In this document: piece by piece, positions 1-64,000 of the stretch
Layout of the letters: the number at the start of each line of letters is the position of its first letter
How positions within the stretch are numbered: position 1 is the stretch's first letter
Assembly (NCBI RefSeq): GCF_001028705.1
Contig: NZ_CP011770.1
Location: 1 to 64,000, forward strand
Source: Croceicoccus naphthovorans
GTDB lineage: Bacteria > Pseudomonadota > Alphaproteobacteria > Sphingomonadales > Sphingomonadaceae
DNA: 64,000 nucleotides
Direction: 5' to 3'
The notes under the pieces: generated by a model
The model's database searches: none
The model's input: the letters and a program-made list of their open reading frames with translations, nothing else
What the model was told of the DNA's origin: nothing
Program-made: the position numbers and the translations under genes

Positions 1-2
1 CC

Positions 3-59
3 GGCTTTCCCGTACGCGTTCTGGTGACGCGCGATATTGTGCTGGAGGGTGGAGCATGA
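3..59 (+). CDS. trbI: TrbI C-terminal tail (partial, runs off the left edge)
   Basis: Only the last 18 codons are present, reading GFPVRVLVTRDIVLEGGA and a stop. This matches the usual C-terminus of TrbI/VirB10, the inner-to-outer membrane spanning part of a type IV conjugation channel. The stop TGA overlaps the ATG of the next gene (ATGA), as expected at the end of a trb operon where DUF2274 follows trbI. The rest lies left of the window, so the call rests on the short tail plus the neighbour. Confidence 0.6.
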   Translation, partial: GFPVRVLVTRDIVLEGGA

Positions 60-291
60 CCCGGCTCAAGCTCTCCGACATTACCGATGGCAAGCCCGTC
101 AAGCTGACGATAGAGATCCCTGCGCGGCTCCATCGCCGGCTGGTCGAATATGGGGTCGTGCTCAATGGCGGCGTTTCAGAGGTGCACCCGAGCCCGCAGC
201 TCTGATCCCACCAATGATCGAGCGCTTCGTCGCCAGTGACCGGGATTTCGCCAAGGCACGCAGAAGAACGCATGCATCATCAAGTCGATAA
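56..291 (+). pseudogene. DUF2274 protein of the trb operon, frameshifted
   Basis: The N-terminal half (MTRLKLSDITDGKPVKLTIE and on to LVEYGVVLNGG) reads from 56 in one frame and stops near 205. The C-terminal half (PEPAALIPPMIERF, then FAKARR) reads in the next frame to the stop at 289-291. Together they give the DUF2274 pattern: basic N-terminus, 'KPVK(L/V)T(I/V)E' strand, then 'P..LI.PM..RF.A.DR.FAKARR'. One missing base around 165-200 explains the break. DUF2274 proteins typically close trb conjugation operons on ICEs; molecular function is unknown to me. Start codon overlaps the trbI stop. Confidence 0.7.
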
Positions 292-582
292 GTTCTGAGA
301 CTGTCCGGACTTTTTCTGGTTTCTCTTAACCAGTATTAGAAAAGAAATGTGCCAATAGGTAGAATTGCTCTGTATTCCTGTACATGATCGGCTCTACTGT
401 CGATCGGGAATTCAGGTTCCTCGCGACCGGGTGGCGATGCTCATGTCCAGGCTCCTCGCTAAACCATCGATGCACTTGCCAACGAGTGCTTCCATCACCC
501 GGTCGCACCTCATTTGTCGGACTATCTGTTTATAATTCCATTATAAGTTGGCCCCATCTGGCCATGCTCTTCATGCTCTGAC
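292..582 (+). other. Spacer between conjugation tail and lasso peptide locus
   Basis: About 290 bases with no convincing gene; short open frames here lack ribosome sites and family resemblance. AT-rich stretches around 525-548 (tttataattccattataag) could hold a promoter for the lasso operon, but no clear -35/-10 pair can be assigned. Confidence 0.4.
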
Positions 583-601
583 CGCGACGATTGGAGTCGC
601 G
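583..601 (+). promoter_or_regulatory. Hairpin just upstream of the lasso precursor ribosome site
   Basis: CGCGAC (583-588) and GTCGCG (596-601) form a perfect 6-bp inverted repeat with a 7-base loop. It lies 9 bases before the Shine-Dalgarno GAGGAG (611-616) of the precursor gene at 623. It could be a 5'-UTR stem or a repressor site. This is inference from position only. Confidence 0.3.
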
Positions 602-622
602 ATCAAAGCAGAGGAGTGATCA

Positions 623-759
623 ATGAAGGAACTCGACACAATCCAGAGAGAGATCATCGATCTCGGCAGCGCATCCGAGGAGACCAAGGGCGACGCCCTG
701 TTCGACATCGATGTGAGCGGCGGTCGTTTGTCCTATGCCACCGCATGGCTGACGACTGA
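623..759 (+). CDS. Lasso peptide precursor (sphingopyxin II-like), one base missing in the core
   Basis: Shine-Dalgarno GAGGAG precedes ATG 623. The leader MKELDTIQREIIDLGSASEE ends TK, with the lasso leader pattern (hydrophobic, L, x3, G, x5, T at position -2: 'IIDLGSASEETK'). The core opens GDALFDIDVSGG, so Gly1 and Asp8 would close an eight-residue macrolactam. As given, the frame runs on past the core without a stop. Adding one G in the ACCGCAT at 740-746 (making ACCGGCAT) continues the core as RLSYATGMADD and a TGA at 757-759. That is 23 residues in total, ending in DD like other sphingomonad lasso peptides. From memory, sphingopyxin II aligns along the whole length (GEALIDQDVGGGR then QQFLTGIAQD). 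The leader should be recognised and cut by the B protein just downstream. Confidence 0.8.
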
Positions 760-815
760 ACCTCGCGAGGGCGCGTGCCGGACCTGGCCGCGCCCCTTCT
801 CCTCGTACAAACTTC

Positions 816-1429
816 ATGGTCAATCCGGATCCCGAGGCTCTCGCGTGGTGCAAGGTGAGCGAACGTTTCATCTTTCTGGACATCGCGCGGGACCGCTATT
901 TTGCGTTGGCGGACGGAGTGCAGCACGTGTTTCTCGAAAGGCTCGGCATCGAAGCCACGGTGTCCTGGCATCAGCCGCCACCACTGCGCGCCCTGCGGAC
1001 TGGCTCGTCCCACAGCGTGTTTCCCATGATATTGGTGAAGGACCTTTCCGGCTGGCCGATGTGGCCGCAGCTGTCTGGTCGCAGCGCCGGATCGAACATC
1101 GCCTTGCGCGGACATCATTCCAGACGGTCCTCGTTGAACTTCGCCACCTGACCGAGCAACGCACGCAGGGCCATTCCACCAAATCCCGGTCGGGTCCCAC
1201 AGTACGTGCTTTCGAGCAAGCCCGCCTTCTGCGTTCGGCCGCAGACCGCTGTCTCCCGCGTTCGATCGCGTTGAAATTACGCCTCGCCAAGCTGAGACTG
1301 CGCACGCATCTTGTTATTGGCGTGAAGGACCGGCCGTTCGGTGCCCACGCCTGGGTCCAGCATCGCGACATTGTGCTGAATGACAGCTTGGAAGAAGTTC
1401 GGCGCTACACGCCGATACTGATAATTTGA
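816..1429 (+). pseudogene. Lasso peptide B protein (RRE + transglutaminase-like leader protease), frameshifted
   Basis: The N-terminal part from 816 (WCKVSERFIFLDIARDRYFA) is the RiPP recognition element fold (B1), which binds the leader. The C-terminal part, in another frame and ending at 1429, is the B2 cysteine protease. It shows catalytic Cys in DRCLPRS (TGT 1250-1252), His in FGAHAWVQ (CAC 1346-1348) and Asp in VLND, then the typical YTPIL end. A single lost base near 1000 separates the halves; rejoined length is about 204 residues, normal for a fused B1-B2. Its TGA overlaps the next start (TTGA). It removes the leader in the cytoplasm before cyclisation by C. No clear Shine-Dalgarno precedes 816, so the exact start is open. 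Confidence 0.8.
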
Positions 1430-3167
1430 AACAGGGCCGCTTCGTGCTTGCCGTCCCGCGTCGGCGTGGCGTCCCGCCGGTCGTTCGCAGAAGCGCAAGT
1501 CCTGACGATGTTTGCGGTGACAATGCTTCATTCTGGACCAGCGATGACACTCCCGAAGCCAGTCTGGGAACGCACGGGTACCTGATCGGGTGCGTCTTCT
1601 CTGCACAAACCGCCCGAACGGTCGACGCTGTCCCGCTACCTGAATCCGAGTCCGTCCAGGCCGCCGCCAAGCGGCTTGTTCGGAATTATTGGGGTGCCTA
1701 CGTCGCGATCCTGCCTGATCCGGGGCGCCGCACTCTTGCGTTGCTGGTCGATCCCTCTGGCCTGTTTCCGGTCTACCGCGGAATGAGCCAGACGCATGTG
1801 GTGTTCTCTTCCGATGCCTGTCTGGTCGGAGAAGCTGTCGGAGATCGCCTCAAGGTCGACTGGGGCGCGCTCGCGTTGTTCCTTCGTTATCCGGAATTGC
1901 GGCAGAAGCAAGCGTGCCTCGCGGGCGTGGAGGAGCTCACCCCGGGTACGCTCATGGTGACCGCCGGCGATCAGGAATCCGAGCTGCCCGTCTGGCGCGC
2001 TGCCGATTATCTTCCGCGAGGAACCGAACCTTCATTCAGCGATGCTGCCGCAGAACTGAGAGAGCTGGCAATCCGGACTTGCGCAGCATGGACAGACCGG
2101 TTCGGACCCGTGGCTGTCGCAACCTCTGGCGGGGTCGACTCTTCCTTTCTGTGCGCCGCGCTAGCCGCCGGGCACAGTGATTTTGGATGCATCACGCTGG
2201 CGACCTCTGACAGCAGCGGCGACGAAAGCGAGTATGCTCGGCTACTTGCCGAGCATCTGGGTGCGGATTTCACACGGCGGGTTTATGATACGACCTGTTA
2301 CCGTCCCACCGCATGTGCCTCCGCGGGTCGTTCGCGGCCCGGTCGAAAGGGGTTTCTGACGGCGGTCGACGCCCTGCTCGCCGCGGGTTCTGCAGAGCTG
2401 GGAAAAGCCACCGTCCTAGATGGCAATGGCGGTGATAATCTCTTCTGTTTTCTCCATTCCGCAGCACCGATCGTAGACCGGGCTGCGGAACGAGGGGCCA
2501 AGGGCGGCGCTTTCGAAACTCTGCCAGACATGTGCGTGTCACAGGTTGCGATTTCCGACCATGCTGCGCGCGACCGGCAAGCGTCTGATGGGAGGCCATT
2601 CGAAACAGAATTGGCGCCAGACAGCCGATTGCTTGCCGATGCGCCATCTTGGAGGACTCACCCGTACCGTTGACGCCGTGGCATCGCCTGTCGACCTGGC
2701 GCCACCCAGGCAAACACGATCACTTCGCGCTGATCATGCGCGCGCAGCATCATGTACACGGCTTCGGTCCCGGCCAGCGCGCTTCTCTCCGCTGATGAGC
2801 CAGCCCCTGCTCGAATTCTGCCTCGGCGTCCCCACCTGGACCTGGGTGACAGGCGGTCAGAACCGTGCGCTCGCCCGCGCCGCCTTCGCGGACCTGCTTC
2901 CTCGCAGCGTTCTCGATCGCACGTCCAAGGCGGGACCCGACAGTTTCATTCGAAGTGCCTTCGACCGTCATCCGCGCCGTGCTTCGTGATCTGCTTCTCG
3001 ATGGCCAACTGGCGGAACAAGGTGTGATTGATCGCGCAGCTGTCGAGCAGGCTTTCACGCTCGAAACATCGCGGCGCGGATCGCTGGTTTACCGCCTGCT
3101 CGACCTCGTCGAGGCCGAGAACTGGTCGCGCTCATGGGAGCGAGCTGCGACCATCCGAGCATCGTAG
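1426..3167 (+). pseudogene. Lasso peptide cyclase C (asparagine synthetase homologue), frameshifted
   Basis: ATP-dependent lasso cyclase that adenylates the ring Asp and joins it to Gly1. The PP-loop ATP site SGGVDSS is at 2125-2145, and the N-terminal half is a degenerate glutamine-amidotransferase fold without an N-terminal Cys, as in lasso C enzymes. A second hallmark, DGNGGDNLFCF, follows at about 2420-2450. The C-terminal helical part appears in pieces: HPGKHDHFALIMRAQHH near 2710, LMSQPLLEFCLGVPTWTW near 2795, and AVLRDLLLDGQLAEQG onward to the stop at 3165-3167. The pieces need several one-base corrections (about 2290, 2540, 2795, 2970). Rejoined length is about 580 residues, normal for the family. 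The start is probably TTG 1426, coupled to B through a TTGA overlap. Confidence 0.78.
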
Positions 3168-5280
3168 GTCCTTTCGGGCGGCGCGCCATCCATTGCAAGC
3201 CACCGTGCATATTGCCCGACCTTTGCCGGGTCGCAGTCCATCCGCTTCATCAACCAAAATTCGAACCATTCCACCGATCGCCGGTAGATTGCCTGACGGT
3301 GTGCGGGCTGCCACTTGATGTGGTCTCGTCTTCCAGGACGTAGAGTTCGATCGGTCTGCCGCCGGTACGAGTAGGTCTCGAAGACATCGAGGCCCGCTTC
3401 ATATTCGCTGTCGCCGGTCTGAATCAGGATCGGCACATCGACATCATCGACATTGAGAATGAGCGACATCGGTTTCCAGAACTCTTCGGTGCCAGGCTCG
3501 AAATGGCGGTATCCCATCGCGCGTACGAAATCTGTAAAGCGCGGACCCGCGGCGAGTGGGTAAGAATACATGTCTTCGCAGCATGAGCCCATCGACGCGA
3601 CCTGGAAGAGGTCCGAATTGATCAACGCCCACTGGACGGTCGATCCGCCATCGCTGAAGCCGCTGATGCCCATCCGTGCGCGATCGACCGAACCGGTATC
3701 GATGGCGAGCGAGATCGCAGTCTCGAGCGAGGATTGGACTCGGCGACGGTCAATCCAGTCTGCGCGGTTGGCGCGGGTCAGTTCCTCTTCGGTGGTCGCG
3801 CCAAGCGCCGCGGCAGAGAAGTCCGGGCGATCGAAACTGAGCACGGCGAAACCGCGGTTGGCAAGCGGATGGATGGGGACCTCGTCCCCGGTACCGCCGC
3901 GCAGGAACCCTACACTTGTATATTGCACGACGATCAGGGGATGACGTTGCCCGGCCTGGTGGTCCGGTGGCAGGACAAGATCCGCATAGCTTTCGGCCCG
4001 AAGGCGTTGCGGAACCTGAGGCGCTCAACGGTCCCGAAGGTCCTTTCTTCAAGCCGTGGATTGGGATCGTGTATGAGCCGGTCTGCTCCGGTGACGACAT
4101 CGATTGCAACCAGACGGCGAGGCTGACCGAACCCTTCGCGGCCGCACAGCAATTCGCCGCCGGCCACTGTGCATCCGACCAACGCATCTTCGGTAAGCAG
4201 GATCTGGCGCGGCTGCGCCTCGCCAAGCTCCCATCGCAAAATGGCCGTCTGACTGTTTGCCCAGCCCGTCGCTTGGAGGGCGAGTAGCGCGGTTCCATCG
4301 CTCGACCACCACAGCTCGCGGATCCCTTCGCAAGCTTTTTGTTCGCAGACTATCTGATTGCCGTCAGGCCACCCGACGACAAGCCTGGTGGGGCTGATCA
4401 GCCGAGTGGGCTCGCTCGGCTCGAGCCAGGCCGCAATCCCCGAGTCATTCTCGGCATAGGCGCGGGCTCTAGCCGGGAGGCCCTCTGGCGCTTCGCCCGA
4501 GAGCAGGCGCGCTTCTTCCGAACTCGCGACCCACACTTCGCCATCCGCCAGCGACACGTAGCTATAGTGCGTTTCAAGCTGTCCGGTCGGGATTGGCCGA
4601 TCGGCGAATTGCGGCGAGAAACGCTCGTCGAACAAAAATCCTTCGGCCGCTTCGCGTGCGATAGCCTCTGACTGGATGCGTATGCCGGGACGCGTCGCGA
4701 CTATCAGTGCAGTTCCGTCGTTCGTCCATGCGAAACTATCGACATTATCGGGAAGGGCGGTTGCCTGTCGCGGTGGTACCGTTCGGTCAGGATCGACCAG
4801 CCATACCTGGGTCGAACCGTTCAACCTCTTGAGATAGCCGATCCGGGAGCCGTCCGAAGACCAGCGGGGCGGGTTGGGCCTGTCCCATCCGGCCATAATC
4901 GCGGGAAAGTCGCGCAATCGGAAATCATCGCGGATGAATTCGCCGCCCCGGTCGACCTCGACGGCGGCACCGCTTCCGTCCATCGCCGCAATCATAAGCC
5001 TCTGGCAGTAGACGTTGGCTTCCGGATTTGCGCGTTTTACGACGAAAGCGATGTGCTCGCCGTCGGGCGCTACGCCGATGGCCCGCGCAGCGCCGACCGG
5101 ATTGGCGCGTCCGATGTCCGCCATCCTGACCTGGTCATCGAGCGTAAAGGCCCGCTGGCCAATGCCCGATAGACCCTCCGCCTCTTCGAAACCTGCACAC
5201 GGATCCTCTTGCGGCGGCGGCAGGTCCACGTGCGGAACGATGGATTGGGACAGCGCTGCAGCGAGTGCCAGCGACATCAC
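3089..5280 (-). pseudogene. Lasso peptide isopeptidase (S9 prolyl-oligopeptidase family), one frameshift
   Basis: Two abutting frames make one protein of about 730 residues. The N-terminal part (5280 to about 3990) has a short secretion-like start and a beta-propeller with repeated WSSDG/WTNDG blades. The C-terminal alpha/beta-hydrolase part carries the nucleophile Ser in GISGFSDGGS, an Asp in LIQTGDSEYEAG and the His in KWQPAHR. The last motif is typical of the isopeptidases that open lasso rings in astexin-type loci. The break is near 3985: a CCGAAAGC where CCGGAAAGC would keep the frame. ATG 5280 overlaps the receptor stop (ATGA), so the two are one operon. The enzyme probably linearises imported lasso peptide. 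The 3' end runs 79 bases into the convergent C gene. Confidence 0.8.
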
Positions 5281-7634
5281 CAGTGCCTCCGGATTCCGAA
5301 TGCGACAAACCGTCCGATCGGGGAGTAGTTCGTCGAATCAAAAGGCGTATCGGTCGGGCCCGTCTGTCCAATGATCTCGGGTTCGTCATCGAACACGTTT
5401 TGCACGGTCAGCGACAGTGTGAGTCCGGGGTTGCGTCCTTCGCCACCGATCACATCGTAGCTCACGCCAAGATCGAGTGTGGCGCTTGGCGACAGACGTT
5501 CCGCCACGCCGAAACGTGGATCTTCCAGTGCTCCTATATAATTGACTGCCGCATTGGCCTTGAAAGTGCCGGCTTCGAAGCGGGCCACGCCGCGTGCGCG
5601 GTATTGCGGCGGATTAAAAATCGTCCCGGCGAGCTGAACCTGCGGTAGGTCGGAATTCAGGCGCTGGTTGCTGTCGAGCCAGCTGCCAGCGACTTCCAGA
5701 CCCAGTCTGCGCTGATTGCCGAGGTCGTGGTCCCACGAAATCCGCGCATCGATCCCTTCGACTGCCCAGACGGCGACATTGCGATTGCGGTTGTCGATGA
5801 AGGCTACGACATTGGCCGGATCATAAGGCGAGCCGGAAAAATTTTCGAGGCCGAACAAAGAATTGTCGATCAGCCCGGAAAAGATTGCGGGATCGGGCGA
5901 GAAATCGATCAGGCTTGCATAACCCGGATCGCGAAAACCGGCGACAACCGATCCCGCAATCGGGCGAACCACCCGGTCGCGATAGCGAATGTCATACCAG
6001 GTGGCCGATACGAGCAAACCCGGCACTGACGGCGGACGATATTCGAAACCGGCTGTCCAGCTGTGCGCGCGTTCCGAGGTGACATCCGGGTTGCCGCCGC
6101 TTGCTATAAAGACGGTTTCCGGAGCCGTACCCGCGCCGAAGATCGACGCTGGCAGCACGATGGTCTGGTACGGAATGAACCTCTGGTAAAGCGTTGGAGC
6201 CTTGAACGATCTCGCCCAGCTTCCCCGCAGGGTCAAGCCGGGGACGGGTGCGTAGACCAAGCCCATGCGCGGCGTGGTCTGGCTGTCGAGACCGGGATAG
6301 CTTTCGTGCCGTGCGGCCAGCGAGAGGCCTAGCTCGTCGATACCTCCAATCGCATTGCGCGACGACACCAACGGGAGGAACAGCTCCCCATAGGCAAAGC
6401 GGGCCCGCTGCGTTTCGTCGAAAGCGATAACGAGATTGCCGCCTTCCGAGCGGGAGAAATCGAGCGAATTATCGCGCAAGCCAGCACCAATTGCGAGGCG
6501 CGCATCGCCTCCCGGCAACGAAAAGAGTGGCCCTTCCGCACCTGCTTCGAGCGATAGCACCTCGTTGCAGAAGCAGCCTTCGGTCACGCTTGTCGGGGCG
6601 GACGGCCGTGTAAACGTAGTGCGGTAGCGCGTCCTGTCGCGTCCAAAAACGCCGAGCACAGACAGCTGCCACGAAGCTCCGATATCGACCCTGAGCGACG
6701 GTGCGAGCGTATAGGATTCGACCACTGGATCCGCGGTCTGACGGAGCGTGGAAGACCCGGTGATGCGAACCGAACTGCGCCGCGAATAAAGTGCATCGAC
6801 GCTTGCCTCGATACCGGGTGATATTTCGTGATGTCCGGAAAGCGTGACGGCATGCCGTTCCTGCGACGGAAACAGCGTGGTCTCGGGGTCGAGCGCGGCC
6901 GCATAAGATCGCTGGCCCGCCTCGATATCGGAGTTGTTGGTGAAATCGTAGGCGAGGAAAAATCCGCCGCCATCCCACCGGCTTCCACCGACGATATCGG
7001 CCTGCTGGCGAAAATATCCGCCACCGGTGCTCGCGCCGATCTGCGCCGATGTTTCCACGCCTTCGAAATCACGGCGCAGGATTACATTGACCACGCCGGC
7101 GACAGCGTCGGACCCGTATAGCGCCGACGCGCCGTCCGGGACGACCTCGATCCGGTCTACCGCCGCGAGCGGGATTGCCGAAATATCGACCCCTGCGAAG
7201 GCGGAATCGTACGGAAGGCGATGGCCATTGAGGAGCGTAAGTGTCGCATCGGGACCCAGACCGCGCAGGTTCGGAGTGGCCGCAGAGTTCACGTTGCTGT
7301 TGATGAGCCCGGCACCCGAACCCACTCCGGGGTTCTGACCGCCCGAGAAATTCTGGGGTAGGCTGCGGATCGCTTCACCCAGATCCACCTGGCCAGCCTC
7401 GACGATCGTCTCGCGATCAAGCTCGATGACTTCACCGACAACCCGTGCGCCTCGGATTCGCGTTCCCGTGACAACGATCGCAGAACTTTCGTCGTCCAAA
7501 GCCGTATCGCCAACCTCGGCAGCGTCATCTTGTGCCTGTTCGCCTGGACTGTCTTGGGCGAAAAGAGGAGGAGCGGCACTTGCGAATGCTGTCCCGGTTA
7601 GAAGGACGAAAAGTGTGCGATTTCTCAATGACAT
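5277..7634 (-). CDS. TonB-dependent receptor of the lasso peptide locus
   Basis: Intact 785-residue outer-membrane receptor. It has a signal peptide (MSLRNRTLFVLLTGTAFASA to about residue 26, LFAQ cleavage region), then a plug domain starting IVVTGTRIRG with GASALYGSDAVAGVVNVIL. A 22-strand barrel should follow, ending in the aromatic residue W (GIRRHW). There is no N-terminal signalling (STN) domain, so it is unlikely to talk directly to an anti-sigma factor. Lasso loci of the isopeptidase type pair this receptor with the hydrolase downstream, which suggests uptake of the lasso peptide or its ligand complex. It is translated in coupling with the isopeptidase through a 4-base overlap. Confidence 0.88.
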   Translation of the reverse strand: MSLRNRTLFVLLTGTAFASAAPPLFAQDSPGEQAQDDAAEVGDTALDDESSAIVVTGTRIRGARVVGEVIELDRETIVEAGQVDLGEAIRSLPQNFSGGQNPGVGSGAGLINSNVNSAATPNLRGLGPDATLTLLNGHRLPYDSAFAGVDISAIPLAAVDRIEVVPDGASALYGSDAVAGVVNVILRRDFEGVETSAQIGASTGGGYFRQQADIVGGSRWDGGGFFLAYDFTNNSDIEAGQRSYAAALDPETTLFPSQERHAVTLSGHHEISPGIEASVDALYSRRSSVRITGSSTLRQTADPVVESYTLAPSLRVDIGASWQLSVLGVFGRDRTRYRTTFTRPSAPTSVTEGCFCNEVLSLEAGAEGPLFSLPGGDARLAIGAGLRDNSLDFSRSEGGNLVIAFDETQRARFAYGELFLPLVSSRNAIGGIDELGLSLAARHESYPGLDSQTTPRMGLVYAPVPGLTLRGSWARSFKAPTLYQRFIPYQTIVLPASIFGAGTAPETVFIASGGNPDVTSERAHSWTAGFEYRPPSVPGLLVSATWYDIRYRDRVVRPIAGSVVAGFRDPGYASLIDFSPDPAIFSGLIDNSLFGLENFSGSPYDPANVVAFIDNRNRNVAVWAVEGIDARISWDHDLGNQRRLGLEVAGSWLDSNQRLNSDLPQVQLAGTIFNPPQYRARGVARFEAGTFKANAAVNYIGALEDPRFGVAERLSPSATLDLGVSYDVIGGEGRNPGLTLSLTVQNVFDDEPEIIGQTGPTDTPFDSTNYSPIGRFVAFGIRRHW

Positions 7635-7703
7635 TGGGGTCTCCCTGTTCTGGCGCGGTCGGGCCGCTACAGGGAATGACGCTCACTTTTTCGAACACCT
7701 TAG

Positions 7704-7715
7704 TTTCATTTGAAA
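7704..7715. promoter_or_regulatory. Palindrome upstream of the lasso receptor gene
   Basis: TTTCATTTGAAA is a perfect 12-bp palindrome 70 bases upstream of the receptor start (7634, minus) and just downstream of the sigma factor gene. The surroundings are AT-rich compared with the rest. It could be an operator or part of a promoter for the receptor-isopeptidase pair. No regulator can be assigned. Confidence 0.3.
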
Positions 7716-7754
7716 TTAAAGTTTGGGGGGTCTTTTTGTGCCGGGTGGTTGCAG

Positions 7755-8375
7755 TCACCAACTGTGACCCAGCGCTTGGCGCAAATGCGCTAGAGCTTTC
7801 ATCATATGATAGTCGACCGTGGGCAGCGCGATGCCTAGCTCGAGATGTATCTGACGGTAGGATTTCTTCTCGATGCGATTCATCGCGAAGATACGCGCGG
7901 TCTTTTGCGGGAGCTCCGCGAGCGCGATTTCCAGCACGTGCCGGGCTTCACGAACGTGCACGGCATCTTCCTGCGCGGCGCGGCTTGGCGCATCTGCGTT
8001 CTCCAGAAGTGGCTGGGTCCTGACGCGGCACTTTTGCCGCCGCGCCTCGTCCACCAGCAAGTTGAATGCAATCCGCCTCAGAAAGCCTGCAGGATTAACG
8101 AGTTCCGTTAGCTGCTTGCTGGTCGCTGCACGCAGAAACACGTCCTGTGCCAGGTCGCGGGCGCGTTCGGAGCCCACGCGGCGCGCAAGATAGGCGATCA
8201 GTCCAGCCCGTTCCTCGCGGTAGAGGGCGTCGAGTGTACGGCGGCGGTCGACCGTTCGGCTTACTTTTGCAGAGCAATATGCGGGACCCACGCACTGGGG
8301 AGCTTGGTGCCGGATTTCGGCGACAGCTTGAGTCATGCTTCGAACTTGGAGGCGACCGCCACCTGAGTTCGCCAT
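7755..8375 (-). CDS. ECF (FecI-like) RNA polymerase sigma factor
   Basis: The protein of up to 206 residues contains sigma region 2 (LYREERAGLIAYLARRVG, then ARDLAQDVFLRA) and region 4 (LAELPQKTARIFAMNRIEK, then SYRQIHLELGIALPTVDYH as the helix-turn-helix). It lies directly upstream of the receptor-isopeptidase operon on the same strand, as in many sphingomonad lasso loci, and probably drives that operon. The usual FecR anti-sigma gene, normally between sigma factor and receptor, is absent. Only 120 bases separate the two genes. The N-terminus is uncertain: a second ATG at 8336 would give a shorter product, and neither has a strong ribosome site. Confidence 0.82.
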   Translation of the reverse strand: MANSGGGRLQVRSMTQAVAEIRHQAPQCVGPAYCSAKVSRTVDRRRTLDALYREERAGLIAYLARRVGSERARDLAQDVFLRAATSKQLTELVNPAGFLRRIAFNLLVDEARRQKCRVRTQPLLENADAPSRAAQEDAVHVREARHVLEIALAELPQKTARIFAMNRIEKKSYRQIHLELGIALPTVDYHMMKALAHLRQALGHSW

Positions 8376-8730
8376 GGCGAACTGGTGCGGGTTCCAGGTC
8401 TGTGCCGCCGTCCGGGGCCTGATTTACGCCCCTTGATCGGTTCGGCCGCCGGGCCTGCGACGGACCGGCGTGCATGATGTCCGGCGGAAATATCCACGCG
8501 GACGGTGCCAGAATATCAATCCGCGCGCAGTCAATCTGCCCAACATAGGAGTGGCTGGCAAGAGGTAAGTAGAGCCATTTTGGACCCGCTTTTGGCGGCC
8601 AGCATCATCTTCCAAAAAAATGCTCCGGTCTCGGGGAGCGCCTGATCAAATATGCCCAATATTGGGGAAGTGGATACCTTGGTCTTGGAATGTCGGCGCG
8701 GTGCTGGCGCCACTAGCCCAATCGGCGAGA
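8376..8730. other. Non-coding stretch between divergent sigma factor and DUF2285 gene
   Basis: About 355 bases between the starts of two divergent genes. The open frames here are antisense shadows without ribosome sites. It should contain both promoters. I see no repeat or clear motif other than the Shine-Dalgarno at its right edge. Confidence 0.4.
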
Positions 8731-8743
8731 AAGGAGGTGCTTC

Positions 8744-9527
8744 ATGGCTCGACCATTCGACAGCAACGACCGGACCGCCGGATACGACTTTTCGGATTTC
8801 GCGCAGGAATTCTTGCGCCGCAATTCCGCTTACCGGCAACAATACGCCCGGATCGCCGGCGCAAGCGGCTTCGACGCGCAATCCCCAGCTTGCCGCCGAA
8901 TGGCGCGTTCATGGGGCCTTGAATTTCCCGATTGATCCCGACCTTTCGGCTCGCAGCGATCCGGCGATCTGGCGAGCTGAGGAAAACCCCAATGTTGTAA
9001 TTCTCAGCGGTAGCGGCGGAGTCAAGGCGGCGCGCGCAGCGTGCGACCTGATCGCCAAACGAGCGAGCAATGCGGGAGATCATCTGGTCCTCGCCGATAC
9101 TGGCGCTCGTCACCGGCTGCTCGTTATGGCCTCAGCCCGGTTGGGTGGAGACAATTATCTGATCCCTCAAGACCAGTCGGTTCCGATCAGGCTAGCGGCG
9201 CTCGATGCGTTTCACCGCTGCGTTGCTGGCTCCGCTGTGCCCACCAAGCGATACCCCTTACGGCCCACCACCTATCAGTCCAGACGCCTCCACTTGCTGC
9301 TCGCCATACTCGATAATCAGGCCAGAGCGCCTGAGGGTGTCACCCTCCGAGAGATTGCGGGAACCCTCGTCTATCGCGGATTATCCGCGCAACGCGCCAT
9401 AGACTGGAAATCGTCATCGCAACGCCGACAGACCCAGCGTCTTGTCGCCGAAGCACGGAAGATGGCGTCGCACGGCTATCTCGACCTGCTTCGTCAAAGC
9501 CGGTTCCGACCTTTTCAAACGCACTGA
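8744..9527 (+). pseudogene. ICE-type DUF6499/DUF2285 DNA-binding protein, frameshifted
   Basis: A very strong Shine-Dalgarno, AAGGAGGTG (8731-8739), sets the ATG at 8744. The first frame gives the DUF6499 domain (YDFSDFAQEFLRRNSAYRQQY and on to WGLEFP). It breaks at about 8930 in TTTCCCGATTGA. The next frame continues DPDLSARSDPAIWRAEENP and the DUF2285 domain (VPIRLAALDAFHRCV; SRRLHLLLAILDNQAR; REIAGTLVYRG; RLVAEARKMASHGYLDLLR) to the stop at 9527. One base removed from the CCC run restores the frame. Such proteins sit in the regulatory/replication module of conjugative elements in alphaproteobacteria. The role is probably transcriptional control of the element, by context only. Confidence 0.75.
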
Positions 9528-9711
9528 ATGCACTATGGTTTTTCCTTGGGCAAGCCGCTGAATTTTGTGGCGCGCCCGGATTGGAACCAGACCTTCAGGG
9601 TCGCAACTGCAACTGCCGGAACAGGTGGAATGGAACCGTCTGATCAGGCACCGAGCAGGCGGTCGGGTGGCGGCGTGTTGGATTGCGTGCTGCCGATCGA
9701 ACGGCAGGTCT

Positions 9712-10464
9712 ATGTACGCATATCTCGCGGAGGAATTCGCAACTGAGCTTATCAATGTTCGTTCGGACACTGAACTCGATGGCGCCCTTAAACAGGTTTC
9801 CCGGCGCCTTGGCTTCGACCACTTCGCACTTAGCCTGGAGATGCGTTCGACATCGTGCGAGGCACCGGGCTTGCTATTGCACGACTATCCCGACGAATGG
9901 GCGAAAGTCTATATCGCCTTCGACCTCGCAGGGCAGGATCCGGTGCGAAGAGCCTGCGACAAGACCATCATCGGTTTCGCCTGGGACTGGATTGACGAAC
10001 TCGTCCCTCTCACGCGCGGCGACCGTCAGATGCTCAATGTTGGCCGGGAATGCGGAATTGGCAATGGCTATACCGTTCCGCGGCACTTACCCGGGATAGG
10101 GCGCGGTACCTGCACCTTTGCTGTTCGACCCGATCGAGAACTGCCCCGACGGCGTTTCGCCGTCGCGGAAGTGATCGGGACGCTGGCTTTGAGCTGTGCA
10201 CTGGGACTGAGCTCAGAAAGACTCGATGAGAAGGTTCCCTCCCTGACCGATCGGCAGCGGGAGTGTCTGCTCTGGGTTGCAAGAGGGAAGACTGCAGCTG
10301 AAACGGCCATGATTCTCGAAATCAGCACCGAAACCGTCATTCAGCATCTCAAGATGGCCCGCGAACGCTACCAGGTCCATTGTAAGCAGTCCCTCGTCGT
10401 CGCGGCGCTGTTCGACGGGTTGATCGGGTTTGCCGACATCATCCGTTGGCGCGACGTCGGATAG
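9712..10464 (+). CDS. luxR: LuxR-family acyl-homoserine-lactone receptor
   Basis: The 250-residue quorum-sensing regulator is intact. The N-terminal autoinducer-binding domain keeps the diagnostic W-x3-Y-x8-D-P-V pattern (EWAKVYIAFDLAGQDPV), which contacts the lactone in TraR/LuxR. The C-terminal helix-turn-helix reads LTDRQRECLLWVARGKTAAE, then ISTETVIQHLKMAR. An upstream in-frame extension to 9565 has no family resemblance, so ATG 9712 is preferred. The cognate synthase (luxI) lies 6.4 kb downstream, separated by a mercury operon and a two-component pair. That suggests later insertion between an originally closer pair. Confidence 0.85.
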   Translation: MYAYLAEEFATELINVRSDTELDGALKQVSRRLGFDHFALSLEMRSTSCEAPGLLLHDYPDEWAKVYIAFDLAGQDPVRRACDKTIIGFAWDWIDELVPLTRGDRQMLNVGRECGIGNGYTVPRHLPGIGRGTCTFAVRPDRELPRRRFAVAEVIGTLALSCALGLSSERLDEKVPSLTDRQRECLLWVARGKTAAETAMILEISTETVIQHLKMARERYQVHCKQSLVVAALFDGLIGFADIIRWRDVG

Positions 10465-10492
10465 ACGCACCAGATGCGTCGAAACGTTTCAG

Positions 10493-10519
10493 TTAATCGA
10501 CCTCAGCTTCGTCGATTAA
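10493..10519. repeat. Perfect 9-bp inverted repeat between convergent genes
   Basis: TTAATCGAC (10493-10501) and GTCGATTAA (10511-10519) with a 9-base spacer. It lies 28 bases past the luxR stop and about 90 bases past the end of the convergent oxidoreductase gene. It lacks a T-tract, so it is either a weak bidirectional terminator or a protein-binding site, perhaps marking the edge of the inserted mercury module. Confidence 0.4.
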
Positions 10520-10611
10520 ACTCGAGCATGCAGTGTTACGGTGCAGGCATCTCTCTGCGTCGCCAGATCAGAATATGCCGAATTCCTTATTCAACCGCTT
10601 CTTCAACACAA

Positions 10612-11970
10612 TCACACCATCGAGCCAAGGTCCGATCCCACGCTAGGGTAGGCCGAAACCATTTTCTTGAGATCGCTTGTTGTCAGTCCAAGTCGGACGG
10701 CCAAACCGAAGAAATTGATGATCTCGCCATGCTCCGGTCCGAGCAAATGAGCGCCCAGGATAGTGTCGCATTCGTTATCGATTATGACCTTGGTTGCAGC
10801 GCAGCTTTCGCCAACGCGAAGGTTGGAATACCAGTCGCCGGTGTCATTTTCGACGACGCGGATATCATGTCTGGCCTCTCGTGCTTCCTCTTCGAGCATG
10901 CCAACACGGCTGAGCTCTGGTACCGTAAATACAGCGCTCGGTACGCCTGCATAATCCGGCTTTGTCCGATTGCCGTTGAGCATATTGGACGCAGCTACCT
11001 TGCCCTCGAAAACTGCGACAGGCGTAAGCGGCGCGCCTTGCGTGTCGGCCGCGTCGCCGGCAGCATAGATCTTGGGGTTGGAGGTGCTTTGCAGGTAGGC
11101 GTTGACCTCAACGCCCTTGTCACCTGCCTCGACATTGGCTGCGGCCAGGTCAAGCCGGCCAATTGCCGGGACGCGGCCCGCGCCGTGGACGACGAGATCG
11201 GCGCGCAAATCTTTCGTGCCGCTGTCAGTTTCTACCGTGACAAGAAAACCCGTCCCGTCCTTCTCGATCGCTTTGAGTGACGTGCGTCGTCGCAGTTGGA
11301 CGCCGACTTCCTCGCCCCGCGCAACGAGTCTTTCGACAAGATCGGCATCGAAACCCTTGAGCGGTCTCTCGCCACGGTCGATGATGCACACCTTGCTGCC
11401 CGCGCGTGCTGCGATATGGCCAAACTCGAACGAGATGAAGCCGCCGCCGATGAACAGGATGCGTTCGGGCAGCGCATCGAGCCGCATGAACTCGGTGCTG
11501 TCGGTAAGGTGTTCGGAGCCGGGAACATCTATCGTCCGCGGCTTGGCACCCGTTGCGATCAGGAAATGGTTTGCCTGAAACTGCCCCTCGCCGTCGATTT
11601 CGACGGTATCTTCGCCGACGAAGCGCGCTTTCCCGTGAAGGGTAGTGACGCCGTTGCTCTCCAGACCGTTTTCGATCCGACCGGGCATTTTGTCGGTGAA
11701 CGTCTGCGTGAAGGCGACCAGATCGGGCCAGTTGATGGCGATGTCGTTCGGTTCGATGCCCTTGCCGTGCATGAGCCGCGCTGCGTCGATGATTTCCGCC
11801 CCGCGGCGGAGCATTTTCTTCGGATCGCAGCCGCGCAGGGCGCAGGTGCCGCCATAAGGCAGTTCGTCGACTACCGCGACCGACCAACCGGCTGAGGCGC
11901 ATTTGTTGGCGGCATTTACGGCCGCCATACCAACACCCAGCACTATAAGATCGAAGTTTCGCGTACTCAT
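10612..11970 (-). CDS. MerA-like FAD/NAD(P) pyridine nucleotide-disulfide oxidoreductase
   Basis: ATG 11970 follows a GGAGGG ribosome site one base after the upstream stop; the 452-residue protein is intact. FAD-binding LIVLGVGMAAVNAA, redox-active pair in GGTCALRGCDPKK (CxxxxC), NAD(P)-binding ILFIGGGFISFEFG, second FAD motif IYAAGDAADT and a C-terminal dimerisation domain are all present. It is in the mercuric reductase position of the operon. It lacks the N-terminal MerP-like domain and the C-terminal vicinal Cys pair that deliver Hg(II) in classical MerA (the end reads VGSDLGSMV). The substrate is therefore open; a metal or other disulfide-like substrate is possible. It is last in an operon with merT, merP and the GDCC protein. 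Confidence 0.85.
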   Translation of the reverse strand: MSTRNFDLIVLGVGMAAVNAANKCASAGWSVAVVDELPYGGTCALRGCDPKKMLRRGAEIIDAARLMHGKGIEPNDIAINWPDLVAFTQTFTDKMPGRIENGLESNGVTTLHGKARFVGEDTVEIDGEGQFQANHFLIATGAKPRTIDVPGSEHLTDSTEFMRLDALPERILFIGGGFISFEFGHIAARAGSKVCIIDRGERPLKGFDADLVERLVARGEEVGVQLRRRTSLKAIEKDGTGFLVTVETDSGTKDLRADLVVHGAGRVPAIGRLDLAAANVEAGDKGVEVNAYLQSTSNPKIYAAGDAADTQGAPLTPVAVFEGKVAASNMLNGNRTKPDYAGVPSAVFTVPELSRVGMLEEEAREARHDIRVVENDTGDWYSNLRVGESCAATKVIIDNECDTILGAHLLGPEHGEIINFFGLAVRLGLTTSDLKKMVSAYPSVGSDLGSMV

Positions 11971-11971
11971 C

Positions 11972-12202
11972 TCACCGCCCTCCGCAACATGTGGCGCCCT
12001 TGCGATCGGCACGCGTTTCCTGGATCGGCGGGCAGGGGATGGTGCCGAATGAGCAGAAGACACAGCAATCGCCCGCATTGGGGCGGAGTTTCACACCGCA
12101 ACCATTGCAATCGTAGAAAAACCAGCAGGCATCCGTCGGCATTCTTTCGAGCTTTTTGTACCCGCAAGTAGGGCATGTGATCTCGGACTTCAGTTTGATC
12201 AT
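11972..12202 (-). CDS. Small cysteine-rich GDCC-motif mercury-operon protein
   Basis: The 76-residue protein has 10 Cys: CPTCGYKK and CNGCG pairs, then the family motif GDCCVFCSFGTIPCPPIQ, and a terminal CCGG. Proteins with this motif accompany MerT/MerP in alphaproteobacterial mercury operons and probably bind the metal; the reaction is unknown. The ATG overlaps the merP stop (ATGA), and its own TGA is one base before the oxidoreductase ATG, so translation is coupled on both sides. Confidence 0.82.
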   Translation of the reverse strand: MIKLKSEITCPTCGYKKLERMPTDACWFFYDCNGCGVKLRPNAGDCCVFCSFGTIPCPPIQETRADRKGATCCGGR

Positions 12203-12540
12203 AGCGCGCTCTCTGAAAGGATCGCCGGATATCCGGCCTCGGTCGACGCCGCGGCGATCGCGCTTGTGGTTGTTCGCTCAGGATCGAACTGCGCAGTCGC
12301 CGTCCTGGTCTCGTAATCGATAGTCACCTCGTGCACGCCTGCCACGCCTTCCATCGCGCGCCGAACCGTTATCGGGCAGGTCGCGCAGGTCATATTCTCG
12401 ACCGCAAAACTTGCCGATTGCAGATGCGCGGAATTTTGTTGAACCCGTTCGTCGGAGTTTGGCGGAAACAAGGTCGCTGCCCAGATACCCGCTCCGGCCA
12501 GTCCCAGTATCGCAACTGCGACGATCATCGTCTTCTTCAT
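12199..12540 (-). CDS. merP: MerP-like periplasmic heavy-metal-binding protein
   Basis: The 113-residue protein has an N-terminal signal/anchor segment (MIVAVAILGLAGAGIWAATL) and then an HMA domain with the metal motif MTCATCP and the GV.EVTIDYETRTATAQFDP strand pattern. It would bind Hg(II) in the periplasm and pass it to MerT. Its ribosome site AGGAG (within CTAGGAG) immediately abuts the inserted IS, so initiation is preserved but the natural promoter beyond merT is cut off. Confidence 0.85.
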   Translation of the reverse strand: MKKTMIVAVAILGLAGAGIWAATLFPPNSDERVQQNSAHLQSASFAVENMTCATCPITVRRAMEGVAGVHEVTIDYETRTATAQFDPERTTTSAIAAASTEAGYPAILSESAL

Positions 12541-12551
12541 CTTTCGAACTC

Positions 12552-12555
12552 CTAG
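12552..12555. repeat. CTAG target duplication, left copy (IS1380-family insertion)
   Basis: CTAG at 12552-12555 repeats at 14191-14194 on the other side of the element. The right copy supplies the merT stop codon and the left copy leads into the merP ribosome site. Confidence 0.7.
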
Positions 12556-14190
12556 CCCGTCTTATTCACGGGGTTGGCTACGAAGGGTGGCGGAGTGGCA
12601 TAAGCCTCTGATCTGAATTAGGAACTGGGTGTCTACACCGGCCTGCTGCAGGGCAGAAAATGCCACAGGCCACACCCGCCATGAACGACGATATCGCAAG
12701 CCCCTTCCGATTCCCAGCGGTCGACCGCCAAGAAAGTCACAGCCGCGTTCGACGGTGGTCGGCTCACTTCGGACGGCGGCGTTCTGTTGCTGTCGCAGGC
12801 CGAGCGGCGATGGGTATCTGCCAGCGGCTTGCGACTTGCATTGCCGATCCGCGCGATCCTGCGCGGGTGATCCATCGCCTCGACGACATCCTGCGTGCCC
12901 GCGTGTTCGCGATCGCCTGCGGCTATGAGGATGCCGACGATCTCGATGCCCTGCGCGACGATCCGGGCTTCCGCCTGGCCTGGGCAAGCTGCCGGGATCG
13001 GGCGCGGGGCTGGCCAGCCAACCGACGATGAGCCGGTGGGAGAATGCACGATCACGCGCGAGTTGGCGAAGATGCTGGCCGCGATGATCGACATTACTGC
13101 GCCAGCTATCCGGCCCCGCCGGCGGCGGTGACGCTGGATATCGATGATACCTGCGATGTCGTCCATGGCTATCAGCAGTTGTCGTTCTGGAATGGTCATC
13201 ATGGCGAGCGTTGCTTCCTGCCGATCCATGTCTACGACACCGCCACTGGCCGCCGGTGGCGATGCTGCTGCGCACCGGCAAGACACCGTCTGGTGTTGAA
13301 GCTGCCGGTCACATCCGGCGCCTCGTGCGCCACATCCGCCGGCAATGGCCCGAAACGCACATCACCATCCGCGGCGACGGGCACTATGGCGGCCCGAGGT
13401 CATGGCCGTCTGCGAGGGTTGCGGCGTCGACTACGTGTTTCGGCCTGCCGACCAACGCCGTGCTACGCGCCGATCCCGAAATCGTCGTTGCCGCCGATGC
13501 CTGTGCGGTCAAACGCGCTCAGCGCCAGTACCCGGTCCTGCGCACCTATGCCGAGACCCGCTACGGGCCAAAAGCTGGAAGTGCCAGCGCCGCGTCGTCG
13601 CCCGGATCGAGGCCAGTACGATGGGCATGGACATCCGCTATGTCGTCACTTCGCTGACCGAAGGCTCGGCCGAGCACATCTATGATACGCTCTACCTGCG
13701 CGCGCGGTCAGGCCGAAAACCTGATCAAGCTGCACAAGACCCAGCTGGCCACGATCGCACCTCGTGCCGCTCTCCCAACGCCAATCAGATGCGCCTCATC
13801 CTGCACACCGCCGCATACTGGCTCTGTGGCGCATTCAGCAGGAAATCCCAAGCAGCCTCGCTCGCGACCGCCGAGTTCGCAACGTTGCGCCTCAGGCTGC
13901 TCAAGGTCGCTGCCCGCCGTCAGTTGAGAGCGCCACTCGCATCCGTGTCGCCTTCGCGTCAGGCCTGTCCGATGCCTCCGTTTGGAAAGCCATCGCCACA
14001 ATCTCAGGCCTGCACCTACTTAGGCGGTGCGGCTGTGCGCCGAACTCCGAGCTCCATTCCATCAACCTCGAAAAGCCCATTGATCCTGACGCGGTGAAAA
14101 ATGCCGTCGAAGACGCTCGCCCGGACTACGCCGCCAACGTCAGATCAAGGCCCATCCACTTCGCTGCTGCGGCCTCATGAATAAACCGGG
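12556..14190. mobile_element. IS1380-family insertion sequence between merP and merT
   Basis: 1635 bp with imperfect terminal inverted repeats: the left end reads CCCGTCTTATTCACG and the right end, reversed, CCCGGTTTATTCATG. It is flanked by a 4-bp CTAG duplication. Size, 4-bp duplication and transposase identity fit IS1380. Removing the element and one CTAG recreates merT ending ..TTC TAC TAG followed by GAGTTCGAAAG and the merP ATG, a 10-base intercistronic gap. The element therefore landed exactly on the merT stop codon without destroying either gene. Confidence 0.85.
12681..14023 (+). pseudogene. IS1380-family transposase, multiply frameshifted
   Basis: Fragments in all three plus frames line up in order: MNDDIASPFRFPAVDR at the start, LRARVFAIACGYEDADD, PAAVTLDIDDTCDVVHGYQQ (first DDE aspartate region), HITIRGDGHYG (second), EGSAEHIYDTLYCARGQAEN (Glu region), and RLILHTAAYWL near the end. 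This is the IS1380 transposase layout of about 440 residues. At least six one-base shifts break it as written, so no functional protein could be made from this sequence. The end is approximate. Confidence 0.8.
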
Positions 14191-14550
14191 CTAGTAGAAT
14201 TGCGGCGCCCACCACTCGACCGTGGACGAGGCAGCGACCAATACGGTCGCCAGCCACAGGGAGCTTTTGACGAGCAGGTTTGCTCCGGGCCGCGCGCAAT
14301 ATGTTCCGTCTTCGCAGGTTCGGCTTGCCGAAAATAGACGTGCCGGAATCCAAGGGCCAAAAAGACAACCGCAATGGCGATAAATACCCATTTGTACGGT
14401 TCGAGCGCAGTGAGATTGCCGATCCACGCGCCGCTGATGCAAGGCTCAGCAATAACAGCGGGCAATACAGCAGGACGAGGCGAGTATCGGCGCGAGCGGT
14501 CCCGCGCTCGCCCATAAGCGCTGCGCGTTCTTGTGCATTTGATCGACCAT
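14191..14550 (-). pseudogene. merT: MerT mercuric transport protein, frameshifted
   Basis: The reading starts at ATG 14550 (MVDQMHKNAQRLWASAG, then LAPILASSCCIAP with the first-helix Cys pair). It continues in other frames as SGAWIGNLTALEPYKWVFIA, then IAVVFLALGFRHVYF, then LLVKSSLWLATVLVAASS and WWAPQFY with stop TAG. Three membrane helices and the Cys pair are those of the inner-membrane Hg(II) importer MerT. Three single-base losses are needed (for example GCCCCG read as GCCCG, and CTTGGC as CTTGC). Its stop codon lies inside the CTAG target site of the IS. Confidence 0.8.
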
Positions 14551-14601
14551 GGAAACCAATGTACTCCCTGTGTAACTACAGGTTCAAGCACTAATTGGCA
14601 T

Positions 14602-15061
14602 ATGGTCATGACAGCATCGCAAGTGATCAAACGGGGAGAACTGGCCAGACGGTCGGGCTGCAACCTTGAGACAATCCGCTACTACGAGAACATCGGTCTG
14701 CTTCAGCCTCCGAGCGTACGGCAAGCGGGCACAGGCTCTATCACCGGCGACCAGGCGCGGCTCGGCTTTATCTTGCGCAGGCCGCGATCTGGGTTTTTCG
14801 ATCGAGGAGCTCAAAAGCCTGCCTCAGCCTCGTTGATTCGCACCCCTACAGCTGCGGCGAGGTTCGGGATCTGACAATAACCATCTGGCCAGCGTGCGAG
14901 CTAAAATTGCTGATTTGACTAGGTTGGAGCGCACGCTAGCCGATGTATCAGCCCGCTGCGAAGGCGGTGATGTTCCGGAATGCCCCATCATAGATACGCT
15001 CTTTGGTCGTGGTCCTGGCGCCGATAGTGACGCAATGCGTCGGAACGGGTGCGCGTCTTGA
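14602..15061 (+). pseudogene. merR: MerR-type mercury regulator, frameshifted
   Basis: Divergent from merT. The N-terminal winged helix (GELARRSGCNLETIRYYENI, then GLLQPP) is in one frame. Later pieces give LGFSIEELKSL, SHPYSCGEVRDLT, the dimerisation helix VRAKIADLTRLERTLADVSA and the metal loop CEGGDVPECPIIDTLFG. Cys residues match the three Hg ligands of MerR (near 79, 114 and 123 in the family). About four one-base shifts occur between 14720 and 14880. It would repress and activate the merT promoter in the 51-base gap to 14550. Confidence 0.78.
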
Positions 15062-15162
15062 AGCTATTTCGATCGAAGCCGGATGCGACGAGGCGAGGAA
15101 CGAATATGCGCCCTGTCCGTCCCTCACTACAGAGCCTTGTCATTTAACTTTGATAGCCTTCC

Positions 15163-15564
15163 ATGCCGACCACCATTCTGATTGTCGAAGACGAATTCCT
15201 CATAGCTGTCGAAATGGAGGCGGTGGTTCACGATCTCGGTCATGAATCCGCAGGCATAGCCGACGACATGCAATCGGCATTGGCAAAGGCTTCAGACGCG
15301 ATCGATGTGGCGCTCGTCGATGTCAATCTGGCCGATGAGCCACTGGTCGAGGATCGGCGAGAAGCTTGCTGCGGATTTCGGGATCGAGGTTATTTTCGTA
15401 ACCGCCAATCCCGCACAACTCGGCGAAGGGGTGAGCGGAACGCTGGGCGCGCTGGAAAAACCGGTCGATCTTAGCATTCTCAAGCAGGTTCTCGACTATG
15501 TCATTGCGGTCCGGAAGGGCGAAAAATCGATCCGCCAGCCCGTCTTAGGCTCTTCTTTAACTAG
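15163..15564 (+). pseudogene. Single-domain response regulator, frameshifted
   Basis: CheY-like receiver of about 133 residues: MPTTILIVEDEFLIAVEMEA with the acidic pair (ED), phospho-acceptor Asp in VALVDVNLAD, Thr/Ala switch VIFVTANPAQ and the Lys in LEKPVD. The frame is lost after VDVNLAD (near 15340) and returns near the end (RLRLFFN, stop 15562-15564). It is convergent with the histidine kinase, their 3' ends overlapping by 8 bases, so they likely form a cognate pair. No output domain is present. Confidence 0.75.
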
Positions 15565-16630
15565 GCTCCTGCAACCTGCTTTTTCGGACATCCATGACGA
15601 GTTCAACGCCATCGTCATGCCAGGTTCTCTCGTAATTGCCTCCTAGCTGTTGCTTCACGGCCAACTCGATGAGGCGACTTCCGAAACCCGTTTGAGGCTC
15701 ACTCGCCTTGTCGATGTGAGCTCCGTGTTCCCTCCAGCGGAAGCGGACCATCTCGTCCTCGGTTGAAAGGTCCAGCGAAATCCTTCCCTCGGGATTGGAC
15801 AGAGCTCCGTACTTCATCGCGTTGGTAGCCAGCTCGTGGAACACCAATGCAACCGGCGTGGCGGCGCGGCTTTCGACCGCGATATCGGGGCCGGAAATAG
15901 CAATCCTTCTTTCGGAAAAGGCAGGATAGGTCTCGAAGATCGTCGCAAGCAGCGTGGCGAGGGTCACTTCCTTGCCCTCGGGCTGGGACTTTTCGCTGTG
16001 GGGCCGGACGAATTCGTGCGCGCGCCCCAGCGCGAAATCCGGCCCAGCAGGTCGCGCGACGCTTCACCGAACGCTTCATTTGCGCGCGCTGTCAGGCTGA
16101 TCAAACCGGAAACAATCGCGAAGATGTTCTTGATGCGATGGCTGAGCTCTTGACTCAGGATTTCGTTTTGGAGGCGGTGCGCTTCTGCTCGTCGATATCC
16201 GTACAAGTGCCGATCCAGCGCTGGATCTCACCCTCCTCGTTGAGGATCGGCAGCGCACGACCGATCATCCAGCGATAATCACCGCGTGATGCCTCAGGCG
16301 ATATTCAACCTCGTACGGTTCGCCGGTAGCGAGGCTGTGGTTCCATTTCTTCCATGCGTCGGCCTGGTCTCCTCATGGAACATCCCGGCCCATCCTTCCG
16401 CCGTCGGTTGATCCGACAGGGACACCCGTGAATTCATACCAGCGGCATTGTAATAATCGTGGAGCCGTCGGGAAGAGTCGACCATACCATCTGCGGCATG
16501 GTGTCGGCGAGCGCATGGAAAGCAGCTCCGGCGGATTGCAGCGATGCTCTGTAGCCAGGGGCAAGACATCAGGCGCCGAAGAGGATTCGCGGCTGCCAAG
16601 CTGGAAGTTCGTGATGACTTTTGCATTCAT
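15557..16630 (-). pseudogene. PAS-HWE/HisKA_2 sensor histidine kinase, frameshifted
   Basis: Start MNAKVITNFQLGSRESSS at 16630. A PAS domain follows in pieces (DYYNAAWYEFTGVPVGSTDG; W.GMFHEED; typical HWE-kinase input). The dimerisation helix shows the phospho-acceptor His in LSQELSHRIKNIFAIVSGLI. The ATPase part has the N box VALVFHELATNAMKYGAL and TGFGSRLIELAVKQQLGG. At least five one-base shifts are needed. No membrane segment is visible, so it is probably a cytosolic sensor. Partner: the adjacent single-domain receiver. Confidence 0.78.
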
Positions 16631-16742
16631 AGCCAGCTTGTGACCTTCTCGGGATGAACAGAATCGGACCGATAGGATACCTGTCGTATCTTGTTGATTT
16701 TCAATCGCTGAAGCTCATCGCACAGGTAAGGCGGTCAGTAAA

Positions 16743-16762
16743 CTGGCCCTGTATTGCGCCAG
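16743..16762. promoter_or_regulatory. Candidate lux box upstream of luxI
   Basis: CTGGC (16743-16747) and GCCAG (16758-16762) bound a 20-bp imperfect dyad, the usual lux-box size, 87 bases before luxI ATG 16849. Only the outer five pairs match, so this is a weak candidate for LuxR binding. Confidence 0.3.
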
Positions 16763-16848
16763 ACGGGGCCCTCCCCAGTTCTTGGTATGTCGCTGCCTAT
16801 CCGGATTTGATGAGATGCGAGCAGTCATCAAGTTCACAGGTAATCTTC

Positions 16849-17471
16849 ATGCAGCAAAGCAGCGGTATAAATGGTGCAAACCTGGTCGATCGGCACTTCG
16901 CGCCATGTTCGAGGCGCGCAAGCGCGTGTTCGTGGATCTTCTTGGGTGGGACGTTCCGGTGCTCGACGGGACCTTTGAAATCGACCAGTTCGATACGCCC
17001 TCGGCCGCCTATCTCGTCCTCACCGGCGAAAAGTGCGAGCATCGCGCATCGGCCCGGCTCCTGCGTTCTGATGGACCTCATATCTTACGCGATCTCTTTC
17101 CGCAGCTGTGCACCGGACCTGTTCCGCAGGATGAGGCATTTCGCGAGATTACCCGATTCTGTATCGATCCCACGTTGCCGCGCGCTGATCGCCGGAGTGT
17201 CCGCAACCAGCTCGTCTCCGCACTCGCCGATTTTGCAATATCGGAAGGGATCTCTGGTTATTCGGCGGTCGCCCAGTGCCCTGGTTCCGTCAGATCGCCC
17301 AGTTCGGCTGGCGCTGCCAGCAGCTTGGACCGTGCGTTTCTATCGATGGGCAGCAGCTTGTCGCTCTTCGCATCGACATCGATCAGGATACACGCGCAAC
17401 TCGCCAACGCAGGGATCTACTGCCGCAATCCTCAGCCGGAAGCCTATGGTGGTATGGAGCTGGCAGCATGA
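16849..17471 (+). pseudogene. luxI: LuxI-type acyl-homoserine-lactone synthase, frameshifted
   Basis: Fragments in order: MQQSSGINGANLVDRH, then RAMFEARKRVFVDLLGWDVP and LDGTFEIDQFDTPSAAYLVL, RASARLLRSDGPHILRDLFP, EITRFCIDP, then PWFRQIAQFGWRCQQLGP and the terminal IYCRNPQPEAYGGMELAA. The conserved Arg/Phe/Trp/Asp/Arg/Glu/Arg set of LuxI is recognisable (R, F, W, D.FD, R, E.(S/T)RF). It uses SAM and an acyl carrier to make the lactone sensed by LuxR. Three frame changes (about 16895, 17275, 17390) break it as written. The TGA overlaps the phyH ATG (ATGA), matching the luxI-phyH pairing known in sphingomonads. Confidence 0.82.
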
Positions 17472-18330
17472 CTGCGCCGAGCGAGGCGTATTGGCTCGAT
17501 CAGCTGCAAGAGGATGGCTATTGCATCATTCCGCAGCTTGTCGCCGAGCAACAGATCGCCGCACTCGATGCGGACCTGGAAGCTGCGTTTGCGCAGGCGC
17601 CACTCGGCAAGGGAGACTTCTATGGGCATCGGACCAAACGGTTTGGAAGCCTCCTTCGCCGCTCGCAGGTCGCGGGCGATCTGGTCCTGCAGCCGCTAGT
17701 CCTATCGCTCGCCCGCGCAATTCTCGGCAGCGCCTGCGACCGGATACAGCTCAATGTCGCCCAGGCGATCGCGATCCATCCCGGCGAGATAGAACAGTTT
17801 CCGCATTGCGATCAGGATATGTGGGCAGGCCGCAAGGGCGATCACGAATATCTTCAACGTCATCTGGCCGCTGACCGAATTTACTCGCCTCAATGGCGCG
17901 ACACGCATCTACCCCGGGACGCACAGAAAGCCTGTCGACAATCTCGAAAGTCTCGACGATCCCATAGTCGCAGTTTGCAAGCCCGGCGATGCCATCTGCT
18001 TTCTTGGCTCCACCGTCCATGGAGCGGGACCAAACCAGACCGAGGATGTCCGCCGCGGTGTCGTAATCGGCTACAGTCTCGGCTGGCTCAAACCCTACGA
18101 GAATCTCTGGCTGGCCTATCCGCCAGCAGTAGCAAAAGAGTTCTCGCCCGAACTCGCCGAACTGGCCGGTTATGCAGCACCGCCCGAACCTGGGTAATTT
18201 CGAAGGGCAATGCCCGTCGGTTCTGCTGAGCGACAAGGTGCCCGAATTCCCGCAGGCAACCGATAGTCTGCGCCCCGACCAGAAAGAAGCGGTTCGTGAG
18301 TTCGCCGAGACGCGCCGCAGCGGGCGATGA
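17468..18330 (+). pseudogene. Phytanoyl-CoA dioxygenase (PhyH) family protein, frameshifted
   Basis: The Fe(II)/2-oxoglutarate oxygenase fold is recognisable: N-terminal YWLDQLQEDGYCIIPQLVAE, iron ligands HxD in FPHCDQDMWAG, distal His in GSTVHGAGPNQT with Arg in DVRRGVVIGYSLGW, and the terminal HRPNLGNFEGQCPSVLL. Frame changes fall near 17850 (EYL to FNVIWPLTEFTRLN) and near 18180 (GCAGCACCG for GCAGCCACCG). It is coupled to luxI by ATGA. It may modify a fatty acid or the signal; function is inferred from context only. The final TGA overlaps the GntR ATG. Confidence 0.8.
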
Positions 18331-18930
18331 GTCCCTCACGTCCTCGAGCCTACGTATAGGCGGCTTAAAAATGCATTGCTGGAAGGGCGCTTCCGGGCCG
18401 GTGCGAAGCTCGAGGCGATGCGACTGGCTGACGATTTCGGAGTAAGCATGACGCCGGTAAGAGACAGCCTGAACCAGCTTGTCGGCGAAGGGCTGGTCGA
18501 CCTCACGCCCGGCGAAGGATTTCGCGTACCGCTGCTTACCGAACAGGCCTTGCGCGACATCCTGCAAGTCAACGCGCTGCTTTTGGAGCACACTTCCGAC
18601 ACCGACCGCAAATCACTGGAAATCGACGAAGGATCCAACGTCACTCAGGGTGCTTATGCCGACCGATTGGCGCATGTCTTCAGAGACATCGCGGCAAACT
18701 CAGGCAATCGGTTTCGCGTACATTTGGTCGAACGCATTAGCGACAGACTCCACCCGATACGTGAACTCGAGCCGGAGATTTGGCCTGGGGCGTCGCATGC
18801 CCTTGAGCAAATTGAGCGAACAGCTCAGCAGGGGTTCGATGGCTCAACCCGGGCGGTACGCGCATATCATCAACACATCGAGGCTCTGGTACCCGCTTTG
18901 GTCGGACGTTTGAACCAGCAGACCGCCTAG
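18327..18930 (+). pseudogene. GntR-family transcriptional regulator, one frameshift
   Basis: ATG 18327 overlaps the phyH stop. The first ten residues (MSPSRPRAYV) hit a TAG at 18357. One missing base there (GTATAGG) separates them from RRLKNALLEGRFRAGAKLEA, then MRLADDFGVSMTPVRDSLNQ, the winged helix of GntR regulators. A C-terminal all-helical ligand domain of the FadR/FCD type runs to the stop at 18930. It is third in the luxI-phyH-gntR unit and may sense the phyH substrate or product. Confidence 0.72.
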
Positions 18931-18944
18931 CCCTCGCCAATGAG

Positions 18945-20169
18945 TTAGGTGGTCTCTCCACTCTCGGACAGAACCGTCGCGAGGTGATCATTCCAGGCAT
19001 CGAGTGCCTGGCGCTTCTCGTCCTTCCAATCGTGGCGCTGGTAGATGCCGGCGACTCCGGCACGAGATCCGCCGACGTGGTTGAGAACGGCTTCGGTGAC
19101 TTCAAACCGAACGCCAAGCCGCTTGAAAGTTCGTAGCGAGGGTTCGTCGTAGATCATGAAGGCGCCAGGCGTCGAGCGGCTCTTCGCGACGTTCCTCGAT
19201 CAGGCTGTCGAGCTTCACCTTCCCCTTGGCGTATCCCGTAAAGCCCGCCCCACTAGCTGTCGCAAAGACGCGGCCTTTGCGTGGCCACTTCTCGCCGGCG
19301 AGCCTCCCGGGTCGAGCTCGGCGATTGGCAAGATCGTTGAGCGGAATGGAGTTTGGTTCTCCGTTCTTGGTCCGAGATCCGGGCAGGGTCCACAATCTTT
19401 CGCTGCGACTGGAGCTCCTGCCATTGCATCCCGGAGACTTCTTCACGGCGCTGTCCGGTCACGATCAGAAGTCTGACAATTGGACCAAAGCATCGATGAC
19501 ATTCCGGTGCCGCGTCCCAGATATGGCGGAGTTCCGCCATCCTTGAGCCAGCGCTCTCGTGGCTTGACCGGAGGCGGCGTTTCCATGCCCTCCATCGGAC
19601 TGCGATCGATATCTCCGCGACTCACGGCCCAGCGAAACAGGCGCGCGCATAACGGCAAAGACATTTCGCCGGTTTGCCACCTGCTTGGCGGCATCTGATC
19701 GGAGAACCGATACGACGTCGATCTTCGTAATCGCTGGCAGCGCCTTCATTCCGGAATGTGGGCTTGAGGTAGAGGCGAATGGATCGTTCCACGAGGCGAC
19801 CGCCATCCCTCGCGTTTGCAGGAGCGGGTGAAGAGGTCAGCGTAATTCGAGAAGGCGAGGTCGACAGCTTCCCGTCGGCGCTGCTTTTCCGCATCAACCG
19901 GATCAATGCCCTGCGCAACAATCACCAACAATCGCTCCAGCCTCCAAGCGTGCAGTAGTCGGTGTCCAGGGCGATCCATGTGATCCGATCGTGAAACGAC
20001 GGGTCTTCGCTTCTCGTCCGCCCATTCGGAACTGGATTATGTAACTGATTGATCCAGCAGCTGTAATCTTGACGCCAAAGCCCTTAAGATCGGTGTCCCA
20101 AAGATAGTTTTCCTTTGGTCCAACCGGGAGCGAATCGACCGTGCGCTTGCTGATTTTTCCTGTTGCCAT
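18945..20169 (-). pseudogene. P4-type tyrosine integrase (DUF4102 arm domain), multiply frameshifted
   Basis: The N-terminus at 20169 (MATGKISKRTVDSLPVGPKE, then WDTDLKGFGVKIT) is the arm-binding domain of P4-like integrases. Core pieces follow: SLPLCARLFRWAVSRGDIDR-type core-binding helix, the first catalytic Arg in VTGQRREEVSGMQW, LHDLRRTLATNF (HxxR) and the C-terminal end with nucleophile Tyr in VAGIYQRHDW. About six one-base shifts break it. It marks the right end of the island and its 5' end faces trmB, so attachment should lie between about 20170 and the trmB 3' end. Confidence 0.8.
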
Positions 20170-20296
20170 GCGATACCTCGTGGCCTTTTTCTGGCAATCA
20201 CCGGGTAATCACGCAAGCGGAAAAAGGGGCGAATTGGAGGCAATCCTGGCGTAGATGTTTTTGGCTAAGTCGTTGTTTTTACAACATCAGCGTAGT
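20170..20296. other. Integrase upstream region, probable right attachment area
   Basis: This lies between the integrase start and the trmB stop (20297-20299), the position where P4-type integrases keep their attachment site. It holds AT-rich stretches and short T runs (20255-20285). No tRNA 3' end is visible. The left repeat is outside the window, so the att core cannot be read. Confidence 0.4.
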
Positions 20297-20995
20297 CTAG
20301 CGTCGCCTGAATCGAAAGTACCAGACCTCATGCCCCAGGCGCCGCGCCTTCGCCTCGTACCGGGTTTCGGGCCAGCCGCCGGGGCGGGACAGAAAGTCGG
20401 CGGGTTTTTCGCACAGCCATTCGAACGTATCGGCGTGGCGCTGCATCACCATCAGCGCGTGTTCGACATAGACCGGGTGGTCGGTGCCGAAGCGGAATTC
20501 GCCGCCCGTCTTCAGCTTCGCCGCGATGATCTCGACCGGGCCGTCGTTCATCATCCGCCGCTTGGCATGGCGCGCCTTGGGCCACGGGTCGGGATGGAGC
20601 AGATAGACAAAGCTGAGCGCCCCGTCGGGAATGCGGGACAGCACCTCCAGCGCGTCGCCATGATGGATACGCACATTGGCCAGCGTGCCTTCGCGCACAT
20701 GGGTCAGCGCCTGCGCCACAACCGTTGACGAAGGGTTCGGCCCCGATGAAGCCGTGATCGGGCAGCAGGTCGGCGCGAAACGCCATATGCTCGCCCCCGC
20801 CAAAGCCGATCTCGAAATGAAGCGGTTTGTCGTATCCGAACAACCGCTCCGCCGTGATCGGGCCTTCGGTGGCACCGCGATCTGCGGCAAGAGATTGTCG
20901 ACCAGCTCCTGCTGCCCGGCGCGCAGGGCCTTACCCTTGGCGCGGCCATAGAGCCGGTTGAGCGTAGTCGGATCGCCTTCCTTGTGTGCCGTCAT
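20297..20995 (-). pseudogene. trmB: tRNA (guanine-N7-)-methyltransferase, two compensating frameshifts
   Basis: Makes m7G46 in tRNA. Ends are in one frame (start TLNRLYGRAKGKALRAGQQE; later VRIHHGDALEVL, PDPWPKARHAKRRM and the stop after FRFRRR). The SAM-binding middle (LHFEIGFGGGEHMAFRADLL, then GFIGAEPFVNG) is in the neighbouring frame. A lost G near 20866 (CCGAAGG for CCGGAAGG) and an extra T near 20721 (AACGGTTGTG for AACGGTGTG) explain both switches. Because this is a conserved housekeeping gene outside the island, sequencing error is a likely explanation. Once corrected, the protein is full length (about 232 residues). Confidence 0.8.
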
Positions 20996-21081
20996 GGGAG
21001 CGGGCGGATAACGCCAGAAGGGCGGTTAGTCGAGTGGCGGCAACCCATTTCGCAAGGTCGCCCAAGGGAAACCCAGTGCGG

Positions 21082-21458
21082 CTATTCTTCGATAGCTTTC
21101 AGCATGGCCAGAACCTCATCGAAACTCTGCTGCACGTTCACCTGCGAATTGCCGCCGAAATGCAGGATTGCGCCGTGATCGCCCGTGCTCACATAGAGGA
21201 TCCGCGAAATCTGGCAGGCAACCTGCGAGCTGTCACCGCGTTGGAAAAGCACGAACCTTTGCACTGGCCCCGTGCGCCCCGGTGATGCCATGGCCTCAAC
21301 CGCGTCGGCACCATCAGTCACTGGATGCTGCCGACGATGGGCCGCCATCGCATCGTGAAGATTGGTGTAGGTGTACGGCCCGACCCGGTAATGCGTGACC
21401 TGGATCGCGGTAATGCCGTCAGGTAAGGGCGCGGAAGGGGACGCCGCCGATCGTTCAC
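21082..21458 (-). pseudogene. Conserved hypothetical small protein, frameshifted near its start
   Basis: A GTG at 21458 overlaps the upstream stop (GTGA). The first codons (VNDRRR) then shift frame near 21448 into SPSAPLPDGITAIQVTHYRV, GPYTYTNLHDAMAAHRRQ and a C-terminal beta-rich part (FVLFQRGDSSQVACQIS, ILHFGGNSQVNVQQSF, DEVLAMLKAIEE). High GC at third positions supports coding. It could be two short domains joined. No function is assigned. It forms a small operon with the next two genes upstream. Confidence 0.5.
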
Positions 21459-21643
21459 AGTGCGGACCTTTCGTCTTGCGGCCAGCCCGCTACCGACAAC
21501 GCGTTGGCGCGGCGCCATTCGGTGATGCGTTTGGCATAGTGACCGACCAGATCGAAATAGGTTTCGCGGTCATTGCACGACTGCGCATGCTGGGCATTCA
21601 ATTGGGCCAGCTGGTGATTATGAAGCAATTGATTGAGGTTCAT
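21455..21643 (-). CDS. Small conserved hypothetical protein (62 residues)
   Basis: ATG 21643 with AGGAAGGG ahead. The sequence MNLNQLLHNHQLAQLNAQHA, then Y.DLVGHYAKRITEWR, looks helical, with many Gln, Asn and His, and no membrane segment. It is coupled by GTGA to the following gene. I do not recognise a family. Confidence 0.55.
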   Translation of the reverse strand: MNLNQLLHNHQLAQLNAQHAQSCNDRETYFDLVGHYAKRITEWRRANALSVAGWPQDERSAL

Positions 21644-21687
21644 CGGAAAAGCCCTTCCTGTTGCGAGCCTGACGGGGAACAGTTCGC

Positions 21688-21936
21688 TCAACCGCGCTGG
21701 GCGCGCGCCTGCTGCTCTACGGTCTGGCTTTCGCTTTGACGGCGCAGGTTTATCGCGCGCTTGCGCCCGCCGATGGCGTCGCTCGTGTCATAGCTATAGC
21801 GCTCGTCGGTCTTCGGTTCTGCGTTGTCCTGCAAATCGGACCGGCGGAACGGAAGTACGTCGCCTCCTGAATCGGGAATGATCGTTCCCGATCCCTTGCT
21901 GCCGTTATACCATCTGATTTTGCCGAATTGGGACAC
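21688..21936 (-). CDS. Degenerate cold-shock-domain protein
   Basis: GTG 21936 after AAGGAA. The 82-residue product begins SQFGKIRWYNGSKGSGTIIP, then DSGGDVLPFRRSDLQD, which follows a CspA fold (GxVKWFNxxKGFGFI...DVFVHxSAI). The aromatic RNA-binding residues of RNP1 are replaced (KGSGTI for KGFGFI) and RNP2 is altered (VLPFRRSDL). The tail is Arg/Gln-rich. It probably keeps the OB fold with a changed or lost nucleic-acid surface. Upstream ATG candidates lengthen it without homology. Confidence 0.65.
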   Translation of the reverse strand: MSQFGKIRWYNGSKGSGTIIPDSGGDVLPFRRSDLQDNAEPKTDERYSYDTSDAIGGRKRAINLRRQSESQTVEQQARAQRG

Positions 21937-22306
21937 CGGGCATTCCTTCCGCGCGAAATGCAGCGCGCCGGGAATGGCCACGGCTGCGACTAATTGGCGA
22001 AAGAGAAGGAACGGCATGCGCCGGCACGCCCAGACCGTCGATTGCGACAGGTAGCTCGGTTAGAGATGGTGACGAAGCCCGCGAAATACAAGGCGACGAG
22101 CCCCCCCCATTGCAACTGTCCTACTCACCACCGCCCTGCCACCGTGCGTAGGTCATGCCAGCCCACCGCGCCCTTTCATCGAGCCAGCCGATCTATAGCG
22201 GCGCACTGATCGATCCGATTTTTCAAAGCTGTGTGTCAACTTTGTCAACTTCCAGATCGCGCGCCCGATTGCCCACCCGATTACAAAGCCGCGAATCACA
22301 CGCACG
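21937..22306. other. Intergenic stretch downstream of ctrA
   Basis: About 370 bases with no supported gene. Apparent plus-strand frames here run antisense into ctrA and are shadows. It should hold the promoter of the small-protein operon at its left side and the ctrA terminator at its right side. Confidence 0.4.
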
Positions 22307-22342
22307 AAAAAGGGCAGGCGCGCGGTGCGTGCGGGCCTGCCC
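22307..22342 (-). terminator. Rho-independent terminator of ctrA
   Basis: Read on minus: GGGCAGGC (22342-22335), a 15-base loop, GCCTGCCC (22319-22312), then TTTTT (22311-22307). Stem of 8 bp plus T-tract, 32 bases past the ctrA stop. Confidence 0.75.
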
Positions 22343-22373
22343 CTTGCTGTATCGGTTGAGAGGAAGGCGCGGT

Positions 22374-23069
22374 TTACGCGGCCTGCGCCTCCGCGCCCGG
22401 ATCGCGCAGCACATAGCCGCGGCCCCAGACGGTTTCGATGTAGTTGTCGCCGCCGCATGCAGTCGCCAGCTTCTTGCGCAGCTTGCAGATGAAGACGTCG
22501 ATAATCTTCAGCTCTGGCTCGTCCATCCCGTTATACAGGTGATTGAGGAACATTTCCTTGGTCAGCGTGGTGCCCTTGCGAAGGCTGAGCAGCTCCAGCA
22601 TCGCATATTCCTTGCCGGTCAGGTGCACGCGGGCGCCGTCGACTTCAACCGTCTTGGTGTCGAGGTTGACCGAAAGCTTGCCGGTGCGGATCACCGATTG
22701 CGAATGGCCCTTCGAACGGCGGACCACAGCGTGGATGCGGGCGACCAGTTCGTCCTTGTGGAACGGCTTGGTCACATAATCGTCCGCGCCAAAGCCGAAC
22801 GAGCGAACCTTGCTATCCATTTCGGAAATGCCCGAAAGGATCAGGACCGGCGTCTGCACCTTGGCGACGCGCAGCTTCTTCAACACGTCGTACCCGTGCA
22901 TGTCGGGCAGGTTCAGGTCGAGAAGGATGATGTCGTAATCGTACAGCTTGCCCAGATCGAGGCCTTCTTCGCCAAGATCGGTCTGGTACACGTTAAAGCC
23001 TTCGGTCGTGAGCATAAGCTCAATCGCCTTGGCCGTCGTCGGTTCGTCTTCGATCAAAAGGATACGCAT
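22374..23069 (-). CDS. ctrA: Cell-cycle response regulator CtrA
   Basis: 231-residue OmpR-type regulator. The receiver has ED at 8-9, phospho-acceptor Asp51 in [19 protein letters not shown] and the KPF loop ([20 protein letters not shown]). The winged-helix domain has [37 protein letters not shown] and [13 protein letters not shown], close to Caulobacter CtrA. It controls division, motility and, in many alphaproteobacteria, lysis or gene-transfer functions. The acidic/Ala tail ends EAQAA, close to the CtrA-type degradation signal. Several TTAA elements upstream suggest autoregulation. Confidence 0.95.
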
Positions 23070-23138
23070 TGTGATGCCCCCTGCTGTTTCCTGCGATCGG
23101 TTCCGCTGTGCTTCCCCCGGAACCCACGGTCAGAATCA

Positions 23139-23262
23139 TTAACCAAAACCAGATTCGTTTAGAAAGGTTAATAAACCCTCAAGACGTTAACGATTCCAAA
23201 TAGAGTCTTAATTGCAACACTTTGCTGCGGGGTTTGTGCAAGGGGCGCGGATGACAGGTTAA
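23139..23262. promoter_or_regulatory. ctrA: TTAA-rich region upstream of ctrA
   Basis: Five TTAA tetramers occur at 23139, 23168, 23187, 23208 and 23259, and the first continues as TTAACC. CtrA binds TTAA-N7-TTAA or TTAACCAT half-sites. None of these pairs has the exact N7 spacing, so only half-site binding is suggested. Confidence 0.35.
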
Positions 23263-23285
23263 GAAAATGTGCAACGCGATTCGGA

Positions 23286-24230
23286 TCAGCGGACGCCCAA
23301 GGCGCCCGCGGCTTCCTGCAACCGCCGGGTTGTCGCGGCATCGCCGCGAAAGGCGGCCAGACCGTCGGCCAGCGCAGCCCTTGCCGCCGCCTGATCGCCC
23401 AGCTGGACATGGCTGCGCATCAGCATGATCCAGCCGTCGGCGTTGCGGGGGTTTGCCTCCAGCCGCGCGGCCAGACCGTCGACCATGCCGCGGATCATGT
23501 CCTGTTGCTCAGACGCAGAGAGCGAGGAGGCCGCCTGCATCTGGTCGCGCGTGGGGCCGGGGATGCCGCCGGTGGCCACGGCGGGCCCATCGGTGGTGAC
23601 GCCGCCGGTGGCGGGGGCGAACCGGGCGCTGGCAAGGCGGTCGGCCACGTCGATGTCGTTGGCCCTGGCAACGTCGGCGATCACCTGCCGCACGTCGCCC
23701 GCCCACGGGGCATCGGCGGGCGTGTCGGCCAGAAGGGCGAACCATGCCTCGATCGCTTCGGCGTGCTTGCCTTCAAGGTCCAGCGCGACGGCGCGGAAGT
23801 ATCGGGCGCGGGGGTCGTCGGGATCGATGGAGAGCGCCTTGTCGAACGCGGTGCGGGCGTCTGCGGGCAGGCCTTCGCCATCCTTGCTGGCCAGCACCAG
23901 CGCCTCGCCCAGCATAGAGTGGTACTCGGCGTTGTCCGGCTCCAGCGTGGTGGCGCGCTTGAACGCGGTCGCGGCCTCGGCAAAACGGCCGGTCTGGAAG
24001 TACGACCAGCCCAGCATCTGCCAGCCCTGCGCATCGTCGGGGTTGTCGGCCAGCTTCGCCTCGAGCTGGGCGATCACCTCGCCGACCGGGGGTTGCCCGG
24101 CATCGGCGGCCTGTTCGGTCGCGGGCGCGCTGTCCTTGTTCATCACCGACCAGCCGACCGCCGCCCCGGCGAGAACCACCGCGCCCATCAACGTCAGTCG
24201 CGCGGCCCTGTTGCCCGATTGCTCTTTCAC
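23286..24230 (-). CDS. TPR-repeat membrane protein (CcmI/CycH-like)
   Basis: 314 residues. An N-terminal membrane anchor (LTLMGAVVLAGAAVGWSVM) is followed by a periplasmic region of tetratricopeptide repeats (DDAQGWQMLGWSYFQTGRFA; FKRATTLEPDNAEYHSMLGE; KALSIDPDDPRARYFRAVAL; and a final repeat WIMLMRSHVQLGDQAAAR). The arrangement matches the C-terminal module of CcmI/CycH, which presents apocytochrome c to the haem ligation system, but no ccm genes are adjacent. The neighbouring operon encodes a decahaem cytochrome. The role is inferred. Confidence 0.65.
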   Translation of the reverse strand: MKEQSGNRAARLTLMGAVVLAGAAVGWSVMNKDSAPATEQAADAGQPPVGEVIAQLEAKLADNPDDAQGWQMLGWSYFQTGRFAEAATAFKRATTLEPDNAEYHSMLGEALVLASKDGEGLPADARTAFDKALSIDPDDPRARYFRAVALDLEGKHAEAIEAWFALLADTPADAPWAGDVRQVIADVARANDIDVADRLASARFAPATGGVTTDGPAVATGGIPGPTRDQMQAASSLSASEQQDMIRGMVDGLAARLEANPRNADGWIMLMRSHVQLGDQAAARAALADGLAAFRGDAATTRRLQEAAGALGVR

Positions 24231-24384
24231 GCCAGCCCTTCCGCTAATCCCATGTCAGCATTTCCTTTACCGGCCCCGTTGCACAGGCAAAGGGCTGACG
24301 GGGATTTTTTCACGAGCCGCGCTTTATCTGAATGGAAACCGTCTGTAGGCTTTGCGCGGATCGGGCAATGGGGGACAATCAGGG

Positions 24385-26967
24385 GTGGCCGATACCTTTC
24401 GGGTAGCGATTGTGGGTTCCGGCCCTGCGGGAATGAGCGCGGCCAGCCGCGCGGCCGCGCTGGGCATGGATCACGTCCTGCTGGAAAAGACCGACCACCT
24501 GTCTGACACGATCTTCAAGTACCAGAAGGGCAAGCACGTGATGGCCACGCCGTCACAGCTGATCCTTCGCTCCGACCAAGAATTCGACGCGGGCAAGCGC
24601 GAGGACATCCTTGGCAAGTGGAACGCACGCACCGCCGAACTGGGCATCAACGTCAAGTACAATGCCGAGGTAAAAGCGATCCGCGGCACCGGCCCGGCCA
24701 TCCCCGGCAGTGTGCAGCAGATCGTGAAGCGCAATCGCGACGGCACCAAAGACGTCAAGGAAATCCAGCGCCATGAGGGCCCGTACGAAATCGAGCTGAC
24801 CAGTGGCGAAAAGGTCATGGCCGAAACCGTGATCGTCGCCATCGGCACGCAGGGCAACCCGAACCTTGTGCGCAGTCCCGGCGGCAACCTGCCGCATGTG
24901 ACCTATCAGCTGGACGATCCGACCGAGGTGCTGGACGAACACGTGATTGTCGTCGGCGTGGGCGACGCGGGGATCGAAAATGCGCGCGGCCTTGCCGAAG
25001 ATGCGGCGCAAGGCAACGTCGTCACCATCCTCAACCGCAAGCCAAAGAGCACGAACGTCCGCGAAAGTTTCGCCAACGCCAAGGAACCCAACGCCAAGGC
25101 GCTGGTCGAGGACGATGCCGAGGGCAAACTGACGATCCGGTACGAGACCGAGATCAAGGAAATCGAGCCCGAGTGGGCCACGCTGACCACCCGCGACGGT
25201 GAAGAACGCATCCGCTGCGACCGGATCATCGCCCGCATCGGATCGGCCCCACCGCGCGCTTTTGTCGAACAGTGCGGCATCGCCTTTACCAGCGAGGACC
25301 GGCTGGCGTTTCCGCAATTGTCGCCGGTATTCGAAACGACCGCGCCCGGTATCTTCGTAATTGGCGCTTTGGCGGGATACCCGCTGATCAAGCATTGCAT
25401 GAATCAGGGCTACGACGTCGTCGAGTTCATCAACGGCAATACCGAGCTTAAGCCCGCCGACGAGCCGTTGCTGGCCGAAAAGTTCGCCGGCCTGCCCGGC
25501 GGGCGCAGCGTGGACGACTGGCTTGAGTTCCTGCGCACCAACATCTCGATCCTGAAAGAGATGAGCCCGCTGCAAATGCGCGAGTTCATGCTCGACAGCG
25601 ATGTGCGCAGCTATTCGCCACGCGAAGTCGTGTTCGAGAAGAACGCGCCGGGATCGTCGCTCTTCGCGATTGCCGAGGGCAAGGTCCACGTGCAGGTCGA
25701 TGCGAACGATCCATCGAAGATCGTGCCCATCGATGCCGGCACCATCTTCGGCGAAGTCGGCCTGATTTCCGGTCGTCGACGCGGGGCCACCATCGTCGCG
25801 GCAGAGCCCACGATCTGCGTCGAGATCAGCCGCAATGCCGCGCTGAAACTGATGAGCCAGGTCCCGCCCGCCAAGCGGGAGATCGAGCGGATCAGCACAG
25901 AGCGGCAGTTGCTGCAGATGTTCGGTTCGGGCCTGATGCCCGCCGACATTGCCGAGGTTGTCGACACCGCCAAGATCCGCACGGTGCCCGCAGGCACCGC
26001 AATCATCACCGAGGGCGAAGAGGGCAAGAACATCTTCGTCATCCGCGTCGGATCGATGGTGGTGGAGAAAGAGGTCGGCGGAAAGCCGGTCTTCCTCTCC
26101 TACCTTCCCGCCGGTTCCTATGTCGGTGAAATGGCCCTGATCGACGGTGGTCAGCGCACCGCCACGGTACGCGCCGCGATCAAGAGCGAGGTGATCGAGA
26201 TCGACGGCGAGGCGTTCGAACGCGTCCTTTCCGCCAAGCCGCAGCTGATGGAGAAGGCCCGCGCCGAAATGGATGTGCGCCGCCGGACGAACGCGCTGAT
26301 CGAATCCAAGAAGGACAGCTTTTCCGGCGTCGTCGATCTCTATTCCGAACAGGCCAAGTTCCTTGTCGCGCAAGGGCTTGGCGAAGCGACCGACGTGCTG
26401 CTGATTGACGAAAAGCTCTGCGTCGGCTGCGACAACTGCGAAAAAGCGTGTGCCGATGCGCATGAAGGCTTGAGCCGCCTCGACCGTGAGGCGGGAAAGA
26501 GCTTCGCCAGCCTCCACGTCCCGACCTCGTGCCGCCACTGCGAGCATCCGCATTGCATGGCCGACTGCCCACCCAATGCGATCCATCGCGGGCCGGATGG
26601 CGAAGTGTTCATCGACGACACCTGCATCGGCTGCGGCAATTGCCAGCGCAACTGCCCCTATGGCGTGATCCGCATGGACAAGGTGCCGCCGAAGAAACCC
26701 TCGCTGCTGTCGTGGCTGTTCTTTGGCAAAGGCCCCGGCCCCGGCGAGCCGCCGACCAAGTGGTCGAAAAAGAACATGCCCTATAACGGCGACCAAGTGC
26801 ATGACGAGGCGCTGGACCGCAAGAAGGCGATCAAGTGCGACATGTGCGCCGGGATCGACGGCGGCCCCGCCTGCGTCCGCGCCTGCCCGACCGGCGCCGC
26901 AATCCGCGTCGCGCCCGACGAATTCCTGACCGTCGCCCGGCTTGATTCCGAGACGGAGGGGCTGTGA
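24385..26967 (+). CDS. Flavin oxidoreductase - tandem cyclic-nucleotide-binding - polyferredoxin fusion
   Basis: GTG 24385 (SD GGGGGA at 24370-24375) is preferred over an upstream TTG; 860 residues, cytosolic. Domains: (1) residues 1-330, thioredoxin-reductase-like FAD/NAD(P) fold with VAIVGSGPAGMSAA and second dinucleotide site VIVVGVGDAGIENA, no CxxC redox pair; (2) CNB domain about 392-500 (FGEVGLISGRRRGAT); (3) CNB domain about 508-635 with an intact phosphate-binding cassette (VGEMALIDGGQRTATV); (4) about 670-850, ferredoxin region with four Cys clusters (CVGCDNCEKAC; CRHCEHPHCMADCP; CIGCGNCQRNCP; CDMC...CVRACP). It should move electrons between NAD(P)H/flavin and four [4Fe-4S] clusters under control of cAMP or cGMP. 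Its stop overlaps the next ATG by one base. It heads a four-gene operon. Confidence 0.85.
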   Translation: MADTFRVAIVGSGPAGMSAASRAAALGMDHVLLEKTDHLSDTIFKYQKGKHVMATPSQLILRSDQEFDAGKREDILGKWNARTAELGINVKYNAEVKAIRGTGPAIPGSVQQIVKRNRDGTKDVKEIQRHEGPYEIELTSGEKVMAETVIVAIGTQGNPNLVRSPGGNLPHVTYQLDDPTEVLDEHVIVVGVGDAGIENARGLAEDAAQGNVVTILNRKPKSTNVRESFANAKEPNAKALVEDDAEGKLTIRYETEIKEIEPEWATLTTRDGEERIRCDRIIARIGSAPPRAFVEQCGIAFTSEDRLAFPQLSPVFETTAPGIFVIGALAGYPLIKHCMNQGYDVVEFINGNTELKPADEPLLAEKFAGLPGGRSVDDWLEFLRTNISILKEMSPLQMREFMLDSDVRSYSPREVVFEKNAPGSSLFAIAEGKVHVQVDANDPSKIVPIDAGTIFGEVGLISGRRRGATIVAAEPTICVEISRNAALKLMSQVPPAKREIERISTERQLLQMFGSGLMPADIAEVVDTAKIRTVPAGTAIITEGEEGKNIFVIRVGSMVVEKEVGGKPVFLSYLPAGSYVGEMALIDGGQRTATVRAAIKSEVIEIDGEAFERVLSAKPQLMEKARAEMDVRRRTNALIESKKDSFSGVVDLYSEQAKFLVAQGLGEATDVLLIDEKLCVGCDNCEKACADAHEGLSRLDREAGKSFASLHVPTSCRHCEHPHCMADCPPNAIHRGPDGEVFIDDTCIGCGNCQRNCPYGVIRMDKVPPKKPSLLSWLFFGKGPGPGEPPTKWSKKNMPYNGDQVHDEALDRKKAIKCDMCAGIDGGPACVRACPTGAAIRVAPDEFLTVARLDSETEGL

Positions 26968-27935
26968 TGGCAAGCGTTCCGGGTCTCGAACAAACAGAAA
27001 CGGCGGCGACCGCCGATCACACCACCACGACCGACAAGCCGAAAGCCCGGTCCAGGCGTTTTCGGCGCAAGACGCGCCGCAACAAGGTGACGAGCCACGA
27101 CAGTTTCCTGTCCTACAAGGGCGGACGTTGGTGGAAGATTGCGGGGCTGCTCTGCCTTGTCAGCCTGCTCGCCTATATATTCGCGCCTCTGCCCGCGCAG
27201 CATTTCGGCGGGACGTGGCTCGGCTATACGCTGGGCACCATCGGCGCGGGCCTGATCGTGTGGCTGACGCTGCTGGGCGTGCGCAAACGCGCGATGACAC
27301 CGGGTACGTGGAGTCTGAAGGCCTGGACCAGCGCGCATGTTTATCTCGGCCTGTCGCTGATCGTCGTCGCCACGCTCCACACCGGGTTCGATCTTGGCTG
27401 GAACGTCCATACGCTGGCGTGGGGTCTGATGATGCTCGTCATCGCATCGGGCATGGTCGGCATCTGGTTCTACTGGGCATTGCCGCAGGCGATGTCGCAG
27501 AACCGATATGACGAGGATGGCGCGGTCACCGAAAAGCAGATGATCGAGCAATTGCGCTCGATCGACCGCCAGATCCACGACGCGGCCCAGCCTCTCTCGC
27601 CCGAGGACGCCGCTGTGGTCGACCGCAGCCTAGAGCAGGACCCGTTCGACGGATCGGTTTGGAACCGAATGACGGGCCGCTATGCCAATTGCGAAACCCG
27701 CCGCGCCGCCGCGACCTTGCGCGAGGCCCGTGCCTTCCGCCCCCGCGTTGCCGACGACCCGCTCGACCGGGTCGATGCACTGCTCTCGCGGAAAGAGGCG
27801 ATGCTGGCCCGCCTGCGCCGTCACCTGCGGCTGAAATCGCTGTTGCAGGTATGGCTCTACGTCCACGTGCCGACGACTTTCGCGCTGCTTGCGGCGCTGT
27901 CGGCGCACATCGTTTCCGTGTTCTTTTACTGGTGA
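26967..27935 (+). CDS. Four-helix membrane protein, probable haem-b electron carrier
   Basis: ATG 26967 shares its A with the previous stop. The 322-residue protein has a basic cytoplasmic N-terminus (RSRRFRRKTRRNK), then membrane helices around IAGLLCLVSLLAYIFAPL, LGTIGAGLIVWLTLLG, AHVYLGLSLIVVATLHTGF, LAWGLMMLVIASGMVGIWFY and a last VPTTFALLAALSAHIVSVFF. Helical His residues (AHVY, LHTG, VHTLAW, VHVP, SAHIV) are placed to ligate b-type haem, as in cytochrome b561-like proteins. A soluble coiled region separates the last two helices. It probably links the cytosolic ferredoxin protein to the periplasmic cytochrome. No named family is recognised. Confidence 0.7.
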   Translation: MASVPGLEQTETAATADHTTTTDKPKARSRRFRRKTRRNKVTSHDSFLSYKGGRWWKIAGLLCLVSLLAYIFAPLPAQHFGGTWLGYTLGTIGAGLIVWLTLLGVRKRAMTPGTWSLKAWTSAHVYLGLSLIVVATLHTGFDLGWNVHTLAWGLMMLVIASGMVGIWFYWALPQAMSQNRYDEDGAVTEKQMIEQLRSIDRQIHDAAQPLSPEDAAVVDRSLEQDPFDGSVWNRMTGRYANCETRRAAATLREARAFRPRVADDPLDRVDALLSRKEAMLARLRRHLRLKSLLQVWLYVHVPTTFALLAALSAHIVSVFFYW

Positions 27936-27945
27936 GGCGGGCAGC

Positions 27946-29790
27946 ATGACCTTCATCGTCCGCCAGATCTCGCTCAAGGCCAATGGCGAGGAAATCGTCC
28001 GCTCCACGAACGTAGAGGGCGACACCCTAACCATCGGGCGCAACGCCGCCTGCGATATTCACCTGCCTGACCTCGCCGTCGATCCGCGCCATGCGCAGGC
28101 CGTGATGCGGAATGGCGAACTGTTCGTCGAATCCATCGGCCAGCAACCGTTCGAGGTGAACGGGCGCAGCGTCACGCGGCGGGCGATCGACCTGTCGCGC
28201 GGGGCGGAGCTGACCTTCGGCGGCCACCGCATAAATATCGAACGCGGCGATGGCGGACCGACTTTCACCGTCCGCCGGGTCGAGGCGATCTCCGACGTGG
28301 CCGAGGAGAAAGACCTTGGTACCGTTTACACGTTGAAGGGCCTGCTTCCCGGAAAGCGGATGTCTGCGTGGATCTTCGCCGCATTGGTCATCGTCGCATG
28401 CCTTGCATGGCCAATCGGGGCCTATCTGACCCACAGGGACGATGAAAAGCGCGGCGGTGGCTATCACGGGGATGAAATCTGGTCCTCCGGCGACCTGACC
28501 CTGGCGCACAAGGGTCTGAAGGACGATTGCCAAGCCTGCCACGTCGATGCCTTCGTCGCGGTGCGCGATCAGGCCTGCCTGACCTGTCATCAGGACGACG
28601 CGCATTCGCACATCACCGGCCTTGCCGCCAACGATGCGACGCAGCGCCTTGTCGCGGCACGCGGCGAGCCCGGCCTGTTCGGACAGTTCGAGCGCGCGGT
28701 GGCCGACGGATTCAACCGGCCCGAAGGCAGGTGTGTCGAATGTCACATCGAGCATACCGGCGCCGGTGCTATGCAGGACACCCCCCAGAAATTCTGCACC
28801 GATTGCCACGACGGGATGAAAGCGCGATTGCCGGACACCAAGCTTCCTGACGCCAGCGATTTCGGGACTGGACACCCCGAATTCCGCCCGGCCCTGATCG
28901 TAAAGCCCGGCAATCGGACTTCCGAGAAACCGGTGCTGCGCCGCATGGCGCTGACCGCCGATGCGCATGAGAACAACGGCCTTAAGTTCACCCACGCAGA
29001 GCATATGGCTAAGACCGGCGGGGTTGCGCAGATGGTCCGCCGCCGCCCCGCCGAATACGACGGTCGCGACGCGATGGAATGCGCCGACTGTCATCGCCTC
29101 GATGCCACGAAGACCCGGTTCGCGCCGGTCGAGATGGAGAATGATTGCCAGTCCTGCCACGCGTTGGGGCTGGAGATGATCGACGGCACGACCCGCACAT
29201 TGCGCCACGGCGAACCCGAACTGGTCGCCGCCGACCTGCGCGCCTACTTTCGGTCGGGCAATCCGCCGCGCCCCGCCAGTCTCTCGGGCGTGGCCCGCCG
29301 CGCGCCCGGCGACGGCCCCGCACAGGCGACCGCGCGCGATTTCGCCCGCGCCGTGCAGTTTTATCCGTCCCGCGCCGATGGGGCCGTTACGCGCGTTTTC
29401 TCGAAGGGCGGGGCCTGTTTCGACTGCCACACCGTGACCCGCGACGGCCCGGCGATCACCAACGGGTTCAACATTGTGCCCGCGTCGCAAAACCCGCGCT
29501 ATTTCCGCAAGGGCTGGTTCACGCACGATGCCCACGCGAAGTACGAATGCGCCGATTGTCACGTAAACGCGCTGAAGAGCAATGACGCCAGCCGCGTACT
29601 GGTCCCCGGCATTGGCGGCGATGGCGGCTGCCGCTCCTGCCACGTCGGCGGCACCGGCAATGCGCTGATACCGGTGGAGCATCCGGTCGAGAGCGACTGC
29701 GCGATGTGTCACAGCTATCACGCCGACGACGGCCCGCCGTTCAAGGCTACAAAGCCGAAGACGATTGCTAGCCGGGCAACGGTGAGGTGA
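27946..29790 (+). CDS. FHA domain - TM - decahaem cytochrome c fusion
   Basis: 614 residues. Residues 1-110 form a forkhead-associated domain (TLTIGRNAACDIHLPDLAVD, then PRHA). The usual phospho-peptide Ser before RxH is replaced (VDPRHA rather than VSRRHA). One membrane helix lies at about 141-161 (AWIFAALVIVACLAWPIGAY). The periplasmic rest has ten CxxCH haem motifs: CQACH, CLTCH, CVECH, CTDCH, CADCH, CQSCH, CFDCH, CADCH, CRSCH, CAMCH. Spaced His residues such as LKFTHAEH and WFTHDAH may be distal ligands, as in tetra/octahaem c3-type proteins. It is a likely electron wire or terminal reductase/oxidase of the operon. Its 3' end overlaps the phosphodiesterase start (GTGA). Confidence 0.85.
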   Translation: MTFIVRQISLKANGEEIVRSTNVEGDTLTIGRNAACDIHLPDLAVDPRHAQAVMRNGELFVESIGQQPFEVNGRSVTRRAIDLSRGAELTFGGHRINIERGDGGPTFTVRRVEAISDVAEEKDLGTVYTLKGLLPGKRMSAWIFAALVIVACLAWPIGAYLTHRDDEKRGGGYHGDEIWSSGDLTLAHKGLKDDCQACHVDAFVAVRDQACLTCHQDDAHSHITGLAANDATQRLVAARGEPGLFGQFERAVADGFNRPEGRCVECHIEHTGAGAMQDTPQKFCTDCHDGMKARLPDTKLPDASDFGTGHPEFRPALIVKPGNRTSEKPVLRRMALTADAHENNGLKFTHAEHMAKTGGVAQMVRRRPAEYDGRDAMECADCHRLDATKTRFAPVEMENDCQSCHALGLEMIDGTTRTLRHGEPELVAADLRAYFRSGNPPRPASLSGVARRAPGDGPAQATARDFARAVQFYPSRADGAVTRVFSKGGACFDCHTVTRDGPAITNGFNIVPASQNPRYFRKGWFTHDAHAKYECADCHVNALKSNDASRVLVPGIGGDGGCRSCHVGGTGNALIPVEHPVESDCAMCHSYHADDGPPFKATKPKTIASRATVR

Positions 29791-30647
29791 CGCCCGTGCT
29801 GATAGCCCAGATCACCGATATCCACCTTGGCTTCGAACCGGATTCGCCGGGCGAGTTCAATCGCCAGCGGCTGGATCGCACGCTGGACCGGTTGGCCAGC
29901 CTCGACCCGCTGCCCTCGCTTCTGCTGCTGACCGGCGACCTGATCGACCGGGGCGACGTCGATTCCTATCGCCGCCTGCGCGAAGCGCTGGAAGGTTTTC
30001 CGGTGCCGTGGCACATGGCGTTGGGCAACCACGACGACCGCGCCAACTTTGCGGAAGTTTTCCCAGAGCATACCTTCACCGAAGGATTTCTGCAGTACGA
30101 GATCACGTCGAACCCAATGCGGTTGTTGGTGCTGGATACGCTGGAAGTCGGGCGTCACGGCGGCGGGTTTTGCAATACCCGCGCCGCGTGGTTGAATGCG
30201 CGGCTTGACGAAGACGCTGACACGCCGACGATCATCGTCCAGCACCACCCGCCCTTCGAATGCGGCATCCCGTGGATGAACACCGTCCCTGAAGAACCGT
30301 GGGTCCAGCGCCTGGCCGCCTGTCTGGCCGGACGGGACAACGTCCACACGATGGTCTGCGGCCACATCCACCGCGCTTCGGCCAGCGCGTGGAACGGGCT
30401 GGAAGTCGTGACCACCCCCTCCACCGCGCCGCAAGTCGCGCTGGAATTTGCCGCTATCGATACCGACGCCCCGGACCAGCGCCCTCTGATCGTCGCCGAT
30501 CCGCCCGCCTATGCACTACACTTCTGGAACGGGCGCGAACTGGTCACGCACTGGGATACGGCGGAGCATCGCACGGTCCTCGCCCGTTACGACGCGAACC
30601 TTCAACCGATGATCGCGCATATGTTCGGGGAACGCCCGCCGCGGTAA
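29787..30647 (+). CDS. Class III cyclic-nucleotide phosphodiesterase-like metallophosphatase
   Basis: GTG 29787 overlaps the previous stop. 286 residues with all metal motifs of the CpdA family: ITDIHLG (DxH), TGDLIDRG, GNHDD, QHHPP and GHIHRA. These enzymes hydrolyse 3',5'-cAMP using two metal ions. It lies in the same operon as a protein with two cyclic-nucleotide-binding domains, which supports a cyclic-nucleotide substrate and a local off-switch. The substrate is inferred from family and context. Confidence 0.82.
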   Translation: MTPVLIAQITDIHLGFEPDSPGEFNRQRLDRTLDRLASLDPLPSLLLLTGDLIDRGDVDSYRRLREALEGFPVPWHMALGNHDDRANFAEVFPEHTFTEGFLQYEITSNPMRLLVLDTLEVGRHGGGFCNTRAAWLNARLDEDADTPTIIVQHHPPFECGIPWMNTVPEEPWVQRLAACLAGRDNVHTMVCGHIHRASASAWNGLEVVTTPSTAPQVALEFAAIDTDAPDQRPLIVADPPAYALHFWNGRELVTHWDTAEHRTVLARYDANLQPMIAHMFGERPPR

Positions 30648-30925
30648 TCAAGCGGGTTTTCTGGCCGTGAAGAGTATGTGCCCGGCAAAGCGCAGCTTCA
30701 GGTAATTGGCCTTGCGCACATCGATCTTCCGCAACTTCAGCGCGATATCGATGGCGGGATATACGAACCGCATCCCCGCGATCCGACGCCCGGTGATCTG
30801 CCGTACGATCATCCCCAATCCTTCCGGCCCGGGCCGCATTTCTTCAAGGGCGAACCCATTGTCGGTCAGCACCCGATAAACGCCATAAGGGGTGTAGTTG
30901 AAAATCGAATAGGAATGATAGGGCT

Positions 30926-30929
30926 CTAG
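30926..30929. repeat. CTAG target duplication, left copy (IS5-family insertion)
   Basis: CTAG here and at 31769-31772 flanks the element. The left copy also provides the TAG stop of the transposase reading frame on minus. Confidence 0.85.
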
Positions 30930-31698
30930 GGCGTAGACTCATTAGCGGCGATCCATAGGCGTGTGCAGAAGAGCTTGATGGCAGCGAGGAAGTTATCGCT
31001 TCGTTTGTCGTATCTGGTGGCCAAGCCTCTGGCGTTTTTGAGTTTCCCGAAGAAACGCTCGACCAGATTACGGTAGCGATACAGGAAGCTGCTGAACGCG
31101 AAGCCTTTGCGACGATTGCGCTTGACTGGGATGTTGGCGAAGCCACCCTGCGCGGTGATCTGACTGCGAATGGCATCGCTGTCATAAGCCTTATCGGCGA
31201 GAAAGGTGGTGGCGTTCGGCACGGCGGCCAGCAGCCTCTCGGCCTCACGGCAATCGCTCGCCTGGCCTTCGGACAGATGCAGTTGGATCGGCAGGCCGCG
31301 ACCATCAACCAGGGCATGGATCTTGGTTGTCAAACCGCCCCGGGAACGTCCCATGCAGCGATTTGGGTCCCCCTTTTTAGGGTCGCACCGTGCTGGTGGA
31401 CCCGGATGGAAGAACTGTCGATCATGACCAACTCGCCGTCGAAGGCTTGGCTCACCGCTTCGAGAAGGCGGTCCCACACACCGGCTTTGCGCCAGCGCAC
31501 GAAACGGTTGTAGCAGGTGGTATGTGGGCCATAGCGCTCGGGAATATCAGCCCAAGGACTGCCCGTGCGAAAGCGCCACAATATCCCGTCGATGACCCGC
31601 CGGTCATCCACACGCGGAACCCCGCGAGGCTTGTTCGGCAACAACGGCTCGATCACCAGCCACTCATCATCGGTCAGTTCAAATCTACGACGCGTCAT
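30926..31698 (-). CDS. IS5-family transposase (two frames joined by programmed frameshift)
   Basis: Frame A starts ATG 31698 after AAGGAG (MTRRRFELTDDEWLVIEPLL, a DUF4096-type N-terminus; GELVMIDSSSIRVHQHGA with the first catalytic Asp) and ends at 31330. Frame B covers 31477-30926 (GRSRGGLTTKIHALVDGRG; TFLADKAYDSDAIR with the second Asp; YRYRNLVERFFGKLKNARG with the Glu). They join at the CTAAAAAGGGGG run near 31377 by -1 slippage, normal for this subgroup. The stop TAG of frame B is supplied by the target duplication, not by the element. Confidence 0.88.
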
Positions 31699-31768
31699 CC
31701 AAAGCTCCTTCCCGAAGCCTTGAATCAACCGCGCCCGCGCCGCGCAAGTCAGTTTATGAGTTTACGGC
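30930..31768. mobile_element. IS5-family insertion sequence (839 bp)
   Basis: Terminal inverted repeats: the left end reads GGCGTAGACTCATTA and the right end, reversed, GCCGTAAACTCATAA (12 of 15 match). The 4-bp CTAG duplication and two overlapping transposase frames fit the IS427-type IS5 subgroup. It is inserted in a methyltransferase gene. Transposase frames are intact apart from the expected frameshift, so the copy could be active. Confidence 0.9.
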
Positions 31769-32185
31769 CTAGATAAGACAGCGCCGCCACGAACGTGCCG
31801 CCGGGTTTCAGGACGCGATAGATTTCCTGCAACAAGCTGTCGGGATGGCGGACGTGTTCGAACACCTGATTGCTGTAGATCGCATCGAAATGCCCCTGGT
31901 CGAAAGGCAATTCGATACCATCGTAGGTCAGAAAATGTTCGTCGCTTCTTGTCCGCGATGCGACTTCGGGCGATTGTTCGATGTCGATGCCGACGTATGA
32001 AGCCCCGGTCGAGCGGATCAGGTCGACCGCACGCCCGTCGCCGCATCCAAGGTCGAGGACAACGCCCCCGGACACTCCCTTGCGAAACATGTCGGAAAGG
32101 CGGGCCACGCGCGCGTCGTCGGTCGGGATAGTGTGCTCGATCTCGCCGTACTCGGGGCCTTCGAATGCTGCCACAGTTTGCCTTT

Positions 32186-33628
32186 CTAACGCGCCCCGGC
32201 CAGCTTTTTCGTCCGCCGCCGCTGAACCGAACTGCCCAGCCCGATCGCCTCGCGGTACTTCGCCACGGTCCGCCGCGCGAGGGCGAAGCCCTTTTCCTTC
32301 AAGAGGTCGACCAACGTGTCGTCCGACAGGATCGCATCGGGCTTTTCCGCGTCGATCAGCGCTTTGATCGCAGCCTTGACCGCCTCTGCGCTGGCCGCTC
32401 CCGCCTCCCCGCTGGCTGCAACACCGGACGAGAAAAAGTACTTTAGCTCGAAGGTCCCGCGCCCGCAGTTGAGGAACTTGTTGCTGGTCACGCGGCTGAC
32501 CGTCGATTCGTGCAAGTCCACCGCCTCTGCCACCTCGCGCAGGGTCAGCGGGATCAGCGCGCTGACGCCGCGGCGGAAGAACCCTTCCTGCCGCCGCACG
32601 ATCTCTCGCGAGACTTTCAGGATGGTCTTCTGCCGCTGGTCCAGCGCCTTCAACAGCCAGTTCGCGTCTGCGAGCTTCTCGCCCAGCCAGCCCGCCGCGC
32701 TCTTGTCCTTGCCGCACCCGGCTTTCAGCGTGGTGTAATAGGCGCGATCGATCACCAGTCGCGGCAGGGTCTGGCGGTTCAATGAAATCGCCCAGCCGCC
32801 GCTGCCGTCACCGCCGACGAAGACATCGGGCACGACCGGGGCAGCCGCCCCGCCGCCGATGCGACAACCCGGTTTGGGGTCATAGCTGCGCAGTTCGGCG
32901 ATCATGTCGGCCAGATCCTCGTCATCGACGCGGCAAAGGCGGCGCAGTTGCGGCAGGTTGCCGCGCGCAAGCAGATCGAGGTTGGCGATCAACGCCTTCA
33001 TGCACGGATCGTAACGGTCAGTCTCGATCGCCTGCAGCGCAAGGCATTCGGCCAAGTCCCGCGCGCCCACGCCGGTCGGGTCGAGCGACTGCACAAGACG
33101 CAACGCCGCCTCCGCCTCGGCCAGAGAGATGCCCAGTGTTTCGGCTACCTCGCCCAGCGGGATGGTCAGATATCCGGCTTCGTCCAACTGGTCGATGATC
33201 CAGCGGGCTGCGAATTGCTGCGACGCTGTCCCGCCAGCCGCGCCGATCTGGTCGTGCAGGTATTCGGCCAGCGTCATTTCGCCAGCCGCACGCTCGCCGA
33301 TGTCGGGCAGCTCGTCGCCCGATCCCGCCACGCTGCCGGAGCCGGTGTCGTAATCGCGGTCCAGCATCTCACCCGCGATATCCAATGCGGCCTCACCATC
33401 GCCGCCCTCGCCCGGAACGGCTTCGTCGGGCGCTTCCGATACGGCGGGCGCTGCCGCCTCGCCCTCTTCACGGGCAAGATCGACTAGCGGATTGTCCGCC
33501 ACCGCCTCGGCAATCGCGGCTTCCAGTTCCAGGTTCGACAGCGCGAGCAGGCGGATCGCCTGCTGCAACTGCGGCGTCATCACCAGCGATTGCGACTGCC
33601 GCAGGTCGAGACGGGGACCCAGTGCCAT
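32186..33628 (-). CDS. rpoN: RNA polymerase sigma-54 factor
   Basis: 480 residues. Region I is at the N-terminus (LDLRQSQSLVMTPQLQQAIR, then LLALSNLELE, activator-responsive). An acidic region II (about 55-115) follows, then the core-binding domain (TASQQFAARWIIDQLDEAGY; LDPTGVGARDLAECLALQAI), the helix-turn-helix (TLREVAEAVDLHESTVSRVT) and the RpoN box ARRTVAKYREAIGL. It directs -24/-12 promoters together with enhancer-binding ATPases, for nitrogen and motility genes. It lies directly behind lptB, the common order in proteobacteria. Confidence 0.95.
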   Translation of the reverse strand: MALGPRLDLRQSQSLVMTPQLQQAIRLLALSNLELEAAIAEAVADNPLVDLAREEGEAAAPAVSEAPDEAVPGEGGDGEAALDIAGEMLDRDYDTGSGSVAGSGDELPDIGERAAGEMTLAEYLHDQIGAAGGTASQQFAARWIIDQLDEAGYLTIPLGEVAETLGISLAEAEAALRLVQSLDPTGVGARDLAECLALQAIETDRYDPCMKALIANLDLLARGNLPQLRRLCRVDDEDLADMIAELRSYDPKPGCRIGGGAAAPVVPDVFVGGDGSGGWAISLNRQTLPRLVIDRAYYTTLKAGCGKDKSAAGWLGEKLADANWLLKALDQRQKTILKVSREIVRRQEGFFRRGVSALIPLTLREVAEAVDLHESTVSRVTSNKFLNCGRGTFELKYFFSSGVAASGEAGAASAEAVKAAIKALIDAEKPDAILSDDTLVDLLKEKGFALARRTVAKYREAIGLGSSVQRRRTKKLAGAR

Positions 33629-33660
33629 CGGTCAGATGCGGAAGAACGCGCACATATGGA

Positions 33661-34524
33661 TCAGAGCGTAAAGCCCTCACCCAGATAGAGCCGCCGCACA
33701 TCCTCGTTCGCAACAAGGTCCGCCGGGCTACCCGCGAACAGCACTTGCCCACCATAGATGATGCAGGCGCGATCCACGATATCCAACGTTTCACGCACAT
33801 TGTGATCGGTGATCAGCACGCCGATACCGCGATTCTTCAGGTCGATCACAAGATCGCGAATATCGCCGATGGACAGTGGATCGATGCCCGCGAAAGGCTC
33901 GTCCAACAGCATGATGGACGGGCTCGCCGCCAGCGCCCGCGCGATTTCGCAGCGCCGACGTTCACCGCCCGACAGGGCCATCGCCGGACTTTCGCGCAGC
34001 CGGGTCAGGCCGAATTCGTCGAGCAAGCGGTTCAGTTCCCGCTCGCGCACTTCGGCATCGGGTTCGACCAGTTCGAGCACGCAGTTGATGTTCTGTTCGA
34101 CGGTCATGCCGCGAAAGATGCTGGTTTCCTGCGGCAAATAGCCAAGACCAAGAATCGCACGGCGATACATCGGCAGCTTGGTCACGTCGGTGCCGTCCAT
34201 CAGGATGCGACCCGAATCGGGCTTCACCAACCCCATGATCGAATAGAAACAGGTCGTCTTGCCCGCGCCGTTGGGGCCAAGCAGACCCAGCACTTCGCCC
34301 TTGGCCACCGATAGAGAAATGTCAGTCAGGATCGCGCGCTTGTCATAGCTTTTCGCGATAGAGACCACTTCCAGCCCTCCCTGCGGAATGGGGGGCGACG
34401 CGGTCTCCGCCGGGTCGACGGCGGGATCGATGGTCGTCTCGATATCGATGACGCTTGCTCCTGCATGTTGGCGATAACGCGCAAGGACCGGGCCTGGAAC
34501 CCCGCCTTTGGCGACCGCACTCAT
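33661..34524 (-). CDS. lptB: LPS export ABC transporter ATP-binding protein LptB
   Basis: 287 residues from ATG 34524 (MSAVAKGG). Walker A GLLGPNGAGKTTCFY, Q-loop YLPQETSIFRGMTVEQNI typical of LptB, signature ALSGGERRRCEIARAL, Walker B IMLLDEPFAGIDP and switch His in LITDHNVRETL. It powers the LptB2FG complex that moves lipopolysaccharide from the inner membrane. About 40 extra N-terminal residues precede the usual LptB start; an internal start is possible. It is followed by rpoN in the conserved lptB-rpoN order. Confidence 0.93.
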   Translation of the reverse strand: MSAVAKGGVPGPVLARYRQHAGASVIDIETTIDPAVDPAETASPPIPQGGLEVVSIAKSYDKRAILTDISLSVAKGEVLGLLGPNGAGKTTCFYSIMGLVKPDSGRILMDGTDVTKLPMYRRAILGLGYLPQETSIFRGMTVEQNINCVLELVEPDAEVRERELNRLLDEFGLTRLRESPAMALSGGERRRCEIARALAASPSIMLLDEPFAGIDPLSIGDIRDLVIDLKNRGIGVLITDHNVRETLDIVDRACIIYGGQVLFAGSPADLVANEDVRRLYLGEGFTL

Positions 34525-34725
34525 TGCGCATGCACATAGCATCTGTGAGGGCAGGATGAAGCCCCTCGTTCGATGAATTGGCAGGATTCGTGCATGGCGC
34601 GCGGCGAAATATCGGCCAAAGCGCGGAGTGGGCTTGTTCGCGAACGGCACAATCCCGAGGATTCCGACCGCTTGACGCCGGTTCGCCCTTGGTATTTACT
34701 CTGAAAAAAGAAAGCAGACAGAGGA

Positions 34726-35130
34726 ATGCCGATGACCCCCAACGGCAATCGCCACGGACGGACTGGAACCGCGCTTCACCCCGCGCCGCGCAGGGCAGCG
34801 CAGCCGCGCGACTGGCGCAAACGGATCAGCGACAACCTCGCCTATGGATTGCTGGTCTACACCGGTCTGCAAATTTTCGTGACGATGAAGCAGCTTAAGG
34901 AATTGAGCGGCACGATGCTGCCCTACATGGCGCTGATCGTGCTGGTCGGCGGCATCATTCCCGCCGCGCGCATGCTGGAACGCCATTGGGACAAGCTGGA
35001 CGACATTCACGCCTTCGATCCGGCCGAAGCGCCCCGTTTCGCGCGCGACCGGGCCATTATCTGGGCCGCCGCGATCGGGTTGCCCTTTTTGCTCGCACTG
35101 ATCGCCAAGGCGCTACATTCCTTAACCTGA
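34726..35130 (+). CDS. Small inner-membrane protein of unknown function
   Basis: ATG 34726 after AGAGGA; 134 residues. A basic N-terminus (GNRHGRTGTALHPAPRRAAQ, then RDWRKR) precedes three hydrophobic segments: NLAYGLLVYTGLQIFVTM, MLPYMALIVLVGGIIPAARM and AIIWAAAIGLPFLLALIA. No motif that I recognise. It is divergent from lptB. Confidence 0.6.
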   Translation: MPMTPNGNRHGRTGTALHPAPRRAAQPRDWRKRISDNLAYGLLVYTGLQIFVTMKQLKELSGTMLPYMALIVLVGGIIPAARMLERHWDKLDDIHAFDPAEAPRFARDRAIIWAAAIGLPFLLALIAKALHSLT

Positions 35131-35139
35131 AACCAAAAC

Positions 35140-35159
35140 CGGCGGGTGCTTGCCCGCCG
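35140..35159. terminator. Strong hairpin after the small membrane protein gene
   Basis: CGGCGGG and CCCGCCG with a 6-base loop (TGCTTG), 10 bases after the stop at 35130. There is no T-tract, so it is a likely but not canonical terminator. Confidence 0.4.
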
Positions 35160-35231
35160 TACACCGATCGCCTATTCCTGCCGGACTGGTTACAAATATA
35201 ACGAAAGTCCCCCTTTGCCGCAGGCCAATCC

Positions 35232-36575
35232 ATGCTGAACCAGGCAGAGGCGCTCGATCGCTGCAACGCCCTCGTCAAACACGCGCGCTCCCTTGGCGCG
35301 GATGCCGCCGACGCGGTCTTCGTCGGATCGCAGAGCGAGAACGTGAACGTCCGGCTCGGCAATCTGGAAGCGGTCGACCGCTCCGAATCCGAACATTTCG
35401 GCCTGCGCGTATTCATCGGGCAGCGCAGCGCGACCATCGGGTCCAGCGCCATCGACAGCGCGAGCCTTGACGAACTGGCCTCGCGCGCCTGTGCCATGGC
35501 CGCAATCGCGCCGGAGGACAGCTCTGCGGGGCTGGCCCCCGAAGACATGTTGATGCGCGGCGAATTGCCGGACCTGGACCTCGTGTCAGACCCGACGCCG
35601 ACCGAAATGTTGCGCGAAACCGCGCTGGCGATCGAAGACGCGGCGCGTGCCGTTGGCGGCATCACCAATAGCGAGGGCGCTGGGGCCGGAACCGGCCGCA
35701 GCACAATCGCGCTGGTCACCAGCCACGGCTTTGCGGGCGCATATCGCCAGTCGCAGCACAGCCGATCTGCGGCGGTCGTCGCCGGAACGGGCAACAAGAT
35801 GGAGCGCGGCTCGGAATGGCGCGTCGCGCGGCATAGCCGCCTATTGCCCGATGGCGCGGCCGTGGGCCGCCGTGCGGCGGAACGGGCCGTGGCGCGGCTC
35901 AATCCCGAATCCATGCGCAGCGGGCCGATGCCGGTCGTGTTCGATCCGCTGGTCGGGCGCAGCCTGATTGGCCACCTGATCGGCGCAATGGCCGGCCCCG
36001 CGATCGCGCGCGGCGCCAGCTTTCTTCAGGATCACGAAGGCAAGCCCGTCTTCGATACCGGCATAACCATTATCGACGAGCCATTGCGCCCGCAGGGTCT
36101 GGCCTCGCACCCCTTTGACGGAGAGGGCCTGCCCACCGCGCCGACCACGCTGATCGCCGATGGCGTGCTGACCGGCTGGCTGCTCGATGCTGCCTCCGCA
36201 CGCAAGCTGGGCCGCCGCCCCACCGGCCACGCGGTGCGCTCAGGCGGGGCGGCGCCCAGCGTTTCGACATCGAACGTCGTATTGCAAGCGGGGGCGGAAA
36301 GCGTTTCGGACCTGATCGCCGATATTGCCGATGGCGTGTATATCACCGACCTGATCGGACAGGGGGTCAACGGCGTGACCGGCGATTACAGCCGTGGTGC
36401 ATCGGGCTTTCGCATCGTGGGCGGAGAGATTGCCGGGCCGGTTTCGGGCATCACTATCGCGGGCAACCTGCTGCAAATGTTCGCGCACCTGCGTCCGGCC
36501 AACGACCTTGAGATGACCCACGCCGTCAACGTACCGACGCTGCGGGTGGACGGGATGACCGTTGCGGGATGCTAA
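35232..36575 (+). CDS. pmbA: Metalloprotease subunit TldE/PmbA
   Basis: 447 residues: N-terminal ADAVFVGSQSENVNVRLGNL and E.FGLRVFIGQR, central MPVVFDPLVGRSLIGHLIGA, then SFLQDHEGKPVF, RPTGHAVR and the C-terminal DLIADIADGVYITDLIGQGV, then SGFRIVGGEI. It lacks the HExxxH metal site of TldD, as expected for the E subunit. TldD/TldE cleaves unfolded peptides and takes part in maturation of peptide antibiotics such as microcin B17. tldD is not in the window. mscS overlaps its 3' end. Confidence 0.92.
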   Translation: MLNQAEALDRCNALVKHARSLGADAADAVFVGSQSENVNVRLGNLEAVDRSESEHFGLRVFIGQRSATIGSSAIDSASLDELASRACAMAAIAPEDSSAGLAPEDMLMRGELPDLDLVSDPTPTEMLRETALAIEDAARAVGGITNSEGAGAGTGRSTIALVTSHGFAGAYRQSQHSRSAAVVAGTGNKMERGSEWRVARHSRLLPDGAAVGRRAAERAVARLNPESMRSGPMPVVFDPLVGRSLIGHLIGAMAGPAIARGASFLQDHEGKPVFDTGITIIDEPLRPQGLASHPFDGEGLPTAPTTLIADGVLTGWLLDAASARKLGRRPTGHAVRSGGAAPSVSTSNVVLQAGAESVSDLIADIADGVYITDLIGQGVNGVTGDYSRGASGFRIVGGEIAGPVSGITIAGNLLQMFAHLRPANDLEMTHAVNVPTLRVDGMTVAGC

Positions 36576-37963
36576 GGCTGACACGTCTTCCCCGCATCCT
36601 GTTTCCGATCCTGTTCGCCTGCCTGTTTCCGGCAGGCGGCGCGATGGCGGCGGTCCCACTGACCACCGCGCCGGAGAGCACCGAACCGACCGAAGACCCA
36701 GCAACTGGGGCCGCGATAGAGACCGACCGCGATGCCGGGGCCGACAAGCGCATCGCGAATCGCATCCGCGCAATTTTTGCCGCCATCGAAGGATTGCGCA
36801 CAGTAGAAGTCGATGTCCGCGAGGGCGTCGTCAGTCTCTCGGGTAGCGTCGCCTCCGCCTCTGCCGCCGATCAGGCCGAGACTATTGCCTCGCGCGTGGC
36901 AGGCGTGGTCACGGTCAACAATTCGATAGAACGCGACCTCGACGTCGGCAGCAACCTTGCGCCCACAGTGAACACGATCACGGGCGAGGCCACGCGCCTC
37001 TGGCGTTCGCTGCCCTTGCTGGCTGTCGCCTTGGCGATTGCCGCCGTGGCCATCATCCTGGCCCGCCTCCTCGCCGGGGCAAGCGGATTGTGGCAGAGGC
37101 TGACGCCCAATCCCTTCATCGCCGAACTGGTCGCCAGCGCGCTGCGGTTTATCGGGGTGCTGCTGGGCCTTTACCTGATGCTCAAGATCCTTGGCGCGAC
37201 CGCCTTGCTGGGTGCGCTGCTGGGTATTGGCGGGGTGATCGGCATCGCTATCGGCTTTGCCGTGCGCGATACGATCGACAACTACATCTCGTCGGTCATG
37301 CTTTCGCTGCGTCAGCCGTTCCGCGCCAACGACCATATCGTGATCGAAGGAAACGAAGGCCGCGTCATTCGCCTGACCAGCCGCGCGACCGTGCTGATGA
37401 CGCTCGACGGCAACCACTTGCGCATTCCCAACGCCACCGTCTTCAAATCCGTCATCCTCAACTACACCCGCAACCCGCAGCGCCGCTTCGCCTTCGAACT
37501 GGGGGTCGATGCCGATGACGATCCGGTAGAGGGCATGGCCGTGGGCCTTGCCGCGATGGCCGCGCTGGATTTCGTGCTGAATGACCCGGAACCCGCCGCC
37601 CGGATCGAGCAGGTCGGCGATTCGAACATCGTCCTGCAGTTCCTCGGCTGGATCGACCAGTCGGAGACGGATTTCTACAAGGCGCGGTCGCTCGCGATCC
37701 AGGCGGCTAAGACCGCCCTGGAGGCAAAAGGATTCGCCCTGCCGGAACCGATCTACCGCCTGCGCATCGATCCGCGCAGCGCGCCGATGCCGACTGCCCT
37801 CCCCGCATCGACGCCGCCTGCCGCCGCGCTGCAACGACCAAAGGCCAGCGATCCCGCCACACCGGACACCCGGCCCGAACGGCACATCGCCGACCTTGTC
37901 GATCAGGAACGCCGCCAGAGCGGCGAGCGCGACCTGCTCGATTCGAACCGCCCTATCGAATAG
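36569..37963 (+). CDS. MscS-family mechanosensitive channel with periplasmic BON-like domain
   Basis: 464 residues; ATG 36569 lies inside the end of pmbA. A signal peptide (LPRILFPILFACLFPAGGAM) is followed by a BON-like repeat (RIRAIFAAIEGLRTVEVDVR, EGVVSLSGSV, ADQAETIASRVAGVV) in the periplasm. Then three membrane helices and the pore helix (LLGALLGIGGVIGIAIGFAV, then RDTIDNYISSVML) lead to the beta domain (PFRANDHIVIEGNEGRVIRL; HLRIPNATVFKSVILNYTRN). A Pro-rich C-tail runs to the stop. The BON part may tie the channel to the envelope. Confidence 0.88.
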   Translation: MLRLTRLPRILFPILFACLFPAGGAMAAVPLTTAPESTEPTEDPATGAAIETDRDAGADKRIANRIRAIFAAIEGLRTVEVDVREGVVSLSGSVASASAADQAETIASRVAGVVTVNNSIERDLDVGSNLAPTVNTITGEATRLWRSLPLLAVALAIAAVAIILARLLAGASGLWQRLTPNPFIAELVASALRFIGVLLGLYLMLKILGATALLGALLGIGGVIGIAIGFAVRDTIDNYISSVMLSLRQPFRANDHIVIEGNEGRVIRLTSRATVLMTLDGNHLRIPNATVFKSVILNYTRNPQRRFAFELGVDADDDPVEGMAVGLAAMAALDFVLNDPEPAARIEQVGDSNIVLQFLGWIDQSETDFYKARSLAIQAAKTALEAKGFALPEPIYRLRIDPRSAPMPTALPASTPPAAALQRPKASDPATPDTRPERHIADLVDQERRQSGERDLLDSNRPIE

Positions 37964-37978
37964 GGTGGGCCGGCCGGA

Positions 37979-38518
37979 TCAGGCCGCCTTGTCGTTCTTC
38001 GCGCGCTCGATCGCTTCCAGCACGATCTGCTTAGCTTCCTCGGCCCCGCCCCAATTACCGATGCGGACCCACTTCTCGGTCTCAAGGTCCTTGTAGTGGG
38101 TGAAGAAGTGCTCGATCTGCTGCATCACGATTTCGGGTAGGTGATGCTTTTCCGAAACGTTGGTATAGTACGGGAAGGTCGAATCCACCGGCACGCAGAC
38201 CAGCTTTTCGTCGCCCCCGTGTTCGTCTTCCAGGTTCAGCACCGCAATCGGGCGGGCCCGCACAACCGATCCGGGCACAAACGGGCTGCGCGCGACCACC
38301 AGGGCGTCCAGCGGGTCGCCATCGGGCGAAAGCGTATGCGGGACAAAGCCATAGTTCGCCGGATAGCGCATCGGCGTGTGCAGGATGCGGTCGACGAACA
38401 AGGCGCCCGATGCCTTGTCGAATTCGTACTTCACCGGCTCACCGCCGACGGGCACTTCGATGATGACGTTGAGGCTTTCGGGCGGATTGTCCCCGGTGGG
38501 GATCAGGTCGATGCGCAT
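37979..38518 (-). CDS. ppa: Inorganic pyrophosphatase
   Basis: 179 residues, family I enzyme: substrate-binding E..VKYEFDKASGALFVDR, YPANYGFVPHTL, and the metal-binding DGDPLDALV triad of Asp, with a later VPVDSTFPYY. It hydrolyses PPi to drive biosynthesis. Monocistronic, convergent with mscS (15-base gap). Confidence 0.95.
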   Translation of the reverse strand: MRIDLIPTGDNPPESLNVIIEVPVGGEPVKYEFDKASGALFVDRILHTPMRYPANYGFVPHTLSPDGDPLDALVVARSPFVPGSVVRARPIAVLNLEDEHGGDEKLVCVPVDSTFPYYTNVSEKHHLPEIVMQQIEHFFTHYKDLETEKWVRIGNWGGAEEAKQIVLEAIERAKNDKAA

Positions 38519-38688
38519 CGAATTTTATGTCCTGTATCTTCTGGCTATGCCGCATTGCAGCACGTGGGTTGTGCGTGGGCCATTAGCGCGGGCGGCGCAC
38601 CGCGCCAAGGCCCGCTTTGGTATTATTGGCCCGCATTGGACGGGCGGCCCGCTTTTCAGCGCCCATGAACAACGCTAAGGCGCGCGCC

Positions 38689-39921
38689 ATGACAGGACAG
38701 CGCATCGAAACCCCGCAGGCCATCCGCGGCACGCAAGACATCTTCGGCCCCGATGCCGAGGCGTTCGCGCACGTCGTCGAAACGTTCGAGCGTGTGCGCC
38801 GCCTCTATCGCTTTCGCCGGGTTGAAATGCCGGTGTTCGAAAAGACCAGCGTTTTCAGTCGCAGCCTTGGCGAGACGACCGATGTCGTGTCGAAAGAGAT
38901 GTATTCGTTCGAGGATCGCGGCGGGGAATCGCTGACCCTGCGGCCCGAATTCACCGCCGGGTTGGCGCGCGCCTACCTGACCGACGGCTGGAAACAGTAC
39001 GCACCGCTCAAGATCGCGACCCACGGCCCGCTGTTCCGGTACGAACGTCCGCAAAAAGGGCGCTATCGCCAGTTCCACCAGATCGACGCCGAAGTGATCG
39101 GCGCAGCCGAACCGCAAGCGGATGTCGAACTACTGGTGATGGCGGATCAGCTTTTGCACGAACTGGGCATCGCAGAGGGCGTGACCTTGCAAATGAACAC
39201 GCTGGGCGATGGCGACAGCCGAGAGGCGTGGCGCGCGGCGTTGGTCGAGTATTTCCGCGATCACGCATCGTCGCTGTCCGAGGATTCGCAGGATCGGCTG
39301 GAGCGCAATCCGCTGCGCATCCTCGATTCGAAAGATCCGCGCGACCGGCCGTTCGTGGCCGATGGGCCGAAGATCGACGACTACCTTTCGGGAGAGGCCC
39401 AGGACTTTTTCGGCGCGGTGACCGGCGGGCTGGACGCGGCTGGCGTGGCTTGGACGCGGATGGATTCGCTGGTGCGCGGGCTCGACTATTATCGCCACAC
39501 CGCATTCGAGTTCGTAACCGACCGGCTGGGCGCGCAGGGTACCGTGCTGGGCGGCGGGCGCTATGACGGGTTGATCGAGGCGCTGGGCGGGCCCGAGACA
39601 CCGGCGGTCGGCTGGGCTGCCGGGATCGAGCGTCTGGCGATGCTGGTGGGCGAACGCGAAATAGATGTCACCGATGTGATCGTCGTGGTCGAAGACGATG
39701 CCGCGATGGGCGAAGGTGTTGCCGCCGTGTCGCGCCTCCGCCGCAGCGGAACCAGCGCCGAACTGTTCGCGAGCGGTTCCCCGCGCAAACGCTTCGACAA
39801 GGCGGTAAAACAAGGTGCGAAGGCGATCTATGCGCTCTCGATCCGCGACGGTCAGGTGGCCACCCGCATCAAGGCCGAGGATAACATGGCCGCCATGATC
39901 GAGACGGCACTGGCCGACTGA
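38689..39921 (+). CDS. hisS: Histidine-tRNA ligase
   Basis: About 410 residues from ATG 38689 (CTAAGG ribosome site at 38675-38680); an in-frame ATG at 38665 is possible. Class II motifs: [14 protein letters not shown], motif 2 [20 protein letters not shown], His-specific [14 protein letters not shown], motif 3 [11 protein letters not shown], and the C-terminal anticodon domain ([20 protein letters not shown]). It charges tRNA-His in the cytoplasm. It is followed after 3 bases by prfA. Confidence 0.94.
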
Positions 39922-39924
39922 TCC

Positions 39925-41013
39925 GTGCAGGTTTCCGCCACCAAGATTTCCGACGAACGCCTCGCCCAGATCGCGCAGCGCTTTTCCGAACTGGAAGCGC
40001 GGCTCGCATCGGGCACGCTGGAGGGCGATGCCTTCATCCAGGCCAGCCGCGACTATGCGGAACTGGAGCGTGTCGCGCGCGAAGCGGCAGACGTTGCCGC
40101 CATGCGCGCCGAACTGGCCGGCTTGCAGGAGATGCTGGCCGATCCCGAAATGAAGGCGATGGCCGCCGAAGACATCGCGCGGATCGAAGCCGACCTGCCC
40201 GATGCCGAACAGCGGCTCGCCATTGCGCTGCTTCCACGCGATTCCGCCGATGCGCGGCCCGCGATGCTGGAAATCCGCGCTGGGACCGGCGGGGACGAGG
40301 CCGCCCTGTTCGCCGCCGACCTGTTTCGCATGTACGAACGCTTTGCCGCCGAACAGGGCTGGAAGGTCGAGACGATCAGCGTCAACGCCAGCGACATCGG
40401 CGGTTTCAAGGAAGTGGTCGCCAACGTTTCCGGCACGGGCGTGTTCGCCAAGCTGAAGTTCGAAAGCGGCGTCCACCGCGTTCAGCGCGTACCGGTCACC
40501 GAATCGGGCGGCCGCATTCACACCAGCGCCGCCACCGTCGCCGTCCTGCCCGAACCGGACGAGGTCGACGTGCAGATCGCTGACAACGACCTGAAAATCG
40601 ACATCTACCGCGCGTCAGGCGCGGGGGGGCAGCACGTCAATACAACCGACTCCGCCGTCCGCATCACCCACCTGCCCAGCGGCATCGTGGTGACGCAGCA
40701 GGACGAACGCAGCCAGCACAAGAACAAGGCCAAGGCGATGCAGGTCCTGCGCGCGCGCCTATACGAAAAGATGCGCGACGAGGCGCATGGGGCCGAGGCC
40801 GAGGCGCGCAAGGCGATGGTCGGCAGCGGCGACCGGTCCGAACGCATCCGCACCTATAACTTTCCGCAAGGCCGCGTGACCGATCACCGCATCGGCCTGA
40901 CACTGCACAAGCTGCCCGAAATTCTCGAAGGCACCGGCCTTGGCGAACTGGTCGATGCGCTGATTTCCGAAGATCAGGCCGCGCGTCTTGCAGCCCAGAA
41001 CGAAGCGGCCTGA
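39925..41013 (+). CDS. prfA: Peptide chain release factor 1
   Basis: 362 residues, GTG start 3 bases after hisS. Codon-recognition PVTESGGR (PxT type, UAA/UAG), catalytic GGQ in [15 protein letters not shown] (methylated by PrmC, encoded next), and the domain 4 helix [21 protein letters not shown] slightly altered [14 protein letters not shown] beta core is present. The prfA-prmC order is the usual one. Confidence 0.95.
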
Positions 41014-41019
41014 GCCTTG

Positions 41020-41862
41020 GTGAGCGTAGCCGATACGCTGCGCAACGCCGCCCGCGCGCTGGAAGGGGTGAGTCCATCGCCCCGGCTCGATGCCGAACTG
41101 CTGATGGCGGATGCGTTGGGCACCGGCCGTTCCGAAATGTTGCTACGCCATGGACGTGACGACGTGCCCGAGGTCTTCGCTCCCCTGCTGGAGAAGCGCA
41201 TGGCAGGCCAGCCGGTCGCGCAGATCATCGGGCATCAGGAATTCTACGGCCTGTCGTTCAAGGTCACGCCCGCCGTCCTGATTCCGCGCCCCGATACCGA
41301 AACGCTGATCGACGCGGCGCAGCAGGCGTTTGGCGATCGCGCCCCGACGCGTATCCTCGATTGCGGCACTGGCACGGGGGCGTTGTTGCTGGCCGCGCTC
41401 TCGATCTGGCCCGAATCAACTGGCATCGGGATCGAACGCAGCCCCGCCGCCCTTGCCGTGGCACAGGAAAACGCGGCAGAACTTGGCATGGCGGACCGCG
41501 CTGCAATGCAACCCGGCGACTGGACTGCGCCCGGATGGACGGACGATCTCGGCCCGTTCGACCTGATCCTGTCGAACCCGCCTTATGTCGAGACCGACGA
41601 CCCCGACCTTGCCCCCGACGTTCGCGCCTATGAACCGCCAGAGGCGCTGTTCGCCGGGGCAGACGGGCTTGACGACTATCGCCAGCTGGTCCCGGCATTT
41701 CCTGATCTTCTCGCAAAAGACGGCATCGTGATCATCGAAATAGGCTCACGACAAGCCGATACGGTCTCCGCAATTGCCCGCGCAACGGGCCTTTCGGTCG
41801 AACTGAAGCACGACCTCGCAAACAACCCCCGCGCGCTTTTATTGCGAGATATCGCCGAATAA
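41020..41862 (+). CDS. prmC: Release-factor glutamine methyltransferase
   Basis: 280 residues; GTG 41020 preferred (a TTG at 41017 is in frame). Family marks: ILDCGTGTGALLLAALSIWP (SAM site) and NPPY in LILSNPPYVETDDPDL, plus the N-terminal helical domain (LRHGRDDVPE) and GHQEFYGLSFKV, IPRPDTETL. It methylates the Gln of the GGQ loop in release factors 1 and 2. Co-transcribed with prfA. Confidence 0.93.
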   Translation: MSVADTLRNAARALEGVSPSPRLDAELLMADALGTGRSEMLLRHGRDDVPEVFAPLLEKRMAGQPVAQIIGHQEFYGLSFKVTPAVLIPRPDTETLIDAAQQAFGDRAPTRILDCGTGTGALLLAALSIWPESTGIGIERSPAALAVAQENAAELGMADRAAMQPGDWTAPGWTDDLGPFDLILSNPPYVETDDPDLAPDVRAYEPPEALFAGADGLDDYRQLVPAFPDLLAKDGIVIIEIGSRQADTVSAIARATGLSVELKHDLANNPRALLLRDIAE

Positions 41863-42145
41863 CCGCAGCAAAAGGGGTTGGCAGCAGCGTTTTTTGCCGA
41901 TAGGCCTGTAATCAGACAGGGGGGCGGACGTAGATTCCCGCAAGCCTGTCGATCCTCCCGTCCCGAATTTTCGTGGCCTGCCAAAGGCAGGGCCGATGCT
42001 GGACGGTCAGGAAGGTCTATCGCCCGCATTTGGATTTTAGGGGGGTAGCCTGAACTAGGCGGCCCGTAGCCATTGTGGCCCGGGCGTTCCGACTGAGTGG
42101 CGCGAAGGAAGTTTGACCGGCGCCGGACATAGGGAACAGTCTGAC
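41863..42145 (+). other. Intergenic region upstream of the DUF4167 gene
   Basis: About 283 bases. Two stems are visible: CCTGT/ACAGG around 41907-41922, and GGCCTGCC-AAA-GGCAGGGCC around 41974-41993. They could be a leader RNA or a terminator for prmC. No tRNA or open frame is supported. Confidence 0.4.
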
Positions 42146-42886
42146 TTGAACAACAATCGTGGCAACAATCGCCGTCGCGGCCGGAACAACAACAACCGGC
42201 AGCAGGGTGGCGGTCAGCATCTCAACCGGATCGACAGCCGGGCGCGCGGCAATGCGCCCCAGCTTCTCGACAAGTATAAAAAGCTGGCCGAAGACGCACA
42301 TCGCAACGGCGATCGGGTGCAGGCGGAATACTACCTGCAGTTTGCCGACCACTATTTTCGCGTGATCGCCGACGGCAAAGCCCGTCAGGACGAGCAACGG
42401 CAAAAGCGCGATGATGAGCGCAACGACGACCGCGGCGGGTCCGAGAACGATTCCGATGATTCGCAGGATAGCGACAATTCGGGCAACCGCCGTCGCCGCC
42501 ATAACGAAGCGTCGGAGGAAAATCCCTTTACCCGCGACAATCGCCAGCGTCGCCAGCGCAACCAGCGCCGCGATGACGACGACCGTTCCGGCGATGACCG
42601 GGAAGAGACGGAGAAGGCCGTCGGCAACGATGGCGGGCTCGATCCACAGGCGCTGCCGCCTTCCATCGGCGATACCGAGGAAAAGCCCAAGCGTCGCGGC
42701 CGCCCTCGTAAGGCAGATACCGAAGCCAGCGGCGAAGAGGAAGCTCCGAAACGCCGTGGCCGCCCCCGCAAGGTAGAGGCCGAGGGTGAGGAAGAAGCCC
42801 CCAAGCGTCGCGGTCGCCCCCGCAAGGTGAAGGCCGAGGACGAAATGGCATCGGACGAAGACATGCCCCAGGCGGTCAACGGCTGA
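42146..42886 (+). CDS. DUF4167 protein with three AT-hook-like repeats
   Basis: The family usually begins MNNNR...RRRGR; here TTG 42146 gives LNNNRGNNRRRGR, so it is chosen over a TTG at 42113. The DUF4167 domain (about 20-80) includes NAPQLLDKYKKLAEDAHRNG, DRVQAEYYLQFADHYFRVIA, as in RNA-associated proteins of alphaproteobacteria. A long charged Asp/Arg/Asn-rich linker follows. Then come three copies of KRRGRPRK (near 42687, 42747 and 42801), each an AT-hook-type minor-groove binder, in about 20-residue repeats. It probably binds nucleic acid; the function is unknown. Confidence 0.82.
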   Translation: MNNNRGNNRRRGRNNNNRQQGGGQHLNRIDSRARGNAPQLLDKYKKLAEDAHRNGDRVQAEYYLQFADHYFRVIADGKARQDEQRQKRDDERNDDRGGSENDSDDSQDSDNSGNRRRRHNEASEENPFTRDNRQRRQRNQRRDDDDRSGDDREETEKAVGNDGGLDPQALPPSIGDTEEKPKRRGRPRKADTEASGEEEAPKRRGRPRKVEAEGEEEAPKRRGRPRKVKAEDEMASDEDMPQAVNG

Positions 42887-42918
42887 CATCACGTTGGTGA
42901 GCGGGTAAGCGCGCCCGC

Positions 42919-44538
42919 ATGACAACCGCACTCAGCATTTCCGGCAAGCGGCCGGGCACCTTTCTTGCAAGGGTGCCCGCGCCGCTTGCGGCGTTTCTGG
43001 CCGGGGCCGTCGCGGCCACCGGGTTCCAGCCGCTTGCGCTCTGGCCGCTGACCTTGGCGGCGTTCGCGCTGCTGATGCACTTGCTTTGCGGGGCCAGTGG
43101 GCCGAAGCGGGCGGCGCTGATCGGCTGGCTGTTCGGTGTCGGGCATTTCTGGCTGGGCAACAACTGGATTGCCACCGCCTTTACCTATCAGGCGGAAATG
43201 CCGGCATGGCTGGGCTGGGTCGCGATCTTCCTGCTTTCGCTCTATCTCGCGGTCTATCCGATGCTGGCGGGACTTGCCGCATGGGCCATCGGGCGGCGTT
43301 TGCCGGGGCCAGTGCCGTTCGTGCTGACTTTTGCGGCGACGTGGATCGTCACCGAGTGGATGCGCGGCTGGGTGTTCACCGGTTTCGCGTGGAACCCGCT
43401 GGGCATCGTGACACTGGGCGGGTTCGACCGGCCCGGGCTGGCGCTGGTTTCGCAGTTTCTGGGTACTTATGCCTTGTCGGGACTCGTCGTGCTGCTGGCC
43501 GGATGCTGGCTTGCCGCCGCCGTGCTGATCCCGGCGCGGCGGTACATAGCGGGCGGGGTGGTGCTGATCTTGCCGGTCGCGCTGATGCTCGCGCCCTTCC
43601 CGCCGCCGGGCCAGCGCGAGGGCGCGCTCGACTTCACGCTGGTTCAGCCCGACGTGCGTCAGGACGACCTGAACAACCCGCGCCATTTCGAACCGAACTT
43701 CATCAAGACCGCACGCTTGAGTGGCCAACCAACACCCGCGAACGAACGCAAATTGGTGCTCTGGCCCGAATCGGGGGTGCCGGACTATCTACGCGGCGGC
43801 TATCCCAGCCGCTATTACATCGCGACGACCTTTGCCGCCGATCCCGATCTGGCGCGAGAGCGGATTGCCGACGTCATCGGGCCGGGCGGGATGCTGCTGA
43901 CGGGCACGGTCGACCTCGTCATCGATCCCGCCGCCAAGCGCGCGATCGCGGCGGAGAACGTGGTGACCGCCGTCGGACCCGATGGCGAAATCGCGGGTGG
44001 GTATGCCAAGGCGCACCTCGTCCCCTATGGCGAGTACCTGCCGATGCGCAGCCTGCTTGAGCCCATCGGCCTGTCGCGGCTGGTGGCGGGCACGCTGGAC
44101 TTCCGACCCGGTCCGGGGCCGCGCACGATCGATCTTGGCCGCTGGGGCAAGGCAGGGGTACAGATCTGCTACGAGATCGTGTTCTCTGGGCAGGTCGTCG
44201 ATCCCGATGTGCGGCCCGACTATATCTTCAACCCCTCGAACGATGGCTGGTTCGGTGCGTGGGGCCCGCCGCAGCATCTGGCGCAGGCCCGGCTGCGCGC
44301 AATCGAAGAGGGTTTGCCGGTCCTGCGCTCCACCACCACCGGGATCAGCGCGTTGATCGATGCGGGCGGCGTGGTTCGCGCCTCTATCCCGAAGTACGAA
44401 GCCGCCTCGATCAGCGGCAAGATACCTCCTGCGCTGGCCCCCACGCCCTTCGCACGGATGGGCAACTGGCTGGCGATGGGCTGGGCTCTGCTGCTGCTTG
44501 TCGCAGCAATGGTTGCCAGCCGCCGCCGCCGGGGTTAG
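42919..44538 (+). CDS. lnt: Apolipoprotein N-acyltransferase
   Basis: 539 residues. Six or more membrane helices (about 20-230) precede a nitrilase domain with the Glu-Lys-Cys triad: Glu in LVLWPESGVPDYL, Lys in YAKAHLVPYGEYLP, Cys in VQICYEIVF. A last helix (MGWALLLLVAAMVAS) closes the protein. It adds the third acyl chain to lipoproteins. It sits between DUF4167 and metK as in other sphingomonads. Confidence 0.95.
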   Translation: MTTALSISGKRPGTFLARVPAPLAAFLAGAVAATGFQPLALWPLTLAAFALLMHLLCGASGPKRAALIGWLFGVGHFWLGNNWIATAFTYQAEMPAWLGWVAIFLLSLYLAVYPMLAGLAAWAIGRRLPGPVPFVLTFAATWIVTEWMRGWVFTGFAWNPLGIVTLGGFDRPGLALVSQFLGTYALSGLVVLLAGCWLAAAVLIPARRYIAGGVVLILPVALMLAPFPPPGQREGALDFTLVQPDVRQDDLNNPRHFEPNFIKTARLSGQPTPANERKLVLWPESGVPDYLRGGYPSRYYIATTFAADPDLARERIADVIGPGGMLLTGTVDLVIDPAAKRAIAAENVVTAVGPDGEIAGGYAKAHLVPYGEYLPMRSLLEPIGLSRLVAGTLDFRPGPGPRTIDLGRWGKAGVQICYEIVFSGQVVDPDVRPDYIFNPSNDGWFGAWGPPQHLAQARLRAIEEGLPVLRSTTTGISALIDAGGVVRASIPKYEAASISGKIPPALAPTPFARMGNWLAMGWALLLLVAAMVASRRRRG

Positions 44539-44544
44539 AGCACA

Positions 44545-44562
44545 TATAAAGAAAGCTTTATA
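44545..44562. promoter_or_regulatory. metK: Palindromic operator upstream of metK
   Basis: TATAAAG (44545-44551), 4 bases, CTTTATA (44556-44562): an 18-bp palindrome in the 70-base gap between lnt and metK. The pattern resembles, from memory, the sites of ArsR-type methionine/SAH regulators (SahR) in alphaproteobacteria. It likely controls metK by SAM-cycle status. Confidence 0.55.
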
Positions 44563-44608
44563 CCTGATCCGCCACCCGGCGGATGGCTCAATCGCACAGG
44601 CCTGATCC
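44563..44608 (+). promoter_or_regulatory. metK: metK 5' leader with stem that may hide the ribosome site
   Basis: A 7-bp stem ATCCGCC-ACCC-GGCGGAT (44567-44584) is enclosed by CCTG (44563-44566) and CAGG (44597-44600). CAGG is the likely Shine-Dalgarno region, 8 bases before ATG 44609. CCTGATCC occurs twice (44563, 44601). It could be a small SAM-responsive leader; no known riboswitch consensus was matched by eye. Confidence 0.3.
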
Positions 44609-45856
44609 ATGCGCTCAAACTATCTCTTCACCTCCGAATCGGTGTCGGAGGGGCATCCAGACAAGGTCTCGGACCAGATTTCGGACGCCATCGTCGACCT
44701 GATGCTGTCGAAAGATGCCGAAGCGCGCGTCGCCTGCGAAACGATGACGACAACGCAGCTTGTCGTCCTGTCGGGCGAAATCCGGTGCAAGCCGATGTAC
44801 GACGAAAGCCGCGAGGACTGGGCCGAAAACGGATACTGGGCCCCCGGCGCGAAGGAAGAGATCGAGGACACGGTCCGCAACGTCGTGCGCGAAATCGGGT
44901 ATGAGCAGGACGGCTTCCACTGGGAACGCCTGCGGTTCGAGAATTTCCTCCACGGCCAGTCGGCCCACATCGCGCAGGGCGTCGATTCGGACGAAGCCAG
45001 CGCCAAGGATGAAGGCGCGGGCGATCAGGGCATCATGTTCGGTTTTGCCTGCGACGAAACGCCCGACCTGATGCCCGCAACGCTGGATTACAGCCACAAG
45101 ATCCTGCACCGTCTGTCGGACGACCGCCATTCGGGCAAGGCACCGTTCCTTGAACCCGACGCCAAAAGCCAGGTCACGCTGCGCTTCCGCGACGGCCAAC
45201 CCGAAGCGTGCACCGCCATCGTCGTTTCCACACAGCACAAGCCGGGATACGACACGGGTGAGCGCGATGCCGAGCTGAAGAGCTATGTCAAAGGCGTGAT
45301 CGCCGACATCTTGCCGCACAACCTGCTGTCGGATGAGACCGAGTATCACATCAACCCGACCGGCAGCTTCGAGATCGGCGGCCCGGACGGGGATGCGGGC
45401 CTGACCGGGCGCAAGATCATCGTCGACACCTATGGCGGTGCGGCCCCGCACGGCGGCGGCGCGTTCAGCGGCAAGGACCCGACGAAGGTGGACCGTTCGG
45501 CCGCCTATATTGCGCGCTATTTGGCGAAGAACATCGTCGCGGGCGGCTTTGCCAAGCGCTGCACGATACAGCTCTCCTACGCCATCGGCGTGTCGCACCC
45601 TCTCTCGCTCTATGTCGATACCCACGGCACCTGTGCCGATGGCGTGACCGACGAGGGGCTGGAGAACGCGATCCGGTCCATCGACAGCCTTGGTGGGTTG
45701 ACCCCGCGCGGCATTCGCACCCGGCTCAACCTGAACCGCCCGATCTATCGCCCCAGCGCTGCCTACGGCCATTTCGGGCGTCCGGCGAACGACGGCTACT
45801 TCCCGTGGGAAGCGACCGATCTGGTGGACGAATTGAAGGCCGCGCTCGCCAAGTAA
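44609..45856 (+). CDS. metK: S-adenosylmethionine synthase
   Basis: 415 residues: [53 protein letters not shown] ([20 protein letters not shown], then [16 protein letters not shown]). ATP/Met/metal-binding His, Asp and Lys are all in place. Makes SAM from Met and ATP. The protein has the somewhat longer alphaproteobacterial insert around residues 90-110. Followed by a terminator. Confidence 0.97.
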
Positions 45857-45860
45857 GGCG

Positions 45861-45884
45861 CCCGTCAGCTCGGGTTTTTATTTT
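45861..45884 (+). terminator. metK: Rho-independent terminator after metK
   Basis: CCCG (45861-45864), loop TCAGCT, CGGG (45871-45874), then TTTTTATTTT, 5 bases past the metK stop. Short stem, good T-tract. Confidence 0.6.
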
Positions 45885-45944
45885 CCTACAGGTCGGCGGC
45901 GCGATCATGGGGGCGGTTTCCCTTCGAACGGAGACCCGCCCGCC

Positions 45945-46622
45945 ATGCCCGCCCTGCCCTACGATCCCGCGCGCCCCACGATTACCCCGCGCATCGCCGC
46001 CGAACTGATCCATCACGAGGGCATCGTGCCCGAAGCCTATCGCGATTCGGTGGGCGTCTGGACGTGGAGCGTTGGCATCACCGATGCCTCCGGCCACCGC
46101 GTGAGCCGCTATCGCGACCAGCCGCAGCCGTTGTCGCGCTGCCTCGAAATCTATCTCTGGGCCTTGCAGAACCGATACCTGCCCGCCGTGTTGGAGGCGT
46201 TCGGAACGGTTCAGCCCGAGGAGCATGAGCTGGCCGCCGCGCTGTCGTTTCACTGGAACACCGGCGCAATCCGCCGGGCCGACTGGATGCGCCTGCTTCG
46301 TGAGGGCGACCGTGATTGCGCCAAGCGCGCGATGCTCAACTGGTGCCGCCCGGCCAGCCTTGCCCTGCGCCGCAAGCGGGAACAGGCGCTGTTTTTCGAC
46401 GGGCGCTGGGCAAACGACGGGACGGCGCTGATCTATTCAGTCGCCAAACCATCCTATCGCCCCAAGAAGGGCCGCCGCGTGCCGATCATAGACACACTGA
46501 CCCTGCTGCTGGGCGGGGGTCCGGCGCGAGAGCCTTTGGCCGAAGCGGGAGCGTTGCAGCCTGTTCGGCCGCAAACCACCCGCCAACGCGACAACTGGTT
46601 TACCCGCCTCTTCGCCTGCTGA
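45945..46622 (+). CDS. GH24 (phage-type) lysozyme
   Basis: 225 residues. The T4-type catalytic layout is visible: Glu in LIHHEGIVPEAYRDSVGVWT with Asp in YRDS, and Thr in WSVGITDASGH. The helical lobe (AALSFHWNTGAIRRADWMRL) and the tail ALFFDGRW follow, then an extra 60-residue C-terminus. No signal peptide, so it needs a holin or other route. An isolated endolysin-like gene may serve cell-wall turnover or be a phage relic; no phage genes surround it. Confidence 0.82.
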   Translation: MPALPYDPARPTITPRIAAELIHHEGIVPEAYRDSVGVWTWSVGITDASGHRVSRYRDQPQPLSRCLEIYLWALQNRYLPAVLEAFGTVQPEEHELAAALSFHWNTGAIRRADWMRLLREGDRDCAKRAMLNWCRPASLALRRKREQALFFDGRWANDGTALIYSVAKPSYRPKKGRRVPIIDTLTLLLGGGPAREPLAEAGALQPVRPQTTRQRDNWFTRLFAC

Positions 46623-46655
46623 CGAATGGCGGCGGGGGCGGTAACAGCGGAAACC

Positions 46656-48398
46656 ATGATTCGCCGCTTTCCCACCCTCACCGCCCTGACCTTCCTTTCC
46701 GCCTGCGCAACCGTGCCGCAGGCCTCGCCGCCGCCAGCACCCGTCACGGTGCGGATCGCAGGGATCAACGACTTTCACGGCAACCTTATGCCGCTATCCT
46801 CCCCGCGAGAGGTGCAGACGCCCGACGGGCAGGGCGTCAGCGTTCCCGTTGGCGGCGCGGCGTGGCTGGCCGGCGCCATCGCGGGCATCCGCGCACAGAA
46901 CGAATATTCGATGGTGATTTCGGCCGGCGACATGATCGGGGCCAGTCCGCTCGCCTCTGCCGCTTTCCTCGACGAACCGGCAATCGGCGTGATGAACCGC
47001 ATTGGCGTGGACTTCAACGCGGTCGGCAACCACGAATTCGACAAGGGCTGGCACGAGTTGAAGCGCATCGCCGAAGGCGGGTGCGAGAAGCACACCCTTC
47101 GCCAGCCTTGCGCGGTAGAGCCGGACTTTGGCGGCGCGAACTTCCCGTTCCTGTCAGCGAATGTCGTCACCGACAATGGCGAGACGCTGTTCCCCGCCTA
47201 TGGCCTGAAAACGTTCGGAGAGGGCGAGAACGCAGTAACTATCGGCGTCATCGGCCTGCCGCTGCGCGACGTGCCCAATCTCGTCACGCCAAGCGGCGTC
47301 GCGGATCTGACGTTCGGGGACGAGTCCGATGCGATCAACGTCTACGTGCAGGAACTGGCCTCTCAGGGCGCGGACGCCATCGTCGTCGCGATCCATCAGG
47401 GGCTTTACAACGAACCGCAATCCGACACGAACGGCTGCGGCAATGTCGAGGGCGAGTTGCTGCCGATCCTCGGCCGTCTCGACCCGCGGGTCGATCTCGT
47501 CGTCTCGGGTCATACGCACCGCGCCTACGTCTGCGATTACGCCACAATCGACGCGACACGCCCATTCCTGGTCACCAGCGCTGGTTACGGCGCATCGCAG
47601 GTGACCGACATCGCGCTGATCATCGATCCGGCACGGAACGAAGTGACCGCAAAGACCGCGCACAACGTCACGGTGCAAAGCGAGGGCAAGGCCAAGGATG
47701 GCTCCGCCCTGCAGACCAGCGATGCGCTGCCCGAGATCACGCCCGATCCCGCCATCGCGGCCTATGTCGCGCGCTATGTCGATGCCGTGGCCGAGGTGGC
47801 GAAGCGCCCCGCAGGCAAGATTTCAGGGCAGGCTATCATCACCGACGATGACGAGGTCGAGACCGCGCTGGGCGACATGATCGCCGATGCGCAACTGGCC
47901 GCCACGCGCGAAGCCGGGGCGCAGATCGCGCTGATGAACAACGCGGGCGTGCGGGCCAGCCTCGTGCCCGCCGATGACGGTAGCCTCACCTTTGGCGACA
48001 TTTATGCGGTGCAGCCCTTCGGCAATACGCTGATCACACGGACCTTTACCGGCGATCAGGTGCTGGCTTTGCTGGAACAGCAATTCGACGATGCCGCGAA
48101 GAAACAGATCCTTGCCCCCAGCGCAGGCTTCGCCTTCGCCTACGACCGATCGCGGCCAAAGGGCGACCGGATCGTCAGCGCCACGCTGAACGGCGACCCT
48201 ATCAATCCGCTAAAATCCTATCGCCTGACGATGAACAGCTTCCTTGCCGCGGGCGGCGACGGGTTCACCGTTCTGACCGAAGGGACGCAGACGACGACGG
48301 GCGGCAACGACCTTGACGCGTTCGAGGCGTGGCTGAAGGCGGTGCCGCTTCGCCAGCTGCCCGAACCGGACCGCGTGACGAACCTGACACCGCGCTAG
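46656..48398 (+). CDS. 5'-nucleotidase/metallophosphatase lipoprotein
   Basis: ATG 46656 gives MIRRFPTLTALTFLSACATV with lipobox LSAC, preferred over ATG 46626. The N-terminal metallophosphatase domain has GINDFHGNLMP, ISAGDMIGASPL, VGNHEFDKG, AIHQG and SGHTHRAY. The C-terminal 5'-nucleotidase substrate domain has MNNAGVRASL, GDIYAVQPFGNTL and LAAGGDGFTVL. It releases phosphate from nucleotides (UshA type) at the periplasmic face. Confidence 0.92.
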   Translation: MIRRFPTLTALTFLSACATVPQASPPPAPVTVRIAGINDFHGNLMPLSSPREVQTPDGQGVSVPVGGAAWLAGAIAGIRAQNEYSMVISAGDMIGASPLASAAFLDEPAIGVMNRIGVDFNAVGNHEFDKGWHELKRIAEGGCEKHTLRQPCAVEPDFGGANFPFLSANVVTDNGETLFPAYGLKTFGEGENAVTIGVIGLPLRDVPNLVTPSGVADLTFGDESDAINVYVQELASQGADAIVVAIHQGLYNEPQSDTNGCGNVEGELLPILGRLDPRVDLVVSGHTHRAYVCDYATIDATRPFLVTSAGYGASQVTDIALIIDPARNEVTAKTAHNVTVQSEGKAKDGSALQTSDALPEITPDPAIAAYVARYVDAVAEVAKRPAGKISGQAIITDDDEVETALGDMIADAQLAATREAGAQIALMNNAGVRASLVPADDGSLTFGDIYAVQPFGNTLITRTFTGDQVLALLEQQFDDAAKKQILAPSAGFAFAYDRSRPKGDRIVSATLNGDPINPLKSYRLTMNSFLAAGGDGFTVLTEGTQTTTGGNDLDAFEAWLKAVPLRQLPEPDRVTNLTPR

Positions 48399-48399
48399 G

Positions 48400-48936
48400 T
48401 CAAAGCGCGGCTTCTATCGCCTTGATCAGGTCGGCATCGTCGGGCGCGGTCGTCGGTGCAAAGCGCGCGATCACCTCGCCATCACGGCCAATCAGGAATT
48501 TTTCGAAATTCCACAGCACTTCCGGGTCGGGATTGGGCGTCATTCCGAAACCGCGCAGCTTTTCGCGAAAACCCTCGGCATCACCCTGTTTTGTCGGCGC
48601 GGCCTCGACCAGCTCGGCATAAAGCGGCTGCTTCTCGGCCCCGACGACGCTCGCCTTGGCGAAAATCGGGAAGGTTACGTTAAAGCTGGTTTCACAGAAC
48701 GTGGCGATTTCGGCATCGGTCCCCGGTTCCTGTGCGCCAAAGTCGTTCGCGGGAAAGCCCAGCACTTCAAAGCCCCGATCCTTGTACTTGTCGTACAGCG
48801 CCTGAAGCCCCGAATATTGCGGGGTCAGCCCGCATTGCGAGGCGACGTTGACGATCAGCAAAACCTTGCCCTTGTGCGCGGCAAAGCTGTCGGCAGAACC
48901 GTCACCGCGTGTCAGTGCGATATCCGAAATGGCCAT
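48400..48936 (-). CDS. Glutathione peroxidase
   Basis: 178 residues: NVASQCGLTPQYSGLQALY with peroxidatic Cys, LGFPANDFGAQEPG with Gln, and WNFEKFLIGRDGEVIARF with Trp/Asn of the catalytic tetrad. A second Cys (TFCETSFNVTFPIF) fits thioredoxin-dependent enzymes. Reduces peroxides in the cytoplasm. Confidence 0.93.
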   Translation of the reverse strand: MAISDIALTRGDGSADSFAAHKGKVLLIVNVASQCGLTPQYSGLQALYDKYKDRGFEVLGFPANDFGAQEPGTDAEIATFCETSFNVTFPIFAKASVVGAEKQPLYAELVEAAPTKQGDAEGFREKLRGFGMTPNPDPEVLWNFEKFLIGRDGEVIARFAPTTAPDDADLIKAIEAAL

Positions 48937-48962
48937 GCATCCTCTCCCGTGGTTGCCTTAAA

Positions 48963-49598
48963 TCAGGAAACGTAGTGCGCGGTCGTCTTGGCCGCAACTT
49001 CGTCTGCCGTCACGCCGGGTGCCAGTTCGATCAGCTTGAAAGGGCTGTCGTGATCGGGGCGCTGGAACACGGCAAGGTCGGTGACGATCATGTCGACGAC
49101 GTTCTTGCCGGTCAGCGGCAGGGTGCACTCGGGGATGAACTTCGGCGCGCCCGCCTTGCTGTTGTGTTCCATCACCACGATGATCTTCTTGACGCCCGCG
49201 ACAAGGTCCATCGCGCCGCCCATGCCCTTGATCATCTTGCCCGGGATCATCCAGTTGGCGATGTCGCCATTCTGGTCGACTTCCATCGCGCCCAGCACGG
49301 TCAGATCGATGTGCCCGCCACGGATCATCGCAAAACTGGCCGCGCTGTCGAAATAGGCGCTCTTGTCCAGTTCGCTGATCGTCTGCTTGCCCGCGTTGAT
49401 CAGGTCGGCGTCTTCTTCGCCAGAAAAGGGGAACGGGCCGATCCCCAGCATGCCGTTTTCCGACTGTAGCGTCACGTCCATCCCATCGGGGATGTGATTC
49501 GCGACCAGCGTCGGGATGCCGATGCCAAGGTTGACGTAGAATCCGTCTTCCAGTTCCTGCGCGGCGCGGGCGGCCATTTCGTCACGAGTCCAGGGCAT
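48963..49598 (-). CDS. scoB: 3-oxoacid CoA-transferase, subunit B
   Basis: ATG 49598 after GAGGAG; 211 residues. [20 protein letters not shown], the active-site Glu in [34 protein letters not shown], and [10 protein letters not shown]. Together with subunit A it moves CoA between succinyl-CoA and acetoacetate or similar. Separated from the A gene by one lipoprotein gene. Confidence 0.93.
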
Positions 49599-49612
49599 GG
49601 TCGATCTCCTCT

Positions 49613-50410
49613 TCAGGGGTTTTCTTCGGGCGTCGCCATCGGGGCGACGGGTTGGGTTGTGGGCACATCGGCCCGCGCAATCAGGGGCGGCGGCAATTCG
49701 AACCAGCCGTTGCCGAACAGCGGATCGAACGGGCTGGGCCCGTCGGAATCGCGCAGATAATCCATCAATTCGTCGAAATCGCCGCGTTGGTCGCCGATCA
49801 TCGCGACGAAGCAATATTCGGACAGGGCGGCATCGCGCCTGTCCGTCTTCGATTCCGCCGGATCGCGGGTCAGCAACAGGACGTCTCGGCCCGCCGGGTC
49901 AAGCCCGCTGGCCGCCAGCGCATTGCGGACCAGCGGTGCCTCCGCCTCGTCCAGCACACTGGTCCACGCGATGGTCAGCCCCTTGCCGCGCGCCACGGCC
50001 AGCGCGGGGGCCAGCCCTTGCGGAGCGGAAAGTGTGGCGACCTGAGGGCGCAAGGCAGCAGCCCCCGGATCGAGATCGACCAGAAGCGCAGGCTGCTGCG
50101 ATTCGCTACAACCGCGCACCAGCGTATCCGCGTCTTCCGCCGCCGGATCGGGCACGACCGACTGGCCCGTGCCCGCCCGGTCTGCGGCAAACATCGCGGC
50201 GGCCACGAACTGCTCGGTATAATTCGGCGCTGCTGGCGGCGTTGCAGCATCTGCCGCCGGGGCCACCGCATCCTTCTGTACTGTCACCTTGCCATCGCGC
50301 ACGGCATCGCCGGTCATCACCGTCGTGGCGAGAACCGGCAAAGCCGCTGCGACGCAGCCGGACAAGGCGGCGACGGCGGGTATCAGCAAGAGCAGGCGGA
50401 TGGCCCGCAT
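49613..50410 (-). CDS. HAD-like acid phosphatase lipoprotein
   Basis: 265 residues with lipobox LSGC ([20 protein letters not shown]). The middle is rich in Ala/Pro. Motifs resemble the class B/C acid phosphatase e(P4) family: [12 protein letters not shown], a first-Asp motif reduced to LLVDLDPGA (usually DxDET), WTSVL-type second motif, [17 protein letters not shown] (Lys), and [15 protein letters not shown] with the last Asp pair. It may be a phosphatase with altered first motif. It lies between the two CoA-transferase genes, 6 and 14 bases from them, and is co-transcribed. Confidence 0.65.
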
Positions 50411-50415
50411 CGGGT

Positions 50416-51123
50416 TCAGGCCGCCTCGCGCTCGCGAACGGTGCGAAACTCGATCTTTTTGTCATAGGGCGCGCCAAGGATCATGCGCTGAACATAGACG
50501 CCGGGCAGGTGAATGCAGTCGGCATCGAGCGATCCGGTCGGCACGATCTCTTCCACTTCGACAACGCAAACCTTGCCGCAGGTCGCGGCAGGCAGGTTGA
50601 AGTTGCGAGCGGTCTTGCGGAAGACAAGGTTGCCGCTTTCATCCGCCTTCCACGCCTTTACCAGCGCAAGATCGGCAAAAATGCCCTGTTCCAGAATGTA
50701 ATCCTGACCGTCGAAGTTTTTCACTTCCTTACCCTCGGCCACCTGCGTGCCGACGCCGGTCTTGGTGTAGAAACCGGGAATGCCCGCGCCACCGGCGCGC
50801 ATGCGCTCGGCCAGCGTGCCCTGCGGACAGAATTCGACTTCAAGCTCTCCGGCAAGGAACTGACGTTCAAATTCCTTGTTCTCGCCGACGTAGCTGCTGA
50901 TCATCTTCTTGATCTGCTTGGTCCGCAGCAGCTTGCCCAGCCCTTCGTTATCGATGCCCGCGTTGTTGGACGCGACCGTCAGGCCCTTGGCCCCACTCTC
51001 CACCACTGCATCGATCAGGCGTTCGGGGATGCCGCAAAGGCCGAATCCGCCGCTGGCGATCAGCATGTCGTCCTTGATGATATCTTCCAGGGCGGTCTTG
51101 GCGTCGGGGTAGAGCTTTTTCAT
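50416..51123 (-). CDS. scoA: 3-oxoacid CoA-transferase, subunit A
   Basis: 235 residues: [20 protein letters not shown] with the GGFG CoA signature, [56 protein letters not shown]. Partner of the B subunit two genes downstream. First gene of the unit. Confidence 0.93.
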
Positions 51124-51200
51124 GTCTTTGCGGACTCCAATGCTGCAATGCGTCGGGAATTGGGCCGCTCTTAGCCGCGACTTTCCGGCCTGTCACCTGC

Positions 51201-53990
51201 ATGTTCGAGCCGACGCAGGCACCTCTTGTCATGCCCTTCGCCCGGCCCCATGCCTATGGGATGGATAGCGATGGCATTACCCCAACGGCGTCCGCCGTTC
51301 GATCCAATGCGGATTGGCAAGGCGCGATAGACCGCGCGCGAGCCTATGCCCCTTATCTGGCGGATTTGCTGGATCGCGAACCGGAGCTGACCGCCATGTT
51401 GGCGCGTGGCGAGGGAGAAGCGGCGCTCGCCCTGACTCGATCGGCTGGCGAGGGCGCACCCGATGTGGCGAGCGCGTTGCGGCGCGAAAAGCGGGCGCTG
51501 GCGCTGGTGCTGGCCATCGGCGATCTGGCGGGGGCGTTCCCGCTGCTGATGGTGACGCGCGAACTGTCCGATTTCGCCAGCCGCGCACTGGACGCCGCCA
51601 TAGGCGAGGCGCTGAGCCACCGGGTGAAGGATGCCGAGAGCCGGGGCATGACCGCGCTGGCGCTGGGCAAGCACGGCGCGGGCGAGTTGAACTATTCGTC
51701 GGACATCGACCCGATCTTGCTGTTCGACCCCGCCACCCTGCCCCGGCGCGAACGCGACGAACCGGGCGAGGCCGCGCAGATCGCCGCCCGCCGCGTCGTC
51801 CAGACGATGAGTGCGAAGACCGCCGAGGGTTACGTCTTCCGCATCGATCTTCGCCTGCGCCCGGCGAGCGAGGTTAGCCCGCTGGCGATCAGTTTCGACG
51901 GTGCTCTGACGCATTACGAAAGCTCGGCACTGGCGTGGGAACGGGCAGCGTTCATCCGCGCCAAGGCAGTAGCCGGTGACGTTGCAGCGGGCGAGAAGTT
52001 CCTCGACGCGATCGAAGCCTTCGTCTGGCGCAAGTCTCTGGATTTCGGCGCGATCTCCGAAGTGGGCCGCTTGGTCCACCGCATCCGCGACGATCACTCC
52101 GGCCCGCAATTGCCCGGCCCGCGCTTTGACGTAAAGAAAGGGCGCGGCGGCATTCGCGAAGTCGAGTTCTTTGCCCAGACGCATCAGTTGATCCACGGGG
52201 GGCGCAATCCATCGCTCCGGGTATCGGGCACACGCGCCGCGCTGGATGCACTGGCTGCCGCCGGGGTCATCGGGGCGGTCGATGCGCACGAAATGGGCGA
52301 GGCCTATGACCGGCTGCGCGTGATCGAGCACCGCTTGCAGATGGTGAACGACCGGCAGACGCACGAACTGCCTTCGGGCGAAGCGCTGGACAATGTTGCG
52401 CGGCTGGATGGGCTGGCCGACGGGGATGCGTTGATCGCGGAGCTGGAAGGTATCTGCGGCAGGGTCAGCGCCCGGTTCGACAAGCTGGTCGAGGCGCACG
52501 GCGGCAAACCGTCCATCCCCGCGCCGATCCCCGAACAGCGGCTGGAAAAGCTGGGCTTCGCCGATCCCGCCGAACTCGCTCAACGCATTGCCGGATGGGA
52601 TTCCGGGCGGGTAAAATGCTTGCGGTCCGATGCGGCACGCAGGGCGTTCGGTGCGATCCGCCCGCAATTGCTGGAGGCGCTCGCCCACGCGCCGGAGCCG
52701 GAACGGGCGATCACGCGGTGGGAGCAGATGCTGGCGCGGCTTCCGTCGGCGATCAACATCTTCCACTTGCTGGAGGCGCGCCCGGCGCTGCTGGATACGC
52801 TGGCGCAGGTGCTGGCCCTTTCGCCCGCCTTGGCCGATGCGCTGGGGCGACGGGGGGACCTGCTCGACACGCTGATCGATCGAACTGCTTTCGACCTGCC
52901 GCCCGACACCGACGCACTGGTCCGCGACTTCGCCGGAGAAGGTCTGGATTACGAAGAAACGCTGGACCGCTTGCGCCGCAAGGTCGGCGACTTGCGCTTT
53001 GCGGCTGGGGTGCAACTGCTAGATAACGCGCACGATCCGCTGGCAATCGCTGCGGGGCTGTCGCGCGTGGCAGAGGCGGCGATCCGCGTCGCCTGCGATG
53101 CGGCCGCAGGCGAATTCGCGCGCAAGCATGGCAGGATCGCTGATGAGGGGCTGGTCGTCCTCGGCCTTGGGCGGTTAGGCGGCGGGGTGCTTACCCACGC
53201 GTCCGATCTCGACCTTGTCTACCTGTTCAGCGGACCTTTCGATGCGGAGAGCGATGGCGAGCGTCCGTTGGGCGCGACGCAGTATTTCAACCGTCTCGCT
53301 CAAAGGGTCAGCGCCGCGCTTTCGGTCCCGACGGCAGAGGGCGCGCTTTACGAAGTCGACACCCGCCTGCGCCCTTCCGGCACGCAGGGCCTCCTTGCCG
53401 TCAACGTCGACAGTTTTGCCAAGTATCAGGCGGAGTCGGCCTGGACGTGGGAGCACATGGCCCTCGCCCGCGCGCGGGTGCTGCGGTCGCCGCATCCGGC
53501 GGCGCGCGACACGGTGGACGGCATTTTCGAACGCACCCTATCCACCCCGCGCGACGCCGCGAAACTGCGTGAGGATGTGCTGAAAATGCGCGGCGACGTG
53601 GCGCGGCACAAACCCGCGAAGAGCCCGCTGGACATCAAGCTGGCACGCGGCGGGCTGGTCGATATCGAATTCCTCGTCCATTTCCTGCAACTGCGCGACG
53701 GCGATTGTCTCGCCCCCGATCTGAGCGTTGCGATCCGATGCCTTGCCGATCGCGGCAAAGTGCCGCCGTCCCTGCTCCAGGCCTACGAACTGATGACCCG
53801 CCTGCTGGTTCTGCTGCGGCTGGTCGCCCCCGATGCGGAGGAGCCAACGCCCGCTGCGCGCGATGTATTGGCGCGTGGCTGCCGCCAGCCGGACTGGGAC
53901 GCGCTGATCACGGCCCTCGACAAGGCGCGCGGCGAAGTGGCAGGGGCTTGGAGCCAAACATTCGACGAAACGCTGGAGCTAACCCCATGA
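51201..53990 (+). CDS. glnE: Bifunctional glutamine synthetase adenylyltransferase/deadenylase
   Basis: 929 residues (start uncertain; in-frame ATGs at 51231 and 51261). N-terminal deadenylase nucleotidyltransferase site ALGKHGAGELNYSSDIDPIL, then FRIDLRLRPASEVSPLAI, FDVKKGRGGIREVEFFAQ. C-terminal adenylylase site LGLGRLGGGVLTHASDLDLV, YEVDTRLRPSGTQGLLAV and KLARGGLVDIEFLVHFLQL. It adjusts GlnA activity to nitrogen via PII. The stop overlaps the bcp ATG. Confidence 0.93.
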   Translation: MFEPTQAPLVMPFARPHAYGMDSDGITPTASAVRSNADWQGAIDRARAYAPYLADLLDREPELTAMLARGEGEAALALTRSAGEGAPDVASALRREKRALALVLAIGDLAGAFPLLMVTRELSDFASRALDAAIGEALSHRVKDAESRGMTALALGKHGAGELNYSSDIDPILLFDPATLPRRERDEPGEAAQIAARRVVQTMSAKTAEGYVFRIDLRLRPASEVSPLAISFDGALTHYESSALAWERAAFIRAKAVAGDVAAGEKFLDAIEAFVWRKSLDFGAISEVGRLVHRIRDDHSGPQLPGPRFDVKKGRGGIREVEFFAQTHQLIHGGRNPSLRVSGTRAALDALAAAGVIGAVDAHEMGEAYDRLRVIEHRLQMVNDRQTHELPSGEALDNVARLDGLADGDALIAELEGICGRVSARFDKLVEAHGGKPSIPAPIPEQRLEKLGFADPAELAQRIAGWDSGRVKCLRSDAARRAFGAIRPQLLEALAHAPEPERAITRWEQMLARLPSAINIFHLLEARPALLDTLAQVLALSPALADALGRRGDLLDTLIDRTAFDLPPDTDALVRDFAGEGLDYEETLDRLRRKVGDLRFAAGVQLLDNAHDPLAIAAGLSRVAEAAIRVACDAAAGEFARKHGRIADEGLVVLGLGRLGGGVLTHASDLDLVYLFSGPFDAESDGERPLGATQYFNRLAQRVSAALSVPTAEGALYEVDTRLRPSGTQGLLAVNVDSFAKYQAESAWTWEHMALARARVLRSPHPAARDTVDGIFERTLSTPRDAAKLREDVLKMRGDVARHKPAKSPLDIKLARGGLVDIEFLVHFLQLRDGDCLAPDLSVAIRCLADRGKVPPSLLQAYELMTRLLVLLRLVAPDAEEPTPAARDVLARGCRQPDWDALITALDKARGEVAGAWSQTFDETLELTP

Positions 53991-54466
53991 GCGCAGACAA
54001 TCGCCCCGACGTCGGCGACGCCTTCCCCGATATTGCGATGACCCGATCGGATGGCGAGAACGTGTCCATCGCCGACTTCAAGGGCCAAAAGGCCGTCGTG
54101 TTTTTCTACCCCAAAGCCAGCACGCCGGGCTGCACGACCGAGGCGAAGGACTTTTCCGCCCTGCTGCCCGAATTTGCAAAGGCAGGCGTGGCAGTGCTGG
54201 GGGCAAGCAAGGATTCGCTGAAGCGGCAGCAGAACTTCATCGACAAGCAGGAACTGACCGTCCCCATCGCGTCGGACGCAGAGGAAGACGGCCTGACCGA
54301 CGCGCTGGGCGTCTGGACCGAGAAGAAGAACTATGGTCGCACCTATATGGGGATCGAGCGGTCGACCTTTCTGATCGACGCCGATGGCAAGATCGCGCAA
54401 GTCTGGCGCAAGGTCCGGGTAAAGGACCATGCGGCGAAAGTGCTGGAAGCCGCAAAGGCCCTCTGA
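53987..54466 (+). CDS. bcp: Peroxiredoxin (Bcp/PrxQ type)
   Basis: ATG 53987 overlaps the glnE stop (ATGA). 159 residues with peroxidatic Cys in VFFYPKASTPGCTTEAKDFS; the resolving Cys five residues later is replaced (CTTEAK), so it is a 1-Cys-type variant. DFKGQKAVVFFYPKA and ERSTFLIDADGKIAQVWRKV are typical. Thioredoxin or a thiol partner reduces it. Confidence 0.92.
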   Translation: MSADNRPDVGDAFPDIAMTRSDGENVSIADFKGQKAVVFFYPKASTPGCTTEAKDFSALLPEFAKAGVAVLGASKDSLKRQQNFIDKQELTVPIASDAEEDGLTDALGVWTEKKNYGRTYMGIERSTFLIDADGKIAQVWRKVRVKDHAAKVLEAAKAL

Positions 54467-54478
54467 ACGCCCGCATCG

Positions 54479-55279
54479 ATGCCTGACGCCCAACCTTCGG
54501 TCGCCTCGGCGATCCGCTCCGCGCTGCTGACGGGCGATGCTCAGGCCAAGGTCATGGCAACGCGGCAGATCGCGCGCGACTGGCGGCTTGGGCGGCTGGC
54601 GTTCGTTTTCGATTGCGCAATGCCTGACGAACCGGCGCGGCCTACCTGGCCCGAACTGCTGCCACCGAACCGGATGCCGAAACGCGGCAAAGGCGGGTCC
54701 GAACGCGGTCGCATCGCGCTATGGCATGCGCTGGCGCATATCGAGTTCGTCGCCATCGACCTCGCGCTGGACATGGCAGGTCGATTCGGCGCGGAGATGG
54801 GCAAGCGATTCGTTAGCGATTTTCTGTCGGTCGCCGCGGACGAGGCGATGCATTTCGCCCTTCTGGACCGCAAATTGCGCACCTTGGGCAGCCATTACGG
54901 CGCCCTTCCCGCCCACGCTGGCCTGTGGGAAGCGGCGCATGAAACGCGGCATGACGTGGCGGCAAGGCTCGGGATCGTGCCGATGGTGCTGGAGGCGCGC
55001 GGGCTGGATGTGACGCCAGCAATGCTGGAACGCGTTACGGCGCAGGGCGACCACAACGGGGCGCGAATCCTGCAACGAATCCTTGACGACGAGATTCGCC
55101 ATGTCGCGTTCGGCACCAAACACTTCGACGAACTGTGCCGTGGCAGAGACGAAATCCCGCAGGAAACGTGGCGTTTATTGCTGAAAAAACATTTCGGGGG
55201 GCGTTTGAAGCCGCCATTCAACGACTCAGCGCGCGAGGCAGCCGGTTTGTCGCGGGACTACCGCGCCGGTATTGTCTGA
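54479..55279 (+). CDS. DUF455 ferritin-like protein
   Basis: 266 residues. Four-helix pattern with carboxylate/His ligands: HALAHIEFVAIDLALDMAGR, VAADEAMHFALLDRKL, HETRHDVAARL and ILDDEIRHVAFGTKHFDELC. The E, ExxH, E, ExxH set fits a di-iron ferritin-like fold of the DUF455 type. Physiological role unknown. Follows bcp by 12 bases, so it may act in oxidative-stress defence. Confidence 0.85.
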   Translation: MPDAQPSVASAIRSALLTGDAQAKVMATRQIARDWRLGRLAFVFDCAMPDEPARPTWPELLPPNRMPKRGKGGSERGRIALWHALAHIEFVAIDLALDMAGRFGAEMGKRFVSDFLSVAADEAMHFALLDRKLRTLGSHYGALPAHAGLWEAAHETRHDVAARLGIVPMVLEARGLDVTPAMLERVTAQGDHNGARILQRILDDEIRHVAFGTKHFDELCRGRDEIPQETWRLLLKKHFGGRLKPPFNDSAREAAGLSRDYRAGIV

Positions 55280-55461
55280 TTAACCTTTTCGCCCTTACCC
55301 ATAACTCACGAGAGCGACGGGGGGTTCCGACGATCTCTACGAAAAATTGAAGCGGCGGTGTGTGACGGACATCACCACCACCGTGCCGAGGGGGATCACC
55401 CGGCGTTTCATCGGACCTTTTTGGGGGGTCGAGGGCGCCGAGAAACGAGGTACTTGGCAAT

Positions 55462-56181
55462 ATGACGGGTTTCGCAAGGGTTTCTGAATTCAAGACCGGC
55501 CGTGGGCTGGCGTTGAGCATGATGGCAGTCGCCTCGATGGCGATGGCTCCTGCTCCGGCGTTGGCGAACACGGGTGCCGCGGCAAGCGCGGACATCAAGG
55601 CGCCGGTGCGTGAAAATATGGAAATCCCCGTCGCTGGCTCTGCGCAGAGCGACGCAAAATACAAGCAGCTTTTCGCCAGCTGGAAAAAGGTGGAAGCCAA
55701 GAACCCGGCCACTGCCGCCGCCGGTGCGGTCGCCATCCCCTCGCGGATGCCGCTTGAAACCGCCCGCTTTTCCAGCCAGTTCGGTTCGCGCATCCACCCC
55801 GTTACCGGCAAGCGCAAGAACCATGACGGCATCGACATGGCCGCGCCCAGCGGTACGCCGATCTACGCCACTGCCGACGGCAAAGTCGAAATGGCGCAGT
55901 GGTACGGCGGTTACGGCAACTTCGTCGAAATCGACCACGGCAGCGACGTCGAAACGCGCTATGGTCATATGAGCCGCATGAACGTTTCCGCCGGTCAGCC
56001 GGTTCGCAAGGGCGACCTGATTGGCTGGGTCGGCAGCACGGGTCGTTCGACGGGGCCGCACCTGCATTACGAAGTCCGCATTTCGGGTGAAGCTGTCGAT
56101 CCGACCCCCTATCTTGAGGCGGCTACCTTCCAGCAGGCTTTTGCCCAGGCGACCGGCAACGGCGCGGGTGGTCCCGAATAA
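55462..56181 (+). CDS. M23 (LytM-type) cell-wall endopeptidase
   Basis: 239 residues. A signal segment (MMAVASMAMAPAPALA) precedes a catalytic domain with all zinc ligands: NHDGIDMAAPSGTPIYATAD (HxxxD), YGHMSRMNVSAGQPV and GPHLHYEVR (HxH). It cuts peptide cross-links in peptidoglycan. Preceded by 182 bases without a gene, followed by a strong terminator. Confidence 0.93.
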   Translation: MTGFARVSEFKTGRGLALSMMAVASMAMAPAPALANTGAAASADIKAPVRENMEIPVAGSAQSDAKYKQLFASWKKVEAKNPATAAAGAVAIPSRMPLETARFSSQFGSRIHPVTGKRKNHDGIDMAAPSGTPIYATADGKVEMAQWYGGYGNFVEIDHGSDVETRYGHMSRMNVSAGQPVRKGDLIGWVGSTGRSTGPHLHYEVRISGEAVDPTPYLEAATFQQAFAQATGNGAGGPE

Positions 56182-56210
56182 GCCATCAAGACGTTTGAGA
56201 CGCCTTCGCA

Positions 56211-56250
56211 AAGGCCCGGCCCCGATGACGACGCCGGGCCTTTTGCTTTT
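56211..56250 (+). terminator. Strong terminator between convergent M23 and sensor kinase genes
   Basis: AAGGCCCGGC (56211-56220), 12-base loop, GCCGGGCCTT (56233-56242), then TTGCTTTT. A 10-bp perfect stem serving the M23 gene and probably also the convergent kinase gene. Confidence 0.85.
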
Positions 56251-56261
56251 CTGGCGCTGAT

Positions 56262-59200
56262 TCACGCGACCGCGCGGATCGCGTCCCATTCCCGACGGAC
56301 CATATCGATCCGCGATACGCCTTCGTCGGCCAGCCGCAAACGATCCTCCAGCATGCGGGCCAGCTCGCCCAACCGCGTTTCACCGAAATAGCCCGCCGTT
56401 CCGGCCAGCTTGTGCAATTGCATGGCCAGCACGTCCCATTCGGGCGCGCTTTGCCCGGCGGCAACCTCTGCCAGATCGTGCAACAGCCTGGCCTTGCGCT
56501 CGCGATAGCGGGCGGCGAGGTCGGCGCCCTCCGCCCCACCGATCATCGAAGATGCCACCGTTTCCGGTTCCGGTTTGGGCTTTGCGGGCGCCTCGGCATT
56601 GATATGCATCGTGATCGTTTCGCGCAGACGGTCCATCTGAAGCGGCTTGCCAAGGTGGCCCTGCATTCCGGCCTGACGGCAGGCGGCAATATCATCGGCA
56701 AAACAGTTCGCGGTCAGCGCCACGATGGGCAGCATGTCTGGCTCGAACCCACCCTCGCGCAACCGGCGCGTGGCCTCCAACCCGTCCATTTCCGGCATCT
56801 GCATGTCCATCAACACCAACCGATAGGGATCGCCGGAACGGTACGCGGCCTCTACCATTCGCACCGCCTCTGCCCCGTCGTTGGCAAGATCGGGGTTCAC
56901 CCCCGCCCCGCGCGCCATGGCCAGCACAAGTTCCTGATTGATATCGTTGTCTTCGGCGACCAGTACGCGCGGCGGATCACCCGCCATCTGCGGCATGGCC
57001 GATGGACGCGGCAGGCACGTCTGCTCCAGTTGCGCCGACGCCTCGGCCCCTGCCGTCTCGACCTGAGATCCAGCGTCGGCCACGATCAGCGGAATACGCA
57101 CGGTAAAGGTCGTGCCGTGGCCAAGCCGCGAATCGGCGGTGATCTGCCCGCCCATCAGGCGCGCCAGTTGGCTGGAGATCGCGAGGCCCAGCCCGGTGCC
57201 ACCATAGCGTCGTCCGATCGAGCCGTCGGCCTGCTTGAACGGCTCGAAAATGTCCTGAAGCCGTTCGGGCGCGATGCCGATGCCCGTGTCGGACACGGCG
57301 ATGGACAGCCATTCCGACCCGTCGCCTGCGGGGCGCACCCTGGCCTTGACCGCGACTTCGCCCCTTTCGGTGAACTTCACCGCATTGCCGATCAGGTTCA
57401 GCAGGATTTGGCGCAAGCGCAGCGGATCGCCGATCAGGCGATCGGGCACATTGCTATGCACATCGGACGACAGAGCGATCCCGTCCCGGCTCGCCACCGG
57501 TTGCAACAGGCTGACGCAGGTTGCGATCTTGGCGCGCAGGTCGACCGGCGCGGGGGCGATCACCAGTTTGCCCGAATCGATCTTCGACATGTCGAGAATG
57601 TCGTTCAACAGGCCCATCATCGCCTTGCCCGAATCGGCGATCAGCTGCGCGTGACGGCGCTGCGTTTCGGACAACTCGCTTTGCAATAACAGGTCGGTAA
57701 ACCCGATCACCCCGTTCATCGGTGTACGGATCTCGTGGCTCATGTTGGCAAGGAACCCGGCCTTGGCCTGCGCCGCGTGCTCCGCCTTGCGCCGGGCCTC
57801 CGTCAAGTCCGCCTCCAGCCGCTTTGCCTCCGTCACGTCGCGGATCGATGCGACGATGGCGTCGGGCCGGCCTTGGTCGTCGCGCCGGACCAGAGAGAAC
57901 TTACCGTCCAGCCAACGCCCGTCTGGTTCGTCCAGCTGGATTTGCAGCGCACAACTGCTCTCGAACCCTTTCCACAAAGCGCCCAGCCGCCGCGTCATCG
58001 CTTGCGCCGCCGCCCTGCCGAACAGCGCGGCCAGATCGCGCCCGATCAGGGTTTCGGGCGGCACCGCGAACATCGTCCCCGCATAGGGAGAGGCATAGCT
58101 GCACGAACCGTCCGGGGCGATCATGAACAGCGCGTCGCGCACGTTGTCCGTGATCGTCTTGATGCGCCGGTCACGCTCGGCCAGTTCGGCCTCCGCTTCG
58201 CGCGAGGACGTCACGTCCATGTTGATGCCGATGAAACCGACCAGCGCGCCCTCTGCATCGAATTGCGGCGCAGCAGCGGATCGAACCCAGACGACGACGC
58301 CGTCGGGCCGCCGCCACCGAAACTCGCTTTCGAACCGGCGACGCTCTGCCACCGATGCCTGCCAGTCGTAGTATACCCGGTCGAAATCGTCGGGGTGAAT
58401 GCCGTCGGCCCAGCCCTTGCCGCGCCATTGATCGGGCTTCAGCCCGGTCGATTCCTCCCACGCGGCGTTGACCCATGTGCACATGCCAGATGGATCGGTG
58501 CGGAACAGACCCGCCGGGGCCAGCGCGGCCAGCGTTTCGAACTGACGCTCGCTGTCCGCCAGGGCGCGGCGGTCGGTTGCGCGTTCGGATACGTCGAGCA
58601 TCCGCCCGATGACCGCATCGCCCCCTTCGGTAAGACGCATGTGAAGTTCGACATGCCGCGTGCGGCCGTCGGGGTGTTCGAACGACATCTCCGTCGACGA
58701 CGTCGCGATCGAACCGCTGCGCAGCCGTTGCAGATCGCGGCCAGCGCGGTCGCGCTCGTCGCTCGGCAGAAATGCGTCCCACGCTTGCCCGATGGCCGTT
58801 TCGCGCGGTTGCCCGGTTATCCGGTCCCAAGCTGCGTTGAGCGTGCGCCAGCGATCCTGGGCATCGATGGTGAAGATGATCTCGTCAACGTTGTCCAGAA
58901 CGCGGCGCTTTTCGTCATGGCTCGCGCGCAGGGCATCGCGGTCGCGCACGCCGCGCTCCATCAGGCCCGCCAGCGGCAGGCCGACCAGCGTCAGCGTGGC
59001 GAGAAACAGTTGCAGCGAGATCAGTTGCAATCCGTCGTCGCCTTTGGTCAGCACGATCGGCCCGGTGCCGACGGCCGTGGCCACGGTCGCAATGGATGCG
59101 ATGACCAGCATAGCGATAGCGGTGCCGCCAAGGCCCGAACCGATGCCGGCCAGCACCATCAGCGGCGTCGCCATGAACAAAAACGGAAAGCTCGACTGGC

Positions 59201-59816
59201 CGAATATGCACAGGGACGCGCCGACGACCAGAACCAGCACCGGCGGGTTAAGGGTGTCCAACGTCGCGGGCTTTTCCCGTAATGCAGCAGCAGCGGCGAC
59301 GATGACCAACGGGGCGAAGAAGACAAGGCTGGCCGCATGGCGCGCGAAGAACATCGCCACGATATCGGCCTGCGGCCCCGCCGCCGTTGCGATCAGGGCA
59401 GAGGCGATGGCGGCAAGCAGCAGTGCGCCGACGAAACGGAAGAACCGCGCCGGATCGGTGAAGTCGACCTGCAACCCGCTCAATCGCCGGGTCAGCATCA
59501 CCGCCACTGCGATCTCTGTCAGGTTCGCGGCGGTCAGGATCGATGCGATGCCAACGGGCACCGCGCCGATCAACTCACCCGCCATCAGGCCCAGCCCGGC
59601 CCCGGCAAGCAATGCGGGAAAGCGGTTCCACGGCATGACCAGCGCCAGCCCGACCAGCACCGCGTTCGGCAACCACAGTGCGGCGAAGATCCCGCTGTGC
59701 GGCACCGCCAGGCTCAACAGCACCAGACCTGTCGCGATCAGCACGGCAGCCGCAAAAGTATGCAGCTGCTGCGCTATCGAAGGCCTGGCCATTGCCGGAT
59801 CGAGCGTTGCGGGCAC
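56262..59816 (-). CDS. MASE1 hybrid sensor histidine kinase with receiver and Hpt domains
   Basis: 1184 residues. An N-terminal MASE1-type sensor of about eight helices (residues 15-300) is followed by three PAS domains (about 310-430; 430-560, VVVWVRSAAAPQFDAEG; 565-690). Next come HisKA with FLANMSHEIRTPMNGVIGF, ATPase (LLNLIGNAVKFTERGEVAV; DTGIGIAPERLQDIFEPFKQ; YGGTGLGLAIS), a receiver with Asp in LVLMDMQMPEMDGLEA and Lys in GHLGKPLQMD, and Hpt with His in LAMQLHKLAGTAGYF. A full phosphorelay in one chain. No cognate regulator is adjacent, so the output is unknown. Confidence 0.92.
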   Translation of the reverse strand: MPATLDPAMARPSIAQQLHTFAAAVLIATGLVLLSLAVPHSGIFAALWLPNAVLVGLALVMPWNRFPALLAGAGLGLMAGELIGAVPVGIASILTAANLTEIAVAVMLTRRLSGLQVDFTDPARFFRFVGALLLAAIASALIATAAGPQADIVAMFFARHAASLVFFAPLVIVAAAAALREKPATLDTLNPPVLVLVVGASLCIFGQSSFPFLFMATPLMVLAGIGSGLGGTAIAMLVIASIATVATAVGTGPIVLTKGDDGLQLISLQLFLATLTLVGLPLAGLMERGVRDRDALRASHDEKRRVLDNVDEIIFTIDAQDRWRTLNAAWDRITGQPRETAIGQAWDAFLPSDERDRAGRDLQRLRSGSIATSSTEMSFEHPDGRTRHVELHMRLTEGGDAVIGRMLDVSERATDRRALADSERQFETLAALAPAGLFRTDPSGMCTWVNAAWEESTGLKPDQWRGKGWADGIHPDDFDRVYYDWQASVAERRRFESEFRWRRPDGVVVWVRSAAAPQFDAEGALVGFIGINMDVTSSREAEAELAERDRRIKTITDNVRDALFMIAPDGSCSYASPYAGTMFAVPPETLIGRDLAALFGRAAAQAMTRRLGALWKGFESSCALQIQLDEPDGRWLDGKFSLVRRDDQGRPDAIVASIRDVTEAKRLEADLTEARRKAEHAAQAKAGFLANMSHEIRTPMNGVIGFTDLLLQSELSETQRRHAQLIADSGKAMMGLLNDILDMSKIDSGKLVIAPAPVDLRAKIATCVSLLQPVASRDGIALSSDVHSNVPDRLIGDPLRLRQILLNLIGNAVKFTERGEVAVKARVRPAGDGSEWLSIAVSDTGIGIAPERLQDIFEPFKQADGSIGRRYGGTGLGLAISSQLARLMGGQITADSRLGHGTTFTVRIPLIVADAGSQVETAGAEASAQLEQTCLPRPSAMPQMAGDPPRVLVAEDNDINQELVLAMARGAGVNPDLANDGAEAVRMVEAAYRSGDPYRLVLMDMQMPEMDGLEATRRLREGGFEPDMLPIVALTANCFADDIAACRQAGMQGHLGKPLQMDRLRETITMHINAEAPAKPKPEPETVASSMIGGAEGADLAARYRERKARLLHDLAEVAAGQSAPEWDVLAMQLHKLAGTAGYFGETRLGELARMLEDRLRLADEGVSRIDMVRREWDAIRAVA

Positions 59817-59924
59817 ACCAACCTCCCCAGTCTTTCAAAGACTTGTGGGACTAGGGCGCGCCCGGCAAAGCCATGGCAAATCCGGCGCTAGGTAATTTTA
59901 CGGGGCTGTGCGCCCCGCCGCGGG

Positions 59925-60806
59925 TTATTCCGCCAGCAATTTCTGCGCGATGGCGCGAACGTCTTTGCCCAGATCGTCCCTCTCGAGCGCGAGCGCCAGC
60001 GTCGCCTCGACAAAGCCCAGCTTGCTGCCACAGTCGTATCGCGCGCCGTCGAAGGTAACGGCATGGAACGGCTGGCTGCCGATCATCTTGGCCATCGCAT
60101 CGGTCAGCTGAATCTCGCCGCCCGCGCCCTTTTCCTGATTCTCCAGCGTGCGCATGACTTCGGGTTGCAGGATATAGCGACCCGACACGATCTTGTTCGA
60201 AGGAGCGTCCTCTACCGCAGGCTTTTCGACCAACCCCTTCACCTCGGTCAGCGCGCCATTTTCCGCGCCGGGGGTGATCACGCCGTATTTATAGACTTCC
60301 TCGTGCGGCACTTCGAGCACCGAGATCAAGTTGCCACCAACCTCGTTATAGGCGTCCACCATCTGCTTCATGCAGTTGGGCTTGCCCCACATCAGCTCGT
60401 CGGGAAGCAGGATCGCGAAAGGCTCGTCGCCGATGACCGCGCGGGCGCACCAGATCGCATGGCCAAGGCCCATCGGAACCTGCTGCCGCACGGTGATCAG
60501 GTCGCCGGGGGTGAAGCGCGTGCAATCGAGCGCGCTCATGTCCTTGCCCCGCTCGCGCATGGTTTCCTCAAGCTCGTAGGCGATGTCGAAATTCTCGACG
60601 AGCGCGGTCTTGCCGCGTCCGGTCACGAAAATCATCTGCTCGATCCCGGCCTCGCGCGCTTCGTCGATGGCGTACTGAATCAGCGGGCGGTCGACCACCG
60701 GCAGCAGTTCTTTGGGGATCGCCTTGGTCGCAGGCAGGAAACGGGTGCCAAGCCCGGCGACGGGGAATACGGCTTTACGGATCGGCTTGCGCTCTGGGGA
60801 ACTCAT
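59925..60806 (-). CDS. galU: UTP-glucose-1-phosphate uridylyltransferase
   Basis: 293 residues: AVFPVAGLGTRFLPATKAIP (nucleotide site), KELLPVVDRPLIQYAIDEAR, GRGKTALVENFD, GLGHAIWCARAVIGDEPFAI, LPDELM. Makes UDP-glucose for polysaccharide and LPS synthesis. Monocistronic. Confidence 0.96.
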   Translation of the reverse strand: MSSPERKPIRKAVFPVAGLGTRFLPATKAIPKELLPVVDRPLIQYAIDEAREAGIEQMIFVTGRGKTALVENFDIAYELEETMRERGKDMSALDCTRFTPGDLITVRQQVPMGLGHAIWCARAVIGDEPFAILLPDELMWGKPNCMKQMVDAYNEVGGNLISVLEVPHEEVYKYGVITPGAENGALTEVKGLVEKPAVEDAPSNKIVSGRYILQPEVMRTLENQEKGAGGEIQLTDAMAKMIGSQPFHAVTFDGARYDCGSKLGFVEATLALALERDDLGKDVRAIAQKLLAE

Positions 60807-60904
60807 GAGGTGGGCTGATGTCCTTCTTTGCTGCTTTTCGCAGGTGCAACATAGGGGCTGCCCCCCGCAAACCGCAAGGGGAGGGACGAATTGCGGCCCC
60901 TGTC

Positions 60905-61597
60905 TTACCGCTCGAACAAGAAATGGCTCTGACCGCTGCGATCGCCAAGTGCGCGTTCGCTGAAGCCTTGCGCCTTTAGCTTTGCAAACATTTCATCGAT
61001 GGCCGCCTCGCTGCGAAAACTGCGATGAACTTCGATGACCAGATAGCGAATATTTTCAGGTACCGGAGGCCCTTGGTTTATGACCTCGCATTCTAGCCCT
61101 TCGATGTCCATCATCGCTGCATCTACGGCGAGAAACAGCGGGTTCGCAAAGTCGATGCACGCTATCGTTTCCGCGATACTGCCACCGGCACCATCAAAGC
61201 TGGGTGTCGCACCGGTATGACCACCATGCACGATTTCGACGGTGCCCGCCTTCGGTGCAACACCGACCGGAATGGCAATCACATTAAAGGCGCTGTTTTC
61301 AAGAATGTTCTTGCGTAGCGCGTCGAAAATGCAGGCAATCGGCTCTAGCGCCAGTACCGTCCTGTCTTCCGCAAGGCACATCGGCTGAAAACCGTAAGAC
61401 GCACCAATATATGCGAGCGCTTGCCAATCCAGTTCAGCAAGCGCCTCGACCAGAGCTTCCTCGCGCGCTTCCTTGTACTGCCGCCGCGACATCTCGCCGT
61501 ACGAGGTCAGGCGATAGGTCGTCTTGCCGTATTCAACTTCGTGGCGTTGAATTTGCGAAGTCAACTCGTGCGAATTTTTGCGAAACATTTTCAACAT
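60905..61597 (-). CDS. FkbM-family methyltransferase
   Basis: 230 residues. The SAM-binding region is atypical (LAYIGASYGFQPMCLAEDRT, then VLALEPIACIFDALRKNI) but the family core MMDIEGLECEVINQG and VIEVHRSF is clear. FkbM enzymes methylate sugar or polyketide hydroxyls; in this position it may modify surface polysaccharide, as galU precedes it. The IS3 element begins 37 bases upstream of the start, so its native promoter is probably lost. Confidence 0.75.
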   Translation of the reverse strand: MLKMFRKNSHELTSQIQRHEVEYGKTTYRLTSYGEMSRRQYKEAREEALVEALAELDWQALAYIGASYGFQPMCLAEDRTVLALEPIACIFDALRKNILENSAFNVIAIPVGVAPKAGTVEIVHGGHTGATPSFDGAGGSIAETIACIDFANPLFLAVDAAMMDIEGLECEVINQGPPVPENIRYLVIEVHRSFRSEAAIDEMFAKLKAQGFSERALGDRSGQSHFLFER

Positions 61598-61699
61598 TCT
61601 GGTCGCCCCCGTCCGTCGCTAGTCGTTCCCTATTGACGTGACCCCCTGATTTTCCTCCAATTTGGATTAGAGTCCGGCCCTTACAGAAGGACGGACGAG

Positions 61700-61966
61700 A
61701 TGAAGAGAACGAGGTTTTCCGAAGAGCAGATCATCGGTGTGCTGAAGGAGGCTGAGGCGGGTGCGAAGACCGCTGACCTGGCCCGGCGACACGGAGTGTC
61801 GGAAGCGACGATCTACAACTGGAAGTCGAAGTATGGCGGGCTGGAGGTGTCCGATGCCCGCCGACTGAAGGAGCTCGAGAGCGAGAACGCGAAGCTGAAG
61901 CGGTTGCTCGCCGATGCCATGTTGGACCAGGCCGCGTTGAAGGATCTTCTGGCAAAAAAGTTCTGA
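61700..61966 (+). CDS. IS3-family transposase OrfA
   Basis: 88 residues: helix-turn-helix [40 protein letters not shown] and a leucine-zipper helix ([20 protein letters not shown]). Ends KKF and TGA. A slippery A AAA AAG at about 61955 allows -1 frameshift into OrfB. Confidence 0.92.
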
Positions 61967-62016
61967 CGCCCGCCGCCAAGCGGGAAGCTGTCGCTCATCT
62001 CCAGGCCTGCCACGGG

Positions 62017-62871
62017 ATGAGCGAGCGGCGGGCGTGCCGTGTCATCGATGCTGATCGCAAGAGCGTGCGTTACCGTTCCACCCGGGACGATGACGCCGAT
62101 CTGCGTGAGAAGCTGCGCGAGCTGGCCAACCAGCGTCGGCGGTTCGGCTATCGCCGTCTGCACATCCTGCTGCGCCGGGAGGGGATCATGATCAACCGGA
62201 AGAAGACCCAGAGGCTCTACCGTGAGGAAGGGTTGGCGGTCAGACGACGACGCAGTCGCAGGCGTGCTGTGGGCACGAGAGCACCTGCTCCGGTGCTGGC
62301 GCTGCCGAACCAGCGCTGGAGCCTGGACTTTGTTCACGACCAGATGGCTTCGGGAAGACGATTCCGGGTGCTCAACGTGGTCGATGATGTGACGAGGGAG
62401 TGCCTGGCAGCGGTGCCGGATACGTCGATCTCCGGGCGCCGTGTCGTGCGCGAACTGACTGAGCTGATCGCGCAGCGTGGCAAGCCCGGCATGATCGTCA
62501 GCGACAATGGCACCGAGCTCACCAGCAATGCGGTGCTGGCATGGTGTGGGGAGATCGGTGTGGAGTGGCATTACATCGCACCGGGAAGGCCAATGCAAAA
62601 CGCTTACGTCGAGAGCTTTAATGGCCGCATGCGGGACGAACTGCTCAATGAGACTTTGTTCCTCAGCATGGCTCACGCCCGCGTCGAGATCGCTGCCTGG
62701 GTGGAGGACTACAACCGGGAGAGGCCGCATTCTTCCCTCGACTACGACACCCCGGCGGCGTTCGCCGCCAAACTGGATAAGCAATGGCCAGCTTCGCTAC
62801 GCCCTACGGGCTCCGCTACGCAGCCCATTGCTTCAACCGCGCTCATGCGCAACAACGCGGTCCGGCTCTAA
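62017..62871 (+). CDS. IS3-family transposase OrfB (DDE integrase domain)
   Basis: First in-frame ATG is 62017, but reading opens just after the slippery site, giving [19 protein letters not shown] before it. DDE residues: Asp in [10 protein letters not shown], Asp in [13 protein letters not shown], Glu in [16 protein letters not shown]. The OrfAB fusion is the transposase. Intact, so the element may be active. Confidence 0.92.
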
Positions 62872-62895
62872 TCCCAGCTGGGGGAAAGCTGGGGG

Positions 62896-63672
62896 TCACG
62901 TCACTGAGAGCAAAACTTGAGTTCTCGCGAGTATGTCAAATACTCGGCTGGGTAACGCATCGATGCTGACAGGATCGTCAGCTCCGCCAAGAGGCACCAA
63001 CTGAGCAGATTGCCCAAGCCGTGCCTTTACGGCATCAAAGCCAGTATGTGCATCGAGAACCCTCTGATTGAGTTGTGCAATTTCAGCTTCAATCTCTTCC
63101 CTTATATCGGGATCAATCTTTAGCGATTTGACGAAGGGTCCCCAAAAAGCCCCGTTTGATCGAAACTCGCGAGCCGCATCTCTGAGCGCCGCAAGATAAA
63201 AAGCAGGGACAATCTGCTGAATGCGCCGCAGGGCGGAGGCATTAGCTGGCAGGGGATCGCCGTTCGGGTTTAGGAAATCAAATGCTGAGACGAACGAACC
63301 GATTGCCTCGTCGTACCGGCCACTAAGGCGCAATGTAACAATTTGGAGACCGTCGCCTCCGATACCCACCACTGGTCCAAGTTGCTGAACCATCGCGTCA
63401 GACCAATCATCAGGTTCAGTTTCCTTGAAAGTCAGCTCGATCTTAATCGGCGCCGCGTCTGTCGGTTGGCCATCTTGGTCCAAATGAAAATCATATTCCG
63501 AGAAAGCAGCTGACCGGCGCCCCACGGCCCTGCCTAGGACCATTTGTATAGCTGCCAGAACTGTCGACTTGCCGGTGTTATTCGAACCAAAAACGACCGT
63601 CGTCTGATCGAAATCGATTTCGAGCGCCGTGATGCCGCGAAAATTATCAATTTTAAGCTTTGAAATAATCAT
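62896..63672 (-). CDS. OLD-like AAA ATPase, C-terminus cut off by the IS3 element
   Basis: 258 residues from ATG 63672. MIISKLKIDNFRGITALEID and Walker A VVFGSNNTGKSTVLAAIQM, then an SMC/RecF-like lobe. Length of OLD nucleases is about 500-650 with a C-terminal Toprim domain. Here the reading frame enters the IS end (last residues LLSVT with stop TGA in the inverted repeat), so Walker B, signature and Toprim are missing. Adjacent to a cytosine methyltransferase on the same strand (about 90 bases). Probably a truncated phage-defence component; activity unlikely. Confidence 0.8.
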   Translation of the reverse strand: MIISKLKIDNFRGITALEIDFDQTTVVFGSNNTGKSTVLAAIQMVLGRAVGRRSAAFSEYDFHLDQDGQPTDAAPIKIELTFKETEPDDWSDAMVQQLGPVVGIGGDGLQIVTLRLSGRYDEAIGSFVSAFDFLNPNGDPLPANASALRRIQQIVPAFYLAALRDAAREFRSNGAFWGPFVKSLKIDPDIREEIEAEIAQLNQRVLDAHTGFDAVKARLGQSAQLVPLGGADDPVSIDALPSRVFDILARTQVLLSVT

Positions 63673-63759
63673 TGGATCTTACTGCAAAAGTCAGAAGCCA
63701 GAGACCTTAGGCCCCTGGCTCCTTTTGGCAATCTTATGAGATCGAACTGAGGCGGGTGG

Positions 63760-63999
63760 CTAAGCCGCGACCCGAAGCCGACGCTTGGCAGCCTGCCCCA
63801 AGATACTTTTCTTAATTTCTTCGCCCAACGCGCGCCCAAGAAGTGGGGGCACTGCATTCCCAACTTGGACGAACTGCTCAGTTCTACTTCCTTCGAACTC
63901 GAACCAGTCAGGGAACGACTGAAATCGGGCGGCCTCGCGCACGGTCAAAGAACGATCATCGTCTGGGTGGATATATGCTCCCCAGTGGATGTCACACTT
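63760..63999 (-). CDS. DNA (cytosine-5) methyltransferase, C-terminal part (runs off the right edge)
   Basis: 79 codons: [18 protein letters not shown] (motif IX) and [18 protein letters not shown] (motif X), ending RRLRVAA. These are C-terminal hallmarks of C5-methyltransferases; catalytic PCQ and ENV motifs lie beyond the window. It probably modifies host DNA against a linked nuclease. Confidence 0.88.
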
Positions 64000-64000
64000 T

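Follow-up and report, generated by a model that had tools for sequence, protein, structure and literature searches.

Contig C1 very probably carries a lasso peptide cluster of the isopeptidase type that is intact but is seen here at a contig end of a circular chromosome assembly that is rich in errors and was left untrimmed. Relatives such as Erythrobacter sp. AP23 place the bacterium in the order Sphingomonadales. The window, the whole 64,000-base stretch of DNA that was analysed, is bases 1–64000 of this contig (3,543,806 bases). The cluster is considered intact because a second copy at the other contig end and the copies in relatives have a closed frame for the precursor gene A and open genes for the B protein, C protein, isopeptidase, receptor and FecI-like sigma factor. 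The one-base repair of gene A that was made in the initial annotation without tools proved exactly right, and the cause of the break was the untrimmed contig end. Therefore, when small-peptide genes appear broken at contig ends, the other end should be checked before they are labelled as pseudogenes.

The lasso precursor gene A is located at 623..759 on the forward strand. The frame from the ATG at 623 showed a 22-residue leader, with Thr at position −2 as the initial annotation had read it, followed by GDALFDIDVSGGRLSYAT. Thr at −2 is the usual mark of lasso precursor cleavage, and the leader/core junction is ...EETK|GDALFDID, which gives Gly1 and Asp8. One G is absent at 743/744 in the window copy, and the unrepaired frame of 268 residues stays open to 1429 and enters the B gene. 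Adding a G at 743/744 closes the frame as ...TGMADD, with TGA at 757–759. The intact product has 45 aa, comprising the 22-aa leader and the 23-aa core GDALFDIDVSGGRLSYATGMADD. The core codons lie at 689..756 (+), and the predicted isopeptide bond joins Gly1 to Asp8, leaving residues 9–23 as the tail.

The intact copy of gene A (C1:3525092-3525229) has ACCGGCAT in place of ACCGCAT at window 740–746. The G missing from the window is present in this copy at C1:3525213 and in the alignment of Erythrobacter sp. AP23 (NZ_LNBY01000019.1), so the base and the place near 742 had both been named exactly. The second copy reads MKELDTIQREIIDLGSASEETK|GDALFDIDVSGGRLSYATGMADD and then a stop, its full product being MKELDTIQREIIDLGSASEETKGDALFDIDVSGGRLSYATGMADD, and the proposed 23-residue core ending in ...TGMADD plus TGA can thus be read there directly. 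The closed 45-residue frame is also open in AP23 and in G178, a genome of another genus. The peptide had been expected to be missed by gene finders; it is not lost to them in this assembly because the intact copy is present at the other contig end.

Profile searches agreed with the repaired frame. The window frame scored 30.7 bits against NCBIfam NF033522, below the cut-off of 33, and the intact gene passed with 39.8 bits. Against Pfam PF24178 (cut-off 27), the window frame scored 32.8 bits and the intact gene 39.7 bits, with its whole length matched. PF24178 also matched full-length at C1:3525092-3525223 in the same genome; both places pass the cut-off, which was passed in 0 of 14 control genomes. 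Judged by sequence, the gene A match is beyond chance. The search of solved structures with gene A returned two zinc-finger matches only (E 0.45 and 0.52).

The last 19,340 bases of C1 match the first 19,293 from first base to last base at 99.47% identity (window 1–19293 and C1:3524467-3543806), the differences being 8 mismatches and 88 gap openings. This terminal repeat has the pattern of an untrimmed overlap between the ends of a circular chromosome contig. The two copies differ by 18 indels at window 1–4000 (15 bases missing in the window and 3 extra), by zero indels at 4.0–12.0 kb, and by 70 indels and all 8 mismatches at 12.0–19.3 kb. Closeness to the contig end cannot by itself account for the error sites, because errors are dense at 12.0–19.3 kb and there are none at 4.0–12.0 kb. 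The DUF2274, B, C and isopeptidase genes of the window showed the same kind of error as gene A.

AP23 sided with the second copy at 18/18 single-base indels of window 1–4000: all 15 missing bases are present in AP23 and all 3 extra bases are absent. Its alignment with the second copy ran over 16,811 bases without a gap. The missing G is therefore an assembly error of the window copy, a verdict drawn from the two copies of this assembly and from relatives. The AP23 stretch ends at window 10748 and cannot judge 12.0–19.3 kb. In that part, the total length of frames of at least 150 aa was 1173 aa for the second copy (456, 516 and 201 aa) and 1024 aa for the window (198, 250, 406 and 170 aa). With its shorter total, the window copy is probably the poorer of the two in this part as well. 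Window frames at 1–4000 and 12000–19300 should not be trusted.

The window sequence taken alone would fit a real frameshift in a decayed precursor gene, and the B, C and isopeptidase frames are broken in the window too. However, neither the second copy nor AP23 has any of the 18 indels of window 1–4000, and all cluster genes are open in the second copy, which makes a pseudogene in this strain highly improbable. Gene A is not lost, since the second copy and relatives have it intact. The chromosome could also truly have two 19.3-kb copies, one intact and one decaying, as both are present in the assembly. This is very unlikely, since the repeat spans the contig from its first to its last base, as an untrimmed circular contig gives, and 88 gap openings against 8 mismatches are the mark of sequencing error, not decay.

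The initial annotation further stated that a single missing base produces a 268-residue fusion into the B gene. The frame does exist, staying open between 623 and 1429 and taking in the B2 domain, but it is the product of three missing bases (744, 772 and 988), not one. These bases are absent in neither the second copy nor AP23, and A and B lie at separate places in the second copy, AP23 and G178. The use of this frame as a fusion protein, or through programmed frameshifting, has next to no probability.

All six cluster genes (A, B, C, isopeptidase, receptor and FecI) have open frames in the second copy. The B protein (816..1429, +; 204 aa intact) matched Transglut_core3 with 62.6 bits (cut-off 26) and lasso_biosyn_B2 with 70.8 bits (cut-off 33), and a missing C at 988 breaks its window copy. 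Its N-terminal part had no profile match in Pfam or NCBIfam, and a comparison of the protein with solved structures gave no match up to E 1. The C protein (1426..3167, +; 581 aa intact, TTG start) is a putative lactam synthetase of the asparagine-synthase-like kind that matched Asn_synthase PF00733 with 93.4 bits (cut-off 21). It scored 30.5 bits against the NCBIfam lasso cyclase NF033535, far under the cut-off of 525, and had no match to solved structures up to E 0.001. The window copy of the C gene contains eight indels, from 2482 to 2973.

The lasso peptide isopeptidase of the Atxe2 family (3132..5280, −; 716 aa intact) scored 758.3 bits against NF033523 (cut-off 400), and its window copy has indels at 3182, 3324, 3363 and 4000. 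The TonB-dependent receptor (5277..7634, −; 785 aa) is open in both copies. Its plug (aa 69–181) scored 59.7 bits against Plug (cut-off 23.9), and its barrel (from aa 204) 96 bits against TonB_dep_Rec_b-barrel (cut-off 27). The FecI-like ECF sigma factor is encoded at 7755..8375 (−; 206 aa). The sequence between the receptor and FecI-like genes (7635–7754) contains no FecR gene, unlike that of G598, where a FecR match lies between the two (C20:37388-37657); the only FecR match in our genome is at C1:3146564, far from the cluster. The available text of a review reports a FecI/FecR regulator pair, for example for rubrinodin (PMC9266682); the pair is not a requirement for a cluster of this type.

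On the left, the cluster is preceded by the DUF2274 gene (56..291, +; 78 aa intact, G missing at 183), which lies 3′ of trbI at the end of a trb run. The right-hand neighbour encodes a protein with a RovC-type DNA-binding domain (8652..9527, +). The hand-picked ORFs scanned around the cluster gave no ABC transporter match, and neither a tRNA nor an RNA family reaching the gathering threshold was present in the window. A LuxR-type regulator with an autoinducer-binding domain is encoded near the cluster (window 9712–10464), and an ORF near 16782–17471 was autoinducer-synthase-like as judged by eye only.

A homologue search, such as the initial annotation had proposed, recovered 7 homologues from a large protein collection; in 6 of them all 23 core residues are the same as ours and the leaders vary. 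The seventh (P0005) has the same first 16 core residues and a changed end, ...LSYSTRKADE; by its sequence it is a natural tail variant. The AP23 precursor is identical to ours, and the G178 core is identical. The core had been presented as new, but its sequence is already in databases (AP23, G178 and 6/7 homologues), and by sequence the predicted peptide is a further member of the benenodin/subterisin lasso family. The literature search found no paper with the first eight core residues GDALFDID. Predicted lasso clusters have been reported from Erythrobacter species in the accessible part of one paper (PMC9723273). With our own genome counted, the precursor had a match at E up to 1e-5 in 13 of the 397 genomes searched in the family, and at E up to 1e-3 in 22 of the 396 searched in the order; gene A-like precursors are uncommon. 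Thirty related loci were compared, namely those of 28 of the 29 other genomes named in the family and order lists (G590 was left out) plus AP23 and G002.

The alignment of 18 cores included near-identical loci once, except for G178 beside our own core and G495 beside G009, and left out nine more divergent precursors. Gly1, Asp8, Gly12 and Gly19 were invariant in 18/18 cores, and Thr at −2 was present in the same precursor rows. Core position 6 was D, E, Y, F or G, and position 2 varied too. In the nine divergent precursors, position 8 as read by eye was D in seven (G608, G146, G194, G602, G433, G491 and G002) and E in two (G254 and G207). The constancy of Asp8 beside the variable position 6 supports the Gly1–Asp8 ring suggested earlier. 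The core also has Asp at positions 2 and 6, at which a ring could close instead, but both positions vary among relatives, and the available text of a review gives 7–9 as the ring-closing positions (PMC9266682). A lasso-type peptide closed at another Asp, or an unthreaded product, is thus very improbable.

One of the closest comparisons was that proposed in the initial annotation, with sphingopyxin II. The G598 precursor holds GEALIDQDVGGGRQQFLTGIAQD, which we take to be the sphingopyxin II core, and the expected likeness was confirmed by 13/23 identical residues without a gap. Both cores have 23 residues with Gly1, Asp8, Gly11-Gly12-Arg13, Thr18-Gly19 and Asp23, and ten residues differ. The gene order of G598 is the same (trbI, DUF2274, A, B, C, isopeptidase, receptor, FecI), with B, C and isopeptidase 36–49% identical to ours, but no RovC-like gene was found within its 20 kb, whereas ours has one. 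The G622 core GNALFDIDVSSGRLSYATGLAED has 19/23 residues in common with ours in the same gene order, although G622 belongs to another genus and its B and C proteins are 54–55% identical to ours. Our intact precursor passes both curated cut-offs of the benenodin family (NF033522) and Subterisin (PF24178), but its core sequence differs, and it belongs to a trb-linked subgroup with 23-residue cores.

The isopeptidase aligned with AtxE2 of Asticcacaulis excentricus (5txc) over residues 48–698 (E 2.5e-125). The Ser of a GxSxG-like stretch and the His, residues with a catalytic role, are aligned. The peptide substrates of the two enzymes differ. Sphingocin of Sphingomonas BPH, as described in the accessible part of its report (PMC11006600), resembles our peptide in a leader containing IDLGSVTEETK, in Gly1 and Asp8, and in having no ABC transporter and an isopeptidase and TonB receptor beside A-B-C. 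It differs in its 22-residue core, GPGFINNDGVGGKLPFAGLSDD (PMC11006600).

By analogy with the known lasso pathway, the B protein, with a leader-binding part and a cysteine protease, would cut before Gly1. The C protein would then activate Asp8 with ATP and join it to the amine of Gly1. The tail would be threaded through the 8-residue ring, giving a predicted product mass of 2327.04 Da, which adds a testable peptide. The peptide would leave the cell and return via the TonB receptor, and the isopeptidase would open its ring; FecI probably drives the expression of the receptor and isopeptidase. Since no transporter was found and a receptor and an isopeptidase are present, the likely cycle is one in which the returning peptide is taken up and opened. 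The ring, threading and function of the peptide are predictions from sequence.

By analogy, cargo or signal uptake would be the likeliest use of the peptide. Isopeptidase-type lassos may carry cargo in a siderophore-like manner, according to the available text of a review (PMC9266682). Killing is the less likely use, because in the same text the known isopeptidase-type lassos, astexin-1 excepted, lack antimicrobial activity (PMC9266682). In Sphingomonas BPH, a transposon in the sphingocin B gene accompanied the loss of phenanthrene use, as stated in the accessible part of that report (PMC11006600).

The region upstream of the cluster showed matches to a coupling protein, TrbE, TrbL, VirB8, a CagX-type protein and TrbI, followed by DUF2274. 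Of the 30 related loci, 22 have TrbI and DUF2274 upstream of A, a proportion that describes the subgroup only, because the loci were chosen by likeness to our precursor. The two were present in 20/20 loci of one set and 2/10 loci of another (G570 and G491), and the eight loci without them are all among the more divergent ones. TrbI was only partial in G383, G405 and G420, and the distance from DUF2274 to A was 2.6 to 7.4 kb in G616, G519, G510 and G405. No relative was found in viral_contigs, and none of the 5 plasmid records matched reached 60% identity. Among the papers listed, titles and abstract openings made no report of lasso clusters in Sphingomonadales conjugative elements apparent, which is no proof of absence.

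AP23 differed from the window by 6 substitutions and 18 indels in 10,763 aligned columns. A 3,000-base rpoB stretch of AP23 is 85% identical to that of our genome, and therefore the near-identical lasso region moved recently between distinct species. Compared with the second copy, AP23 had 235 mismatches in 16,811 bases, only 6 of them in the part shared with the window. This mosaic sequence points to a recent exchange. AP23 is about 4% different from our genome in the trb genes upstream and near-identical in the lasso region.

We put at about an even chance the proposal that trb-type conjugative elements hold the lasso locus of this subgroup as an exchangeable specificity cassette, which is replaced as a unit and carried across genera. 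Under this proposal, the precursor, B, C, isopeptidase and receptor barrel would be replaced together, and trbI, DUF2274, the N-terminal part of the receptor, FecI and the RovC-like gene would be kept. The junctions would lie just upstream of the precursor and in the plug part of the receptor gene, near codon 100. If so, peptide and receptor would change partners as a unit, much as polymorphic systems for bacteriocins or siderophores do. Specialists would be interested most in a mobile cassette that couples the peptide with its isopeptidase and receptor barrel.

Four loci (G009, G330, G260 and G570) were 91–93% identical to ours in TrbI, 86–96% in DUF2274, 91–93% in FecI and 81–88% in the RovC-like protein. 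The same loci were 48–51% identical in B, 43–54% in C, 54–59% in the isopeptidase and 54–59% in the receptor barrel, and their cores were 26–43% identical to ours. They provide only two independent comparisons, because G009, G330 and G260 are almost alike. G178, which has the identical core, was 87–96% identical over the same set of proteins. In all four loci, the receptor gene DNA was 92–100% identical over codons 21–100 and 65–80% over codons 101–240; codons 1–20 were also low in G570 (68%). In G570, DNA identity dropped within 100 bases before the A start codon, from 95/100 to 61/100, and the junction is placed upstream of A because identity already falls before the start codon. The left border was not sharp in the DNA identity of G009 and G330. 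In G420, TrbI was 99% identical (86 residues compared) and DUF2274 97% (72 residues compared), both at the edge of a contig; FecI was 64% and RovC 44% identical, and no right cassette border was seen.

Rank correlations of identities were calculated for 16 loci, a set of 22 loci less five near-duplicates and G598, in which the RovC gene is lacking; the 22-locus set did not include G491 or the eight loci that have no trb genes. In these loci, and with 1000 permutations that ignore shared ancestry, core identity correlated with C (0.58, reached by 0/1000), isopeptidase (0.59, 0/1000), receptor barrel (0.46, 1/1000) and B (0.43, 3/1000), and more weakly with the plug (0.31, 14/1000). It did not correlate with TrbI (−0.06, 676/1000), DUF2274 (−0.01, 542/1000), FecI (0.18, 128/1000), RovC (0.15, 178/1000) or the leader (0.15, 181/1000) in the 16 loci. 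The core sequence varies together with C, isopeptidase and receptor barrel, not with the neighbouring backbone. This pattern and the tie of the subgroup to conjugation genes bear on the role of isopeptidase-type lassos. The leader correlated with FecI (0.65) and RovC (0.67), and also with B (0.50), C (0.40) and isopeptidase (0.39). The correlations first suggested a leader/core swap inside gene A, which was rejected on the DNA border of G570 upstream of A.

Outside the window, an IS66-type element (about 3.09 kb) splits the trbE gene at about C1:3515328-3518415. It is absent in AP23, G178, G009 and G359, and AP23 has an 821-residue frame at this place. The short direct repeat flanking the element suggests a target duplication, and conjugation in our strain may be impaired by the interruption of trbE.
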